Part shown: one piece after another, positions 1 to 64,000 of the stretch
Layout of the letters: every line of letters begins with the position of its first letter
How positions within the stretch are numbered: the stretch's first letter is position 1
Origin: Thuidium tamariscinum
Taxonomy: Eukaryota; Streptophyta; Bryopsida; Hypnales; Thuidiaceae
Assembly (NCBI GenBank): GCA_947034885.2
Contig: OX344758.2
Location: 622,501-686,500, forward strand
DNA: 64,000 nucleotides
Direction of reading: 5' to 3'
Made by a program: the position numbers and the translations under genes
Notes under the pieces: model-generated
Databases searched by the model: none
Told to the model about the DNA's origin: nothing
Seen by the model: the letters and a program-made list of their open reading frames with translations, nothing else

Positions 1-720
1 TATCTCGAGTTTTTACATGATCCGTCAAAGCCCTGATACCAATCCAACACAGTATACTACTGCTCAGTACGTCAATAGAAACCTTGGACAGCTACCCATA
101 CGCTCAAGTGGCATAACTAGTAATCGCAAAAGCAAAACCCTACTAAAGCCTTCCATTCTACAAAACCCTAAGCGACCTGAAGGATCCTGGTCAGGTAGGT
201 GATCGGGTCTCATAACAGCCTTCCATCCCATTTTCTCACCCGATTACACAGTGCGGAACTAGTACACTTGGCTAATCATAGTCCTAAGTGCTCATGTCTT
301 CATAGAGCGCGCCTGACGGAGATAATATGTAGCACTGAAAACACGAGAATACTTATTCCTTCCTTTCGTGAGAGAAAGATTCTCTACCGACTAGAATTCC
401 GAATGAGCTACTTATAGCCCGCCCGCCCGCCCTTGGCAATGACTAGCATCATTCTGCTCGTCCGCGACACCGCTCACTAAATAGCCCACCCTAACTATCT
501 CTCTCGCTGCCACCTCGTGTGACCCACCATCCAACACTGCTGTTCCCTCGAAAACCCTTACGCTGTCTTGTTGACCTAAAGTCACCAAATCTTTCGTTTA
601 CCAGAAACCATAAAGATACGGATCCGAAAACTTCAGGGATTCTCGAGTGCCAAGCCCTGGCCACCAGTTGCCTGCAGCGACTGCAACAACAACATTTGTG
701 GGCGCTAAAACCCTAAGCTA
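1..720. promoter_or_regulatory. Left-edge DNA with telo-boxes, possible promoter/5' region
   Basis: No convincing coding region was seen. The stretch holds three telo-box motifs (AAACCCTA at 135-142, AAACCCTAA at 163-171 and 708-716), CT-rich runs and a short CCCG tandem at 418-432. Telo-boxes are typical of 5' regions of plant housekeeping and translation genes, so this may be the upstream or leader region of a gene outside the window. The assignment is weak because no start codon or gene body can be tied to it. Confidence 0.25.
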
Positions 721-2188
721 CCCTACCCTACCCACAGGATGCAGAGTCTATCTGCTAGCACTCCTCCCTCCCTCTTTCCTTCCTTCCTTACCATGCATCC
801 CTCTGCCTAACAGAAAATAGCGACCCGGCTTGACCGTCAACTATGAAAATGGGTCCGGTTGGGTTCGGGGAAAAGCCCTACCGTAAGGTTTTAAAAAGCT
901 CCGTGGCGAAAGGGAGCTCTTCGGGAGTGAGCTCCACCTCGATAAACAGCTTCATCAATGCCAATGGGGGAGGAACAACGCCCCAGCGTGGGGAGAGTCG
1001 GGAGCAACAAATGAAAGGAGGAACAAATGACCGCCGCACCAACGGGGGAGAGCACGAGGGGTCACGAACATACAAAGACGGGGAGCAAGAGCAAGAGCAA
1101 GAGCAAGGAGGCAGTTTGCGATGAAGAGAGAAAGAGTGAGAAGTGCGCGAGATCACTTAGCATCCGGTCATTGCACAGCATGCGAGACAGGAACTTAGTA
1201 AGCTTGAGGAGGCCCAAGAATGGCCTTCGGAGGACATTTTGCACCTTGGATGGAAGAGACGGAAAAAAAATACATTTTTTCATCCAATCATCCAAATTGT
1301 TTTGGGACTCGGTTGAGTGCTTTTGCAATACCGTACGTTTAGGTTGATTCAGCAACTTGTTGTTGAAATAATTTAATTTTCACATTTCGACAATTCGGCA
1401 ACCTGTTTTGATTTTCTTGGTTTTTTCTTATTTAATTTTCTTAGATTTTTTCTTGAAATTTTTTCAAATTTTCAGAAATAGTTGTAGAATTTTTTTAAAT
1501 TTCAGAAACAATCCAAAACTTTCATAGCTATTTACAAAACTAACCTATATGTGCAACAAGATGTTGCTACAAGCAAATCGAAAGTAAAAGAAATTTCTAA
1601 AAGCTTGGAGCCAGAAAAAGAATAGTTTACTTTCATGTACAACTTATAGGATTGTAGCAGCAAATAGTCAGAGTGGTCTTCATCGGTGTTTGCAACTTAT
1701 AGTTGGTTCAAAGTTTAAATTACTCTCAGGCAACGTGACCTAGTTGCGAGATTTGATAATAATCAGTGGCATGTTCTATGGTAATATATGAGAAAATAAT
1801 CTACACTAGGTTTCATAATGCTTTGTTTTTATTCCTTCATGTGCATATTGTCACTCCATTTTTTTTAATTTACTATGTTTCTTTTGTTGATCATTGGAGG
1901 TATGCTAGTAGTTTGGCTGAGGGCTTGAATTCTCTGTCAACTCAGTGCTTTGCCCTTCCACTTCAAGCAATTAATTTAGGTGGATAGTGGAGAGGGTTCT
2001 TTAATCTGTCAATAGATGAAATTTTGTGAGTACATACTTGCAACCAGGTCACGGTGAATTCGTTGTTGTAGAAAATGATTTGTTGCCTTGTTGATCACCC
2101 TACTTGTGAAAATCATGATTGTGATTTCCTTAAGAGGGTTGGGAGGAAAAATGAAACAGAGTAGACTGGGTATACTACGTTTTCTTTT
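721..2188. other. Unassigned DNA, low-complexity then AT-rich
   Basis: From 843 to 1156 both strands are open, but the predicted peptides are low complexity: Glu/Gln alternation from a GAGCAA tandem at 1083-1107. From about 1360 the DNA is AT-rich with no gene-like reading frame. Nothing functional was recognised. Confidence 0.3.
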
Positions 2189-3056
2189 GTGGTCGGAGAG
2201 AGTCCTCCCAAAGACTCTACCCTAGCTTGCAAGGTCTGTAGGATAGTGCCTATATGCCTTAGTTTGTGCCAAGCTAGGATCTACTACTCATATAGCGACG
2301 ACCCAAAAATGAGTAGGGACGCCATTCATGTCGGAGTCCATGTCTATCATGTAGTAAAGGGAATGTATAGAGATTCCGCAGAGAAAATTAGTGGGCTCAT
2401 TGCAAAGCAGGTGGCATAGACACCTAAAGCCACCAATTCAGCTATAACCCTCTCTGCTAGTAAAGACTTCCTCACAAACTACTTCTTCCACAACGGAGAA
2501 GGTGACAAAGAGATGCTGAAGGAAGAGGAACTAGAAGAGGTCATGGATAGATTCTAAATTCTAAGTAGTCTAAATATTAGGAATGTCATATCTTCATTTC
2601 GCACAAACAATCGGGCTAGGATTATTGACAACATCATGACTATGAAGAAGCACTCCGAGTTCGAATTCATACATGACAATGTCTTTTCTAGACAAGGGAA
2701 GGAAAAGGTTTACATTTTCAAGATGCTCATGGAAGGACCCGGAAGTAGAGTGGACCTTGTGAAACAAATGCAGCCTGGTGGGGACTTGGAGAATGTATGG
2801 GTCATGATTGACTATATCAAGCATGTCCAAGAGTAGAGCACTATGGCCTGCTACGTGTACGACCCGGAGTACAATAACTTCATAACCATTGCAATGTGCG
2901 ATATGCAATCCAAAGATACCAAGGTCCAAATACAATTTTGGAGGAGCTTAAATGTGGTTATGGCATGACATGGATTGGAACACACGAATTTCAAGGGGTT
3001 CATGGCAAACATCACTGTGGACAATTGGAGTGGGATTCGCATCGTTGTGAGCCCTA
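2189..3056 (+). pseudogene. Decayed MULE-like transposase fragment
   Basis: One reading frame runs through the whole stretch and keeps protein-like sequence, interrupted by four stops: TAG 2417, TAA 2555, TAG 2834 and TGA 2965. It includes DAIHVGVHVYHVVKG, DNIMTMKKHSEFEF, MACYVYDPEYNNFITIAMCD and FKGFMANITVDNWSGIR. The last two stretches resemble the transposase core of Mutator-like elements multiplied in mosses and ferns, where a segment like FKGFMxDxxxxNWxAVR covers a catalytic aspartate; this comparison is from memory. No ends or target duplication were found. All four stops could come from single C-to-T changes (CAG, CAA, CAG, CGA), as expected from decay of methylated cytosine. An alternative is an unknown host gene fragment. 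Confidence 0.4.
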
Positions 3057-3524
3057 GAGATGGCACTTAGAACTCTAGGTCCATTTTTCACAATTAAATT
3101 GCGAAATCTAGCTAAAAATACAAGAAAAAGACATAAAAAGAATATTGAAAGAGTTTTGGTAGAAGTCTATATCGAAATGGTGAAAAATCAGCTTAGAAGG
3201 TGGAAAATTCCTAATTCTAGGAATTTCTATCATTCTAAGTCTCAGAAGTAAGTTTGTGTGAAGATTTAGTAATTCCGAGAGAAATAAGAAAATGAGAGTT
3301 AGTCAGTCCTAGTGTCTATCTGTGCAAAGTCAACCTTTTAAGGATGCACATCATATACTGACTAAGCCAAAAGAGTCTACTACGAACCTAGAAGATTTAC
3401 CAAGGCCTAAATTCGATTTTGGGATAAATTGAATTTAGAAGTAAAACAATTACAAATGACTTGGAGAATTGAAATTTCACGAGATGAAAGATGGAGGAAT
3501 TGAAGATTGAAGACTATAGAAAGG
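3057..3524. other. Unclassified AT-rich spacer before LTR-A copy 1
   Basis: AT-rich DNA between the MULE fossil and the long terminal repeat. It ends in a purine-rich stretch (about 3480-3524), which would fit a polypurine tract if the following repeat is a 3' LTR. No gene was recognised. Confidence 0.25.
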
Positions 3525-4678
3525 TGTTCTTAGGGTAGGAGCATGCCAGGAACGAATAAAAATTAAACAATTGTCCAAGATTCCCGAGTATCGGGAATTA
3601 AATTGTCCAATCAGGCAAAGTAATTTCAAATTACTAAAAATAGACTAGTGCAAGGTCGCAAGGAACCTACACTAAGAATCTAAGAGTGCCCTAGATGTTA
3701 CCTAAATTATTTCAGATTTTTTCGAAATTCCACGTTGACTCCAAGGGAAGTCAATCGCACATAGAAATGTTTGTAAATTCATAAAAATTACGTATGATGC
3801 GGTAAAATCTCACTAAAAATTAGGATAAGATTTTGTGTGTTTAATAAGTGCCCAGTCAAGTTTAAAGACATTCCGACATTCCCAACTACTAGAACCGGCA
3901 TCGACATCGAATTTCAATGGAATTTACAATTTGGCAGTGGGTTGACTGGCGTATCAAGAGCGAATGATGTCCGATTGTCGCAAATGAGGAGTCATCCCTT
4001 GCTCTCACAGACATTCCTAACAACCCTGGCCTAACAGATTCATCAAAATGCGCAAATCCTAAAAGTTAGATTTTTTACTTTTAATTGAAGTTATCGTAAT
4101 TCCAATTTGGGCAAGCAAACGGCCTAGGAGTGAGGGGTAAAGGATCCCTTTAGGCTAATTGGGGTCTTCTGAAGACAATGGCGCAAACGATTTTTCATTT
4201 CAAGTTGTTCCCTAAAAGATAGAGAGGGTCAGCTCTTAGTTTGACTTTTTAATCGTTAATTGCGGTTAATTAAAAGTGATTTTGGAAATATCTCTTGGAA
4301 AATCAAAGATTAGATTTGGTCAAGATCTCTCTCTTGCGTAAAAATCCATCTTTGGGCTAAAGAAAGACAATTTTTAAAATGACTTTTGGTTAATTTGCAA
4401 AATATCTACGTAAATTAGGGTTAATTCCAAAATATCTTAGATTAAGATCTTGGATTTGATTTGGCCAAGATTTCATTAGCTAAATGGGGATATTTCTAGA
4501 AATTTTCACCATTAAACAAGTATTATTTTGAAATTACATTAGGATAGTTTAGGGGTAGAAGTAATAAAGTATTTTCACTAGCAACTTACCGAGGAGGGCC
4601 CGGCCATAGGTATATAAGGGCCCCCCTCGAGGTTGCCAGTACCCTTATTTCTCGCATTGACACTTTGTTCTTTTCAAG
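3525..4678 (+). mobile_element. LTR-A copy 1, left part (Ty3-type LTR fossil)
   Basis: This stretch matches 33898-35050 closely in the same orientation; I counted about 10 differences over a 140-bp sample, so roughly 93% identity there. It starts TGTTC, and a TATATAAG promoter core lies at 4611-4618, followed by a shared GGGCCCCCCTCGAGGTTGC segment. The copy is split by insertion of the large hAT element and resumes at 21424. The sister copy lies beside Ty3-type gag remnants, but its own family is not proved. Likely a fairly young to middle-aged fossil. Confidence 0.6.
4671..4678. repeat. 8-bp target-site duplication, left
   Basis: TTTTCAAG stands directly before the left terminus of the large hAT element and recurs exactly at 21416-21423 after its right terminus. 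Eight base pairs is the duplication length of the hAT superfamily. The second LTR-A copy at about 35040-35075 runs across the equivalent site without the element. Confidence 0.85.
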
Positions 4679-4708
4679 CAGGGTTGTCTATCCTGACGTG
4701 ACGTGGGC
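4679..4708 (+). repeat. hAT left terminal inverted repeat
   Basis: It begins CAGGGTTGTCTATCCTGACG. Compared with the inward reading of the right end it matches at seven of the first eight bases and again in a TGACGTGACG / CGCGTCACGT block. CA at the extreme end is usual for hAT elements. Confidence 0.7.
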
Positions 4709-5250
4709 TTTTCCCGTCGGGATGTCATGACGCGTCAGTCGTGACGCGGCAGGACGCGTCAGAGGCCGTCCCGAATGCTGACGGCGTCATCGACAGCGCG
4801 GATGAAGTCCGTCGACAGCGCGCAAACGGCCTGTCGGCTGCCTCGACGACTGGCCGTCGCGTGGACGGACAGAGCGTCCGCGGCTTTAGGGTTTAGGCGC
4901 GACGGCCAGGCCGTCGCCTCGACAGTTTTCTGTTTAGCGGACGGTCACGGCGTCCAGAGTCCGTCCACGCAGCGGGGACGGCCAGGCCGTCGTCTGGACG
5001 GCCAAAGCGTCCGCGGCTTGTGCACTTCGACGGGACGGCCAGGCCGTCGCCTCGACAGTTTTCTGTTTAGCGGACAGTCACGGCGTCCAGAGTTCGTCCA
5101 CGCTGCGGGGACGGCCAGGCCGTCGTTTGGACAGCAGGACGTCCGCTGGATGGCCAGAGCGTCTGCGGGGACGGCCACGACGTCCCGTCTGCGGTTGTCC
5201 ACAGTGCGCCAACGGACAGGCCGTCGACTGGACGACTGCTGCCAGGCCTT
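4700..5250. repeat. Array A1: left subterminal GACGGCC/GGCCGTC motifs
   Basis: A GC-rich block densely packed with GACGG/CCGTC motifs in both orientations. The 15-bp perfect palindrome GACGGCCAGGCCGTC occurs four times, at 4901, 4977, 5034 and 5110, spaced 76, 57 and 76 bp. This reflects a duplicated unit with a 133-bp period. Subterminal motif clusters in hAT elements are known transposase binding sites (the AAACGG repeats of Ac). Here the array also ends 5 bp before the transposase TATA box. The long open frame that crosses it is a by-product of repeat composition. Confidence 0.75.
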
Positions 5251-5255
5251 CACAG

Positions 5256-5262
5256 TATATAG
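5256..5262 (+). promoter_or_regulatory. TATA box of the hAT transposase gene
   Basis: TATATAG lies directly downstream of array A1. About 190 bp further on is an intron-like 3' end (ACTAAC branch site, pyrimidine-rich tract, GTGCAG ending at 5449), 26 bp before the chosen start codon. This implies a spliced 5' untranslated region. Confidence 0.5.
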
Positions 5263-5475
5263 CACAAGCCATGTATTTGAAGGTCACTTTTCCTTGTTGA
5301 TCTCTACTCTTATGACCTGGTTGGCACACAGCCATTGCACTAGAGTGAAGTCCAAGAAGAGTGTGTGGGAGGAACACTTGCTGTGAAAGCAGTAAAGGTT
5401 ATTTCCACATCACATTCAAACAGAATACTAACCTGTTTTGTTTGTGCAGTTTCAAGTGAAGAACCAGTGGGAGCA

Positions 5476-7908
5476 ATGGGAGGGGGGAGGACACAATGGG
5501 AACCCTGGTACAGGCTACAAGAGGATGGGAAAGTGGAATGCAAGTTATGCAAAACGAAGATTAGTTACCGCAAGGATCGCTTGCTTTTCCACTTGGGTTA
5601 TAGACGAAATGACACCCTCCCCGGAGTGAGAATGTGCAACAAGGCCAGTGCAGCAGTGAAGGCTATGTTTTTCAATTGTGGGGGGAATGTTCCTACGGTC
5701 TCCGAAGACAAAGAGGAACATGATGTGGAAGTGACATCACCGTCATCGAATCCAACGAGGGTGGTACGTGATCAAGAATTACGCAATGCTTCAATCTCAA
5801 TTAGTGGAGGGGGAGGAAATACTTTGGGCCAAAATTCTCAAGTTCGATCATCAGAGGCGCCTGTCCCTTCTTCGACCCATAGTCGACCGCTGAGGCAATT
5901 ATCCGTACAAGAAGGGATGGACACATCCAAAAAGCAAGTACTAGACAAGAAGTGGGCGAAGTTTTTCTATGAAGCAAATATCCCATTCAATGTGGTGAGA
6001 CACCCCGCTTTTGTGGATGCCGTAAAATCAACCTCCGAGTCCAGAGTTCTTTACAAACCTCCACCTTACAATGCCATATGTACGAAGCTCATGACATCAA
6101 CAAAGGAGGAAGTGGCTGCACTGGTAGCGGAGAAGACAAGGGGGCCTATCCACAAGTACGGTGTCACTATATGTTCTGACGGATGGGACAATGTCAGCCA
6201 TCGGCCATTGATCAATGTAATGTTGTCGTGCACGAGTGGAGAAGTATTTTTGGGATCGGTAGACACTACAGGCGAAAGCAAAGACGCTGTTTATGTGGCT
6301 AATCGCATGATCGATTACATTGACGCGGTGGGGGGACAGAATGTGGTGCAAGTTTGTACGGACAATGCGCCAAACATGCGTTTGGCTGGTACTCAAATTA
6401 CTCGCGAATTCCCTCACCTATATTTCCAAGGTTGTTCCGCGCATGCACTTGACCTTCTACTTGAAGATTGGGGCAAGCAACTTTGGGTGGTCAAAATGGT
6501 GAAGAAAGCAAAATCAATTGTGAAATTCATTCGCACGCATCACATGCCACTCGCCATTTTCCGACGACATTCTCCTAACCTCATGTTGAAGAATCCCATT
6601 GAGACACGTTTTGCGACCATGTTCCTCATGATCGAGCGTTTGGCCGAGGTCAAGGAAGCCGTGGAATCTACAGTCCATGATCCGCAGTGGAACGAATATG
6701 TGAGGTCCTCGAATGCTGCAATACACAATAAGGCAGAAAAGGTTCGACGTAGGGTTCGAAAGGACGAGTTCTGGAGGAGGTGTCTCAACTTTGTGCATAT
6801 GGTAGAGCCTGTGTTGGTGGCTCTTCGAGAGTTTGATGGAAAACATCCGGTCATGGGCAAAGCATGGATCGTGATGAAGAAGCTAGAAAAGCATGTTTTG
6901 GCTTTGAGGAATCGACCATTTTCATTGGAGGCAAATTATGCGGACCGTGCTGAATACGCGTTTTACGAACGATGGGATTTGATGAAGACCGATTTGCACT
7001 ACGCAGCTGCCCTGCTCAATCCATTCCTCCTTGATGAAATTATACTAATAGACGATAACGAGGCAAAGGAGGCCATTCTTAGAGTACTACGCAAATTGGC
7101 AGTTGGAGGGTTGGGATATGCAGCCGCTTTGTTTGAGTACCAATCCTTTCGAGACCGCCGAGGCATGTTCGCTGGACTTCCCGATGTGAATACTTTGAAT
7201 TTGGAGCCGCATGAATGGTGGGATCTTCTCGGAGCCGGTGCTCATACGCTTGCACCTATTGCAAGAAGGATCCTCGCACAAGTATGTTCCGCATTATCAT
7301 ACGAACGCAATTGGAGCATGTATTCATTTGTCCACAGTAAGTCTCGCAACAGATTGACATCTGAGCGCGCGGAGGAATTGGTTTACATTTATACCAATTC
7401 GAGGACTCTCAGGGAAAGGGGTGCGGCGGATGCAGTACGATGGTACACTGAGAACATGTTGTCCGAAGATTCCATGACAACCGAATCAGATGGCTTGGAT
7501 CGTGGTTCGGTTATGTCAGACGCTAACAACGATGACTCAGACGACAGTTCCAATGGCGATGATGATCCACCATTTCGGCCTTTGGGTGAAAGGCAAGAAA
7601 GGGGTCCCCTAATTGACGAGTCCGTATTTGACTTTGATGGCGCGGATAATGATGGAAATGACCACGGGGGAGATGAGGATGGAAATGACAACGGGGGAAA
7701 TGATGGTAGTCCGTCATGGATGCCACGTACATCGATTGCGGGGTCAAGTGGTGGAAATCAAAACGAAGGGGTTGAAGCCCCACCTTCGCCGATTATAAGG
7801 CCGATTGAAGAAGAAATGCGTACCCGGAGACATGAACATGTCGTTGTGGTAGAAAGACAAGGCGAAGATGAGGTCGTTGCCACAGATCCCCCATTGGTGT
7901 CGAGATAG
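5476..7908 (+). CDS. hAT transposase (BED finger, DUF659, hAT dimerisation domain)
   Basis: An 810-residue protein. The start is the first ATG after a likely intron acceptor at 5449; the frame is open further upstream, but that part looks like intron. Domains in order: a BED-type zinc finger near residues 10-55 (WYRL, CKLC, later FHLGY and a Cys); a DUF659/RNase-H-like core with SDGW (Asp235), VCTDNAPN (Asp296) and GCSAHALDLLLEDW; a C-terminal hAT dimerisation region containing SYERNWSMYSF (Glu610) and HSKSRNRL. The acidic DDE-type residues expected of hAT enzymes are therefore present. The last 150 residues are Asp/Gly/Asn-rich and probably disordered. The protein should bind element ends and catalyse excision and 8-bp-duplicating insertion. 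A second open frame follows at once (7911-8576). Confidence 0.88.
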   Translation: MGGGRTQWEPWYRLQEDGKVECKLCKTKISYRKDRLLFHLGYRRNDTLPGVRMCNKASAAVKAMFFNCGGNVPTVSEDKEEHDVEVTSPSSNPTRVVRDQELRNASISISGGGGNTLGQNSQVRSSEAPVPSSTHSRPLRQLSVQEGMDTSKKQVLDKKWAKFFYEANIPFNVVRHPAFVDAVKSTSESRVLYKPPPYNAICTKLMTSTKEEVAALVAEKTRGPIHKYGVTICSDGWDNVSHRPLINVMLSCTSGEVFLGSVDTTGESKDAVYVANRMIDYIDAVGGQNVVQVCTDNAPNMRLAGTQITREFPHLYFQGCSAHALDLLLEDWGKQLWVVKMVKKAKSIVKFIRTHHMPLAIFRRHSPNLMLKNPIETRFATMFLMIERLAEVKEAVESTVHDPQWNEYVRSSNAAIHNKAEKVRRRVRKDEFWRRCLNFVHMVEPVLVALREFDGKHPVMGKAWIVMKKLEKHVLALRNRPFSLEANYADRAEYAFYERWDLMKTDLHYAAALLNPFLLDEIILIDDNEAKEAILRVLRKLAVGGLGYAAALFEYQSFRDRRGMFAGLPDVNTLNLEPHEWWDLLGAGAHTLAPIARRILAQVCSALSYERNWSMYSFVHSKSRNRLTSERAEELVYIYTNSRTLRERGAADAVRWYTENMLSEDSMTTESDGLDRGSVMSDANNDDSDDSSNGDDDPPFRPLGERQERGPLIDESVFDFDGADNDGNDHGGDEDGNDNGGNDGSPSWMPRTSIAGSSGGNQNEGVEAPPSPIIRPIEEEMRTRRHEHVVVVERQGEDEVVATDPPLVSR

Positions 7909-7910
7909 AC

Positions 7911-8576
7911 TTTCGCACATTGCTTCGAGATACGATCGGCATGCGACCACAAGCACCTAGCTTGGATGATCCACCCGTCCAAATTTCAGCACGGCCTTCA
8001 TCTTCTAGAGTCCGCCCCAACCAAGAAACTCCATCAGTCGGTACACGATTGGCCGGTCTCTTCCCAACTCTAAATATGACCGAGCGAAGGAATGCACCTC
8101 CATCCTCAGAACAACCCGTTGCACCGCCTACACGCACTACTAATCGACGCCCGCGGCCACGTGAAGAAGGCCCTACCAATGAACGAGTGAGTAGAAGAAC
8201 ACGTAGAAGGCTAAGAAGGGAAGAAGCGACGAGTATACCATTTCTCCGCGAAGGTCTTCTCCCTGGACCAACGGGGCCCAGTGTGGATACCACTGGAGAT
8301 GGAGTAGGAGGGCGAACAATCCGCAGATTGGCTTCTATAGTAGGTGAAGGCTCAGACAGCCCTGACAACTCACCAAGCGAAGTCGGTAGGGCAACGTCCA
8401 ATCATGATGATGAATCCATGGGTCCTAGTATAGGTGAAGATGGTGAAGTTCCGGGAGATAGTGATTATAGAGGGACTCGTAGAGGTCCTCCACCTGCACC
8501 TCAAGACAATCAAGCAACCACGCGAGAGGCTGCTGCAAGGAGCATGGCTCTTAATCGTATACGTGCAAGACGTTGA
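7911..8576 (+). pseudogene. Out-of-frame C-terminal tail of the transposase, or a small separate ORF
   Basis: This frame is open across the transposase stop and runs another 220 codons, from FRTLLRDTIGMRPQ to a stop at 8574. The product is Arg/Pro/Ser-rich (TRTTNRRPRP, RRTRRRLRREE) and then acidic, with no recognised domain. It has no good ATG near its beginning. The simplest reading is that the transposase once continued through here and that an indel near 7870-7905 put the tail out of frame. A separate small protein starting at Met8 of this stretch is the alternative. Confidence 0.4.
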
Positions 8577-8957
8577 GAGCATCTAGGGAAAAAAATGTCT
8601 CCATGTCATCTTATGTAATATTGTGTAAGGCTGAATACCTTGCATGTGAAATTCGGCATTAATTATAAATACTACACATGCTTCCTGTGCTCATGCAGGG
8701 CGCATGGGTAGAAATTTTTTATCTTCACATGTCACAAATTCTACAACGCAACAACGGATCCATTTATGCATATTTGTCCCAAGAAATGGAAATATTTGCT
8801 TTGTCGTTTGCCATGTGTTCTATACTCTTAAATTTGGATTCATTCTTCGAAGCTGGTTACCTACATGCTTGGATATTTTGAGATCATTATGGATTTTGCC
8901 ATGTACAAAAAAACAAATGTAATCTGGAATATGGAGAAAATGATTGAAAGTACTGAA
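8577..8957. other. 3' flank of transposase gene
   Basis: Non-coding stretch between the transposase tail and the TTAA element. The kinase-like gene on the other strand ends beyond that element, so the two genes converge on this region. Confidence 0.3.
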
Positions 8958-8961
8958 TTAA

Positions 8962-9888
8962 CCCCTAAAGGACCAAGAGTCTCCTCGGGGAACTTTAAGA
9001 ATTAGGGCAGGTACTTGTGACTTCAATTTTTAATGAATTTTATTGAAATTTTCACATAAGATAAAAAAACTGATTAGCTCCGTGGAAATATTCATTTTTT
9101 TTCAATTGGTGACCGGGAGCAAAAGTTATGCCATCATAAACATTATTTTTATATTGCCGGGCAGAAAAAAAATCTACAGAAACTTCAAAATTAAAAAAAT
9201 AATTTTTTTTTCTTATAGATTATATTTTTGTCTACAAGTAAAGCTTTGATTCATTCCATTTGGATTAGTAATGTGAAAGTTATGAACAATCTTGTTTTTT
9301 GGGCAATCTAAGCATCTTCTTGAAAAAATAACTTCTAGGATTCATTTGTGAATGCAATTTCCACAATTTAAAAAAAAAAATTGTTGGACAAGGTTGATTT
9401 TGTTTTCTAGAAGACTAGAACAATCTCACCATTGGGATTATTGTGTTTCAATTCCATCTATGAGATATTTGCAATTTAGTTTTTCTTTCAATCTTGGACC
9501 TACATCTACTTGACAATTTTTTAAAGAATGACAAAAAGTCTTTATTTTGTGAATTTTTTTTCCTAAGCTCTTAGCTCAATTTCTCAATAAAAAAATTTTA
9601 ATTCAAGGTCTGTAGTGCAAAAAGATTACATAAATGGAGGACAAAGTCATTTGAAGTTGCAAACTAGTGTTTAAGAAAACTTTGTTTTCCAACTTTGAAT
9701 GCTCATATCTTCCTATCTATACGGTCAAACTTCATGAAATTTTCACCACATCATCTTAGTTAAGTAAAGTTCAAGATCCTATGGTTAGATTCTAAAAATT
9801 TAGTTTTTTTGTTTTTCATGGATGAATGGAACAAAAATGGCAGTTTTGAGTGGTTTTGGGTTGAAAAACGGCCGTGGTCCTTTAGGGG
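8962..9888. mobile_element. TTAA-flanked DNA transposon, non-autonomous (927 bp)
   Basis: Terminal inverted repeats CCCCTAAAGGACCA are exact at both ends, and TTAA stands on each side (8958-8961 and 9889-9892). TTAA duplications with C-run termini are the hallmark of piggyBac-like elements and are shared by Kolobok elements. The interior is AT-rich with no transposase, so it needed help from elsewhere. It sits between the convergent 3' ends of two genes of the large hAT, so it inserted after that unit formed. Confidence 0.75.
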
Positions 9889-10104
9889 TTAACATGGCAT
9901 TCAGTCCAAAATTTACGAAGGGACAGAACTACTCACAAATCCACTCACCGGAATCATACTCTAATGGAACAAAAAGATTTACATATATTTATTTCAAAAA
10001 GGAGTTAGTACAAAATTCAGTGAGGCAAAGTTCGTGGACTATACTGTGGTAAAAGCAAGTACTAAGGTACGTCTACGATTACATTGCCACTAAAATACTA
10101 TTCT

Positions 10105-11766
10105 CTAATCTTCATTCCTTGCTTGTTCTTGTAGAAGTGCTTGCTCCTTGCGGGCCTCGCGGTAGCAATCCACGGGTGGAGTCCAAAATAAGGGGGCACC
10201 ACTAATTCGTCCCACGGCGTACGTTACCATGCGTCGTTGTAGTGGGTCCTCTTTGCACAATTCGCCCAATGTGGCTTGAAATGTACCAAACGCTGTATGG
10301 TCGGGAAGCATTTCCGTATTTTCGCGGTCTTTCTTCCATATCTTCTCCGCAAGCTTCCCAACAGCATATCCGTCTGTATGTATACTAACACACGGTGCCC
10401 CATCTGCACGAGTGGGGGATACCGAAGTGCCCGCCTCTCCAGGAACATACATCAATTCAGGGGCCACCCACCAACGTTTCTGACGTGTAGCCCGCATTTG
10501 GCTTCCACATTGAAACTGGTACAAAGAATGGGTTTCTTCATTGATACGACTAGCCATTCCCCAATCACATAGCCCAATCCACACTGTTCGCCCATCATCA
10601 TTCGGAAAATGCAACATGATGTTTTCTGGCGTGATGTCGTTGTGGAGCACCGAAGATTGTTGCACCGCATCCACGATGCAAATTAACGCCCATGCAAGCT
10701 CGGTGCGGTTTCTATGATAAGCCAAGAGTCTTTTGGCTTCTTGCATCATCTGTGGAGTTGCATGGTAGGCAAGCTCCCCAATCTCAGCATAATCTCGGTT
10801 TTTCTGGTCCAATGCGAACATGGCTCCCAATGTTCCTCCATTCCACCATTGAGAATAACACTCCATGGTCATGTCATTTATAGCAAAAAAATTTATGACC
10901 CCTGGATGATTACATGGACAAACCAAAGCCTCGATGGACAACTTCTCCCGCGACTTCTTCAATTGATCCACATATAGGGCTGTCTTGCCCGCCAATTCCA
11001 TCATGGGGGGAATGTGCCTTGAATTTTGGAGGCTCACTTTACGCACCCTCCCGTGCCCCCCTTGTTTGTTGTGGCCTGACAATGGAACCACCACCACTCC
11101 TCGTTCAAGAAATACCACTCCTCCCGCACCCGCTTGGCCTAGGGACAAGCTTTGGCTCTGCTGAAACCATGGGGCAGAGCGGATATTGCTGGAAGACAAC
11201 GCTCGCATTGCGTCATGCCACCAATACACCTTTTTGTGCAACAAATGCAATGCTTGTTGCTTTGGCGCTACATCTCGTTTGAAGCCCTTTACCGATGCGG
11301 CGACTTGGGCGATGTTGAAAACACAAGTTTGCACTTGTTCGTCAAGCCAACGACGGAAGTGTTCCTTTGTGCGATCTTCAAGCCACTCATCCTCGCCCAT
11401 TGTTGTCTAAAACATGTGGGTGAATTTTTTTTTAATTGTCTCCACCCCTTGCAATCCACGCGAGACGTAGGTCGTATTCAATTGAGCAATCGTATATTGC
11501 TCCAAAAAATCCAATGCCACTTCCTGCACTTTCCTGGTCGCAGCCTTCCTTGGCCAGTCGTCTGTATTCGTAGCCTTGTGCCTCCGCCTGCTCTTTTTTT
11601 TCTTGGCCCCCGAAGATTCTCCTCCAGCCGCACCACCGACCCCTTCTCCGGCCAATACTGCCTCTGATACGCAGTCAATGGATTCTGGAGACTGCTCACC
11701 AACAGGATCTCCGATGCCTGAAAACCACTCATCAACCTTGCGCTTCGACGCACCTCGCCCGTCCAT
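10105..11766 (-). pseudogene. Protein-kinase-like cargo gene with one in-frame stop
   Basis: One minus-strand frame of 554 codons from ATG at 11766, interrupted by a single TAG at 11409-11407, two codons before an internal ATG (11400) that opens the last 431 residues. Numbered from 11400, kinase features are a Gly-rich loop GGHGRVRK (114-121), a possible alpha-C Glu157, the catalytic loop VLHNDITPENIM (His253, Asp255, Asn260), the metal-binding motif as DWG (279-281), APE (313-315) and an HTDGYAVG subdomain (341-348). HND for HRD and DWG for DFG are unusual but keep the key acidic residues, so activity is possible; the ATP-anchoring lysine is unclear. The N-terminal 119 residues are basic (KKKKSRRRHK), a possible nuclear signal. 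If the stop is real, the second ATG could still give a kinase domain. No intron seen. Confidence 0.7.
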
Positions 11767-11960
11767 TCTGAAAAAAAATATGCGATGGTAAAACCAAGGA
11801 ATTAGGGTTCAGTACTCACAAATGTGAAAACTATCCCCCCTTCCTCAGCCGAGCCTCCTCGCAAGCACCCGCGCTCCCAAGCAAGGACTGCAACCAATCC
11901 AAGGCAAGAGAGCACCGTCAGAGCAGGAGAGACTCGTGCAGAGTGGGGGACCTGGCCCAC

Positions 11961-11968
11961 CTTATATA
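11961..11968 (-). promoter_or_regulatory. TATA box of the kinase-like gene
   Basis: TATATAAG on the minus strand, about 195 bp upstream of the first ATG (11766) and 10 bp inside the edge of array A2. It mirrors the arrangement at the transposase promoter. Confidence 0.55.
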
Positions 11969-11978
11969 GTCGTTGGCG

Positions 11979-12418
11979 AGCCGTCGCATGGACGGCCGAT
12001 CCGTCCAAGGAACTCGAAAGCCGTCGAGGGGTGTCGGGAACTCCGAGACCGTCGAGGGGACGCGTTGAAGCCGTCGAGGGGAATGTCGAGGACAATGAGG
12101 CCGTCGACGGGACGCACCCATCCGTCCCGGGAATTTCGAAGCCGTCGTGGGGACCGTCGAGGAACTGCGAGACCGTCGAGGGGACGCGCTTGCCGTCCTC
12201 AGAATTCGGAAGCCGTCGAGGGGAATGTCGAGGACGATGAGGCCGTCGACGGGACGCACCCATCCGTCCCGGGAATTTCGAAGCCGTCCAGGAAACCGTC
12301 GAGGAACTGCGAGACCGTCGACAGGACGCACAAGCTGTCCTGGGAATTCGGGGGTCCGTCGTGGAACGAGGCCGTCCACGCGACCCCACAGGGCGTCCCG
12401 GGAATTCTGAACCATTAA
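11979..12418. repeat. Array A2: CCGTC/GACGG motifs upstream of the kinase-like gene
   Basis: Dense CCGTCGAGGGG / GACGGGACGC motifs. A unit of about 142 bp is tandemly duplicated: CCGTCGAGGGGAATGTCGAG begins at 12071 and again near 12213. This is internal to the hAT and not near a terminus, so it is not simply end DNA. It abuts the TATA box of the divergently transcribed kinase-like gene. Confidence 0.7.
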
Positions 12419-13861
12419 GGGGATCGTCGGGGAAGCACAGGGTGGTGAAGATGCCAGCGAAGACTTAATGGCAAGCCTCGTGCAACTGAAATTCCTCTAC
12501 AAGGTAATAAGGTAACAGGCCAGAAACCGCCCATCTAAGGGCTGACACTGAATTTTGAGAAGGTCAAAAACCCAGCCTAAAGCCCTTGCCCAACCGAAGG
12601 TTTTAGGATTTAGGGTTTAGGGTTTAGGGTTTAGGGTTTAAGTTCCTTTTTACTTTTGCGTAAATGAGGGTAAAATGTCTAGTTTAGTAATTTAATAACT
12701 TAAGAAGTGCATTATAATTTGTATTCGGTAATTGAGCTTTATTTTCCTAGCATCAATCTAATTTTGCAAATTTTGAAGTAAATAAAAGAAATAACATGAA
12801 ATGATTAAACTTATTGGTTCTAGTCTAAACACATACCTCTTCGGTTGATGCGTATCCGTTCTCAGTTGTGTCGTCAAAAAGCTCTACTTCCTCCCTTTCC
12901 ATCTAATTTCATTCTCCCCCGTAAATTTAGGAAATAGGAGCTAATTTTAATAATTTAATCCGGCTTAATTAGCATTTGCTATTTGATGGTCACACTATAA
13001 CTCCTTGAGGAACTTAAATCATTTCCGTACAATGACTTTGCCTAAATCTAATTCAAGCGTACATACATCTATTTTACAAAATGGGGTCATATAAAATGCC
13101 TAATTGAATTCTTCAACCCAATTATATTGTTGTAACTTACTAGGAATCTAGGATGTTTTTTGGTATGAAAGATGTGCATATGGATGTTTCCTACATATCT
13201 CCTCTTTGCAAATTAATGCTAATTCATTACCAATGTTTTATAATCAATTATCATGCTAAACCATGAGTTTTGAATGAAACAATTCACCAAATACTGAATT
13301 TGACTTATGTGAAATCCACATTTGGTATGCTTGATTATATTATGCAAAATTTGTTTCAATGGCAGAATTGGATGATCCTAAACTTGTTGGTGGGTAGTGT
13401 GTAATGTACACGGCTAAAATTTTACATTGCCTTCCAGTGCTTCATCTCATATCGAGAATGGCTGAAGTGATGGACCCTAAATTTTAGAAGTTGCCCTACG
13501 GATATGTAGGGATTTAAACTTCTCAATTTTAAATTCGGGAGCCATCCGACTAGGCATGTATTTTTTAGGAAATTAGATTAGTACTACATGTACATATTAG
13601 TATATTACTATATTGCATAATATTCTGGTCATGTAGTCATGTACTCTACTTATGAGTTATGAAACTATGAGTTATGAAAGTATAAGTGAATGGCGAGCAC
13701 TAATTAGGAGTTTAGGACGGGGGCACTGGCAAGCAAGACTCCGTTAGTGGGCACCAACCAATTTTCAGAATTCAGACTCTTCTGCGGAACCCTAAACCGC
13801 TCTAATCCTCTCTTTGCCGAAGTGTATGATAAACCCTAGAAGAAAGAGTTAGAATTCCGCA
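12419..13861. other. AT-rich spacer with an interstitial telomere-type run
   Basis: No coding signal. Four perfect TTTAGGG copies lie at 12609-12636 plus a partial copy, the plant telomere repeat. The rest is AT-rich single-copy-looking DNA. Confidence 0.5.
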
Positions 13862-14232
13862 AGTGTGTTAATGGTTTGAACCAAAAAAACACGTCAAAGG
13901 GTTAAAAAAGTTACCCCAAAAAAATATAGAAAGGGTTTGGAAAGAAATTGTCGAGCCCTGTTCGAATAAAAAAAATGTGGAAATGGGTTGGAAAAAAATG
14001 TGTTAATGGTTCAATTAAAAAAAATAGGGAAAAGGTTTGAATCCCCAAAATGGAAGTGGTGTGAATAAAGCAAAACGTTAATGGTTTCGGGTATTGGGCA
14101 AAAATATATAGAAGGGATTTGGACCAAAAAATGGGTTAATGGATCGACTAAAAAAATATGGAAATGATTCGGTTTGGAAAAAAATGTGGAAATGGTTTGA
14201 ATAAAAAAAATGGGAATGGTTTGAATAACAGA
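13862..14232 (+). repeat. A-rich minisatellite, AAATGGTTTGAAT type
   Basis: Degenerate tandem units of GGTTTGAA followed by an A-run and TGGGAATGGTT-like sequence. It is the same repeat family as 19559-20812 but in the opposite orientation, and related to 39840-40005. Confidence 0.6.
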
Positions 14233-15840
14233 CTCGGGGGTTCACCCCCTTTATCTTTTGGTAACCACGTGCGATAATGGGGTATTTAATGGGGGGGTAT
14301 TTATGTCCTTCTCATGTTTTTTTCCCTCCCTATTAGTAGAAATAAAGCTACCGGAGTATATTTTAGAGTACCCTATTTTCTTTTGTAAATTCTTTGAAGG
14401 ACTATTTTTGAACACCCTATTTTTTTTCTACATTTCATAATTACAAAATATTGAGAAGATCAAAAACATTGTATACAAGGAAACATGTGAGCTTCAAGGA
14501 TTTTGATGAACTAAGAACATGGTGAAACGCACAGCATATGCTATCTATATGCCACTAAAGAGTTTGAAAATCAAAAATCAAAGCTACAACTATTTATATT
14601 TCACCATTTATAAGAAAACAAAGCACACAATAGAGAAATTAAACTATAGTATACAATCCTAATTAATGCAATATTTAAAACCAATTTAAAGGCACAAGAG
14701 CATATTCACATTCATTTATATAATAAGAAAACTTAGGGAATTTAATAAGCCGATTGTGTTTAAAAACACAAGTATCAGTAAGTCTGCAAATCCATTCTAA
14801 CATCTAAAATGAAGAAGTTCAAGGACCTCTTGCTCTCAAATCAACTATTATGGTAGGAAGCTCACACAGAGGTTCATAAACTATGCAGGCTTTTTTATCT
14901 GCCTAATAGGACTATAGGAGGGTCTGAAATCTGAATTGGAAAGCTCATTGTGAGGAAACTAATTGTGGATTATATTGAAGCATGCTAAGATTTGATTTTT
15001 ACTATATGAATGGATGGTTTTAGAGTTACAATGGATTCAATCGTAACTAAGTGTACTTATAGGTGTCTACTAATTTTATTCAAAATAAAAAATGGTTGTT
15101 AAACTACCTTCTTTCAAATGTGAAATTGTTTTGAAATAATGATTAATTGAAGAATTCATTTCAGTTTTTGAAAGGGACACATTTAGAAACCATTTCAAAC
15201 CATTTTTTACATGTTGCATTACTAGTTTATTCACCAAACCAGATTCTTTTAGAAACTGTGTATGTATAGATTTTCAAGGCTTACTGATCACAAATAGGGT
15301 CCTATGACAAATTGGGTTTGAAAATTAATAATTAATTCAATTTTTCTTCCAAAAAATATGAAACAACTTGTATTAGATTCCTCATCTATTTTTCCTTGAC
15401 TGAAAAATAAACTAAAAATATTTTCATCTAAAGACATACACGAAAAAGGCAAATCAACTCTTAATTTAAATAAGTGCAATCTTTGCCTCCTACCATGCAT
15501 ACATGGCTAACACACTTGTCACAATCATGAATCCCAAAAAAATTTAAAAAGAAATACAAGATCTGAATGAGTCACACACTTGTCACAACCATGAATGAAT
15601 CCCAAAATTTTTTAAAAAGAAATGCAAGCTATGAATGTTAACTCACTGAGCTCCAATTAACTTACAGTATACAGGTACTGCATTGGCAATCTTCACCAGT
15701 TCACCCACATTAAAATTCTGCTGTCTTACAGCTTATTGCATCTCAACTGCCTAAATGAATACCAATTGCGTAATTGGATCCTGGCTGTCTAATTGGATTC
15801 CACCTGCCTAATTGAAATTCAGTATATATTGGGCCCACCT
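14233..15840. other. AT-rich spacer
   Basis: No gene, RNA or transposon ends recognised. It lies between the A-rich minisatellite and array A3 inside the large hAT. Confidence 0.35.
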
Positions 15841-16535
15841 ATTGGGCCCGTCCAGGACCTGGGCAGGCCGTCACGGGGACGGAGGGCATCCCTAAAACTG
15901 TCCAGGAAGACGGGCCCGTCGAGGACGGCCAGGGAGGACTGACCCCTCTATTGCCCCTTTTTTACCCTTGCAGAAAACCCTGGAATTTCTTTTATTTTTC
16001 ACACAAATTCTTTTTTGCAAATTCTAAATTCTTATTTGGAATCAGAGACCTCGATTTAGCTAGGGGACGTGTTGTAATCTAAAATTTAATCGGCACAAAT
16101 TAGGGGGGAATTTTTTACATTTACCCTCCGGAGGGGCAATAGAGGGGTCAGTCCTCCCTGGCCGTCGAGGACCTGGGCAGGCCGTCACGGGGACGGAGGG
16201 CGTCCAGAAAACCGTCCAGCAACACGGGCCCGTCCAGGACCTGGGCAGGCCGTCCGCAACGAATTTGGCTGCGGGCCGGAGCGTCGACCTGTCCGGGCAG
16301 GCTGTCCACAGCGGAACAGTGGCCGTCCAAGACCACGGGCAGGCCGTCACGAAGAGCCATTTTGGGCCATCGAATTTGCAATTCGGCGGAGTAATTATGG
16401 ATTTTCGAACTCATGAGTGTTTTCGAACTCGTTGACGGCGCCGGACCTGTGGACGGCCTCTGTGACGTCATCCCGAAGTTGTCGACGGCCTCCCGAACCT
16501 CCGTCGACGCTCCCTGGACGCCCCAGCCGTCGATG
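15841..16535. repeat. Array A3: CCGTC motifs with a 34-bp inverted repeat, upstream of the RING gene
   Basis: Two blocks of CCGTCCAGGACCTGGGC / GGCCGTCACGGGGACGG motifs. A perfect 34-bp inverted repeat has arms at 15924-15957 and 16133-16166 with a 175-bp AT-rich centre, so part of the array is an inverted duplication. The array ends about 85 bp before the RING-gene TATA box. It is internal to the hAT, as A2 is. Confidence 0.7.
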
Positions 16536-16621
16536 GCCGTCCGCATCAACGGCTCCAGGTGGTGCATGGCGATGTGATTAGACACAAATTAACACTCCTA
16601 ACGAGGCTTGGTAATGGGGAG

Positions 16622-16628
16622 TATAAAT
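16622..16628 (+). promoter_or_regulatory. TATA box of the coiled-coil/RING gene
   Basis: TATAAAT follows array A3. A CT-rich leader and an intron-like acceptor (GTGTGCAG ending at 16823) precede the ATG at 16829, the same 5' leader plan as the transposase gene. Confidence 0.5.
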
Positions 16629-16828
16629 CCCAAATTCAGCCACAATTAACCTTGCTTTCTCTCTTGAGTTGCTCTGTCCTAGCTTGAAAAAAGCTTTGCA
16701 TTGCAATTCGGGAGGAAGTCAAGCATTTGGCTATTGCTTTGCCACATTCCAGTTGCCCTCACGCAACAGGAGGCAGAGCATAGTCATCTGTACATACATA
16801 CCGTGTTGTGGCATTGTGTGCAGGTACT

Positions 16829-19192
16829 ATGGCCTTAAACCCTAGAGAGATGGTACTACATGTAGAGAACCCCCCCATGGCAGAGAACTAGGAGGTGGTA
16901 ATTGCTGGAAATCACCCCCTAGTGGTAGAAAACCAGGAGATGGTAACCCATGAAGGTGAACCCCCACACAGGAGGCGTCGTGGGAACAGGAGCACTGTAG
17001 ACTCGGCGACTTTTAACACTAGAGAAGTTTTGGCCGGGCACGGGTGGGAACAGGCGCTTGAGCCATGGACCCGCACCACATGTCAGAGATACGTGGACTG
17101 GGCCCACATCAACCGCCATTTTCCACGGGAGAGAAATAAGACGCAAGTGCGATCTGGCGTTGCATTGATCAAGTATTGCGTACACCCAACGTTCAAGAAG
17201 CGGTTGACCGAGGTGGCATTGGCACTTTGGGGGACCCTCTCGAAGAAGGATGGGACCCTCGCATTGTGTCAAATGGTGTATGCGGAGGTTTTTTTGGGCA
17301 AGGACGTGGATTGGAACACGTATCCGGCAAAACAACGGGGCGGCCGTTTCCCTGCTAAAAGCCGTAGAATTCCACCAAATCCTAAAGTGCAATTGGAGGG
17401 CGAAGGAGTGGCTGGGGCACAAGGGGACGAAGCAGCGGCCGCGGACCCCATGGAGGTCGACAATGCACCTCAAGGCGCCAACGAACAAAATCCGGTGGCT
17501 CCCGAATTGGAGGCGCCCATTGCCGGTCCAAGCGAGCCCATGCCACTCGCCATTCACCCAATTCCCCCGTCCATGACAATTAATGAAGTATTTGGAGCAA
17601 ATGGGGAATTAGAGGCATTACGTGCATTGGTGATTAAGCTGCGTGAGGATGGTGCAGAAGCTGAGCGAAGGCACGAGATGGAGGTACAAGCCCACAACGC
17701 ACGAGTGAAGGCTTTGGAGGAAACGAATGCTAAGTTACTAGCAAGTAACATTGACTTGCTTGAACGTGAACGTCGCCAAAGCACGGATGGCACTCCACCA
17801 TTGGATGAGGTCGTGGAGCGGGCCACATATGGTCTAATTGAGCCAGCTGACCCGTTGACGGTGCGTCGGGTGCGGCCTCGTGGTATATTCCCAACACCAC
17901 ATTTTCGTGGTGAGAGTTCAAATGCGGCAACCCAATCAACAGATGCATTGGGCCAAGAGTTCATAAGCGTTGAGCGCGTGGCATACGATGCCCTTGTGGC
18001 ACGAGCGGAGCGTGCAGAGGGCGAGTGCAATGAGGCCAAGGCCAACATGGAGACTGTATTAGCGGCTTTGGAGGGACTACAGGACGAGTTGGCATTTGTA
18101 AATGCCATGAAGGATAGATTGTTGCAACAAACGTCAACTACGAGGGAGCAAAAGTTGCTTGCCATGAGCAACATGAGATTGGCATGCACTTTGGCTATGA
18201 ACGAGGTCGCACAACTGCAGCGTGAAGTCAGGAGAATAGCTGCACAATTTAGAGATGGTAGCCAACGTTATTTTGGCTTGACATCGTGGGCCCAACTGGA
18301 GGATATGTTTCCAGTTACATTGCCCCAAAATCGTGATAATGCAAGCATTGATTGGGACGGGCATCCGCATCTAGACTTCTAATTCAACACCGCGAGATAT
18401 CGATACGGGCCCGTGGATAGAGAAGGCAATGCCCCCTTACTGTGGCCCATAGTTCCCGAGTTTGTGAAGGATGGAACGACGTGCACGATTTGCATGGAAC
18501 CGTTTGGACCCGAGGGTGGATTTTGCCTTGGAACGTGTGGACATATGTACCACCCCGGATGTCTCATTCCGCACATGGTCACAAGAAAGCGGTGCGCACA
18601 ATGCAAGGCTCCTTTGCACCGGCGGTTGTACGTCCAATTTGGGTTGGAGGATTACATGCCCCCACACTTCGAGTTGAACGAAGAGAACTTGCCTAGCGAT
18701 GAGAATAGAGGGAGTTGGGGTAATGACATGATATGGATGTGGAAGTGGGGCCATGACAGTAGACACCTCGCCGTGCGCAGCGTGCAAGACATTCCGTGGA
18801 ACGATGATGCGGAGATTACGGAGGTGTGCAAGAAGCTGATTAGTGCGGGCGATCCAGGGCGGCGAGTATTTTTTGGCCAACTTGCTGGTGGCCATTGGGA
18901 CTTGGACCGACAGGAGTTCGTGCGCCGACCACATCTAGAGAATGTGGTTTTTGACTCCAATGGAAATCCTATCGGAATACTCCAAGACATGGATCATGAG
19001 GCACAAATGAGGTTCATCGAAGACAGTACGTTCAATGAGGTGCAAATGTTGTCAACCATTTCTTCCTACTTGCACGATCGATATGATCGGACCGTAGTGG
19101 CTACGTTGAACAGTTTGCAATCTAGAGAAGGATTGCAAGATTTTTTGAGAAATAGTATAGGCAGAGGCATTGTAGAACCAGAACAAGGTTGA
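16829..19192 (+). pseudogene. Coiled-coil protein with C-terminal RING-H2 finger, cargo gene with two in-frame stops
   Basis: One frame runs from ATG 16829 to TGA 19192, interrupted by TAG at 16889 and TAA at 18380. ATG 16895 gives a 495-residue piece; the last part (18383-19192) stays open. The N-terminal region has an unrecognised Trp-rich domain (EPWTRTTCQRYVDWAHIN to KDVDWNTY). Long coiled coils follow near residues 235-290 and 355-460 of the 495-residue piece. After the second stop comes a canonical RING-H2: CTICMEPF, then TCGHMYHPGC, then RCAQC (about 18482-18610). RING-H2 proteins are usually E3 ubiquitin ligases, so the intact protein was probably a self-associating E3. The first stop replaces a glutamine codon judging by the nearby repeat VENQEMV versus AEN-stop-EVV. 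Both stops fit CAG/CAA to TAG/TAA. The tail after the RING is unrecognised. Confidence 0.7.
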
Positions 19193-19558
19193 ATACCTTC
19201 TGGTGATGAGTTAGGCCATTAGACGGATGTATAGTATATTAGTATTGTAAATAGTATTTGGCTATGACGACCATTTACGAGCGTTTGTTGCTCATGTTGC
19301 AAAAGTACATTTTTTGGGCAATGAAGCATTTTCATTTTTCTCGTACAACTGTATTGTCTATTAAACACTTAAACTGAAAACTTAACCATGAACAAATGAA
19401 AAGCATACTCAATACGTTTGCTTGAAATGTATGTGCAACAAGTTCATTTAAATCCAATGCCATACTTTCACTTAAAGTAGATTTTGTAAGTTCACTTTTA
19501 AAAATTGCCAAAATTCTATTTTTTACATATGCCACAAGTATATATGCTTTTGTTTTTG
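19193..19558. other. 3' flank of the RING gene
   Basis: AT-rich, no coding signal; leads into the T-rich minisatellite. Confidence 0.3.
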
Positions 19559-20812
19559 ATTCCCACCATTTCGAATTTTTTTAATCAAACCATTAACCCA
19601 AGTTTTTCCCACCGCATTTTTCCACATTTTTTTTTCCACATGTCAAACCATAACCATTTTTTTACCCTAACCCATTTCCATTTGTTAGATTCAAACCCTT
19701 TCCATTATTTTAGATTGAACCCATTTCCATATTTTTATTAGTCGAACCATGAACACATTTTTTTAAACCATTTCTATATTTTTTTGTCGTCCACATTTCA
19801 AACCATCAATGTTCTTTTTTATTCAAAGCATTCCCATTTTATTGATTCAAACTATTTCCAATTTGAGCCTTAACCATTAAGGCATTAACATTTTTTTTCC
19901 AAACCATTTCTAAATGTTTTTTATTCAACATTTCAAACCATGGAAGTTTTTTTTTTCAAACCATTTCCATATTATTTTTAATCAAACCCTGAACACATTT
20001 TCTTTCCAACTTATTTCCATATTTTTTTTAGTCAAACCATTAACACATTTTTTTTCACGACCCTTTCTATAAGTTTTTTTCCAACCTTTCCAACCATTGC
20101 CTTTTTTTTTATTCAACCCATTTCCATTTTTTTTTTTATTCGAAGCATTTTCATATATTTTTTAGTCGAAACATGAACACATTTTTTTTCCAAACCATTT
20201 CTATATTTTTTTGTATTCAACATTTCAAATTATTAACTTTTTTTTAATTCAAAGCATTTCCTTTTTCTTTTTCTTTGATTCAAACCATTTCCATATTTTT
20301 TTTAGTCGAACCATTAACCCATCTTTTTTCCAAACCATTTCTATATTTTTCTTTCTAACACCCTATACCATTACCGTTTTTCTTTACTCAAAACTTGGCC
20401 ATTTTTTTACCCTAAACCATTTCCATATTTATTCTAGTCAAACAATTAACACATTTTTTTTCCAAACCATTTCTAAATTTGTTTTTCCAACATTTCAACC
20501 CATTTCCATATTTCTTTTAGTCAAACCCTAATCACATTTTTTTCCCAACCCATTTCCAAATTTTTTTGGTCGAGCCATTAACACATTTTTTTCCAAACCC
20601 TTTCTATATTTTTTTTTCATTCAACATTTCAAACCATTAACGTTTTTTTTAATTCAAACCATTTCCATAATTTTCTTATTCGAACAATTAACACATTTTT
20701 TTTCAAAACCAGTTTTACATTTTTTTTTATTCACAATTCCAAACCATTAACATTATTTTCATTCAAACCATTTCCTTTTTTTTGATTCATACCACCAAAA
20801 CCTTTTTTTTAA
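19559..20812 (-). repeat. T-rich minisatellite, ATTCAAACCATTTCC type (1.25 kb)
   Basis: Dozens of degenerate units built from TCAAACCATTTCCAT, T-runs and GTCGAACCATTAACACA. It is the inverse of the array at 13862-14232. Small open frames inside it are repeat by-products. Confidence 0.7.
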
Positions 20813-20973
20813 ATACAGAATATATATTATATTTAGACTATGGAAGGCCTAAAATACAAAACCATGGGAAATTATTTTTTGAGAGATGGTTAAACCTCAT
20901 AGACTAATGAGAAAATTTTGATTGCGAATATGAACTCAGACTTTTAAGTCTTACAAATAAAGAGTTCCAGTCC

Positions 20974-21400
20974 ACGGAGCCCAGGCCGTCCATCTTGACC
21001 GTCGACGGCACGGCCAGGCCGTCCATCGAACCCAGGCCGTCCTTCCCAAGCATAGACTGTACCCAGACCGTCGATCTGGAGGCATCCGTCCAGGCCGTCC
21101 ACTGGACGTCCTGTCCATCGGGGCCGTCTATACCCCGCGAGCGGGGCCGTCCCCTAAAACCGTCCACCGGATCCGGACCGTCCGCAGAACCCAGAGTGTC
21201 CATCCAAGCCGTCCAGTCAGCCAGGACCGTCCATCGGAACTATCCACCGAGCACGTCCTTCCAGGCCGTCCACGGAGGTCGTCCGTGAGGGCGTCCACGA
21301 CCGCTGTCACGATTTTTCATCCTCTGTCGCGGATTCTGTCGTGAATTTCATCCTGACGGACGCTCGGCTCCCCGTCACATCAACGGACGGACGTGACGCG
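20974..21400. repeat. Array A4: right subterminal CCGTCCA motifs
   Basis: Dense CCGTCCATC / GGCCGTCC motifs up to the right terminus of the hAT, the counterpart of array A1. Confidence 0.7.
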
Positions 21401-21415
21401 ACGGAAGCAACCGTG
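21386..21415 (-). repeat. hAT right terminal inverted repeat
   Basis: Read inward from the end it starts CACGGTTGCTTCCGTCGCGT, an imperfect partner of the left end. It is directly followed by TTTTCAAG. Confidence 0.7.
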
Positions 21416-21423
21416 TTTTCAAG
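21416..21423. repeat. 8-bp target-site duplication, right
   Basis: TTTTCAAG, identical to 4671-4678. The bases outside differ on the two sides, so the duplication is exactly 8 bp. Confidence 0.85.
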
Positions 21424-21806
21424 TGCTACCGACGTGGTCGGAGCACCACTTGGACCAAAAGATTTTTGGCCAAGTTTTGTTTAAGTTTTGTTGCTGAAAC
21501 TGTGAAGGCTTAGGGCCCCTTCATTAAGTATCATTTTCAACTTCTGTGTGAGAGGCTAAGCCTCAACTTCTTGCTGAAGACTATTCCGAGGAAATTTCAA
21601 GCATTGAGTGCCAAAGTTCAGTTAAACACTGTCATGTGTACCTCCTTTTGCGAATAAAATTCTTTGAATACTATTGGAGAACCCCCACACGGCGGAGCCA
21701 TAGCTTTCCCAATTAAGTTTAGGAAATACGGTGAACCTCTAACACACCTTAATTACTAAATTCGTAACTGGGACTTGAACAAATTCAAGTACAGGGGTGT
21801 GTCACA
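21424..21806 (+). mobile_element. LTR-A copy 1, right part
   Basis: It continues LTR-A beyond the hAT insertion. GGAGCACCACTTGGACC, TTTCAAGCATTGAG and GTCATGTGTACCTCCTTTTG have close counterparts at 35077-35365. The end is uncertain; TGTCACA at 21800-21806 would suit an LTR terminus. Fossil, non-coding here. Confidence 0.5.
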
Positions 21807-24800
21807 GTCCAAAAATATCATGTAAGTGAAATAGGAAGATAGTTTATAGAATAGTTCAAATTTTCGAAATTTTTAGGTTTTCGATATGGGAAAGGAAGAC
21901 ATTTAGAGTCTTTTCCATCCTAAGATCCGTCCAACCGGATTGACCAAGGGTAGTTTCCGGGCCGGATGCCCTCAGTGTCCGGAACGGATTCATCCGGAAG
22001 ATAGAGCGGATCTTAGGTGGATTGGGTGCAATCCGGATCGGATCCAAACTAGTTCCGGATGGACGGCACCTACGGGTCTACACCGCCGACCAATGGAAAC
22101 TAGCGTAACGGCTCGGGAACGTCGTGCCGTTCCGATGAGAACTGGGAATGCAGGATATCGACTGGTATATAAACCACTCCACCCCACTTCATTTTCCCTT
22201 TTCGATTTGGCAAATCGAGGTACGCTTGTGTGTAGGTTTTGGAGCGAGTATAGAGAGAGAAAGAGTGGTGAGCAGTAGAGATCAATTCCGGGTTTAGTTT
22301 AGGGTCGGTGCCGACCGCACCGACAGGTTCCGACTCGGGCGGAGAGATGGCGAGCTCTTCCAATCCGAAACGGATGGTGGTGACTGCCAAAGCAATTTCG
22401 CCGCTGATCCCTTCCGATCTGCAGCATCAGAAGGAGCTAGAGGATGATTTAGTCTTCTTAAGGTGTGAGGGTTTGATCTAGCGCCCGTGGAGCGTAAAGA
22501 GTGATGAGATGGTGCAGGAACTCCTCACGAGAGTTCCGAATCAATACCAGCTTACAATAAGGGGTAGACCGGGTTCCTAGTCGCCAGAAGTCTGGGCGGA
22601 AGTATACGGGTTTGAGAAAACCGGATTAGGTATGGCTCCCCGGACGGACAAGTTTGGCGCCTTGAGGTTCCGAAATCCGCCCCACCCGAAGGACGGATAT
22701 TCTGTTCCGGATTGCGAGAATGACCGGCATAGGCGGATGTTGGAATTCCTGATTTCCATCCTCTATCCGGAAAAACCTACCCGGATCACCGTGACAGTAG
22801 CGAACACCATTTTCAGATGCTTCGAGAAGTGGATAGTCAATTGGAGCTTAGTCATCTAGTATGTATTCAATTGACTAGCTGAACACGTTGGACGGGACAA
22901 GAACAGCCCTATCAACACCTACTTGTTCCATCTGTACCACCACAATGACGTATTGAGCGGACCGAAACTCCTCACCTATGAGATCGAACTTCAGATCTTG
23001 AAGTATGGCCTGATTGGGGAGTTGGACAAGGATCCGGAGGATCCGAAGGACAAGCGGATGGATGAAGAGCCTCAAGAGCAACAGCTAGCCAACCAGCCGG
23101 AACGGAGGTCGGAACAGAGGTCGGAACGAAAGAAAGTGACGATGCCGGATAAGAAGGGAATTCCAGACCCGGATCAACCCGAACCGACTCCGGGTAAGAA
23201 GAAGAAGGATCACTTTGACATCATCATCCGACACACCATAATGGCGCACACAGACTACCTAAGTCACTAGGGACTCCTCGAACAGATCTCCGTCAAGTTG
23301 GGTGGAGTAAAGATCGAGGACATTTCGAAAGCCCTGGACCATCTTCTGACTCAGGAGGTGTTACGGAAGAAGGACGAGGAGATCCAGAAGTGGGAGGACG
23401 AAGCCCGGATCCAGACGGATTGGATCCGGTAGGTGGAAGATCAGACCCAGGTGGCTGAGGCAGGACGGAAGAAGGCGGAAGAGGAGCGGAACGGGCTCCA
23501 GAGCACAATAAATTGGCTGGAAAGCGACTTTAGTGTCGCCAACGGCAAGGTGAGCGAGGCTACTACCCTGGTCCACAACCTGCAAGGGTTGGTGGCCCAG
23601 CCAGCGGAAGCAATGGTGAAGGCCCAACTCTTTTCCGCCCGGTTGCTGAAAGAGGGGCACGTCACCAGATCAAAGCTCCTCACCATCTTGGTGGATTACT
23701 AGGCCAAGATGGAAGGGGTGCTGAAGGAGATGAGGGCCTTGGTTTAAGCCCTTAATCCGAAAATGGGTGAGGGTCTTCCGAACCTGCTCAACCAGTAGGT
23801 TTACACTGAGTTCAGTCTCGGAGCACAAATACGGATGTCGTCGGATCGGAAACTCCTAGGTGACACGCTTGTCATGAAGAATCTCGTCGAACTCGGATCG
23901 GATCCGAAGACGGCCGAACCGTCAACAACCCTGATGGATCCGCCCACGAAGAGGACGACGCCTCGACTTGACCTGAAGATCCGGATGAAGGCCCTACAGA
24001 ATCCGGCCACGGAGAATCCGGTGAGGGAAGATCCGGACAAGTTCGCCCACATGAAAGAGCCGGACAAGGTTCCATACAACACACCGGTCATCCTGAATGA
24101 CTCGGATAAGGAAGACAATCCACCCCCCATCATCCGTAGCGAAGCTGGGGAGCCGAGCAGATTCCAGGGAGTAGAGCAGTCGGAGAGCTCGGAGGCGGAC
24201 TCGGATGAGACCTCAACGAAAGACAATGGAACGCCGCCAGCCCCGATTCAGAGGAGGCAGACCCGTTCCGCCACCAAGAAGACTCCACCCGCCAAGGCAG
24301 TGACGCGGAGGAGTTCAGTTCCGCCCGCGGGTACTACTTCGAAGCGAGTGCGTAAGTAGGACAGAGTAGGGTAGTTAAGTGTTCTTAGATTTTTGGACGG
24401 AAGTTTCCGGAACGGATTTCCCGGATGTGGGCCCCGATCCGGAACTTTAGGAACAACTAGCCGGACCTTTCTGGATAACCCGGTTGGGCCCCGATTGGTT
24501 GTTTCGGATTTTCTTTTGCTTTGTTGGCATTCCGTTTCTGTTTTTAGGCTTTGACTTTTGTTTTGATTTGGGCTTTTAAGGGGGCGGCAAGTTAGTTGGC
24601 CTGTCATTCCTTCCTAGCACATATTCATGTATTTCATTCCTTTCTTTAATTTGAGCCGACAGGTGAACATTCCAGCTCTGAATTTTGGGTTTGGGTTTCT
24701 CTTGGTGTGTTTGTTTGGGGTGTTGAGAGGTAAGAGGGACGGGTGAGGAGGAATCCGGATTCTTAGGCAACTGAGATATGAACTGAGTGACCAATTTTCG

Positions 24801-25750
24801 AGAGTTGGGGTCTTGACTCGTGAGTTTGAGCGTGGAGCCTTTAATTTGCCGGAACGGTGATCTAGTGTGAGTCCAGAAGCGACGTGGAGGAGGTTCTGGA
24901 ACCACAAGGGTGGATCCGTGCGGAGTTAAACAACCGCCATAGGAAAGTTTCCGTCCACCGGGAGGTCTGCCAACCATTGAGTCGATCCGCAGAACTAGGG
25001 AAGTACGTCTTTTCAGGCTTGGAGGTCTTTGGATCTGTTGTTGTAGTAAGGGTAAGTGAAGTAGCCTTGAGTGACCTGCTAACCGGATTGGCTCAGATCT
25101 ATCCGGAAAGTTGTGAGGATCCGAATCTACATGTACTGCAACATCGGATATATTTGAGTGTCTTGGTGTATTTAGTTGTTTTGTTTGAGAGAAGAGAGTG
25201 TGAGGTTTATGAGTGGTAAGTCCCTACCCACTACAAGAACATCGCAGAAATCCTTGTTAATTTCAACGCAACACGTCAAGTAGATTGTGTTGAGATTGCA
25301 TTGCTGAAAACGCAAGAAAACACTAAAAATGTAGAAAAAACGCAGAAAAAACGCAGAAAAACATAGAAAACGCATTTTTTCGTGTTTTTTTGGCGTTTTC
25401 AGCAACACAGTCTCAACACAATCTACCTGACATACTGCGTTGAAATTAATAGGGATTTCTTCTAGTGACCCCTCTAAAGATCAAGAAAGGACTCCCTGAG
25501 GGTAAAACAGGGGTATCTAAAACCGATAATCGAAGTGACGGAACCGGAATCCGGATTGAGACGGATCCGGGTGGAAGTGAAATCCGGATCCGGGAAGGGA
25601 ATCCGGGAATATTTGGGACTCGGATCCGGAGAAAGGTGACGGATCCAGAAGAGGAATCCGGAAACCAAGTGGTATTCCGGATTGAGAGTAGTAACTTGGG
25701 TGTTTTTGAGCTGGGAAACCTAGAAACCGGAAAACGCAACTACTAGTAAC
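21807..25750 (+). mobile_element. Broken Ty3-type LTR element segment with an extra ORF (CCGGAT-rich)
   Basis: A fossil rich in TCCGGA/CCGGAT codons. A TATATAAA promoter core lies near 22165, and a coding stretch from about 22347 to 24356 encodes a charged, coiled-coil-like protein ending in a basic RTRSATKK / SKRVRK tail. It shows about nine breaks. The stretch after it (24.4-25.75 kb) resembles 31.55-32.77 kb weakly and may be LTR. The protein is not gag or pol and may be the additional ORF that some Ty3 lineages carry. It is interrupted by a CACTA miniature (25229-25466). Age: old, judging by the decay. Confidence 0.45.
25229..25466. mobile_element. CACTA-type miniature foldback element (238 bp)
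   Basis: Ends CACTACAAGAA and TTCTAGTG, flanked by a 3-bp duplication ACC (25226-25228 and 25467-25469). Nearly the whole element folds back: the arms are about 85 bp, around an AAAACGCAG-rich centre. Three-base duplications and CACTA termini define the CACTA/En-Spm superfamily. No coding capacity. Confidence 0.8.
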
Positions 25751-26191
25751 GTCTGGAATCTCCTGGGACGATATTCCGTGTCATATTATCACGTTTGGGT
25801 GTGATAAAGGTGCTTTCTGCTAGACTGCGTGTACGACAGGGTGTATAGGCAAAATTTGCCAAACCATTCTAGTATTCCACGATTCGAATAGTTATTGAAG
25901 GCTTACAGTTTTAACCCAACCTCCACAAAACCATATCGTGGTGTTAGAATACTACTCTTACATTTGTTATGCTTGTCCAATAGAAACTAGCCAATTAGAA
26001 TTAGACCCCGTAACTAGTATTACCACCCAAAATCCACGACATTACGATAATTAGATTAGAAGATCCCGTGTTCATTTGAAACTTAGAAAAAACAAAAAAA
26101 ACAAAAATTAAATTTAAAGCAGCCAATGGCTGAGCAGCCAAAGGCCGACTGAGCGACACCGAGGGAGCCTAGGGGTATCGGAGCTTGGGGG

Positions 26192-29100
26192 CACTACAAA
26201 AAAACAGAAGTATAAATGATTGCAAAAAATGATTGAAAATGAGTCATTTCGGACCGAGATGACTGAAAAATGACTTTAGGCCTTGCAGTCATTGTGGACA
26301 AGACATTCTTTAAATGACTGCGGGTGTATTATCACCATCCATTTGGAAATTGGATGACTAATAGATGAATCTATCTAAAGGATAAAGAAATTTTACTTGA
26401 AAATTTTGTGAAAAAAGTGGGCAGCTGACCATTTTTGAGGGGATTTCACCTACGTGGCTGTCCACGTAGGTTAATTTATAAGTCATTTCTCAATCGCAAC
26501 ATAGTTGAAGTTTTGATGACATGCATGTCAGTGATTGTTCAGTTGTCAGGCAATCATTATTTAGTTGTCAGACAGTCTAACTGATGCTGACACGGACAAT
26601 GATGTCAGTAAAAATGAAGTCATATTTTAGTTGTGATATAGTTACGTTTAAGGGCGGGGTCTCTGACATGTGGCACTTAATATGAAGGGGGTTCTGAAGT
26701 TGCATCTTAGTCATTTTTTAGCCATTTTTGCTTTAGGGTGAGTCATATTCTAGTTATCTCTTCCTTCTTTAAAGTAGTCATTCTACAGTCACATATAAAT
26801 ATATTCAAAGTTCCACAATGATACACCATATGCCATACACATGCAATACACCATACAACTTATACAATACATCATATATAATATATCATGTACAATACAC
26901 CATACACCATATGCCATACATCATTTCAAAATCCACTTAATATGTGAATATGAATAGATGAAATGACAAGCCTTTTATAGAAGAAGGATAGTAGTAGGCA
27001 AGACAAAGCTTGTGGGATATGTAAAACACAGGAATTGCATTGTAAGTCATATTTTTAACCTGATTGAGGCATAGGAGACTAACTTTTTTCAAAAAACTTT
27101 GAACTAATTAAAGTTGGGGAATCAATCTCACTTTCATCTCCAAAAATTTGTTTTAGATTTTAAACCTCTAATCAAAAGTTATAAATAAAATTTGCTAAAA
27201 GGTTTGAAAAGGATTGGCACAAGGGGCCAAAGTAGTAGTAGAGTAGCTGTGTAGTAGTTCAAAAGTATTGAGTAGTCATTTGGTAGTTACAAGAAGTCAT
27301 TTGGTAATTACATGAAGTCATTTGGTAGTTACATGAAGTCATTTGGCAGTTGCACGAAGTCATTTTGTAGTAAAACTAAAGTAGTGGTGGTGGTATTTGC
27401 ACAAGGAAAAAATAGAACTTAACAAATGTCATTGAATTCATCTAAATATCTTATTGTATGTTTATTGGGACATTTAGTAATTCAAGTGTAAAGCATGTGA
27501 AGTGTTCAAAAGTAGTTCATTGACAATGGCACAAATTTTCAAAAGTCATTATTGGCATAATGGCATATTGATAGGAGTTTGAACAAATCATAAAAATGGA
27601 TCCTAAGGAAGAAATTTTTTTAATGCTAACAAAGACAAAGGCCACTTGTAATGCATCATTTCCAAAAAAAAAACAAATTAAAGTATTCTATTGGAAATTT
27701 TTTTTAAAAGAAAATGAAGAAGATAAACAAAGAGTAGAATTATTGGAAAGACTAAAAGAAAAGTTATTAGCTCAAGAAAGGTATTAGGATATGAGTGTTA
27801 AAAAATCCTAAATCAAATGAGTATAGTTGCATCCTAGTAATTTTAAAATGATTGTTGTCTATATTAGCATATTGTCTTTACTACAAGAAAATAGGGGGAT
27901 AATTAAATGACTTGTCTACAATGACTACATTGGCAACAATGACTACAAAATGACTACAAAATGACTATTTTGCAGTCATTGTTGTTGGTGCAGTCATTGT
28001 GAACAAGTCATTTATCCCCCCATTTTCTTATAGTGCTTTTCCATCTTGAGAGCAAATTTTTTTAGCATGGCCCTACAAAAGACTTTGTAGTAATTCTTAA
28101 GTTGTATAGTAGTGAAGTACAATTACATCCTTGGGAAGCTCACTTAGTGTATCTCTCGTAAATCATGTACGAACAAGTCATTTTTAGACTCTTCAAATAT
28201 ATATATTTTTTAATAAATTATAATTTCAAACTATAATTTTGAGCTTTGTCCAATAATGACTATAGATTTCTATTGCCAAAAAATACCATACACCATACAC
28301 TATATGCCCAACTCAAATAATGTATGAAATGATTTCTAGAATAAATTGAGAAATGAACTAAAATGGCACAATTGGGTGATTGCAAGAAACACCGATCCTA
28401 TTTCCCGTCACAATTGGAGTGATGTTGTTCTTTTCTGCTATAACTTTTGAATTAAAATATTCAAGAATATGAAATAATTATTGGACCTCTCTAACTTGAT
28501 GGTTTTTACATCCCTTATTTTTCAGAAATTAAAAAATATCATTTTATATTTAAAATTATTTTTTTGTTAATTTATCACAAACTATGGTTTAGGGGTTTTT
28601 ACTACGTTAGGAGTACCCAAATTTAATGATCTAAAGTTGAAATTTTCATAGTGAATTTGCATAGTAGGAAAGCATATTCCTATGGAAGGAAATCTAAAAA
28701 TACATTATTTTATGTCCTCTACATGCAAACAATACTCCCATTGCATGCAATTTTTGACCATTGATAATAGAGTTGAGATTATTTTTTTGGTGAAATGTCA
28801 TCACCATCAACTTTTTCCAAATGAAAAATTTTTAGATTCAAGAAAAATAAATTTTCCTATTTTTTACAAATTAAAATGTAAATACGCCCATTTTCATGTG
28901 ATTTTCCACTTTTCTAGTTCTCCTACTTGAAGAATTTTCCTAAGCTTTTCCTTCATAGGATACCTTCTTCTTTAAGGTTTATACATTAGACATATTTTTC
29001 ATATTTTTTTAAATTTTATTTTCTAATTAAATAGTACTCCCAAAGAAAACAGCGTTCATTTCCAAAATGCTACGAAAAATGGACGGTGTTTCTTGCAACG

Positions 29101-29807
29101 ACCCAATTAACAATTCAAATTTTTCTTGAGGATACATTTAGATGACCATTGCATCAATAATGAAGAAAAATGAACTTCCAATAGAGAGTTAGTTTTAGAA
29201 TTAAAAAATAAATTAGACCATTTTTTCTTGTATAAAATAGGGGTGTGAAATTATTTTCAGCTCTACAATGTTTTTCATATCATGCCCATCTTTAGAGCAA
29301 AAAATTACAACATGACCCTACAAAAGACCTTGCAGTCATTTTAGAGTCACACAATCGTAAAGTACAATCGCATTTTAGTAGTCTTAGAACAATTTCCATC
29401 CACATCAGCAAATTGCCCTGCCTGTCCTTGGCTTAAAATATAGAGGTATAGCCTTTTTGTAACCCTTTAGTCATTTTCGAGTTGTGAAGTAGTGAAATTA
29501 ACTTACAATCAATAACTATATCATACTCATTAATCACTCTAACATCTACGTTGATTTTTTCCTTCCTTTTGTGCTCTTGTTGATGGCAATCTGAATGAAA
29601 AAATGTAGATGAATTTTACTGTCTATCATGTCTTCATCTGCTAGTCGCACTCATGACTGAAAAATGACTGAAAATGACTAGGATTGTATAAATTCAGTTG
29701 GGTTGGTGCAATTACAAAGGTACCAGTCACTATTTAGTCAAACCGGACATTTAGTCATTTCTGAGTCATCCCTCTACAGTCATTTATATCCCTCTTTTTT
29801 TGTAGTA
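26192..29807. mobile_element. Non-autonomous CACTA element (3.6 kb)
   Basis: The left end is CACTACAAAAAAACAGAAG. The right end, read inward, matches it except for the terminal base, and it is flanked by GGG on both sides. The subterminal DNA is full of TGACT/AGTCATTT motifs in both orientations (for example repeated AGTCATTTGGTAGTTAC at 27280-27370), as expected for CACTA transposase binding. No transposase frame is present. A miniature relative is nested at 27879-28035. Confidence 0.7.
27879..28035. mobile_element. CACTA miniature nested in the larger CACTA element (157 bp)
   Basis: Almost perfect foldback: TACTACAAGAAAATAGGGGG at the left pairs with the right end finishing CTTATAGTG, and CTT is duplicated on each side (27876-27878, 28036-28038). 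It shares the ATGACTACAAA subterminal motif with its host, so both probably used the same enzyme. Confidence 0.75.
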
Positions 29808-30916
29808 GGGGTTATCAAGCTGGCTGAGCAGCCAAGGCCGACTGAGCGGCAACTAGGACTGGGGAGTCGGGAGCTGGCTGGGGAGTCGGGAGTCTGAGTC
29901 CAGCGATTAGACACAAAACTTGGTGAGTTCAACTCACAGATCCAAAATCACAAAAACTTGATTTTACAAAAAATCATTGGATTGGCAGTTGTAGCTACAA
30001 CCCCACAACTTTCTTTTGATTTTCATGCAGAATCTAGTTCTTGAGATCTCACAAAATTCTTCACTAAACTCCATTCAATATTCCATCACCATAGCCACAT
30101 CTCTCTCAAAACATTGCAAAAAACATCTCCAAGCAAGAATAAGAGAAAAGGGAGGGAATTAAGAGAGCTTAAGGTGATGGGATACTCGCATGTGAGTCAT
30201 TTACATTAAAAAACTAATTTTTTAAGGAATAACACTATTGAGTTTGATACTTATTCTTGGGGGTTGATCCTTGAGAATAAAAAAACAATTTCCTTAGAAT
30301 ATTACTATTGCAATTTATTCTTGTTCTTTAGGAATGTTCTACATTCTTTGGTAGTTAGTCATTAATTAAATTCTTGGAAGATTTGGATTTTGTTGGTTTT
30401 GTTTCATTAGGCCTAATAAGCCAAAAAATAAATAAATTAACAACCAGTTTCTTTGGGAATTAACGGAAAATTAAAATTAATTGGATTTGAAAAGATTTGA
30501 TGATAGTTCTAAATTAATTCACCTAATAAGCCAAAAGGGAAAAGGACAAATTGACAACTAATTTCTTTAAGATTTAGGAAGGATTTTAAAATTAATTGGA
30601 TTTGAAAGGATTTAGTTAGAATTTTAGATTCTTTCCTAATATTCAAAATTAGAATAATAAGAAAAAAAGAAAAAAACAAACCATAATGGAATTTAACAAT
30701 TCAACTAAAATTCTCCATTGATTTTTTAGAATAAATTCATTTGCCAAGGAATTAATCAAGTAAGTAGACTAAGTTAATTGTGGTATTTTCCAATTACCGG
30801 AAAATTATGAATAAAAGGAAAATACACAAATAAATTAGAACTATATCACCTTTAGTTTTTGCTTTCAACCAGGACAGGCTTAATTGATCACGAACTTGAG
30901 AATTATTATGGATTAG

Positions 30917-31012
30917 ATGGAGAGCCAGGATGATTTCAATGGAGAGATCGTGGGAGACTATCTGCACATGATGATGTTCGACAACGAGACTATGGAAATT
31001 TACGCGGAGGAG
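30917..31012 (+). CDS. 96-bp open exon in R2 copy 1
   Basis: A 32-codon frame starts ATGGAGAGCC and runs to GAGGAG directly before GTAAAC, a plausible splice donor. The peptide is acidic (DDFNGEIVGDYLHMMMF, TMEIYAEE). It is matched by 37046-37141 without indels, whereas the flanking repeat has many. A two-codon upstream frame (ATGGATTAG) overlaps so that its stop adjoins the start codon, also in both copies. No known protein family recognised and no downstream exon identified. Confidence 0.3.
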
Positions 31013-31072
31013 GTAAACCGATCCCATTTGATTTTTATTCTCATTGTTTTATTACTCAATTTCTTTTTCACT

Positions 31073-33897
31073 ACAAGAGAAAGAGGTATTGTCGCAACCT
31101 GGAAAGTCATCTTTAGTCTAGAAAGTATAAATTAGGTATTAATTCTTTTGATTTGTCATATAAATTTGTGATTTACTAGTCTAAATCCAGATTTATAGTA
31201 TAGTAATGAAAACCGGAAGATCGGGAAACAGTAAAGAGAGAAATTTGCTAAGAGAGAAATTTTCTTTTTACCGGAACTGGAACCGGAATACCTCTTTGGA
31301 GGAAGAGGAGGTTGAGGAGTCCACCTCTGAGTCAGGAAGCGAGGAGTCAAAACCGGATTCGGATTCGGATGCCAAGTTGGCCATGACAAGGAAGATCAAG
31401 GCCCAATTGAAGGCCAAATCCACTCAGGCGAGGAAGCGCAACAACACTTCCGGTTCTGCCCAGAAACAGTCATCAAGGAAGGGCGCCGCCAAGACGGGAG
31501 AGACTCCAGAGAAGCGGCCAAGGAAATAGGTTTAGGGTTAGGTACAACAGTAGGTAGGCAGCTGAAAACCTAGTTTTTGGTAGAAAGAACTTTTCAAGTT
31601 GTTTTTAGGTGAGTAGGTAAGCTTGACTTCACTGGATTCGGATTTTTCGGATCTGAGATCCACTTTTTACGGACAGTGCTGGCTGTCAGTCGAAGTCAAC
31701 TGAGAGTAGGATAAGGCGAATGACACGTGTCATTCCCTTGTGGTTGGCTTGGATTTCTCTTGGGCTGTAGTTTCCCTTGGGTTGTAAAGTATTTAGGTGT
31801 TAGTTTTCAGTTTGTTAGTGTGCATTTTCATACCTTGTTTTCTTAGCATTGTGCAATTCAAATCAACTTTTCTGGTTCACATTGAGGTGGCAACGTGTAT
31901 TCCAGTGGGTGACCCTCTTGGTGTATGTTCTGTAGAGTTGCAGGAGTAGGTAGGGAGAGAGTGTGCCCGGATATTGGGTTTATCCGGATTCTTGGGAGAG
32001 TAAGTGCAATCTGTGTGTGATGGTGGATTCCTGATCCCTCGGTGCAATCGGTTCTGATTTTTCCGTTATCTGAAGATAGTCCCAATCACTTGGAGCTATA
32101 GTCGTGGATGATTCCGAACAACTCCAGTTCAAGTGGTAGACAGGTTCTTTGGTAACCGGAAATGTGTAGGGAAGGTGACGACTTTTCAATCCACCCGTCC
32201 CGGATTCTGCCCAGAGTTTAGACTAACCCAGTAGGCCGTCGTTGTAGTTTAAGTTAGATTTTGATTGAATTTCCTTGCGTAACCTGCTAGGCCAGATAAC
32301 TATTTGGTTTAATTGTGAGGGAAACTAGGTTGAATAGGATTGATGTTGTTTTGTCATTTTCTTTATTTAAGTAGCACTCTTGACACTCTAAAACGCAGAG
32401 GGTAGGTTGTAAGCTTCCTTTCTTAATCACAATACGTAGATCCCTCTTTGTTCAGAGGTTAAACTCGATTCCGGACATTGGTTACTGGGAAAAACCGGAA
32501 AGTATTTTAGGATGTAGAAGAGCTGGACTTACTACCCACTCTCTGTTCCGGTTTGGATTCTGTAAGTTTGTAAATAGGGGAGTCTGTAGAGTTTTAGAGT
32601 ATGATAAGGTAAGTTTAGATAAGTGTGCTTGGGATTTTTGTGGTAATCCTTGTTCTGATTTCCGGATATTAGTCATCTGGCAACCAAATCTTTGTGGGAA
32701 CAATAAACGAGTCACTTTAGGGCCATTTCCGGTCTTAGAGAAGCAACTTGACTTTCCTGTGCTACGACACGGAAAAGTGGCGCCGCTGCCGGGGATTTGA
32801 AGACTCAAATTTCTTGTTTCCGGTTATTTCAATAGGTAGCCACAGAATTAGAATTTGTTGATAGGTGTAGTACCTGTGGTTGTTTGTCTGTTTACTGAAG
32901 GGGTCAGATTCTTGTATTGATTGAGAGAGTTTCCTATGAACCGATCAGAGAAGGGAGGAACTTCGGAAAGAAAGTCTACTCGGCTTAGGAAAGGGGAAAT
33001 TCCGGAATGTACTCTTGCAGGGGTAAACGTAGAACCAAGGTTACGACCTATCTTTGTAGATAACGAAAGTCCTTTGTTAGAAAGAGTAGAAGTGTTAGAG
33101 GTAGAGGTAGAAACTACACCTCGGGATCCTATCCCGATATTTGTTGAGGAGGTTCCGGTTAGTCCAGACGTGGAAGAAGAACCGAAACGCTCGAATCAGA
33201 AGAAGACACAATGGTAGGATCCATGCGTTTAAAGTATAGTAAGTTTAAAGGGGATTTCCATGATAGTTTTCTTGAGATTCCGATCTATAGTTGGGGTCAT
33301 TACAGATTTATAGGAATTCATCTTTTATCATAGGGCTATTGGATAGAGTAGTTCAGCTGGTATATAGAGTAGAATATTGTAGCTCTACCTAGATTAGAAA
33401 AATATATAGAAATAGGGACAGAACTAGAAAAATTGCTAGAAGGGAAATACGGCAGGAACTGGATTCAAGTGATTCTAATCACTCTGATAAATCCGGAAGA
33501 GCTCAACCCATAGCAATCATTCTCAGAAAATGGGGTACAACCCAGGAAAAATCCAGAGGATATCAGTGACGAGGTTAGACAAAAACTTAGAAATTCCAAA
33601 TCCATTGGATTTGATGAGAAGTTCCAGTTTCCGGTTTACCCACTTCACTACGGGAGGTCAGGTTTACTGACATCCCAATATTCATTGAACCTGAAGGAAG
33701 GGAGAATGAATATGGTATTTTGCAGGACATCAAGGATCAGATGGCCAATGTTACTGTTAGGCAACTTCTACATGATAATGCCAACTATCAAAAGCTGATC
33801 CGGAATGCCTAGACCAAGAGGAGGAACCAATGATTTAAGCTTCCAAGGGTAGGAGTCAACTCTGGATAGATTAAAGACTGTGAATCTCCAGAATTGG
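31073..33897 (+). mobile_element. Broken Ty3-type element: ORF tail, LTR, primer-binding site, gag region
   Basis: In order: a basic, Ser/Lys-rich ORF tail (about 31206-31529) like the one at 24.3 kb; a likely LTR (about 31.6-32.77 kb); a primer-binding site TGGCGCCGCTGCCGGGGA at 32778-32795, the type common in plant Athila/Tat-like Ty3 elements; then gag beginning near 32936 and a gag-protease region to about 33.89 kb. The coding part shows roughly six or more breaks. It is cut off by LTR-A copy 2. An ORF tail before the LTR and gag after it suggest tandemly joined elements sharing one LTR. Old fossil. Confidence 0.55.
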
Positions 33898-35420
33898 TGT
33901 TCCAAGGGTAGGAGCATGCCAGGAGCGAACAAGAATCAAACAATTGTCCAAGATTCCCGAGCATCGGGAATTAAATTGTCCAATTGGGCAAAGTAATTTC
34001 AAATTACTAAAATTAGACTAGTGCAAGGTCGCAAGGAACCTACACTAAGAATCTAAGAGTGCCCTAGATGTTACCCAATTTATTTCGGATTTTTCCGAAA
34101 TTCCACGTTGACTCCATGGGAAGTCAACCGCACATAGAAATGTTTGTAAATTCATAAAAATTACGTATGATGCTATAAAATCTTACTAAAAATTAGGATA
34201 GGTTTTTGTATGCTTAATAAGCGCCCAGTCAAGTTTGAAGACATTCCGACATTCCCAACTACTAGAACCGGCATCGACATCAAATTTCAATGGAATTTAC
34301 AAGTTGGCGGCGGATTGACCGACGTATCAGGAGCGAATGATGTTCGATTGTCGCAAATAAAGAGTCATTCCTTACTCTCACGGACATTCCTAACAACACT
34401 GGCCTAACAGATTCATCAAAATGCGCAAATCCTAAAAGCTAGATTTTTGACTTTTAATTGGAGTTACCGTAATTCCAATTTGGGCAAGCAAACAGCCTAG
34501 GAGTGAGGGGTAAAGGATCCCTTTAGGCTAAATGGGGTCTTCTGAAGACAATGGCACAGACGGTTTTTTGTTTCGAGTTGTTCCCTAAAAGATAGAGAGG
34601 GTCAGCTCTTAGTTTGACTTTTTAATCGTTAATTGCGGTTAATTAAAAGTGATTTTGGAAATATCTCTTGGAAAATCAAAGATTGGATTTGGTCAAGATC
34701 TCTTTCTTGCGTAAAAATCCATCTTTGGGCTAAAGAAAAACAATTTTCAAAATGACTTTTGGTTAATTTGCAAAATATCTACGTAAATTAGGGTTAATTC
34801 CAAAATATTTTGGGTTAAGATCTTGGATTTGATTTGGCCAAGATTTCATTAGCTAAATGGGGATGTTTTTAGAAATTTTCACCATTAAACAAGTATTATT
34901 TTGGAATTACATTAGGATAGTTTAGGGTAGGAAGTAACAAAGTGTTTTCACCGGCAATTACCGAGAGGGGCTCGGCCACGGGTATATAAGGGCCCCCCTC
35001 GAGGTTGCTAGTACCCTTATTTGTTCCTGCACATTGACACTTTGTTATTTCTTTAGTTTGTGCTACCTGCATAGCCGGAGCACTACTTGGACCAAAGATC
35101 TTGGCCAAGTCTTGTTTGTGTTTTTATTTAACATTGAAGGTTTAGGGCCCTTCAATTAATTTGCATTCACACTATTATACTTCGATTAATTCTCATTTTG
35201 AACTATCAGTGATACGTGGAAATTTCAAGCATTGAACACCAAAGTTCGGTTCAAACACTGTCATGTGTACCTCCTTTGGACGTAAAATCTTGAAATACTA
35301 AGACATTTTAAGTATTTAAAGTGAAAGTTAGGTTTAAACATTGTCATGTGTACCTCCTTTTGCGAATAGAATCCTTAAAATACCAACACAGAACCTCGAA
35401 CGGCGAAGCTTTGCACGTTC
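33898..35420 (+). mobile_element. LTR-A copy 2
   Basis: Starts TGTTCC and has TATATAAG at 34983-34990. It matches 3525-4678 and then 21424-21700, so it shows the uninterrupted form of the site where the large hAT inserted. A segment containing GTCATGTGTACCTCCTTT is locally duplicated (about 35261 and 35343). Its right end is uncertain. It lies inside gag remnants of another element, so it is a solo LTR or a truncated element. Confidence 0.6.
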
Positions 35421-35519
35421 CCACCAAATTTACTTGAAGCCAAAGGCCACATACTTTTTCGAATACCTTTGCATTGCGAAAACTGCATTCATGCAACGGA
35501 ATTCCAATTTGGTAAACTA

Positions 35520-37200
35520 TCCATGCTAGATTATTGTCAAAATTTGATAATTATCCTTAGCTAGTAGTGAAATTTGATCCAATTAGAGTTTTAGAGAAAA
35601 AAAAGGAAAACCAAAATTATAAGACCAGTTCGGCCAAGGCCAGACCAGTTCAAAATTATAAAACCAGTCGGCCAAGCTAGGACCAATCGGCTAGACCAAT
35701 TGAACGAGGAGTCAAGGAGTGGCCAACCCCCCCTACCAGACCAATCACGCCCCGCCACGTGGCGGGTGCTGACGGGGCCCGGCAAGGGGTTCGGCCTAAC
35801 CAGGGGCCGATACGTAGCCGCGGGGAGACAGAGCGGGAGCCTGTGGGAGCCGCAGAGAGCCAAAGGGAGCCAGGGGGAGCCAGGGGCTGGGACAAGCCAC
35901 TCTCACATTCTTAAACACACACGAAATCAACTCTTTGTTCAACACTATCAAACTACCAAGTAAATGAGTCTTCCTTAAAAATTTGTCATTACGATCATTT
36001 GATTTTTGGTCAAATTAAATAAGAGTTGTCAAAGAAACTCACAACTCCTAAATTCAAATTTTCACCAAAAATTTAACAATCTTAACATCAAGAAATAGTG
36101 TTCTGGTTCATACCAACTAAAACTCCATAGCCAACAACTTCCTCATCAACTTTGCAAAACATTTGGAAGCCAAATGAAGAAAGAAGGAAGGGATTAGGAG
36201 AAGTAAGACATGGAATATAAACACGTGAAGGAATTAAGATTAAAAAACCAATATCAAAAGAATCTCACTATTGAATAAGGTTCTTAATTCCCTAATTTTG
36301 ACCCTTGGCATTAAAGAATTAATTTCTAAAGAATCTTACTATTGAATTGGTTCTTGATCTTTAGGAATGTTTCACATTTTTTGGTCGTTAGTCATTAATT
36401 AGATTCTTAGAAGGTTTGGATTTTGTTGGTTTTGTTTTACTAGGCCTAATAAGCCATAAAAGAAACAAACAAATTAACAACCAATTTCTTAAAAACTAAC
36501 GCAAATTCAAAAATTCATTAGATTTGAAAAGATTTGATGATAATTTTTTATTTAAGACAAAAAGGGAAAAGACAAATTGACAACTAATTTCTTTAAGAAT
36601 TAACAAATTAAACAAATTCATTGGATTTGAAAAGATTTGATGATAATTTTTTGGATTTAAAATATTTTAATAAGACAAAAGGGAAGGGACAAATTGACAA
36701 CTAATTTCTTTAAGGAATTAAAATAATTTCAAAAATTAATTAGATTTGAAAAGATTTGACGATAATTTCCCATTCAAAATAATTAAATTCAATTTGAACT
36801 AATATCAATTTAAAACCAAAATAAAAACCAACAACAACAAATAGCTAACCATTAAATTTCCATTGATTTCTTTAATAGGACAATAGCAGAATAGGTAGAC
36901 TAATTTGAATTGCAATATTTTCTAATTACCAAGGATTTAGGAATTAAAAGAATTACGCAATTAAATTAGTACTACATAACCTTTAGTTTCTTTTTAATCA
37001 GGGTAGATTTAATTAACCAACAACGTGAGAATTACTATGGATTAGATGGAGAGTCGGGATGATTTCGATGGCAAGGTTGTGGGAGAGTATTTACACATGA
37101 TGATGTTTAACGACGGGACTATGGAGATTTACGCAGAGGAGGTAAACTGCTCCCATTTGATTTTCATTCTCATTGTTTTACTATTAAGTTTCTTGTTACC
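35520..37200 (+). repeat. Repeat R2 copy 2
   Basis: Counterpart of 25751-31072 without the CACTA insertion. It has a GC-rich block at 35740-35900, then AT-rich DNA, then the short exon and its donor. The two copies differ by many indels outside the exon, so the duplication is not recent. Confidence 0.5.
37046..37141 (+). CDS. 96-bp open exon in R2 copy 2
   Basis: Encodes MESRDDFDGKVV and ends TMEIYAEE before GTAAAC. Relative to copy 1 there are eight amino-acid changes and six or seven silent changes, with no indel. Function unknown. Confidence 0.3.
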
Positions 37201-38449
37201 AAATGCTTGGAATTAGAACTAAGCACAATTCAATCGACCAAATAGAATAGGATAGAATAGATTAGACGAATTTAGATTAGATAACATAACATTAGATTAG
37301 AGACACTTAAAAACGTGACTAAAAGAGTTCATTGCTTGGAAGGCTCTCTTTGAACATCCAATTAGAGAGAAAACTTAATTAGACACAGGACCCGTGTGAT
37401 AAACTTCTAGCTTGAGGGTGGAGTTAGGAGCGCTCACAGTGGACATGAAAGATGACTTTAAATTTCAAAAATTAAGTTATATAGTGTTGGAGATGAAAGC
37501 GCACGGCCGGAGCTTTTGAATCCAATTCATTGTCACATTGGTGACACTTATGCCAAGTTGCAGTCGCGATTGGAAAGCAGGGGGTGCGTGGACTAGCTGT
37601 TCCAATTTTGGGATTCTGATGATCAATGCCGCATTAGGAAAAAATTTGAGTCATTGAATCCTATAACTGAGCGCATGTATGCAATTCCTGTTGCAAAAGA
37701 GGAAAGTGGATGAGTTGAAAAACGAAGTCGCCTAACGAACATCGGAGGAATTGAGAGCAATGATTTTCTGCCCCTTCCCCAGTTGAAGCTCGATTTGGAT
37801 TTAGGGCGTTGTGGCCAGTGGGAGATTGCGCGCTGTGAGAGAAACCGTGCCGTGGGAGATTGCACGTTGTGGGAGATTGCGTGTTGTTGGAGATCGCGCG
37901 CTGTGTAGGATTGCGGACAGAGTACAAGATTGCGCGCAACCCTAAACCACAAATTGGGTGGTTTCCTTGTTCTCTAGGTACACTGAAATTCCTAATTTGA
38001 GCGCTTTAGTTTGTAATCATGCTATTGCCGCTATGTCTCATGCTTTTCTTCTTTGTGATTCTTTTATAGTTTGTTTTTGGCTCGTGTTTCTTCTTCCTAT
38101 CAATGAATTAGTATTTTTATTTCCCAAAATTTCTATTAGCGCTGCATCGTTCTCAGTCTTGCTCGTACGCGCGTCTGGTTGCTGTAGGTGACAAATTGAG
38201 CGCGCTCAGCTTCTAGGTGCGACCTAACCTACATTTTGGAAACGGAGTAATTTAGGAGTCCTTGCAAAAGCATAGACACCAAGCAACATATTTTTGCAGG
38301 TATTTCTTGAACTTTGTTGTCTTTGATTACGCTGCAGCAATGTTTTGTTGGGATTCAATTTTTTGTTGCTCTCTCAATTTGTGGAATATGGATTGAACCA
38401 AACAAGGTTGGTGTTTTCATTTCTTGCTATTTTTGTTGTGTCCATTATA
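37201..38449. other. Unassigned DNA with a short G-rich minisatellite
   Basis: 37817-37935 holds five or six imperfect 18-19-bp units of GTGGGAGATTGCGCGCTGT type. Open frames on the minus strand there are repeat by-products. The rest shows no recognised gene. Confidence 0.4.
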
Positions 38450-38870
38450 GAGATCATGGAGAAAGTCGACTTCACCGGCATCCTACACCCCCTACGGGAC
38501 ATAATGTTGCCTTTGATTAGTCGGGTGCATTCTAGAGGAGGGGTGGGATTGTGCTTTTCTGGATGTGCAAGCAACGTTGGTCATTCTTCCATGTCTTGCA
38601 GCTACTTGTGCACAATGGCGCGCCACCATTTGCACACGCGTGGAGTATGCTGCCTTGCGGATTGCTTTGACAGGTTTTGTAGAACCTCATGGAATCTCTC
38701 CACCAACAAATCCGCTATCTAGGAAGGCAGACATGAACCTTCTCTTCTCGAAGTACCAGGACACGCTCTTCTATCTCTCCCGTTCATGGTGTGTTCAGGT
38801 GGACGTTTCTGAGCGTTTGCGGACAACAACGTTGCTGCAGTTGTCCACGCAAGAGTTGCAGGAGGGGTAG
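38450..38870 (+). other. GC-richer island with weak coding signal
   Basis: An acceptor-like TTATAG at about 38450 precedes ATGGAGAAAGTCGACTTC, giving MEKVDFTGILHPLRDIMLPL. A second frame (38565-38868) reads ICTRVEYAALRIALTGFVEP and ends QELQEG-stop. The two frames do not join without an intron or a shift. The codon use looks gene-like against the AT-rich surroundings, but no family was recognised. It could be a decayed or multi-exon host gene. Confidence 0.2.
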
Positions 38871-39839
38871 GGCGCTATGGAGATCAAGTGTGCAGTCAAT
38901 GTTGAATTGCAAACTTCGCTTCGGACTTGGATCACTCCTGCTCAACGGACCACATGATTGTCTTTTGTGCTCGTTCAGGTATGTATTTGTAGCTTCAATT
39001 TGCAGCTTATAATTTCAATGTTAGTTTATGGCTTTTGAATCCAGTCTTTTGTTGACTCTAAACCCTACTATTCAAGTTTGTTGAATGAATGCTCTTGATT
39101 GTACTGTGTGTATGTTGTGCATTTGTTTAATCAATGTTGTTGCCTTCTGTTGGAGTGCAGGTGGTGGAAACATAGGTGTTTGTTGAAGATAGTTTATAGA
39201 GAGTTAGCTAAGACATAGACCTCCTTTTTTGGTTAATTTTTTATTCAGATTTTGTGCAAGTTCTGGTTTCACATTTTGATTTGCATTGTTAGAACCTAAT
39301 CATTTTTTGACTGGGCCAGAACTTGCCCAAAATTGCAGTTTTGTAGTTTTTGGTTTCGTTTAGGTTTCATGTGTTTTGTAAATACAATTTATACATTCTT
39401 GACTATTATTTTCAACACCAAACATATGCACTCATTTTGTGTTTGAAGTGGTATCTGGAATGTCTTATAACTCTACTTTCACTCTATGTTTTCATACATT
39501 AAATGCAGATTGAATGTGTTTATAGTTTCATCAATTTCATTCAATGTTTTCAATGTTAGAACTTTTGAAATAAAATTTTGTATATGTTAAATGAATAATC
39601 CTATTTGGTGTACATTAAAGAAGATTTCAATTTAGTGTATGTTTTAGAAGAATTTAGTATTCCATAAAGATTGGAATTGGCAATACAAGGTCTTAGAAGA
39701 GGACCCATTATATCCAATCTATACTAGAAACTCTAAAAATGTGCACATACTTATAGTGTTTTATGGGTCTAAGTATAGATAATTACAAAATACATTTGTT
39801 AATTTCAATTAAGAAGGGTGTTGAATTTCAATGAGTTTG
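38871..39839. other. AT-rich spacer
   Basis: Nothing recognised. Confidence 0.3.
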
Positions 39840-40005
39840 AAAAATGATGGCATCCAAAAGAAAAGGGGATTTAAAAAGAAAAAGGGGTTGGGAAAAAAAT
39901 GGGGTGGGAAAAAAAAGGAAGAAGGTAAAAAAAATGGGGTTGGAAAAAGAAATGGGGTTGGAAAAAAAATGGGGTTGGAAAAAAAATATAGTGGAAAAAA
40001 AATTC
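39840..40005 (+). repeat. GGGGTTGGAAAAAAAAT minisatellite
   Basis: About eight units of GGGGTTGG plus an A-run. Related to the minisatellites inside the large hAT (13862-14232, 19559-20812), so this repeat class is not confined to that element. Confidence 0.6.
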
Positions 40006-40154
40006 ATTGTAAGATAGTATATGATATATTTGTGGCATTTGGAAATTATAATTATTGTATGCCCCCTTTTAATGATCCAAATTAGAAAATTATATAATCA
40101 TAGAGTGCCAAAAAAATTGTAGACAAAAAATAATACCCCCTTATAAATTAGTGG

Positions 40155-40560
40155 GTGTTCGCACGTGTATCCTTATTTTTTATATGGACTGCACCCCCCG
40201 AGACAGAGGCAAAGCTAAAGCGGGTTAAGGAACGGATATGTACGGATCATCCGGAACGGATTGATCCCGAGAGGAAATCAAGAGTGGTATCCGTTAGGAT
40301 ACGAATCCGTTGTAGTTTGACGGAGCGGATAAGTTCCGGAAAGCCGGAATAGTCAGAGACCAAATCCATATAGGACCGGATTGACAGAATACTGGTGTAC
40401 GTGGAAAAAGCGGGTTGTTATCTTTGGGTTGTTTGGGTATTTTCGGTTCTAATCGTAGGACCGGATTAGAGAATTTTTGGACTAACTCCTCTTAATTGCT
40501 TAATAAAGCTAGATACTTCACAGAATCTCGTGGGTTCAATCTTTAGAGTCACTTAGTTAT
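40155..40560 (+). mobile_element. Fragment of the CCGGAT-rich LTR element
   Basis: CCGGAT/TCCGGAA-rich sequence like 21.8-25.7 kb, without a usable frame. Treated as an LTR-element fossil fragment. Confidence 0.3.
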
Positions 40561-40625
40561 ACTCTTCAGTGATTTTTGTGAGTATAATGGGGAATTTACT
40601 TACCTTGTATTATGACATCGCTACA

Positions 40626-40805
40626 ATCAAGAATTGCAGCCATGACATTGTCATCATGTTCTGGCATTTTTGGCACATGGGGTTGCACAACGTCGTCAAT
40701 ACTCTTTAAAATTATCAGAAGAAGCCACAACGTGAATGAAACCTTTGTATTCGTATCAATGACGAGCCCCATAGAAGCTTTTTGGACCACACTGATCCCA
40801 CAAAC
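40626..40805 (-). CDS. Possible host exon with a membrane segment
   Basis: On the minus strand, an acceptor-like ATGATGCAG precedes an open stretch reading VCGISVVQKASMGLVIDTNT, then a hydrophobic segment FTLWLLLIILKSI, then HVPKMPEHDDNVMAAI. It ends in ATACAAG before GTAAGT, a strong donor. No family recognised and no adjoining exon in phase could be found, so it remains tentative. Confidence 0.25.
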
Positions 40806-40859
40806 CTGCATCATAGAACGGAAGATGTGAAGGACGATTGAAGCTTGTGAGTTGCTCAC

Positions 40860-43800
40860 GACCGGTTACCACAAGCGATAACTTAGTGCCAGCTCATTTC
40901 AATGCGCGGCATGTACCCCTGAGAGCGGCTTGCTTGCCTCCCCAAGGTTGCAGTTAAACACATGTGTGTCAAGTGAAGAGAAGCGGCCTTCAAGACCGGC
41001 CCTAACTGACATTGAGTAATTCAAGACAAACATCGTTCACAAAGAAATTACAAAGGTAAGCGTAGAGTAGGGCAACAGGTACGGGAGAGCACTCACCGTG
41101 AACACGCAAATGTTTTGTCCACTACGGAAAACGCCACGTCCAGCACTAGTCCTCCAACATAGCAACCAAGCAGCCTCGAGTTTGAGGGAGGGCTCCCTCC
41201 ATCTGGGCCCTCCACACCATTGACGGACCAGATGGAGGGAAGGTTGCTTGGGCAGTGTGGTAAATCTCATTTTACTAGGGGTTGACAAGGGTTTGGGATT
41301 TATATTTGTGTTGGGTTTTTTTGGTATGTTTGGATTCTCCTTGCTAATTTGGGGCCTCTGATTTTGAATCTGAATTCAGAATTTGAAAAAAATAAAAAAT
41401 AAAAAAAAATAAAAAAATTTCAGCATTTTCCATGAGGGTTTTGATGTATTATTTAACGTACTCCCCAAAATCATATTGTGTCACGCCCTTGCATCTGGTC
41501 CGTCAATGCACTGAAGGGTCCCAATGTAGGAAGTCCTTCCTGAAACTCGAGGCTGGCTGGAGACGAAGGTCCTCCAAGCTCGTTAGTTAGGGCGTCTTCG
41601 AGTGGTACAGCACCATCAATTCCGCAGCACAATTCGGAGGTGCGGATGGCGAAGCCTACCACAGTGATTGCAGCTTCGCTGTGAGCCCAATTACATCAAC
41701 ATCGGCCTTCACACTTCGCAGCCATCCCTTGTAAGGTGGATGGCTCGAAAAGCGACACTTTATGGACTGGACACCCTTTTTGAGGGATTTACGATTACTT
41801 GAAGAAATATTGCAAATTTTTTAAATGAAGAGAAGCTGTAGCAGAGTCAAATGGAGGTGGTTTCGTGATTTTTGGAGTAGGTGGGATTTAGTTCTGAATT
41901 TTCAAAGGCACAGAGCATAGGCCTCCTATTTGCGATCCTAGGTCTGACGGAAACCGCACTCCCAAAATTGAGAAAGAGACAAGCCTTTACTAAAAAGTAA
42001 CAGCAAGGCATGTGTGAAGCGCTTCACAAGGGTTTTAAAATCCGACCCTTTCTAAAATAAAAACAAACCCTAAGCTATGCACTAACATGCTCCACAGACG
42101 GTGAGGGGGATAACTTGTCAGTAATTGTAATTGTTGAATGCTATCAGTGATTGTTGAATCGATCTCTAGAAGCAATTAATCCGTCCATTTGCAGTTTTCC
42201 AATAATCACGGTTGAGATGTAAAACCGCTCTGCTGTCATCATTATACCATTCACTTTTTACGGCAAATCCATTTAACAACTGCTCAGTGTCAGTTTTAAC
42301 CCACCTTGTAGGGTCGGTTGCAAGAGTCGGGTCATACTTCGAGCCATTGCCAGCGCCAAGCTACCAAGGCCTTCAGCTCCTGACCTAAAGTGCCGACGTC
42401 ACCAACCTCAAAGCGCTGTTTCGGGAACTGCAGGTTCAACCCTGACGTGACATCCGAAGCCAGAGCTCAGGTTCGGTAACAGCGCTCCTCCCTTTTTCAC
42501 TAACTACGGTCTTTGAAGCCCAACTGCGCTGCTACTTACGAGCAAATATGACTTCAGAATTTGCAAAGCATTTCACGCATGCAAAATAAAAAATTTCCAA
42601 GTAACCGAGCGAGGGGGTCGATTCACCCCGGCGCCCGGCCCTGTCAGGGAAGGGTTTAACATGAAACCCTAATCGCTCCTTCAGTGCCCCGTTGAAGGAC
42701 TGTTCGCCGTAGTATTTTCAGCCGGTGGTTAGCGGTCATTTCTCTTACCAGTGAGGGAACACCTGCTGGCGAACGAATTGCGGCAACTGCTTCATCAGAA
42801 GGAAATGCATTGTACCTGGAAGACTCCAGGCTTGTTCAACATTTCCGACGTTCAAAACTTCCGAGCCGGTGCTTCACTACCACTGCTCTTCGCCTTCATT
42901 TCTTCCGCTGTTGGCACTAATTGAGAAAGAAAACACAGCGAGGAAGGATTCAAAGACGACGGGAAATGCCTTGCAGACGATGCTGATCAGATGTAGGGGG
43001 AGAATACGTAGCCAACGCAGTCAGTGAATATGTGGGAAACTTACTGAGCCCTGAAAAAGGAACGTCAATTGGGCTTTTGCATTAGCGTTTGCAGTGTGAT
43101 TGTCAGAGTCATTCAGCTTCGCTTCACCTTTAGTGTGCAGGCAGCCACTTCTTGGGTTGCTGAGAGAGAAGGAGGTTACTTGAGTCACTCCAGCGTGGCT
43201 CCATTATGAGTTGTGCATTTCTCCATTTTGTCTACAGTGCTTTTGGGAATCCGGAGAAACGTCATTCCAAATTCCGCAAGTTCTTGATTGTCGTCATAGA
43301 TTCCTAACTTTGACTGACGAACTTGGTTGCGGCAGGCGTCAGTGGAGCGGGATATGTCGCTTCTTCTTCTGCAGTACGATGTGCTCTTCGTGAAGGTACA
43401 TGACTTGGAAGAATTTTTCGGTCTCTTTAATGACAGCACCGCCCTCTTCATAGCGATGTGAATCTCTTGTGTCTGAAATTCGACTTCAGATCATGAAGCG
43501 GAACAGTCGGGAGAGGATTTCAGACCTCAATGTGAGTCCAGCGATGTCCATGGTCATTGTCATGTTCACGAGTAGATAGCAATGTACATTTCAGGGTAAC
43601 TAGCTCCCGTGGTCTCATTCTGTACCTCAGTGAACGTAGTAATTGGTTGTGTTCTGCACTCCAGCGGTTTCAAAAGGTGAGAGCAGTCATTGGTGCTCAC
43701 CATGTCACCTTTTGTATTCTGGTTCCCCTCCTGTCATTTTCCCAATTTGTTTGTGTTGTTTTCCACATGTGGATCACTATCAAGGAGCTTGTAGAAACGT

Positions 43801-45276
43801 GGACATGACTTTCTTGTTCTCATCGTGTGCACTGTATCGTATATGCAGGTCAATAAGAACATGACCTGGAAAGCGTGTGGAATAGAATGCTACGTGACTG
43901 TCCTTCATTCAGTCTTTAGGTATGATCGTTTCTGTTCATCAGGTGGAGAGAATGCTGCAGCAAGAAAGTGATTTGTACCAAAGAGTTGGGATGCAAGCTC
44001 TGAACTTCCCATATAATAATAAGCTTTCAATTGAAGTAGAGTAATGTTCTACTTCCACATGTTACATTAGTGCTTGTCTCAGTAGTTCTTCACATGCTCG
44101 AGCAAACACAATTTGTAATCTTTAGAATGGCCAATTACACAAAATAGCATTACTGCTAGGAAGGAAGAAAGGGACGCCACTGACTGTGGACAAACGGCAC
44201 ATATGGGCGGGACTGTAGCTACAGACGTGTTGGTTGATTCCGCTTGTGTCGGACACACAGAGAAAATCGTGTCAGAAGGGCATTGGCAACCTGGTCAACG
44301 ACCGTTTCCTTTGTTCCCCTTTTGCAGACGCCGGGCTGCCCAACTGCATCATGTCCGTAACACTGCTCGTAGATCGTGAACAGTGTGTCCACCTTCGGTC
44401 AGCAACACGAGTCGCAGCCCGCTTTCTCCCACGGTGCCCCTGCTGCCTCCCGCGGTGTCCGGCGCGATGGTTAAGGGTTAATGTGTTCGGGTTTTCAGGA
44501 TTGGAGGTAGTAGCAGATTTTTCTCACATGTAGTTTCTTTTCAATTTGATGTGTTTCTGTCCACAGATTCAATTCTGAGGTCCATTCCGGCGTTGTTTTT
44601 TGTGATGTTCTTTTTGGTAACAGTTAGAGTGAATTGATTTCTGTAATGCAGGCAGATAGTGATGGGACTGCCACCTCAATTGGTGTCGTGGGATTTAGAT
44701 TGTAGACAACAATTGCAGTGCAGGAGAGAACAGAGAAGCTTTTTGTCGGTGCGTGGACTAGGTGGTGCACAGGTGAGTGAATTAAGCGGTTGGATGACTT
44801 GTGACATGGGTCGGACTACTGTGGTCATGCTGACAACAAATGTGTCGAAACATGAGGTCTCCTTTACAGTAATGTTTGACAAAGAGGTTGTCACATTTTT
44901 CCAAACGTAAGCGTATATGAACATGGTTGACCGAACCCTAAACCCCGGTACTGATGGGAAGGGCGCTTTGAATGGTACGAAGTTGCTTATTAACAGAGTG
45001 TTGACGTTTGTGTACCCAGGATATCTGTGCAATCTCAGTCTTCAGGTCTCCATGGCCTATCTACCCTTCTTTATCCCTGTCCTTGTCCTCTCACATACGA
45101 GGCAGTGGACCAATCCGGTGTTCACCGTTTTCATCAGTTTGGAAGAGATCACCCTCGAATTCCAATGCTTCAGGTATGTATCATATGCCCATCGTCACAG
45201 AAAGAGTTTGCCTCTCCTGGTGAGAATGTGACTGACATTGAGAAAGCATGTTGCGGTGGATTCAGGTAAACTACAG
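40860..45276. other. Host-like intergenic or intron-rich DNA upstream of the OSB-like exons
   Basis: Mixed base composition, unlike the AT-rich repeats around it, with many acceptor-like TGCAG/TTCAG and donor-like AG-GTGAGT sites. Upstream exons of the OSB-like gene are expected here, but I could not identify its OB-fold. No RNA gene was recognised. Confidence 0.3.
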
Positions 45277-45789
45277 TCGGTTGAAGAACTTTGGAAAGAG
45301 TACTTTGCGGATCCTACGCAGTGGTGGGACAACAGAGCTGACAAGGTATGACTAGATAAAAGAAAGCTGATATAATACTCGGCTCAACAAGTGACGGGAC
45401 GTTCCTTGCTTGTACAAGGCCATGGGCTCTTGTGGGCACTTCGTAAAGCAACAAATATGAAATTGCGTTGTTCGCTGTCATTGAGTGGAGTGAACACTGC
45501 TCAGATCATTGCAGTGTCATCAACAATTATTCCTGGAATATTGATTGTTAGATGCAAAATGAATATGAGACAGTTTTTTGGATCTGATCATGGGTTGTGG
45601 TGCCTACAGAGGAATCCTAGATCACCTGACTTTAGGCATAAGGTGGCAAAGAAAGCACTTTGGATATATGACTGGTCAACTCCACCATGGGTAAAGGCAA
45701 TGCTCAAGTTGACAACTGAAGGGAGAATGCAATTTCCTGTTGATTATTGCTCCAAAGATTTTCAAGCCACAACACAAGGACACAGGTAA
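45277..45789 (+). CDS. OSB-like organellar ssDNA-binding protein, C-terminal exons (PDF motif)
   Basis: Two exons: 45277-45345 and 45610-45789 (stop TAA), with an intron 45346-45609 (GTATGA to CTACAG) that keeps phase. Together they encode the PDF motif of plant OSB proteins: SVEELWKEYFADPTQWWDNR, continued by RNPRSPDFRHK, then ALWIYDWSTPPWVKAML. Known features kept are WWDNR, PDF, the H-K pair, ALW and PPWV. OSB proteins bind single-stranded DNA in mitochondria or plastids and restrain illegitimate recombination; the PDF motif itself binds DNA. The usual N-terminal targeting peptide and OB-fold must lie upstream and were not found, so the gene model is partial. The next gene downstream, a DYW PPR protein, also acts in organelles and lies on the same strand 408 bp away. 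Confidence 0.75.
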
Positions 45790-46197
45790 CTTTAGGAACT
45801 GAGTTGACTACCTTGTCTAGCGACTAGAGTAGGTGCATCTAGAAATATGTGATTTTGGGTGAGTTAAAGGATTTTTGTGTGTGCAATATGCTCTGTTCTT
45901 CCTTTTGGTTATTGGGTCCACTTAAAGTGGAATGATTTGCAATGAATTGTTGTGTATGTGAGAGATATTAAGAATTCAAATGGATGGATGCAAATTTGTG
46001 GATGTTGAAATATGTGAGTACTGGGCATTAGTGGGCTTGCACCCTTTCTTTGTGTATCAGTGTTCTTCTTTCGAAGGGATTTCTATTGAAGACTCTATTG
46101 ATGAATCAGGCTATCTAAGGGCTACAATGGAAGAGGATGCATTGTGCCTAGTACTGCAAGAGAGTCGAGGCATGTTGTAGCGGGTGGTGGCGGTAGT

Positions 46198-49100
46198 ATG
46201 TCCTTCAAAACTGCAAGAAGCACGACTGAAGCAATTGGTATTTTGAAGAATCGACTAGAACAAGGCATGGCCATCGACTCGTTTATGTATGTTGAAGTTT
46301 TGAGACGGTGCTTGAAGGAAAAAAACCTTAATTTTAATGTCGCGAAGCAGGTTCACGACTGCATCAACCAGAGTGGAATGGAGCAGAATACATATGTGGC
46401 AAACAACCTAGTGAGCGTGTATATCAGGTGTGGAGAATTGCAGGATGCACGTGGAGTGTTTGATAAACTTGTGGATAAGAACGTGTTCAGTTGGACCATT
46501 ATGATTGGAGGTTATGCAAAGCACAATCATGCTGAAAAAGCAATGGAACTTTTCAATCAAATGTGCCAAAAAAGGGTCCAGCCAACTGCATTTACTTTCT
46601 TGAGCATCCTGAAGGCATGTGCCGATTCATCAGCTTTGCAGTGGGGCAAAGAAGTTCATGCGTATGTAAGACATGCTGGGCTTGAATCAGATTTGCGTGT
46701 GGGCACTGCGCTTGTGCACATGTATGGAAAGTGTGGCAGTTTGGTTGATGCTCGGCTAGTTTTTGACCGGATGGACGATCGTGATGTGATGACGTGGACC
46801 GTGATGATTGCTGGACTTGCACAGCATGGGTGTGGGAGTAAAGCATATGGACTGCTTCTCCAAATGAAACAGGAAGGCCTCGAACCCAATGCAATCACGT
46901 TTGCGAGCATTTTGAATCCATGTTCAAGCGCAGGGGCTTTGGAATGGGTGAAGGAGGTTCACAGGCATGTCCTCAAAGCGGGACTTGAGTCGGATTTGCG
47001 TGTGGGCAATGCGCTTGTCCACATGTATGGAAAGTGTGGCAGTTTGGTTGATGCTCGGCTAGTTTTTGACCGGATGGAGGATCGTGATGTGATCACGTGG
47101 AACGTGATGATTGGTGGACTTGCCGAACACGGATGCGGGCAAGAAGCATATGAACTGTTTATGCAAATGCAAAGGGAAGGCTTTAAACCCGATGCATTCA
47201 CTTATGCCAGCATTCTGAACCCATGTTCAAGCGCAGGGGCTTTGGAGTGGGTGAAGGAGGTTCACAGGCATGTCCTCGATGCGGGACTTGAGTCGGATTT
47301 GCGTGTGGGCAATGCGCTTGTCCACATGTATGGAAAGTGTGGCAGTTTGGTTGATGCTCGCCTAGTGTTTGATAGGATGGACGATCGTGATGTGATCACG
47401 TGGAACGTGTTGATTGGTGGACTTGCCGAGCACGGGTGTGGGAGTGAAGCATATGAACTGTTCATGCAACTGCAAAGGGAAGGCGTCGAACCCGATGCAA
47501 TCACTTACGCGAGCATTTTGAACCCATGTTCAAGCGCAGGGGCTTTGGAGTGGGTGAAGGAGGTTCACAGGCATGTCCTCAAGGCGGGACTTGAGTCGGA
47601 TTTGCGTGTGGGCAATGCGCTTGTCCACATGTATGGAAAGTGTGGCAGTTTGGCTGATGCTCGGCTAGTTTTTGACCGGATGGAGGATCGTGATGTGATC
47701 ACGTGGACCGTGTTGATTGGTGGACTTGCCGAACACGGGTGTGGGAGTGAAGCATATGAACTGTTCATGCAAATGCAAAAGGAAGGCCTCGAACCCAATG
47801 CAATCACGTTTGCGAGCATTTTGAATCCATGTTCAAGCACAGGGGCTTTGGAGTGGGTGAAGGAGGTTCACAGGCATGTCCTCAAGGCGGGACTTGAGTC
47901 GGATTTGCGTGTGGGCAATGCGCTTGTCCACATGTATGGAAAGTGTGGCAGTTTGGTTGATGCTCGGCTAGTTTTTGACCGGATGGAGGATCGTGATGTG
48001 ATCACGTGGACCGTGTTGATTGGTGGACTTGCCGAACACGGGTGTGGGAATGAAGCGTATGAACTGTTTATGCAAATGCAAAGGGAAGGCGTCGAACCCA
48101 ATGCAATCACGTTTGCGAGCATTTTGAACCCATGTTCAAGCGTAGGGGCTTTGGAGTGGGTGAAGGAGGTTCACAGGCATGTCCTCAAGGCGGGACTTGA
48201 GTCGGATTTGCGTGTGGGCACTGCGCTTGTCCACATGTATGGAAAGTGTGGCAGTTTGGTTGATGCTCGGCTAGTGTTTGATAGGATGGAGGATCGTGAT
48301 GTGATCACGTGGACCGTGATGATTGGTGGACTTGCACAGCATGGGTGTGGGAGTGAAGCATATGGACTCCTTCTCCAAATGAAACAGGAAGGCCTCGAAC
48401 CCAATGCATTTACGTTTGCGAGCATTTTGAATCCATGTTCAAGCACAGGGGCTTTGGAGTGGGTGAAGGAGGTTCACAGGCATGTCCTCGAAGCCGGACT
48501 TGAGTCGAATTTGCGTGTGGGCAATGCGCTTGTCCACATGTATGCAAATACTGGAGGTGTTGATGATGCCCGGCTAGTGTTTGATAGGATGGAGGATCGT
48601 GATGTGATCACGTGGAACGTGATGATTGGTGCACTTGCCGAACACGGATGTGGGCAAGAAGCATATGAACTGTTTATGCAAATGCAAAGGGAAGCCCTCG
48701 AACCCAATGCATTCACTTATACGAGCATTCTGAATCCATGTTCAAGCACAGGGGCTTTGGAGTGGGTGAAGGAGGTTCACAGGCATGTCCTCAAGGCGGG
48801 ACTTGAGTCGGATTTGCGTGTGGGCAATGCGCTTGTCCACATGTATGGAAAGTGTGGCAGTTTGGTTGATGCTCGGCTAGTTTTTGACCGGATGGAGGAT
48901 CGTGATGTGATCACGTGGACCATGATGATTGGTGGATTTGCCGAACACGGGTGTGGGAATGAAGCGTATGAACTGTTCATGCAAATGCAAAGGGAAGGCG
49001 TCGAACCCAATGCAATCACGTTTGCGAGCATTTTGAACCCATGTTCAAGCGTAGGGGCTTTGGAGTGGGTGAAGGAGGTTCACAGGCATGTCCTCAAAGC

Positions 49101-50133
49101 GGGACTTGAGTCGGATTTGCGTGTGGGCACTGCGCTTGTCCACATGTATGGAAAGTGTGGCAGTTTGGTTGATGCTCGGCTAGTTTTTGACCGGATGGAC
49201 GATCGTGACGCAATCACATGGAATGTGATGATTGGTGCACTTGCAGACCATGGATGTGGGCACGGAGCCCTGGAAGTGTTCAAAAATATGGTTGCAGACG
49301 GCGTAGAGCCTAATGTGATCTCCTTCGTTGCAGTGTTGTCGGCCTGTAGTCATGCTGGCCTTGTGGATGAGGGCCGTAGACTTTTTCTCGCCATGACTCA
49401 AGATTATGGCATCGAACCTAGTGTAGTGCTTTGTACCTGCATGGTGGATGTTCTTGCGCGAGCAGGACACTTGGAGGAAGCAAAGCTTTTGATTGACAAC
49501 ATGCCGGTGGAACCAGATGGTGCAACTTGGGGAGCCTTGCTTGGTGCCTGTAGAACGTACGGTAATGTGGAGTTGGGCAAACTTGCCGCTAATGAGCGTC
49601 TCAAGTTGGATCCGAAGGATGCTTCTGCTTACGTGCTTCTCTCGAATATCTATGCTGCAGCTGGCAAGTGGGAGGAGGTGTTGTGGGTGCGCACTATGAT
49701 GCAAGAGAGAGGTGTACGCAAGGAGCCAGGGCGTAGCTGGATTGAAGTTGATAACAAGGTTCATGACTTCGTTGTAGGGGATACTTCTCACCCAAAAGCG
49801 AAGGAGATCTATGCTGAGCTGAGGAGATTGAGTGTGAAAATTAAGGCCGAAGGCTACATTCCTGATACCCGGCTAGTGTTGCGGAACATTGAGGAGGAGG
49901 AGAAAGAACTTGCTCTTTGCTCCCATAGCGAGAAGTTGGCTATTGCTTACGGACTCATGCAGACACCCCCTGGAGAACTAATTCGGGTGTTCAAGAACCT
50001 TCGAGTGTGTTCAGATTGCCATATAGCAACCAAGTTTATCTCAAAGACTTTTGAACGAGAGATTGTTGTGAGGGATGCTAATCGCTTTCACCACTTCCAA
50101 AATGGCGTGTGTTCTTGTGGTGATTACTGGTGA
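46198..50133 (+). CDS. DYW-type PPR RNA-editing factor with highly uniform PLS repeats
   Basis: A 1311-residue intron-less protein from ATG 46198; an in-frame stop lies upstream at 46102, and an acceptor-like site near 46110 leaves room for a 5' exon. A short non-PPR N-terminus is followed by PLS triplets. From about 46.68 to 49.28 kb the P-L-S triplet (35+35+31 residues, 303 bp) repeats almost identically eight to nine times. Then come P2-L2-S2, E1/E2 (EPGRSWIEVDN, HPKAKEIY) and a complete DYW deaminase: CSHSEKLAIAYG (HxE), VCSDCH (CxxC), HHFQNGVCSCGDYW at the end. Such proteins bind organellar transcripts and convert a specific C to U. Positions 5 and last of P and S motifs vary among otherwise identical repeats (Asn/Thr with Asp/Asn), so the repeats specify different bases. 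Repeat uniformity indicates recent tandem expansion or conversion. Targeting is not visible but expected to be mitochondrial or plastid. Confidence 0.95.
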   Translation: MSFKTARSTTEAIGILKNRLEQGMAIDSFMYVEVLRRCLKEKNLNFNVAKQVHDCINQSGMEQNTYVANNLVSVYIRCGELQDARGVFDKLVDKNVFSWTIMIGGYAKHNHAEKAMELFNQMCQKRVQPTAFTFLSILKACADSSALQWGKEVHAYVRHAGLESDLRVGTALVHMYGKCGSLVDARLVFDRMDDRDVMTWTVMIAGLAQHGCGSKAYGLLLQMKQEGLEPNAITFASILNPCSSAGALEWVKEVHRHVLKAGLESDLRVGNALVHMYGKCGSLVDARLVFDRMEDRDVITWNVMIGGLAEHGCGQEAYELFMQMQREGFKPDAFTYASILNPCSSAGALEWVKEVHRHVLDAGLESDLRVGNALVHMYGKCGSLVDARLVFDRMDDRDVITWNVLIGGLAEHGCGSEAYELFMQLQREGVEPDAITYASILNPCSSAGALEWVKEVHRHVLKAGLESDLRVGNALVHMYGKCGSLADARLVFDRMEDRDVITWTVLIGGLAEHGCGSEAYELFMQMQKEGLEPNAITFASILNPCSSTGALEWVKEVHRHVLKAGLESDLRVGNALVHMYGKCGSLVDARLVFDRMEDRDVITWTVLIGGLAEHGCGNEAYELFMQMQREGVEPNAITFASILNPCSSVGALEWVKEVHRHVLKAGLESDLRVGTALVHMYGKCGSLVDARLVFDRMEDRDVITWTVMIGGLAQHGCGSEAYGLLLQMKQEGLEPNAFTFASILNPCSSTGALEWVKEVHRHVLEAGLESNLRVGNALVHMYANTGGVDDARLVFDRMEDRDVITWNVMIGALAEHGCGQEAYELFMQMQREALEPNAFTYTSILNPCSSTGALEWVKEVHRHVLKAGLESDLRVGNALVHMYGKCGSLVDARLVFDRMEDRDVITWTMMIGGFAEHGCGNEAYELFMQMQREGVEPNAITFASILNPCSSVGALEWVKEVHRHVLKAGLESDLRVGTALVHMYGKCGSLVDARLVFDRMDDRDAITWNVMIGALADHGCGHGALEVFKNMVADGVEPNVISFVAVLSACSHAGLVDEGRRLFLAMTQDYGIEPSVVLCTCMVDVLARAGHLEEAKLLIDNMPVEPDGATWGALLGACRTYGNVELGKLAANERLKLDPKDASAYVLLSNIYAAAGKWEEVLWVRTMMQERGVRKEPGRSWIEVDNKVHDFVVGDTSHPKAKEIYAELRRLSVKIKAEGYIPDTRLVLRNIEEEEKELALCSHSEKLAIAYGLMQTPPGELIRVFKNLRVCSDCHIATKFISKTFEREIVVRDANRFHHFQNGVCSCGDYW

Positions 50134-51099
50134 TGAGGTTGGCAATCATGACCAATTGTAGCCTATGTTATTGTTTGGAGCTCTTCATTGGAATTTGTCA
50201 TCATTTGTGAATATGTTAAGATGTTGATAATTGATTGAAAACTATTACATTGGTTGGAAATGACTCCAAGTTCATGTTCATAGAAGTTGTCACCTCTTTC
50301 ATTTCTTCACCTATTGTTTTTGTGAAGGCAAGTAGAAATGATCCTAGCACTACCATTCACCTTACATCCTTTTGTTGGTAGCATCAAAATCTAAGGATTC
50401 TTTATTGAAAAGACTATTCACTTGGAAGTATCAATTGATTATTTTGAAGTCTTTCCTTCAAGAAGAAGATGATGTAAGTTGTTGTTTTTCCCAAAAGTTG
50501 TCAAAAATTGTCATGTTTAAGTGCATTGAGAGAAAATACAATTAGAAAAAGTTTCTTTTTCTAAATTTACTTGTATGAAAGGGTAGAAGATAGCTACTAT
50601 AGTAATGTGGAAATTTCAGTCCATTTGATTGTGTAGATTGGAGGTTTATATATATAAATGATTTTTTTTGACCTTGTTCAATAGGGTTGGAAATCTTTAA
50701 TTATTCATAGGATGAGACTTTTGTACTACTTATGGTTTTTCTTACCATTGCCTATTATATCATAGTAGTTACGTACATGCCAAATTTTAGAGCCTAATGC
50801 ATTAGAGGAGATTCAGGCTTTTAAGAGACTACAAGTTCCCATAGTCCGAAAACTCATAATTTGCCATGGGAATGCAATATTGCAAAAATCCTACGTGGTC
50901 AAGAGAATGCCACATCACAAAAAAAAATTGAAAAAAAATAATTTGGAGGTTTTTTTTTTTTTCATATTTCAGAACCCCAATTTTTTTTAATTTTTTTAAT
51001 TTTCCAGATTTCATATCCAAGTGTTAGAATTTACACATATATTTGATATTATTTATAAAAATGTCGACCGATGCTATGTTATGACGTTACACATGACAC
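50134..51099. other. 3' flank of the PPR gene
   Basis: AT-rich, with poly-A/T runs at 50920-51000. No gene recognised. Confidence 0.4.
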
Positions 51100-51227
51100 A
51101 TACATACATATATATATACACATATATACACATATATATACACACACATATATATACATATATATATACACACATATATACACATATATATATATATACA
51201 CATATATATATATACATATATATACAC

Positions 51228-51259
<32 letters not shown>

Positions 51260-51262
51260 GGA
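51100..51262. repeat. (TA/CA) microsatellite
   Basis: Mixed ACATATATATAC and ACACAC units ending in a pure TA run at about 51238-51259. Open frames across it (Tyr/Ile/His repeats) are by-products. Confidence 0.9.
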
Positions 51263-54200
51263 TTTACAACTGATGTTTGCCATATATTCTGTGTACATGA
51301 GTCTGTTAAGCTTTTCCTACATAAAAAGGTTTTCTATGAACCTTAAATGGATATCTTAAATCATATGTATACACCTGAGCTACAGTGATGTATCTGAAAA
51401 TATAGCCCATTCATAAAAATCTTTCAATTATGATAGTAACTTGAAGGCTATACTCAGTGTATCCTCATAATATCTACAAAATAGAGGAGGTACTTTAATT
51501 AAACCTCACTGACATGGTATTTGCCCTATCATGTTAAAACTAGTAGCCAAAATTAACACACTAGAAGCCCAAATTTAAACACTTGGTTGTTAAAATGGCG
51601 GATGCAAAGTAATTGAAGGAAGATCCAGACCCCTAAGGTCTGGTTCATCACTGCTGGACCACATCCTGGTAACGGATGAATAAACCCAAAATGAGATTTG
51701 AACTCAGACCCTACCACACAACACAACTGAAAAGATATTATAAGCAGGTTTCCAACTCCCAGTAAAGACCTTGGGGTCTTTACTTCACAGTGAAAAGACT
51801 GAGATTGAAGAGATTAGGCTGAGACTGAGATTCCTTTTTTTGAATGAACTAGGAGCTTTGAGGAGTTGCGTTTTGCTACAGGTTGTTGCTACGCTTAAGC
51901 AATGGCTTCATCATCATTACAACGTCCTAATAGCACTCAGGTTCTGACTAAAATTACGGTGGTAGCATACTTTGGGTTTTCTATTACCTATATTGATTTG
52001 TTTTCTTAGCTCCTTGTAAAAGTAATATCAAGCGTAAGAGGGTTGTAGACACCTGGTGTAGCCTCATTAACAAAACATTAGCTTAGCTTGTATTTGAGAT
52101 GGACACAAGTGAGGCCCTCTACCTCTTGGAGCAATTTTATAAGAAATGATATGGTTTACCCTTTCTCCTACTATGTGCTCAAATATTTTGTATTCTTACA
52201 CTTTGAGATTTTACTCTAGTTATAAACCTTGGAATAAGTATATGTGGCAGCATTATACATAGAAATGTGTTCCAGCACTTGAGTGCATTGATGAAAATGT
52301 TGTATGGTGACTGGTCGTGCTTACAAATGAGTGCATATTTGTACAAACATCTTAGCATTTGTTTTAGCCTTGACTAAAATGCTAGAAAAAATAGGGTAAG
52401 GTCTGTTCAAATTGAGTTGCAAAAAAGATACATGTTTTAGAAGGATTACAACAAGATATACTAAGTTTGAACATGATACTAAATGCATGAGAAATTGATA
52501 GAATGACGCCCTAGATAGGGATGTTCCAAAAGTTGAATTTTTTTTGGTAAATGTTGGCTTGACAACGGCCAGCAGTTCCTGGACTAGTTTCAGGATCAGT
52601 CTTGAAATGGCCCTTTGGAGCCCTCAAATCCCCTCTAATGGAGTTTTTTCACCAATTGCTTAAAGGTATCTTTTTTGCTTAAGAAACTTCAAGCAACATA
52701 ACTTTTAACTTGGGCACCTCATAGAAAATGTATATGTATTTTGATGTTAATGTAAGTCTATATCTTGTCTCAAAATTTCACAAACATCCATTCTAAAATG
52801 ACTTTTATTATACCAACCAGATTTATTTTTTTGCTTTTTAGTGCTAGTTTGCACTAGAAAAAATAATCTGGCTAAAAAACACCCCAAAAAATGTTGGAAT
52901 ACTTAGATGAAATCGCCAAACAACTTTGAAATTTAAAAAAATATTAGATGAATTCACCTAATTTTGGATGAAAACCATACTATACATCCAAGAAATGAAT
53001 TAATGTTGCAATTTGGAGCATCCCTATAACATTTTATGTTGCCACTATGGCTATTTTCCAAAAATGAAAAAAAAAAGCCTTGATACCAACCTAAAATTTC
53101 TATTGTCCCTTTGAGGGACAACAGACCTTTAGGAGTTAATGTTGAAGCTAGGTGATTCAAGTGTGTAATGTATATCGATGTCACTATAAATTTAAGATTA
53201 ATAAACAATTTTTTATTTGGGATGCACTATTAACAAAAAAAAATTTGTTGTTAACATGGTAGTTTTTTTCCTCCATTTTTGTTCTTCTATATATTTATTG
53301 ATTTGAATGATTTTTAATTTGTTGCCATAGGTGTTCTCTTTACACTCTAGTTTTGAAGCCATTTGTGGAGTGATTTCGTATGAGTTTTAAGCTTTTCAAT
53401 TGTGATAAATAATCCACTTTAGGAATAGTGATTAGTATGCTACATCAATAATTTGTCCTATTAGTATGTGACACTAATTTATAAATGATACACTATTTGT
53501 AATTAACTTGAATTAGTTTGGATTGAAATCTTTAGTGTATTCTATTAATTTTCATAGAATAAAGTTAGTACTTAGCAAATCTGTAACTTCTACAATCTAT
53601 TGTTGTTGAGGTAGTGTCTAGCAAATTTATAACCTTTAGTATTATAATTCTAAAGAATAGAAATAGTAAATTGGAAAATCTATAACCTATTCTATTTTTG
53701 CAAAGACACTAATATTAAGCATTTACTAGTTGGATAAATTTATGTAGCTTAAACCAAAGCTAACAATACACTTGAACCTCTAAAATGACATTGTTTTTGA
53801 AGAAAAATGGGCTTCCAAATGAAGTTGCATATATTTACAACTTGTAATGTGGAACTTGTTAATTCAAATATGTACACAACATGTCAAATCCTCAAGATAC
53901 ATTGGGAATGTCCAATTACAAAATGTATCAATAGAGAGGGTTGAAATCACTATTTACTACAAAAGTAGGAATTTACCAAGCAAAAAATATCTATAGATTT
54001 CTAGAACTTCAAACGAGTAGAGTGTACCATTAGAGAATGTGTAAGAACATTGCTTACCAACCCTTTTGGGGGGGCGATTTGGTGCTACATTACACCATTC
54101 CAAAATGAATGTCTACTTTTCACTAGATAAAAGTAATATTTTTTCACCAGAATTTCTTCATTTCTATTCAAATTATAGATGAAATTGCCAACTTTGGATT

Positions 54201-56070
54201 AAATAAAGTGCATGGATATGATTGAAAAGTGTTTTTTTTGTCAAAAAGATGGATGGATGGAGATATACAATGCTTCACCAAATTTTAAGTGGTTGCCATC
54301 TTGGCACTTTCTCAAAAACTAAAAAAAAAGGGTTGTTGCTTACCACTAAAATGAGAATTTACTAGTCGACTAAGAAACTCTAAGTTCTTGGAAATTTAAA
54401 CTATTGTATCGATATTCATGTAGTAAAGAATTATTTTGCTTGTGATGTACATTGTAGGGCTAATACTTGTTTCAATATGTTTCAAATTTCAAATATCTCT
54501 ATAAAGCTTTAAAATTGCCTACAACCAAATTTGTTGTTAATTGGTACCTAGTTCTATGTTGGCCCTCCACTAAGGGTGGATACTCTCAACTAAGTAACTT
54601 AGAGCATTCTCAATCCAACTTGTAATATGTATCCAACAAAGTATACTTTCATCAATTCTTCAATTTCAAGGGGCCCAATCATAGGCTATATATTTATCCA
54701 AAAAATAGTTAATGTACCAATCATAAGTCATTTTGTTGAATTTTTGACAAGATCCCATCAAAGGGAATAGAAATCCACCTAAATTTAATCTTAGAAGATG
54801 CTTTGAACATTATATTCATTAAAATGGAGGATGAAGGTTCTCTCAAAATAGTCTTAGGTATTTGAAGGTAGAACCAATGAATTGCATGGGCTCTAATTTA
54901 GCTCAATTATCACTCCATTTATTAGTCTAAAGTATCAATTTCCATTAAAATGAGAGTCATACAAATAATGAACGCCTTCCAACAAATGTTGTTATATTCG
55001 ATATTAAACATTCTACTTGTTCCAAAAACAAAGCATCTATAAAATGCAATAGTAATTACATGAAGATGATATTTTAATTGCACTTGCAATATGAATACAG
55101 TGAATGCATCATCCAAACATGTATTATCCACTAGAAATCTATATTTATGAATTGTATTCATGGAAACGAATTATTAACTATTTGAGAAAATAAAATATAG
55201 ATGCTTATATTCATGAGAACAAAAAATGATGTCTTCCACATATACACAAAAGCATATTGTAAACATATAAATGACAAAAAATAATATACTATCATATAGA
55301 CCTAACAACATAGGGAACATTTCTCCAGCCACTGTTATAATTAAGACTAAGGATTTCAACCAAACTGTACTTGATGATTTCAATTTGAGTAACAAGAATT
55401 TTTATCGACCAATCTTCGGTTTCTTTCTGGGTCCTAGACTTCTACACTATCACAACAACATCCATGTGCTGCCAAAGTGGGAGTTCTTTTGCATCACTAT
55501 TGTCCCATTCAGTGTAGAAGTTTTGAATATTTCCATCAACTGTTATTGGACAAAAGTATTGAGTGAGCATGTAATTTGAATGTAGTTGATCATCATAAAG
55601 ATTAGACAATGCCCTTGCAATTTACATTGAATGCAAGTCATTTTCCATGGGAGTAATCGCAACAAAATAGCCTTCAAAGAGATCTCACTCCACCCTAAAG
55701 GATGGTTGTGGGTGACTACTCAATGGCCCGACGTACACATCATCCTCCCCAAACTCTTCATGATCCTTGTTGCCTCTGTCTAATTGATCTATTTAAGTTG
55801 CTTGAACAAGAGTCATTGGCCAAAAACCATCCTTCAAAACAATAGAGTCAAGTAGTGGTTGTTGAAGTGCTACCTTCACATCATGCTAGTAGTACACTAC
55901 ATGCTCCAATCGTCTTTTACATTCTCCAAAGTGGTCTTGGTTGCACAAATTCTCCTTGTACTTAATGTATGCAGATATATCCTTCAGAATGTCCCCTACA
56001 CCTTTCATTGGACTTGGCACAACTACTACTGGTACTCTACGAGGCTATAAACTTTGTCCATCCAAATCCT
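51263..56070. other. AT-rich DNA without recognised genes
   Basis: Short frames only. 53101-53136 ends in CAGACCTTTAGGAGTTAA, like one end of the TTAA transposon at 8962-9888, but no partner end was found. Confidence 0.4.
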
Positions 56071-56644
56071 CGTGGAATAATTGCACGAAACACTTGTACT
56101 ATTTGTTGCGTTTTACAATAGTACTCCTAAGTCTTGACTTTTTCTAGAGTACAATTAAATTAAAAAATTAATTTTTAAATTTAAAAAAAAAATGTGACTT
56201 ATGTACACACCTTTAAGATGAAGGTACCCACAAAAGGAATTGTATAGAAAAATTCTCTAAGTAGGAGAACTTGAAAAGTCCCAAACCTTATATTAAGAAA
56301 ATACATACCTTCATGTTTTAATTAGGGAAAAATAGTAAAAATAAGTAAATACAAAAAAAGTGTCCTTTTGCAATAAGTTTATGGAAATGTTCATTCACTA
56401 AAAAACCACCAAAAAAATGTTTTATATGTTTCAAAATACAAGTAGAAAGAAGCTCACTTTGTAGACTTCTACACCACATAAAATTAATTATTTTCAAAAA
56501 TCTCTCTTTGAAGAGATAGAAATCTACTAGAAGACCATTTCATCCAAATTTCATCTTAAAATCATAAGAAGGTACTCCTCAGTACTAAAAACCTCCAAAT
56601 TGTCATTTGTGACATTCAATCACTAGAAATATTTTAATATTTTA

Positions 56645-57206
56645 CTCCCTCCGTCCCAAAATGATCTTCATGTTGGCCTTAATTTTTTGTCCCAAAATGA
56701 TCTTCTTGTAGCCTTTTGTGATATGAAAATTTGTCAAATTTGGATTTTACTTCTTGTCCAAGACTAGCAAAACAACTTTAAGCAATAATTTCCCTTCCAT
56801 TCATAAAATCATCAATCAAAAAACAAAAGAAATAACTAAAGGGGTTAATCAATACTTTTTGTTTGTTTTTTTGCATCTCTTTGAGTGTTGCCTACTCGAA
56901 GGAGGTGAAGCTTTGGTAGGTGGAACAAAGGTTCATGAATACATGGTCTTAGGCCCATATTAATCACCTACAAAATAACAACCTCAAATTCAAAATTTAA
57001 GTACCTTTTTGAAAATGCCTCCAAAATTCTACTTTTCTATATTCTAAAATTACACTTTGAAAAAGGCTTTTAAAACTCAAAGTTTCAAAGATACTAAGAG
57101 TGAACCAAGCTTTGCTTACAAATCCAAAGGGGACTTTAAAATGTTATTTTTGGCCTTAATCCATAATATTTTGTTAAATAGGAAGATCATTTTGGGACGG
57201 AGGTAG
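56645..57206. mobile_element. Stowaway/mariner-type miniature element (562 bp)
   Basis: Left end CTCCCTCCGTCCCAAAATGA, right end TTTTGGGACGGAGGTAG, with the TA dinucleotide on both sides (56643-56644, 57207-57208). The termini are the classic Stowaway sequence. The inner part of each end also pairs (GATCTTC / GAAGATC). No transposase. Confidence 0.9.
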
Positions 57207-57508
57207 TAATATTTTTTTAAATTATGAAAAAATTATGTAAGGTGTATGATAGTTATGAGTACCTTCTCTACAAATCTTGAGTGATTTGGAGCGAAAATGC
57301 AAAAGTTATACTCAAAAAATTGGTTAGCATGAGACGTGTGGCAAAAAATAGTACAAGTGTTCTATGCAATGATCCCATGCCACAATTCCATTCCACAACC
57401 TGCACCTTTGGGAAATTAGTCCAAGTTAGTGTACAATAATTTATACTTCATGACAAGACAACCAATCAAATCATTAATATTCTTTCAAACTCATTTCTAA
57501 GAGTTAGA

Positions 57509-58312
57509 ATGATGGAAATCCCTAGAATTAGGAAATTTCCACCTTCTAAGATGTTTCTTCACCATTTTGGTATAGACTGCTACCAAACCTCTCCTAACAG
57601 TCTTTTTTGTGTATTTTTCTTTTATATTTTGACTAAATTTCACCAAATATTTGCGAAAAATAGACCCAAAGTTCTAAGTGCCAACTTGAGGGCTCACAAG
57701 AGCATCAAGAGGAAATTAGATGTGCCCATTGGTGATGCAAGTGATTCACATAGACCAAACAAAATGAATTTTTCTCAACCCCGTGTTCGAACAAGGTCCA
57801 CGAGAGCTTGTTCACCTTCTATGCATGAGGAAGGTAAAGAACTTGAGGCAAATAGTTCTCGACATGTTTCCATTGCATTTGAGAGCAACTACAACACATC
57901 CAAATGGTACACTGTAAGAATCAGCTACAAATCCAATGCAAGATGTCAAGCTCAACATAAGACCTTGAACATAAAGTGCACTGTTAAAATTGCAAAGGGA
58001 AAGAAGGGAACTCCAACACCCACCTACCGCGGTAGAAAAGAGGAGTATGGAAGTAAGTGGGAAGTAGTGGTTGATTTCTAGTTCTTCTGGGATGACATTG
58101 AACGTTGTGTGAAGATTACAAAGTGGAAATGGATTATCGACTGGCCTAAGCTCCCAAAGATTTGGCCTGTTCTCACTGGAACATATCTCAATCGTGAAGA
58201 GACATTGTTATTGCAACATGTAGATTCCGCCTTCAAGCACACCCAACATTGTCACCACATTGGCTATTCAACATGTCAAAGATTTTCAACACTGTTGTGT
58301 ATGACCAATTGA
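57509..58312 (+). pseudogene. Unrecognised coding region inside the long-TIR element
   Basis: One frame of 268 codons with a single internal stop, TAG at 58079. The first third is poor, possibly leader or intron. Then comes a basic, structured-looking part: RVRTRSTRACSPSMHEEGKE, NYNTSKWYTVRISYKSNARC, GRKEEYGSKWEVVVDF and, after the stop, DDIERCVKITKWKWIIDWP and IWPVLTGTYLNREETLL. No family recognised. Its place between long inverted repeats suggests a transposon gene or a captured host gene. Confidence 0.4.
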
Positions 58313-58677
58313 CCACCCTACATCCAAGAATGCGGATGCATATCCAACAATCAGAAAAACCTGTGCCATTCAAAGGGTTGCAAATGCACCAACTACAGAA
58401 CAAACAAATAAGTGGGAAAGTACAGGTAATGTTAGAGGGCAGATTCTGGAGGTCACTTTGTTCCCTTTTCCTGGTCTTGGTGCAATTTGTAGTACTAAAA
58501 ACAAGGTTAGATTCCAACAAAAATACATATAGGATTATAGTCGATATGTTCCCTATATACACATGTAAATATTGCAATTTACAGATAAGTCCCTATTTAC
58601 AGTGAACATTGCAATTTACAGTCCCTATTTACAGTCAATATATTCATGTCCGGACTTTGTAAATATTGCAATTTCAG

Positions 58678-58847
58678 CTATTGGAGGTCGACAACAGTAT
58701 GTGAACTGCAAACACTTATACTATTTGTACAGGTACTTCTGCAAGATGGACGTCCATGAAGACAAATTCATTCATGCACTAAGTTATAGCTTCAATGAGT
58801 TGAAGTTACTTCTACTTCGAGTGGGAATTATTGCAGCTCCAGAATAG
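58678..58847 (+). CDS. Possible last exon with a Cys/His finger-like motif
   Basis: After an acceptor-like ATTTCAG (ending at 58677) the frame reads IGGRQQYVNCKHLYYLYRYF, CKMDVHEDKFIHALSYSFNE and ends VGIIAAPE-stop. The CKHLYY segment resembles the second half of SWIM-type zinc fingers (CxH) found near the C-terminus of MULE transposases. How it joins the frame at 57.5-58.3 kb is unclear. Confidence 0.35.
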
Positions 58848-59269
58848 GCATGGCTACATATTACCATATGCAATATAAATGTTAATGCATTTACAAAGTG
58901 TAGGAGCATGTCTCTGCAACAAAATATTTTTAATTATATTTAGAAGCATGACTATAAGCCTTGATTCTATTTGAGTGAACCTTTCTTCAAAAATTCTTAC
59001 CCACAAAATTTTATATGTATTTGAATTGTGACTTCTGAATCTTGTATAAGCATTAAAGTCTCTAATATACTTTAAAGTAAGTGGACTTGTGTACAATGGA
59101 TAGAAATGGTGTAGTATTGGATGAAATGCCTTTTTTTGAATCATAGTGTTAAACAATTCAATTGAATCATTAATGGTTTAACCTTATATACTTCTCATTT
59201 TGGAATATTTTTTTGTTGAAACAAACTATGTAATGACACATGTTCATAGGCATAAAATTAATTATGAAG

Positions 59270-59520
59270 TTGAAAGAAAAACAAATTAGAAAAAAGAATA
59301 AGGTCCTACAAAGAAATTAAAAAGGAGGTCAAGCAAGCCCCCAAATGAATGCAAGCAATTTTTTAAGAAAAAATATAGGAAGTGAAGAAAAGAATCAAGC
59401 TAAGACAATTGATAAAGTAAGATAAGAAAGAAACAAGAGAAAAGAAAGATGACAGAAATGAAAAAGGAAAGGTGAAGTACTACAATTTCAAGAGAGAATG
59501 AAGTGGGCAAAAATTAAGCC
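59270..59520 (+). repeat. Purine-rich tract
   Basis: An almost continuous A/G strand (AAGAAAGAAACAAGAGAAAAG and similar) inside the long-TIR element; no coding. A poly-C/poly-A junction follows at 59798-59813. Confidence 0.5.
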
Positions 59521-60448
59521 AAAAAATAAATTCTATTTCATATTCATGCATATAGTTTGACAAGGGTCTACTTTACTACTACCATCCATCATTTCTTTGG
59601 TAATACAGAAAGTAAATCTTAAAATTTTAACCTAAGCTTCAAATACCTAAATCTATAGCAAATAAAACTTCAAACTCACAAAGTTGACACTTTACCCTAA
59701 ACCATGATAATAGGTGACAGGGTCATAGGTCATATATTTCAATATAAATGGAAAAAAATTTCAAATTATGAAACAAAAAATGACAAATACAAATTCCCCC
59801 CCCCCCAAAAAAACAAAATTCTAGTTTGGGGGCTCTAGGCTCACAAGCTCCATGTTCGCAACTTCAAGCTCGCACACTAGCGTCATTGATTGCATTTCAA
59901 AGCAGGTAAAAAATTATTTTGGTAGTTTTTTAGGTGAACATTCATTTCTATAAAGTTTCTACAAATAATCAATTTTTACTGTTCTAAATTTAATCTTTTC
60001 TCTATTCTTTATATATGAAAATACAAAAACATCTATTTTCTTGAGATTTGATACTTTTTTGGTCCTCCTACTTTGAGAATTTTTTTTATGAATTTTCTTT
60101 GGTGTTTGTCTTCATCTTAAAGGTGTATACATTGATCATATTTTTTAATCTAGAAAAAATTGGTTTCCTAATTTTAAAGCACATCACATGAATTTATAAG
60201 TATTGTTGCAAAATGCAACAAATAATACAAGTGTTTTGTGCAATCATTGCTACAACAAACTTGTTTGTATTGCCAAATGGAGCATTAACATTTCAGTTTT
60301 TAGTATTTTGCACTCAAAAAACACATAATATATGTATCAATGAATGCTCAATCATGCATTCAAATAACAATAGAGCAATGTGGGGATTTTTTCTTGCCAC
60401 TTGAGTGAAGATAGATTTAACAACCTTCTTTCTATTTGTATTTGTTAA

Positions 60449-61864
60449 CCCCTGAACGGCTTGGAAGCCCTTTGCGGCCGTATGTGCGACATTTTCATGT
60501 ATTTCGGGTGGAGAACGGCAAATGTAGGGTTTAGTGTGCACAACAAAGTTCGAGATTGGTGCTTCTGACATTGAATGCTGCATTTGAAATCGCGAAATAC
60601 AAGTTGCAACGTCTGCAAACGTAGAGAATACACAAAAACCTATACTCTTCACGGTTTTCTACGTAGCAGAAGTGACCCAATGAAGGGGCGGGTCTGTTTT
60701 TGTAGACGTGTCTGCCTGCGTAGCAAGGACAAGGCGGGAAGCAGGGTTGAGAAGCGGGACAACATCGTCACTAAGTTCGTCAAAACACTAGCCTTCTCCT
60801 AAGAAGTTTGGAACACCATTTGAAATTGAGATTTGTCCACCCCTAACAAAAGCATTGTTGGGTGTGAGTGATGGCATCACTACTGAGAACAACAATGACA
60901 CTAATGCGAAACTGCTGCCAAGTCGTGCATGATATCTTTGAGAAGAGTAATGTTATCAGTCCCGAATCAATGGAAATGTCTTCTTGGAGAGCACCATTGC
61001 CATTTTAATCTCAAGATTTCTCCTCACATGATGTGGTTTCTCCTCCTTTGCAGATATCAACAACAGTGCCAAGACTTGCGTCGATCCCTCGAAACATTAC
61101 GAGTGGAGTGCGACGAGTCAAAAATGTGGAACACTTCCGAACTCATTGTGAATGAGTATACATTTACTGTATGAACTCGCATTGTGAATGAGCAGACATT
61201 TCACTCCCGAACTCATATTTTGAATGAGTACTCAATTGCATTTTGACTCATTTCTTCCGAATTCACGGTGTCCGTTTTGGTCTGTGGATTTGCTTCTTTC
61301 ACGTAATGTGTCCTGGTCCACGGATTTATTGCCAGCAGGGAGAAGTGGTTAGCCTCCCGCCATGGCGCAAGTGGCCACTATAGCTGCGAAATGGAGAATT
61401 GTACAAGACGACCCATCCAACGCGGATCAAGAGCGGATACGTATTCCAATTCACCCGCCGCTTCTGCAGGCGACCCCACGCTTGCGAATACGCTTTAGTG
61501 ACCCTCAAATTCTTCAAATCCACTTCGAAATTTGGGTCGAGTTTTTTTACAAGCGTTCCTATGATATTTGTCTACCCACCCACCGAAGCGATCCCGAAAT
61601 TGCGCACTGTAGATTTCTTAGAAAATGTCGGAGTTGGTGCAGCCGACCACAGCAGGAAGCTTCCGACAAACCTCTTTTGAATTCTCTACATCACACCATT
61701 CTAAATTCGCCATAAAATTTCAGCGTGACCTCAAGTATCCGAGAATCCAATCGAAACGGTTCAATTCTCATTTTCACGCCACCAACTCATTGTTTCGAAT
61801 TCGTATCTGGTAGTATGCAGGGGATACGGCGCCGTAGAACTGGAGCCCGAGGGCCGTTCAGGGG
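60449..61864. mobile_element. TTAA-flanked DNA transposon, non-autonomous (1.4 kb)
   Basis: Ends CCCCTGAACGGC at both termini in inverted orientation, with TTAA on each side (60445-60448, 61865-61868). Same duplication and similar termini to 8962-9888, so the two belong to related families of piggyBac/Kolobok type. The interior is richer in GC than the surroundings and has short frames but no recognisable transposase. Confidence 0.75.
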
Positions 61865-61999
61865 TTAATTGTACGTTTCACAAGTTCTTACTTCTCATGA
61901 GGAAGCTTTGATTTTAAATACAAATCCAAAATTTCCAAATTTAATCATTGATAGAGAAGTTGTTCTTGCATTTTTTTTAAGAAAATTTTCTCTTGTGGA

Positions 62000-62067
62000 T
62001 TGGCAGTTACTGCCACTTTTTGGTACATTGTATGAACAATGTACCAAAAAGTGGCAATAACTACCAA
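62000..62067. repeat. Near-perfect hairpin (31-bp arms, 6-bp loop)
   Basis: Arms 62000-62030 and 62037-62067 pair with two mismatches around a TATGAA loop. It could be the core of a miniature foldback element or a small-RNA-type hairpin. Nothing else identifies it. Confidence 0.6.
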
Positions 62068-62123
62068 TTCTAAAAAATTAAAATTAAAATTTGGATTTAG
62101 TACACTTGGCATGTTTTTACAGG

Positions 62124-62213
62124 CCAAAGAATTTAAAATTTAAAAATTAAATTTTTTTTGGGTGCACGATCACTGTGCACCCAAGAAAAAAATTTATATT
62201 TAAAATTTTAAAT
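62124..62213. repeat. Foldback sequence centred on GGGTGCAC / GTGCACCC
   Basis: An 8-bp perfect core (62160-62167 with 62175-62182) is extended outward by about 30 bp of AT-rich imperfect pairing on each side. Probably a miniature foldback element. Confidence 0.5.
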
Positions 62214-62819
62214 CTCCATTCCCCTCCCCCCCCTCTCCTCTTGTAATTTTTTGAAACCAAGTCATTGACAAATATTATGGGACAAGTGATCATGTATTTG
62301 TATTCATATCTGTATTCATATTTGGACCATATCTGAACCGTATTTGTATAATCCATATAGTATATGTATAGTATCCATATCTGTATCCGTCTCTAAACGG
62401 TTCAGATTAAATCTTACATGATCAATGGCTTGGGAATTTTTGAGAAATCAACGGTGATTACAAAGGTAAGCTTTTTTTTCCCCTTTAAATCAATGGCTTG
62501 TAAATTTTTGTGAGAGAAGAGGGGGGGGGCTAATTAATTGACCTGGGTGGTACGCCACTTTTCGTCACATTGTCACATTGTATGCTCAAGGAAGGCAAAT
62601 GTTGCCTATATATATAGACTATTCTTACTTAAAACACAAACTTGTTTAGGATTCAACATTATTGTATTCAATTTAGAAAAATGTCATGTTACAATGTTAG
62701 TCCATGATAATGGAAGTGACTCCAATTGGTTTGAAAAATTTCAAAGATTGTTTGAATAAAGCATAGACCTTGAAAGTAAAGGTAACAAAAATACTTACTA
62801 TTGACAATGCAAACTCACT

Positions 62820-63410
62820 ATTAACACTACTTCAGAAATTCACTTAGTGTGTTTATAATAGATCACATGTGAGAAAGTGTTTCCCCCCCCCCCCCCATAT
62901 ACTTTTTAATAAACTATAATTTCAACCTATAATTTTGAGCTTTGTCCAATAATGACAATTAATAGATTTTTGTTTCCAAAAATTTCCAATTCAAATAATA
63001 TACAAAATAATATCTAAAATAGGTTGAAAAATGTATTAAAATTAGACAATTTTCAACTCAAATATTTATTGAGAATACATTTTGATGATTGTTGCATCAA
63101 TAATCAAGAAAAATGAACTTTCAATAGAGATTTTTTTTTTCTTAATTCATTTTTTACATAATTTTTTCTTATATAATGTAGGTATGTGAAAGTTATTTTC
63201 AACTCTGCAATGTATTTTTTTACTTCAAAAATCTGTAACTACTTACATTTGAAAGATAAAAATATCAACAATTCAAAACATAAACTTTCAAAGTAGCAAT
63301 TTATTTATTTTTCAAAATTTTAAATTTTTAAAATTTTAAGACATAAAGTAGGGGGTCTAAAATTTGTTCATACATGATCTATTATAGATACACTAAATGA
63401 ACTCCTTAAG
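62820..63410. repeat. Dispersed repeat related to the CACTA interior, with inverted arms
   Basis: 62880-63230 shares stretches with 28140-29290 inside the 3.6-kb CACTA element, for example AATTTTGAGCTTTGTCCAAT. An inverted pair, 62837-62868 with 63372-63402 (around AGTGTGTTTATAATAGATCA), brackets it. A poly-C run lies at 62883-62897. Probably a decayed relative. Confidence 0.4.
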
Positions 63411-63707
63411 CTAGACTACTTGGAATTGGATATACTTGAACTACAAAAAACTTCAACTCTCTTTAGTTGCTTCAAGAAACTCTTCTCTCCCATTAGTTAC
63501 ATTTGAAAATTTCAAAAATAGTGAAATTAGGTTGTGCCATACTAATTTCAACATTTGACATAAATAATTTCAGGTATTATACTATACAAGGATGCACTAC
63601 TTTTGAATTTGGTGGTGTTGGGCTTGGAACTAATGAACCTCTACATGTACAAATAGAAATATCTAAAAGATAATTTGTTGACTTAGATGGGTTGTAAAGT
63701 AACGTCC

Positions 63708-63947
63708 TCACAGGAAGACAACCTTATTGTCAAGGCAACCTAATTTCACTCTTTTGTGTAATACTGAGTTTGAGAAGACACTTTGGTAGAATTGCATCTT
63801 TGAGCCGGCTGCCTGAGCTGCCTGTGAGAACTTGTTTTGCAGCTGGCGCCCGAAGAATGGCATTGCGAAAGGTTGAGGATACCTTATTACACTCACCCCG
63901 TTACAGCCACTCCTGCCAGGGCTGCACTTAATTTTTTGACCCGCCAT
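63708..63947 (-). CDS. Short minus-strand ORF at the right edge, uncertain
   Basis: 79 residues (MAGQKIKCSPGRSGC, then MPFFGRQLQNKFSQAAQAAG). The local base composition is less AT-rich than the neighbourhood. It may be a 5' exon of a gene outside the repeats, or chance. No family recognised. Confidence 0.2.
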   Translation of the reverse strand: MAGQKIKCSPGRSGCNGVSVIRYPQPFAMPFFGRQLQNKFSQAAQAAGSKMQFYQSVFSNSVLHKRVKLGCLDNKVVFL

Positions 63948-64000
63948 CGGTTATGAAGCGCTTTGAAAATTTGAATGATTGGGACACCAAAAGAGGGCGG

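Follow-up and report, generated by a model that had tools for sequence, protein, structure and literature searches.

Elements of the hAT superfamily are usually pictured as small one-gene transposons, whose terminal inverted repeats follow a consensus starting with CA(G)GG; in the Ac/Ds system the insertions are flanked by 8-bp duplications, and Ac has a single gene. Hermes is an insect element with one gene, and differs in this from the three-gene plant element described here; VANDAL21/Hiun belongs to the Mutator-like superfamily. Ac of maize (4.6 kb), as described in PMC3260210, carries subterminal AAACGG hexamers that are bound by the transposase.

The window, i.e., the whole stretch of 64,000 nucleotides analysed, contains at 4679–21415 (forward strand) a sequence of 16,737 bp that is confirmed as one member of a hAT family that reaches high copy number at a length of about 17 kb, and that is delimited by means of a paralogous empty site and of the alignment to other copies. 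The initial annotation had claimed an exact 8-bp duplication, and TTTTCAAG is indeed found in identical form at 4671–4678 and 21416–21423. The termini had been described as matching, which holds for seven of eight bases: the left terminal inverted repeat (4679–4686, forward strand) is CAGGGTTG, and the right terminus (21408–21415, reverse strand) reads inward as CACGGTTG. The mismatch is not shared by the other 10 wholly read copies, which have CAGGGTTG at this end as well, and thus a perfect pair of hAT type, CAGGGTTG/CAACCCTG, in 10/10 cases.

The empty site is the second, insert-free LTR copy (33896–35383, forward strand). The homology between the two LTRs stops inside the duplication, at 4673 and 21423, and the joined flanks, once the insert is removed, align across the junction to the second LTR at 89% over 1,423 columns, so that the empty site proposed earlier is borne out. 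A terminal repeat accompanied by a duplication was dropped as sole proof because comparable pairs arise in shuffled sequence: in a blind scan of the window, 218 CA...TG pairs turned out to have the same 8 bp on both sides, and the termini of some matched as well as or better than those of the element's own pair (7/10); first-order Markov shuffles contained a pair scoring 7/10 or better in 39 of 40 cases. The element stands beyond chance owing to the break in LTR homology, to the same termini occurring at other sites and to its pair being the sole qualifying one at 4600–21500, where no second pair was found with CAG or CAC starts and matches of at least 7/8 in both termini and flanks. A lookalike of a short copy at 42207–42444 (CACGGTTG...CAACCCTG) was rejected, its flanks being mismatched and the sequence just inside its ends being different (by eye). 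A 1,342-aa PPR-DYW gene was also seen, which is the basis for calling the sequence that of a plant, and an Rfam search of the window gave no match.

The family was counted in the 363-Mb genome with up to two mismatches allowed and with 30-base gene markers, the reversed-pattern controls all giving 0. The left end occurs 318 times and the right end 301 times, the markers of transposase, kinase and RING genes 146, 149 and 145 times, respectively, and the large copies, spread across contigs C1–C11, number about 145. The window copy and 10 more that were wholly read are 98.4–99.6% identical end to end, and all 10 share the interior of the window copy, its parts in unchanged order. On contigs C1–C4, a perfect right end lies within 45 kb of 47 of the 58 perfect left ends; 27 of these 47 pairs are spaced 16.7–17.3 kb apart, all 27 with the kinase marker inside, and 13 are short copies with both ends and no interior. 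Among 21 large copies examined, 13 have exact 8-bp duplications, which all differ from one another, two have near-exact ones (7/8), five have no match and one gave no call. The initial annotation's single hAT transposon of 16.7 kb is thus upheld, as the same termini bound full-length copies elsewhere, with other 8-bp duplications.

Exact 8-bp duplications also flank the short MITEs (13/13), which have about 140 bp in common with each end of the large copies. In the window copy, 4679–4816 (forward strand) is the equivalent of the 138 bp common to other large copies and MITEs on the left (about 94–96% identity in alignments), and the last 125 bp or so are the counterpart of the 141 bp shared on the right. 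The MITE hairpin pattern is found at 301 places, a figure that partly counts both arms of the palindrome and hence gives no number of MITEs.

The element had been described as holding three or more genes, and three long single-frame genes are located inside it, encoding a transposase, a protein kinase and a RING-H2 protein. The hAT transposase gene, with a DUF659 core and a hAT dimerisation domain, lies at 5476–7908 (forward strand), and a short deletion brings its frame to a premature end; the C-terminal part (7920–8576, forward strand) is out of frame here, while in other copies the frame continues to the equivalent of 8576 and encodes 1,044 aa. The core, which had been described as intact-looking, is intact, but the C-terminal part is frame-shifted. 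Pfam recognises PF04937 (E 8.3e-36) and PF05699 (E 1.2e-9), and the match to Hermes (PDB 2bw3, 6dww, 8edg) is weak yet collinear through the catalytic core and the C-terminal region (E ~5e-4). At the aligned catalytic positions two D residues are conserved in 11/11 copies and an E in 10/11; they would correspond to the D, D and E of Hermes, as read from the weak alignment. At the N-terminus there is no Pfam BED match, and a Cys-x2-Cys...His...Cys pattern is recognisable by eye only. Scans of IMG/VR with the transposase and with the kinase found no relatives.

The kinase gene (10105–11766, reverse strand; 553 aa in other copies) has one in-frame stop in the window copy, absent from the 10 other copies, and the gene for the RING-H2, E3 ligase-like protein (16829–19192, forward strand; 787 aa in other copies) has two. 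Among the 11 wholly read copies, out of about 145 large ones, the frame is open in six for the transposase, three for the kinase and seven for the RING protein, with all three open in 0/11. With its right terminus and all three genes damaged, the window copy looks dead, as judged from its sequence, and its best explanation is insertion into the LTR followed by decay. The coding changes among the 11 copies look near-neutral, as expected after a burst and by themselves of no support, and the counts of synonymous versus other changes are uninformative. The structures that AlphaFold predicted for the kinase (mean pLDDT 35) and for the RING protein (40) were too poor and were set aside.

Each of the three genes is preceded, about 190–350 bp upstream, by an array of the hexamer GCCGTC, which also fills both element ends and the interior of a MITE. 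The left array (GCCGTC/GACGGC; 4679–5140, 12 copies) lies upstream of the transposase gene, a second, with 11 copies, at 11960–12420 upstream of the kinase gene and a third, with 12, at 15840–16570 upstream of the RING gene; the fourth (20960–21415, 9 copies) includes the right end. In all, 44 hexamers fall in the 2.1 kb of arrays, two in the remaining 14.6 kb of the element and four in the 47 kb of the window outside it, and only 2–3 per copy occur outside the arrays in the 11 copies. These arrays are probably bound by the transposase: by analogy with Ac on AAACGG, binding at the ends would serve the assembly of the transposition complex, and upstream of the genes it would control their expression. 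In addition, AT-rich minisatellites lie at 13861–14225 and, in inverted orientation, at 19603–20783; in the former no coding function is seen.

A rival reading, in which the arrays are nothing but CpG-rich minisatellites or promoters and the transposase does not bind them, appears less likely: the left array does vary from 329 to 781 bp among copies, as a plain minisatellite would, but one and the same hexamer at both ends, before all three genes and inside a MITE, and nearly nowhere else in the window, counts against this reading. The four separate GC-rich arrays also look like internal ends and, with the inverted minisatellites on both sides of the RING half, could indicate a nested composite, i.e., elements inserted into one another so that 4679–21415 only resembles a single unit. 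This is very improbable, since no internal pair of termini with its own duplication was found at 7/8 terminal and 7/8 flank matches, the interior is collinear in all 10 other copies at the identity given above and the gene markers stand at 146:149:145 genome-wide; nor do the two ends always occur apart, as the 47 paired left ends demonstrate. Nesting is refuted as a recent event, and it is possible that two elements fused in ancient times, before the burst. A segmental duplication or an assembly artefact would account for the high identity between copies and for the five of 21 large copies without matching flanks, an observation that counts against the best explanation; it is refuted by exact duplications at different flanks (13/21 large copies, 13/13 MITEs) on C1–C11, and its probability is negligible. 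The exact ends, the 8-bp duplications, the high copy number, the 98.4–99.6% identity and the end-sharing MITEs leave little doubt that the sequence, about 17 kb long, would move as one unit, as a hAT DNA transposon of the cut-and-paste kind.

DNA transposons commonly capture genes, and the kinase and RING genes could be host genes passively captured in the manner of Pack-type elements and amplified with an ordinary hAT. In fact, one of three diverged relatives read (transposase 45% identical) has neither gene within 19 kb. Against this, the two others, with transposases 51% and 64% identical, still have a kinase gene (58% and 60%). Of these two, the one at C11:9738222 has all three genes in another order, including a RING gene 38% identical with an open 780-aa frame; in the second there is no RING gene in its 20 kb, and about 11 kb away, on the other side, a RING relative is located. 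Moreover, dN/dS is about 0.09–0.16 for transposase and kinase (about 0.14 for the kinase), and both genes are, at the sequence level, evidently under constraint. Passive capture is accordingly improbable; owing to the gene sets kept in relatives and to the low dN/dS of transposase and kinase, the two extra genes look like retained parts of the element with a possible role in it.

As to this predicted role, the kinase and the RING protein may promote the element's multiplication. The most likely way would be the modification of host factors for silencing or repair, or of the transposase itself, and the suggestion is tentative. Equally tentative is the wider picture of very large plant hAT elements with several genes that have persisted as a lineage for a long time, in which a phosphorylation/ubiquitin module of kinase and RING-H2 protein would counter silencing or steer repair, and genes and ends would be under one transposase-bound repeat. 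In a plant, this family has spread about 17 kb to high copy number and combines its transposase with a kinase as well as a RING protein, a set of genes that recurs in one diverged relative. With about 145 large copies, and with many MITEs that share their ends, it is a natural system for studying the contribution of accessory proteins to a DNA transposon and the possible use of one repeated motif for movement as well as for gene control.

The literature listings, covering open-licence papers, showed no kinase/RING-H2 module in any hAT element. VANDAL21/Hiun of Arabidopsis, according to PMC5735166, is likewise a multi-gene plant DNA transposon, and its VANC protein exerts its effect by way of a short motif repeated in tandem; the present element differs in superfamily and proteins, its transposase being of hAT type and no VANC-like family being found among the Pfam matches, and anti-silencing would be a functional analogy only. 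ToxhAT, a 14-kb hAT of wheat-pathogenic fungi, is also large and cargo-bearing, as described in PMC9594970; unlike this fungal element, whose cargo is the ToxA effector gene, the present family is of a plant, has about 145 large copies and has its extra genes also in a diverged relative. With Ac/Ds, as portrayed in PMC3260210, it shares short terminal inverted repeats, a hAT transposase, subterminal hexamer repeats and short end-sharing partners (Ds); in contrast to the 4.6 kb of Ac, it measures about 17 kb, has three genes and uses another hexamer, whose arrays also stand before the two extra genes.

By the features tested, the 16.7-kb transposon of the window (4679-21415, 16,737 bp) belongs to the hAT superfamily in an unusual, very large, multi-gene form, and its reading as such in the initial annotation is upheld by the evidence. 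The copy is inserted in an LTR and is flanked by the exact 8-bp duplication TTTTCAAG (4671-4678 and 21416-21423), confirming an earlier claim, with termini CAGGGTTG at the left and, reading inward, CACGGTTG at the right. Duplication and termini on their own could be due to chance, because 218 CA...TG pairs flanked by identical 8-mers turn up in a scan of the window, the termini of some agreeing better than these, and an equally good pair is present in 39 of 40 shuffles. The decisive local evidence for insertion is the paralogous empty site previously proposed in the second LTR copy; in fact, once the insert is left out, the LTR at about 3523-21673 aligns across the junction with that at 33896-35383 (89% over 1,423 columns) and, when the pieces are left unjoined, the homology break falls inside the duplication. 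The empty target is not letter-perfect due to small LTR indels near the junction and to the diverged right part, where the LTRs are further apart (74% over 258 columns).

The host is an old LTR element (3523-35383) whose LTRs are diverged by ~7% in the left part and more in the right; four ORFs of its internal region, excluding the hAT copy, were scanned and gave no Pfam matches. The window also contains a PPR-DYW gene (46105-50130, 1,342 aa in a single frame) with ~303-bp tandem repeats of ~91% DNA identity, blocks that are apparently recently expanded.

The genome assembly (363.2 Mb, 19 contigs) contains many further copies. The first 200 bp match at 97-100% in at least 40 places (40 of 368 candidates scored) and the last 200 bp at 91-100% in at least 40 (40 of 310 scored); among the matches listed, 17 of the 40 left ends have a right end in the same orientation 16.7-20.7 kb away. 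Complete counts with 30-base patterns, allowing up to two mismatches, give 318 left and 301 right ends; the transposase marker is counted 146 times, the kinase marker 149 times, and the RING marker 145 times, and the reversed patterns have zero matches. About 145 copies of 17 kb correspond to some 2.4 Mb, 0.7% of the assembly. On contigs C1-C4, 58 left ends are perfect, and 47 of them can be paired with an equally perfect right end no more than 45 kb away. The span is 16.7-17.3 kb in 27 pairs, all including the kinase marker, and 860-929 bp in 13; the other seven pairs have different lengths, from 15.5 to 32.7 kb. Eleven perfect left ends lack such a partner; at one of them, C4:19879288, the right end carries a mismatch.

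Ten large copies, picked among the first left-end matches listed and read whole (20 kb each), extend from CAGGGTTG to CAACCCTG with lengths of 16,750-17,217 bp. Including the window copy, the duplication is exact in seven of 11, matches at 7 of 8 positions in one and does not match in three. Ten further large copies, read for 60 bases at each end, show six exact duplications (one, with a changed last base, identified by eye from the sequence), one at 7 of 8 and two unmatched; in the remaining copy the left terminus was not found. Other full-length copies with different 8-bp duplications, a check suggested by the initial annotation, are found: no two of the 13 exact duplications of large copies and the 13 of short copies are alike. 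Five large copies combine perfect ends with unmatched 8-bp flanks (C4:17856348, C8:13456517, C6:25364005, C4:10604245, and C3:26470720), and may derive from inter-copy recombination or alternative transposition. The 11 copies are 98.4-99.6% identical end to end, spacers included; in 15,993 gap-free columns, 613 changes are found in a single copy and 127 are shared, with 0.14-0.71% private change per copy. This high full-length identity, together with the mostly private changes, can be read as the product of a recent burst from few sources.

The 13 short copies (MITEs) of C1-C4 all carry exact 8-bp duplications and are mutually 96.2-99.9% identical, and are likely young because they were selected by perfect ends. 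The three that were aligned share with the large element 138 bp at the left and ~141 bp at the right (94-97%), while their interior is unlike it; the one examined in full contains a GCCGTC-rich array and a palindrome. The sharing of just the ends suggests that these alone are probably sufficient in cis for the transposase. In the window, a 278-bp element at 54058-54335, with terminal bases matching 10/10 (CAACCCTTTT) and the exact 8-bp duplication TTGCTTAC, is possibly another hAT-like MITE.

The large element encodes three genes. The transposase (5476-7908, plus strand; in other copies continuing to the equivalent of 8576) contains DUF659 and hAT dimerisation domains and shows a weak collinear match to Hermes; in other copies its frame counts 1,044 aa from the first ATG, being open in six of 11 copies with the full ORF in four of those. 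The kinase (10105-11766, minus strand; 553 aa) has a partial Pfam match (E 8.8e-9) and motifs that we take to be glycine-loop-like, HND, DWG, and APE; its frame is open in three of 11 copies, with an ATG-started full ORF in two. The third product (16829-19192, plus strand) is a 787-aa RING-H2 protein, open in seven of 11 copies, matching the RING structures of RNF24, RNF126, and Arkadia and scoring near the Pfam cut-off of 27.3 bits (full protein 26.9, shorter piece 28.8). None of the 11 copies has all three frames open. The transposase core of the window copy, described earlier as intact-looking, is intact, but the C-terminal part of the protein is frameshifted by a short deletion, and in-frame stops interrupt the kinase (one) and RING (two) genes.

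Other families are present in the same genome (DUF659 search, 150 of 547 candidates scored), and three places were read. At C11:9738222 the three proteins are 51% (transposase), 58% (kinase), and 38% (RING) identical to those of the window, in the order kinase, transposase, RING and in a single direction, unlike the window element; the RING gene is a 780-aa open frame whose domain still scores, below cut-off. At C11:4510662 a transposase (64%) adjoins a kinase (60%), with no RING gene within the 20 kb read, and at C2:155622 (transposase 45% over 659 aa) kinase and RING are both absent from 19 kb. The RING protein of C11:9738222, used as query (58 of 1,311 candidates scored), matches its own group and a second RING group with five places on C11 (42-44%), and recovers the window family at ~44%. 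Of these five, three are ~11 kb distant from DUF659 matches (C11 9738222, 8353900, and 4510662); the match at 8353900 also has a first-group member beside it. We infer that the genes of each relative form a single element extending beyond the stretch read. Their dN/dS values are approximate because dS is saturated: 0.39/2.49 and 0.28/3.03 for transposase, 0.33/2.35 and 0.32/2.23 for kinase, and, for RING, dN 0.57 with dS past the estimable range. Both C11 relatives largely retain the kinase and transposase motifs; the one to five in-frame stops in four of six aligned genes (none in the other two) point to old copies. Among the old relatives of the gene set that were found, many are located on C11, which at 17.5 Mb is shorter than the other large contigs seen and is perhaps a repeat-retaining chromosome.

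Four arrays, 2.1 kb in total, hold 44 copies of the hexamer GCCGTC, counted on both strands; the element's remaining 14.6 kb hold two, the 47 kb of the window beyond its ends four, and the interior of one MITE 20. One array lies upstream of each of the three genes and the fourth at the right end; this distribution is the same in all 11 copies, in which the left array measures between 329 and 781 bp. Six AGGGTTT repeats (12598-12640), of plant telomere type, also lie within the element, close to the pre-kinase array. Since Ac transposase binds subterminal AAACGG repeats (PMC3260210), the arrays are taken, by analogy, as putative transposase-binding sites. The open-licence literature searched yielded no description of a plant hAT that combines kinase and RING genes, and a word search of a review on giant eukaryotic transposons does not return the word hAT (PMC6431247). 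As a large hAT element carrying cargo, the window element resembles the already known 14-kb ToxhAT (PMC9594970), and the arrays before its kinase and RING genes recall the tandemly repeated motifs to which VANC binds in VANDAL elements (PMC5735166).
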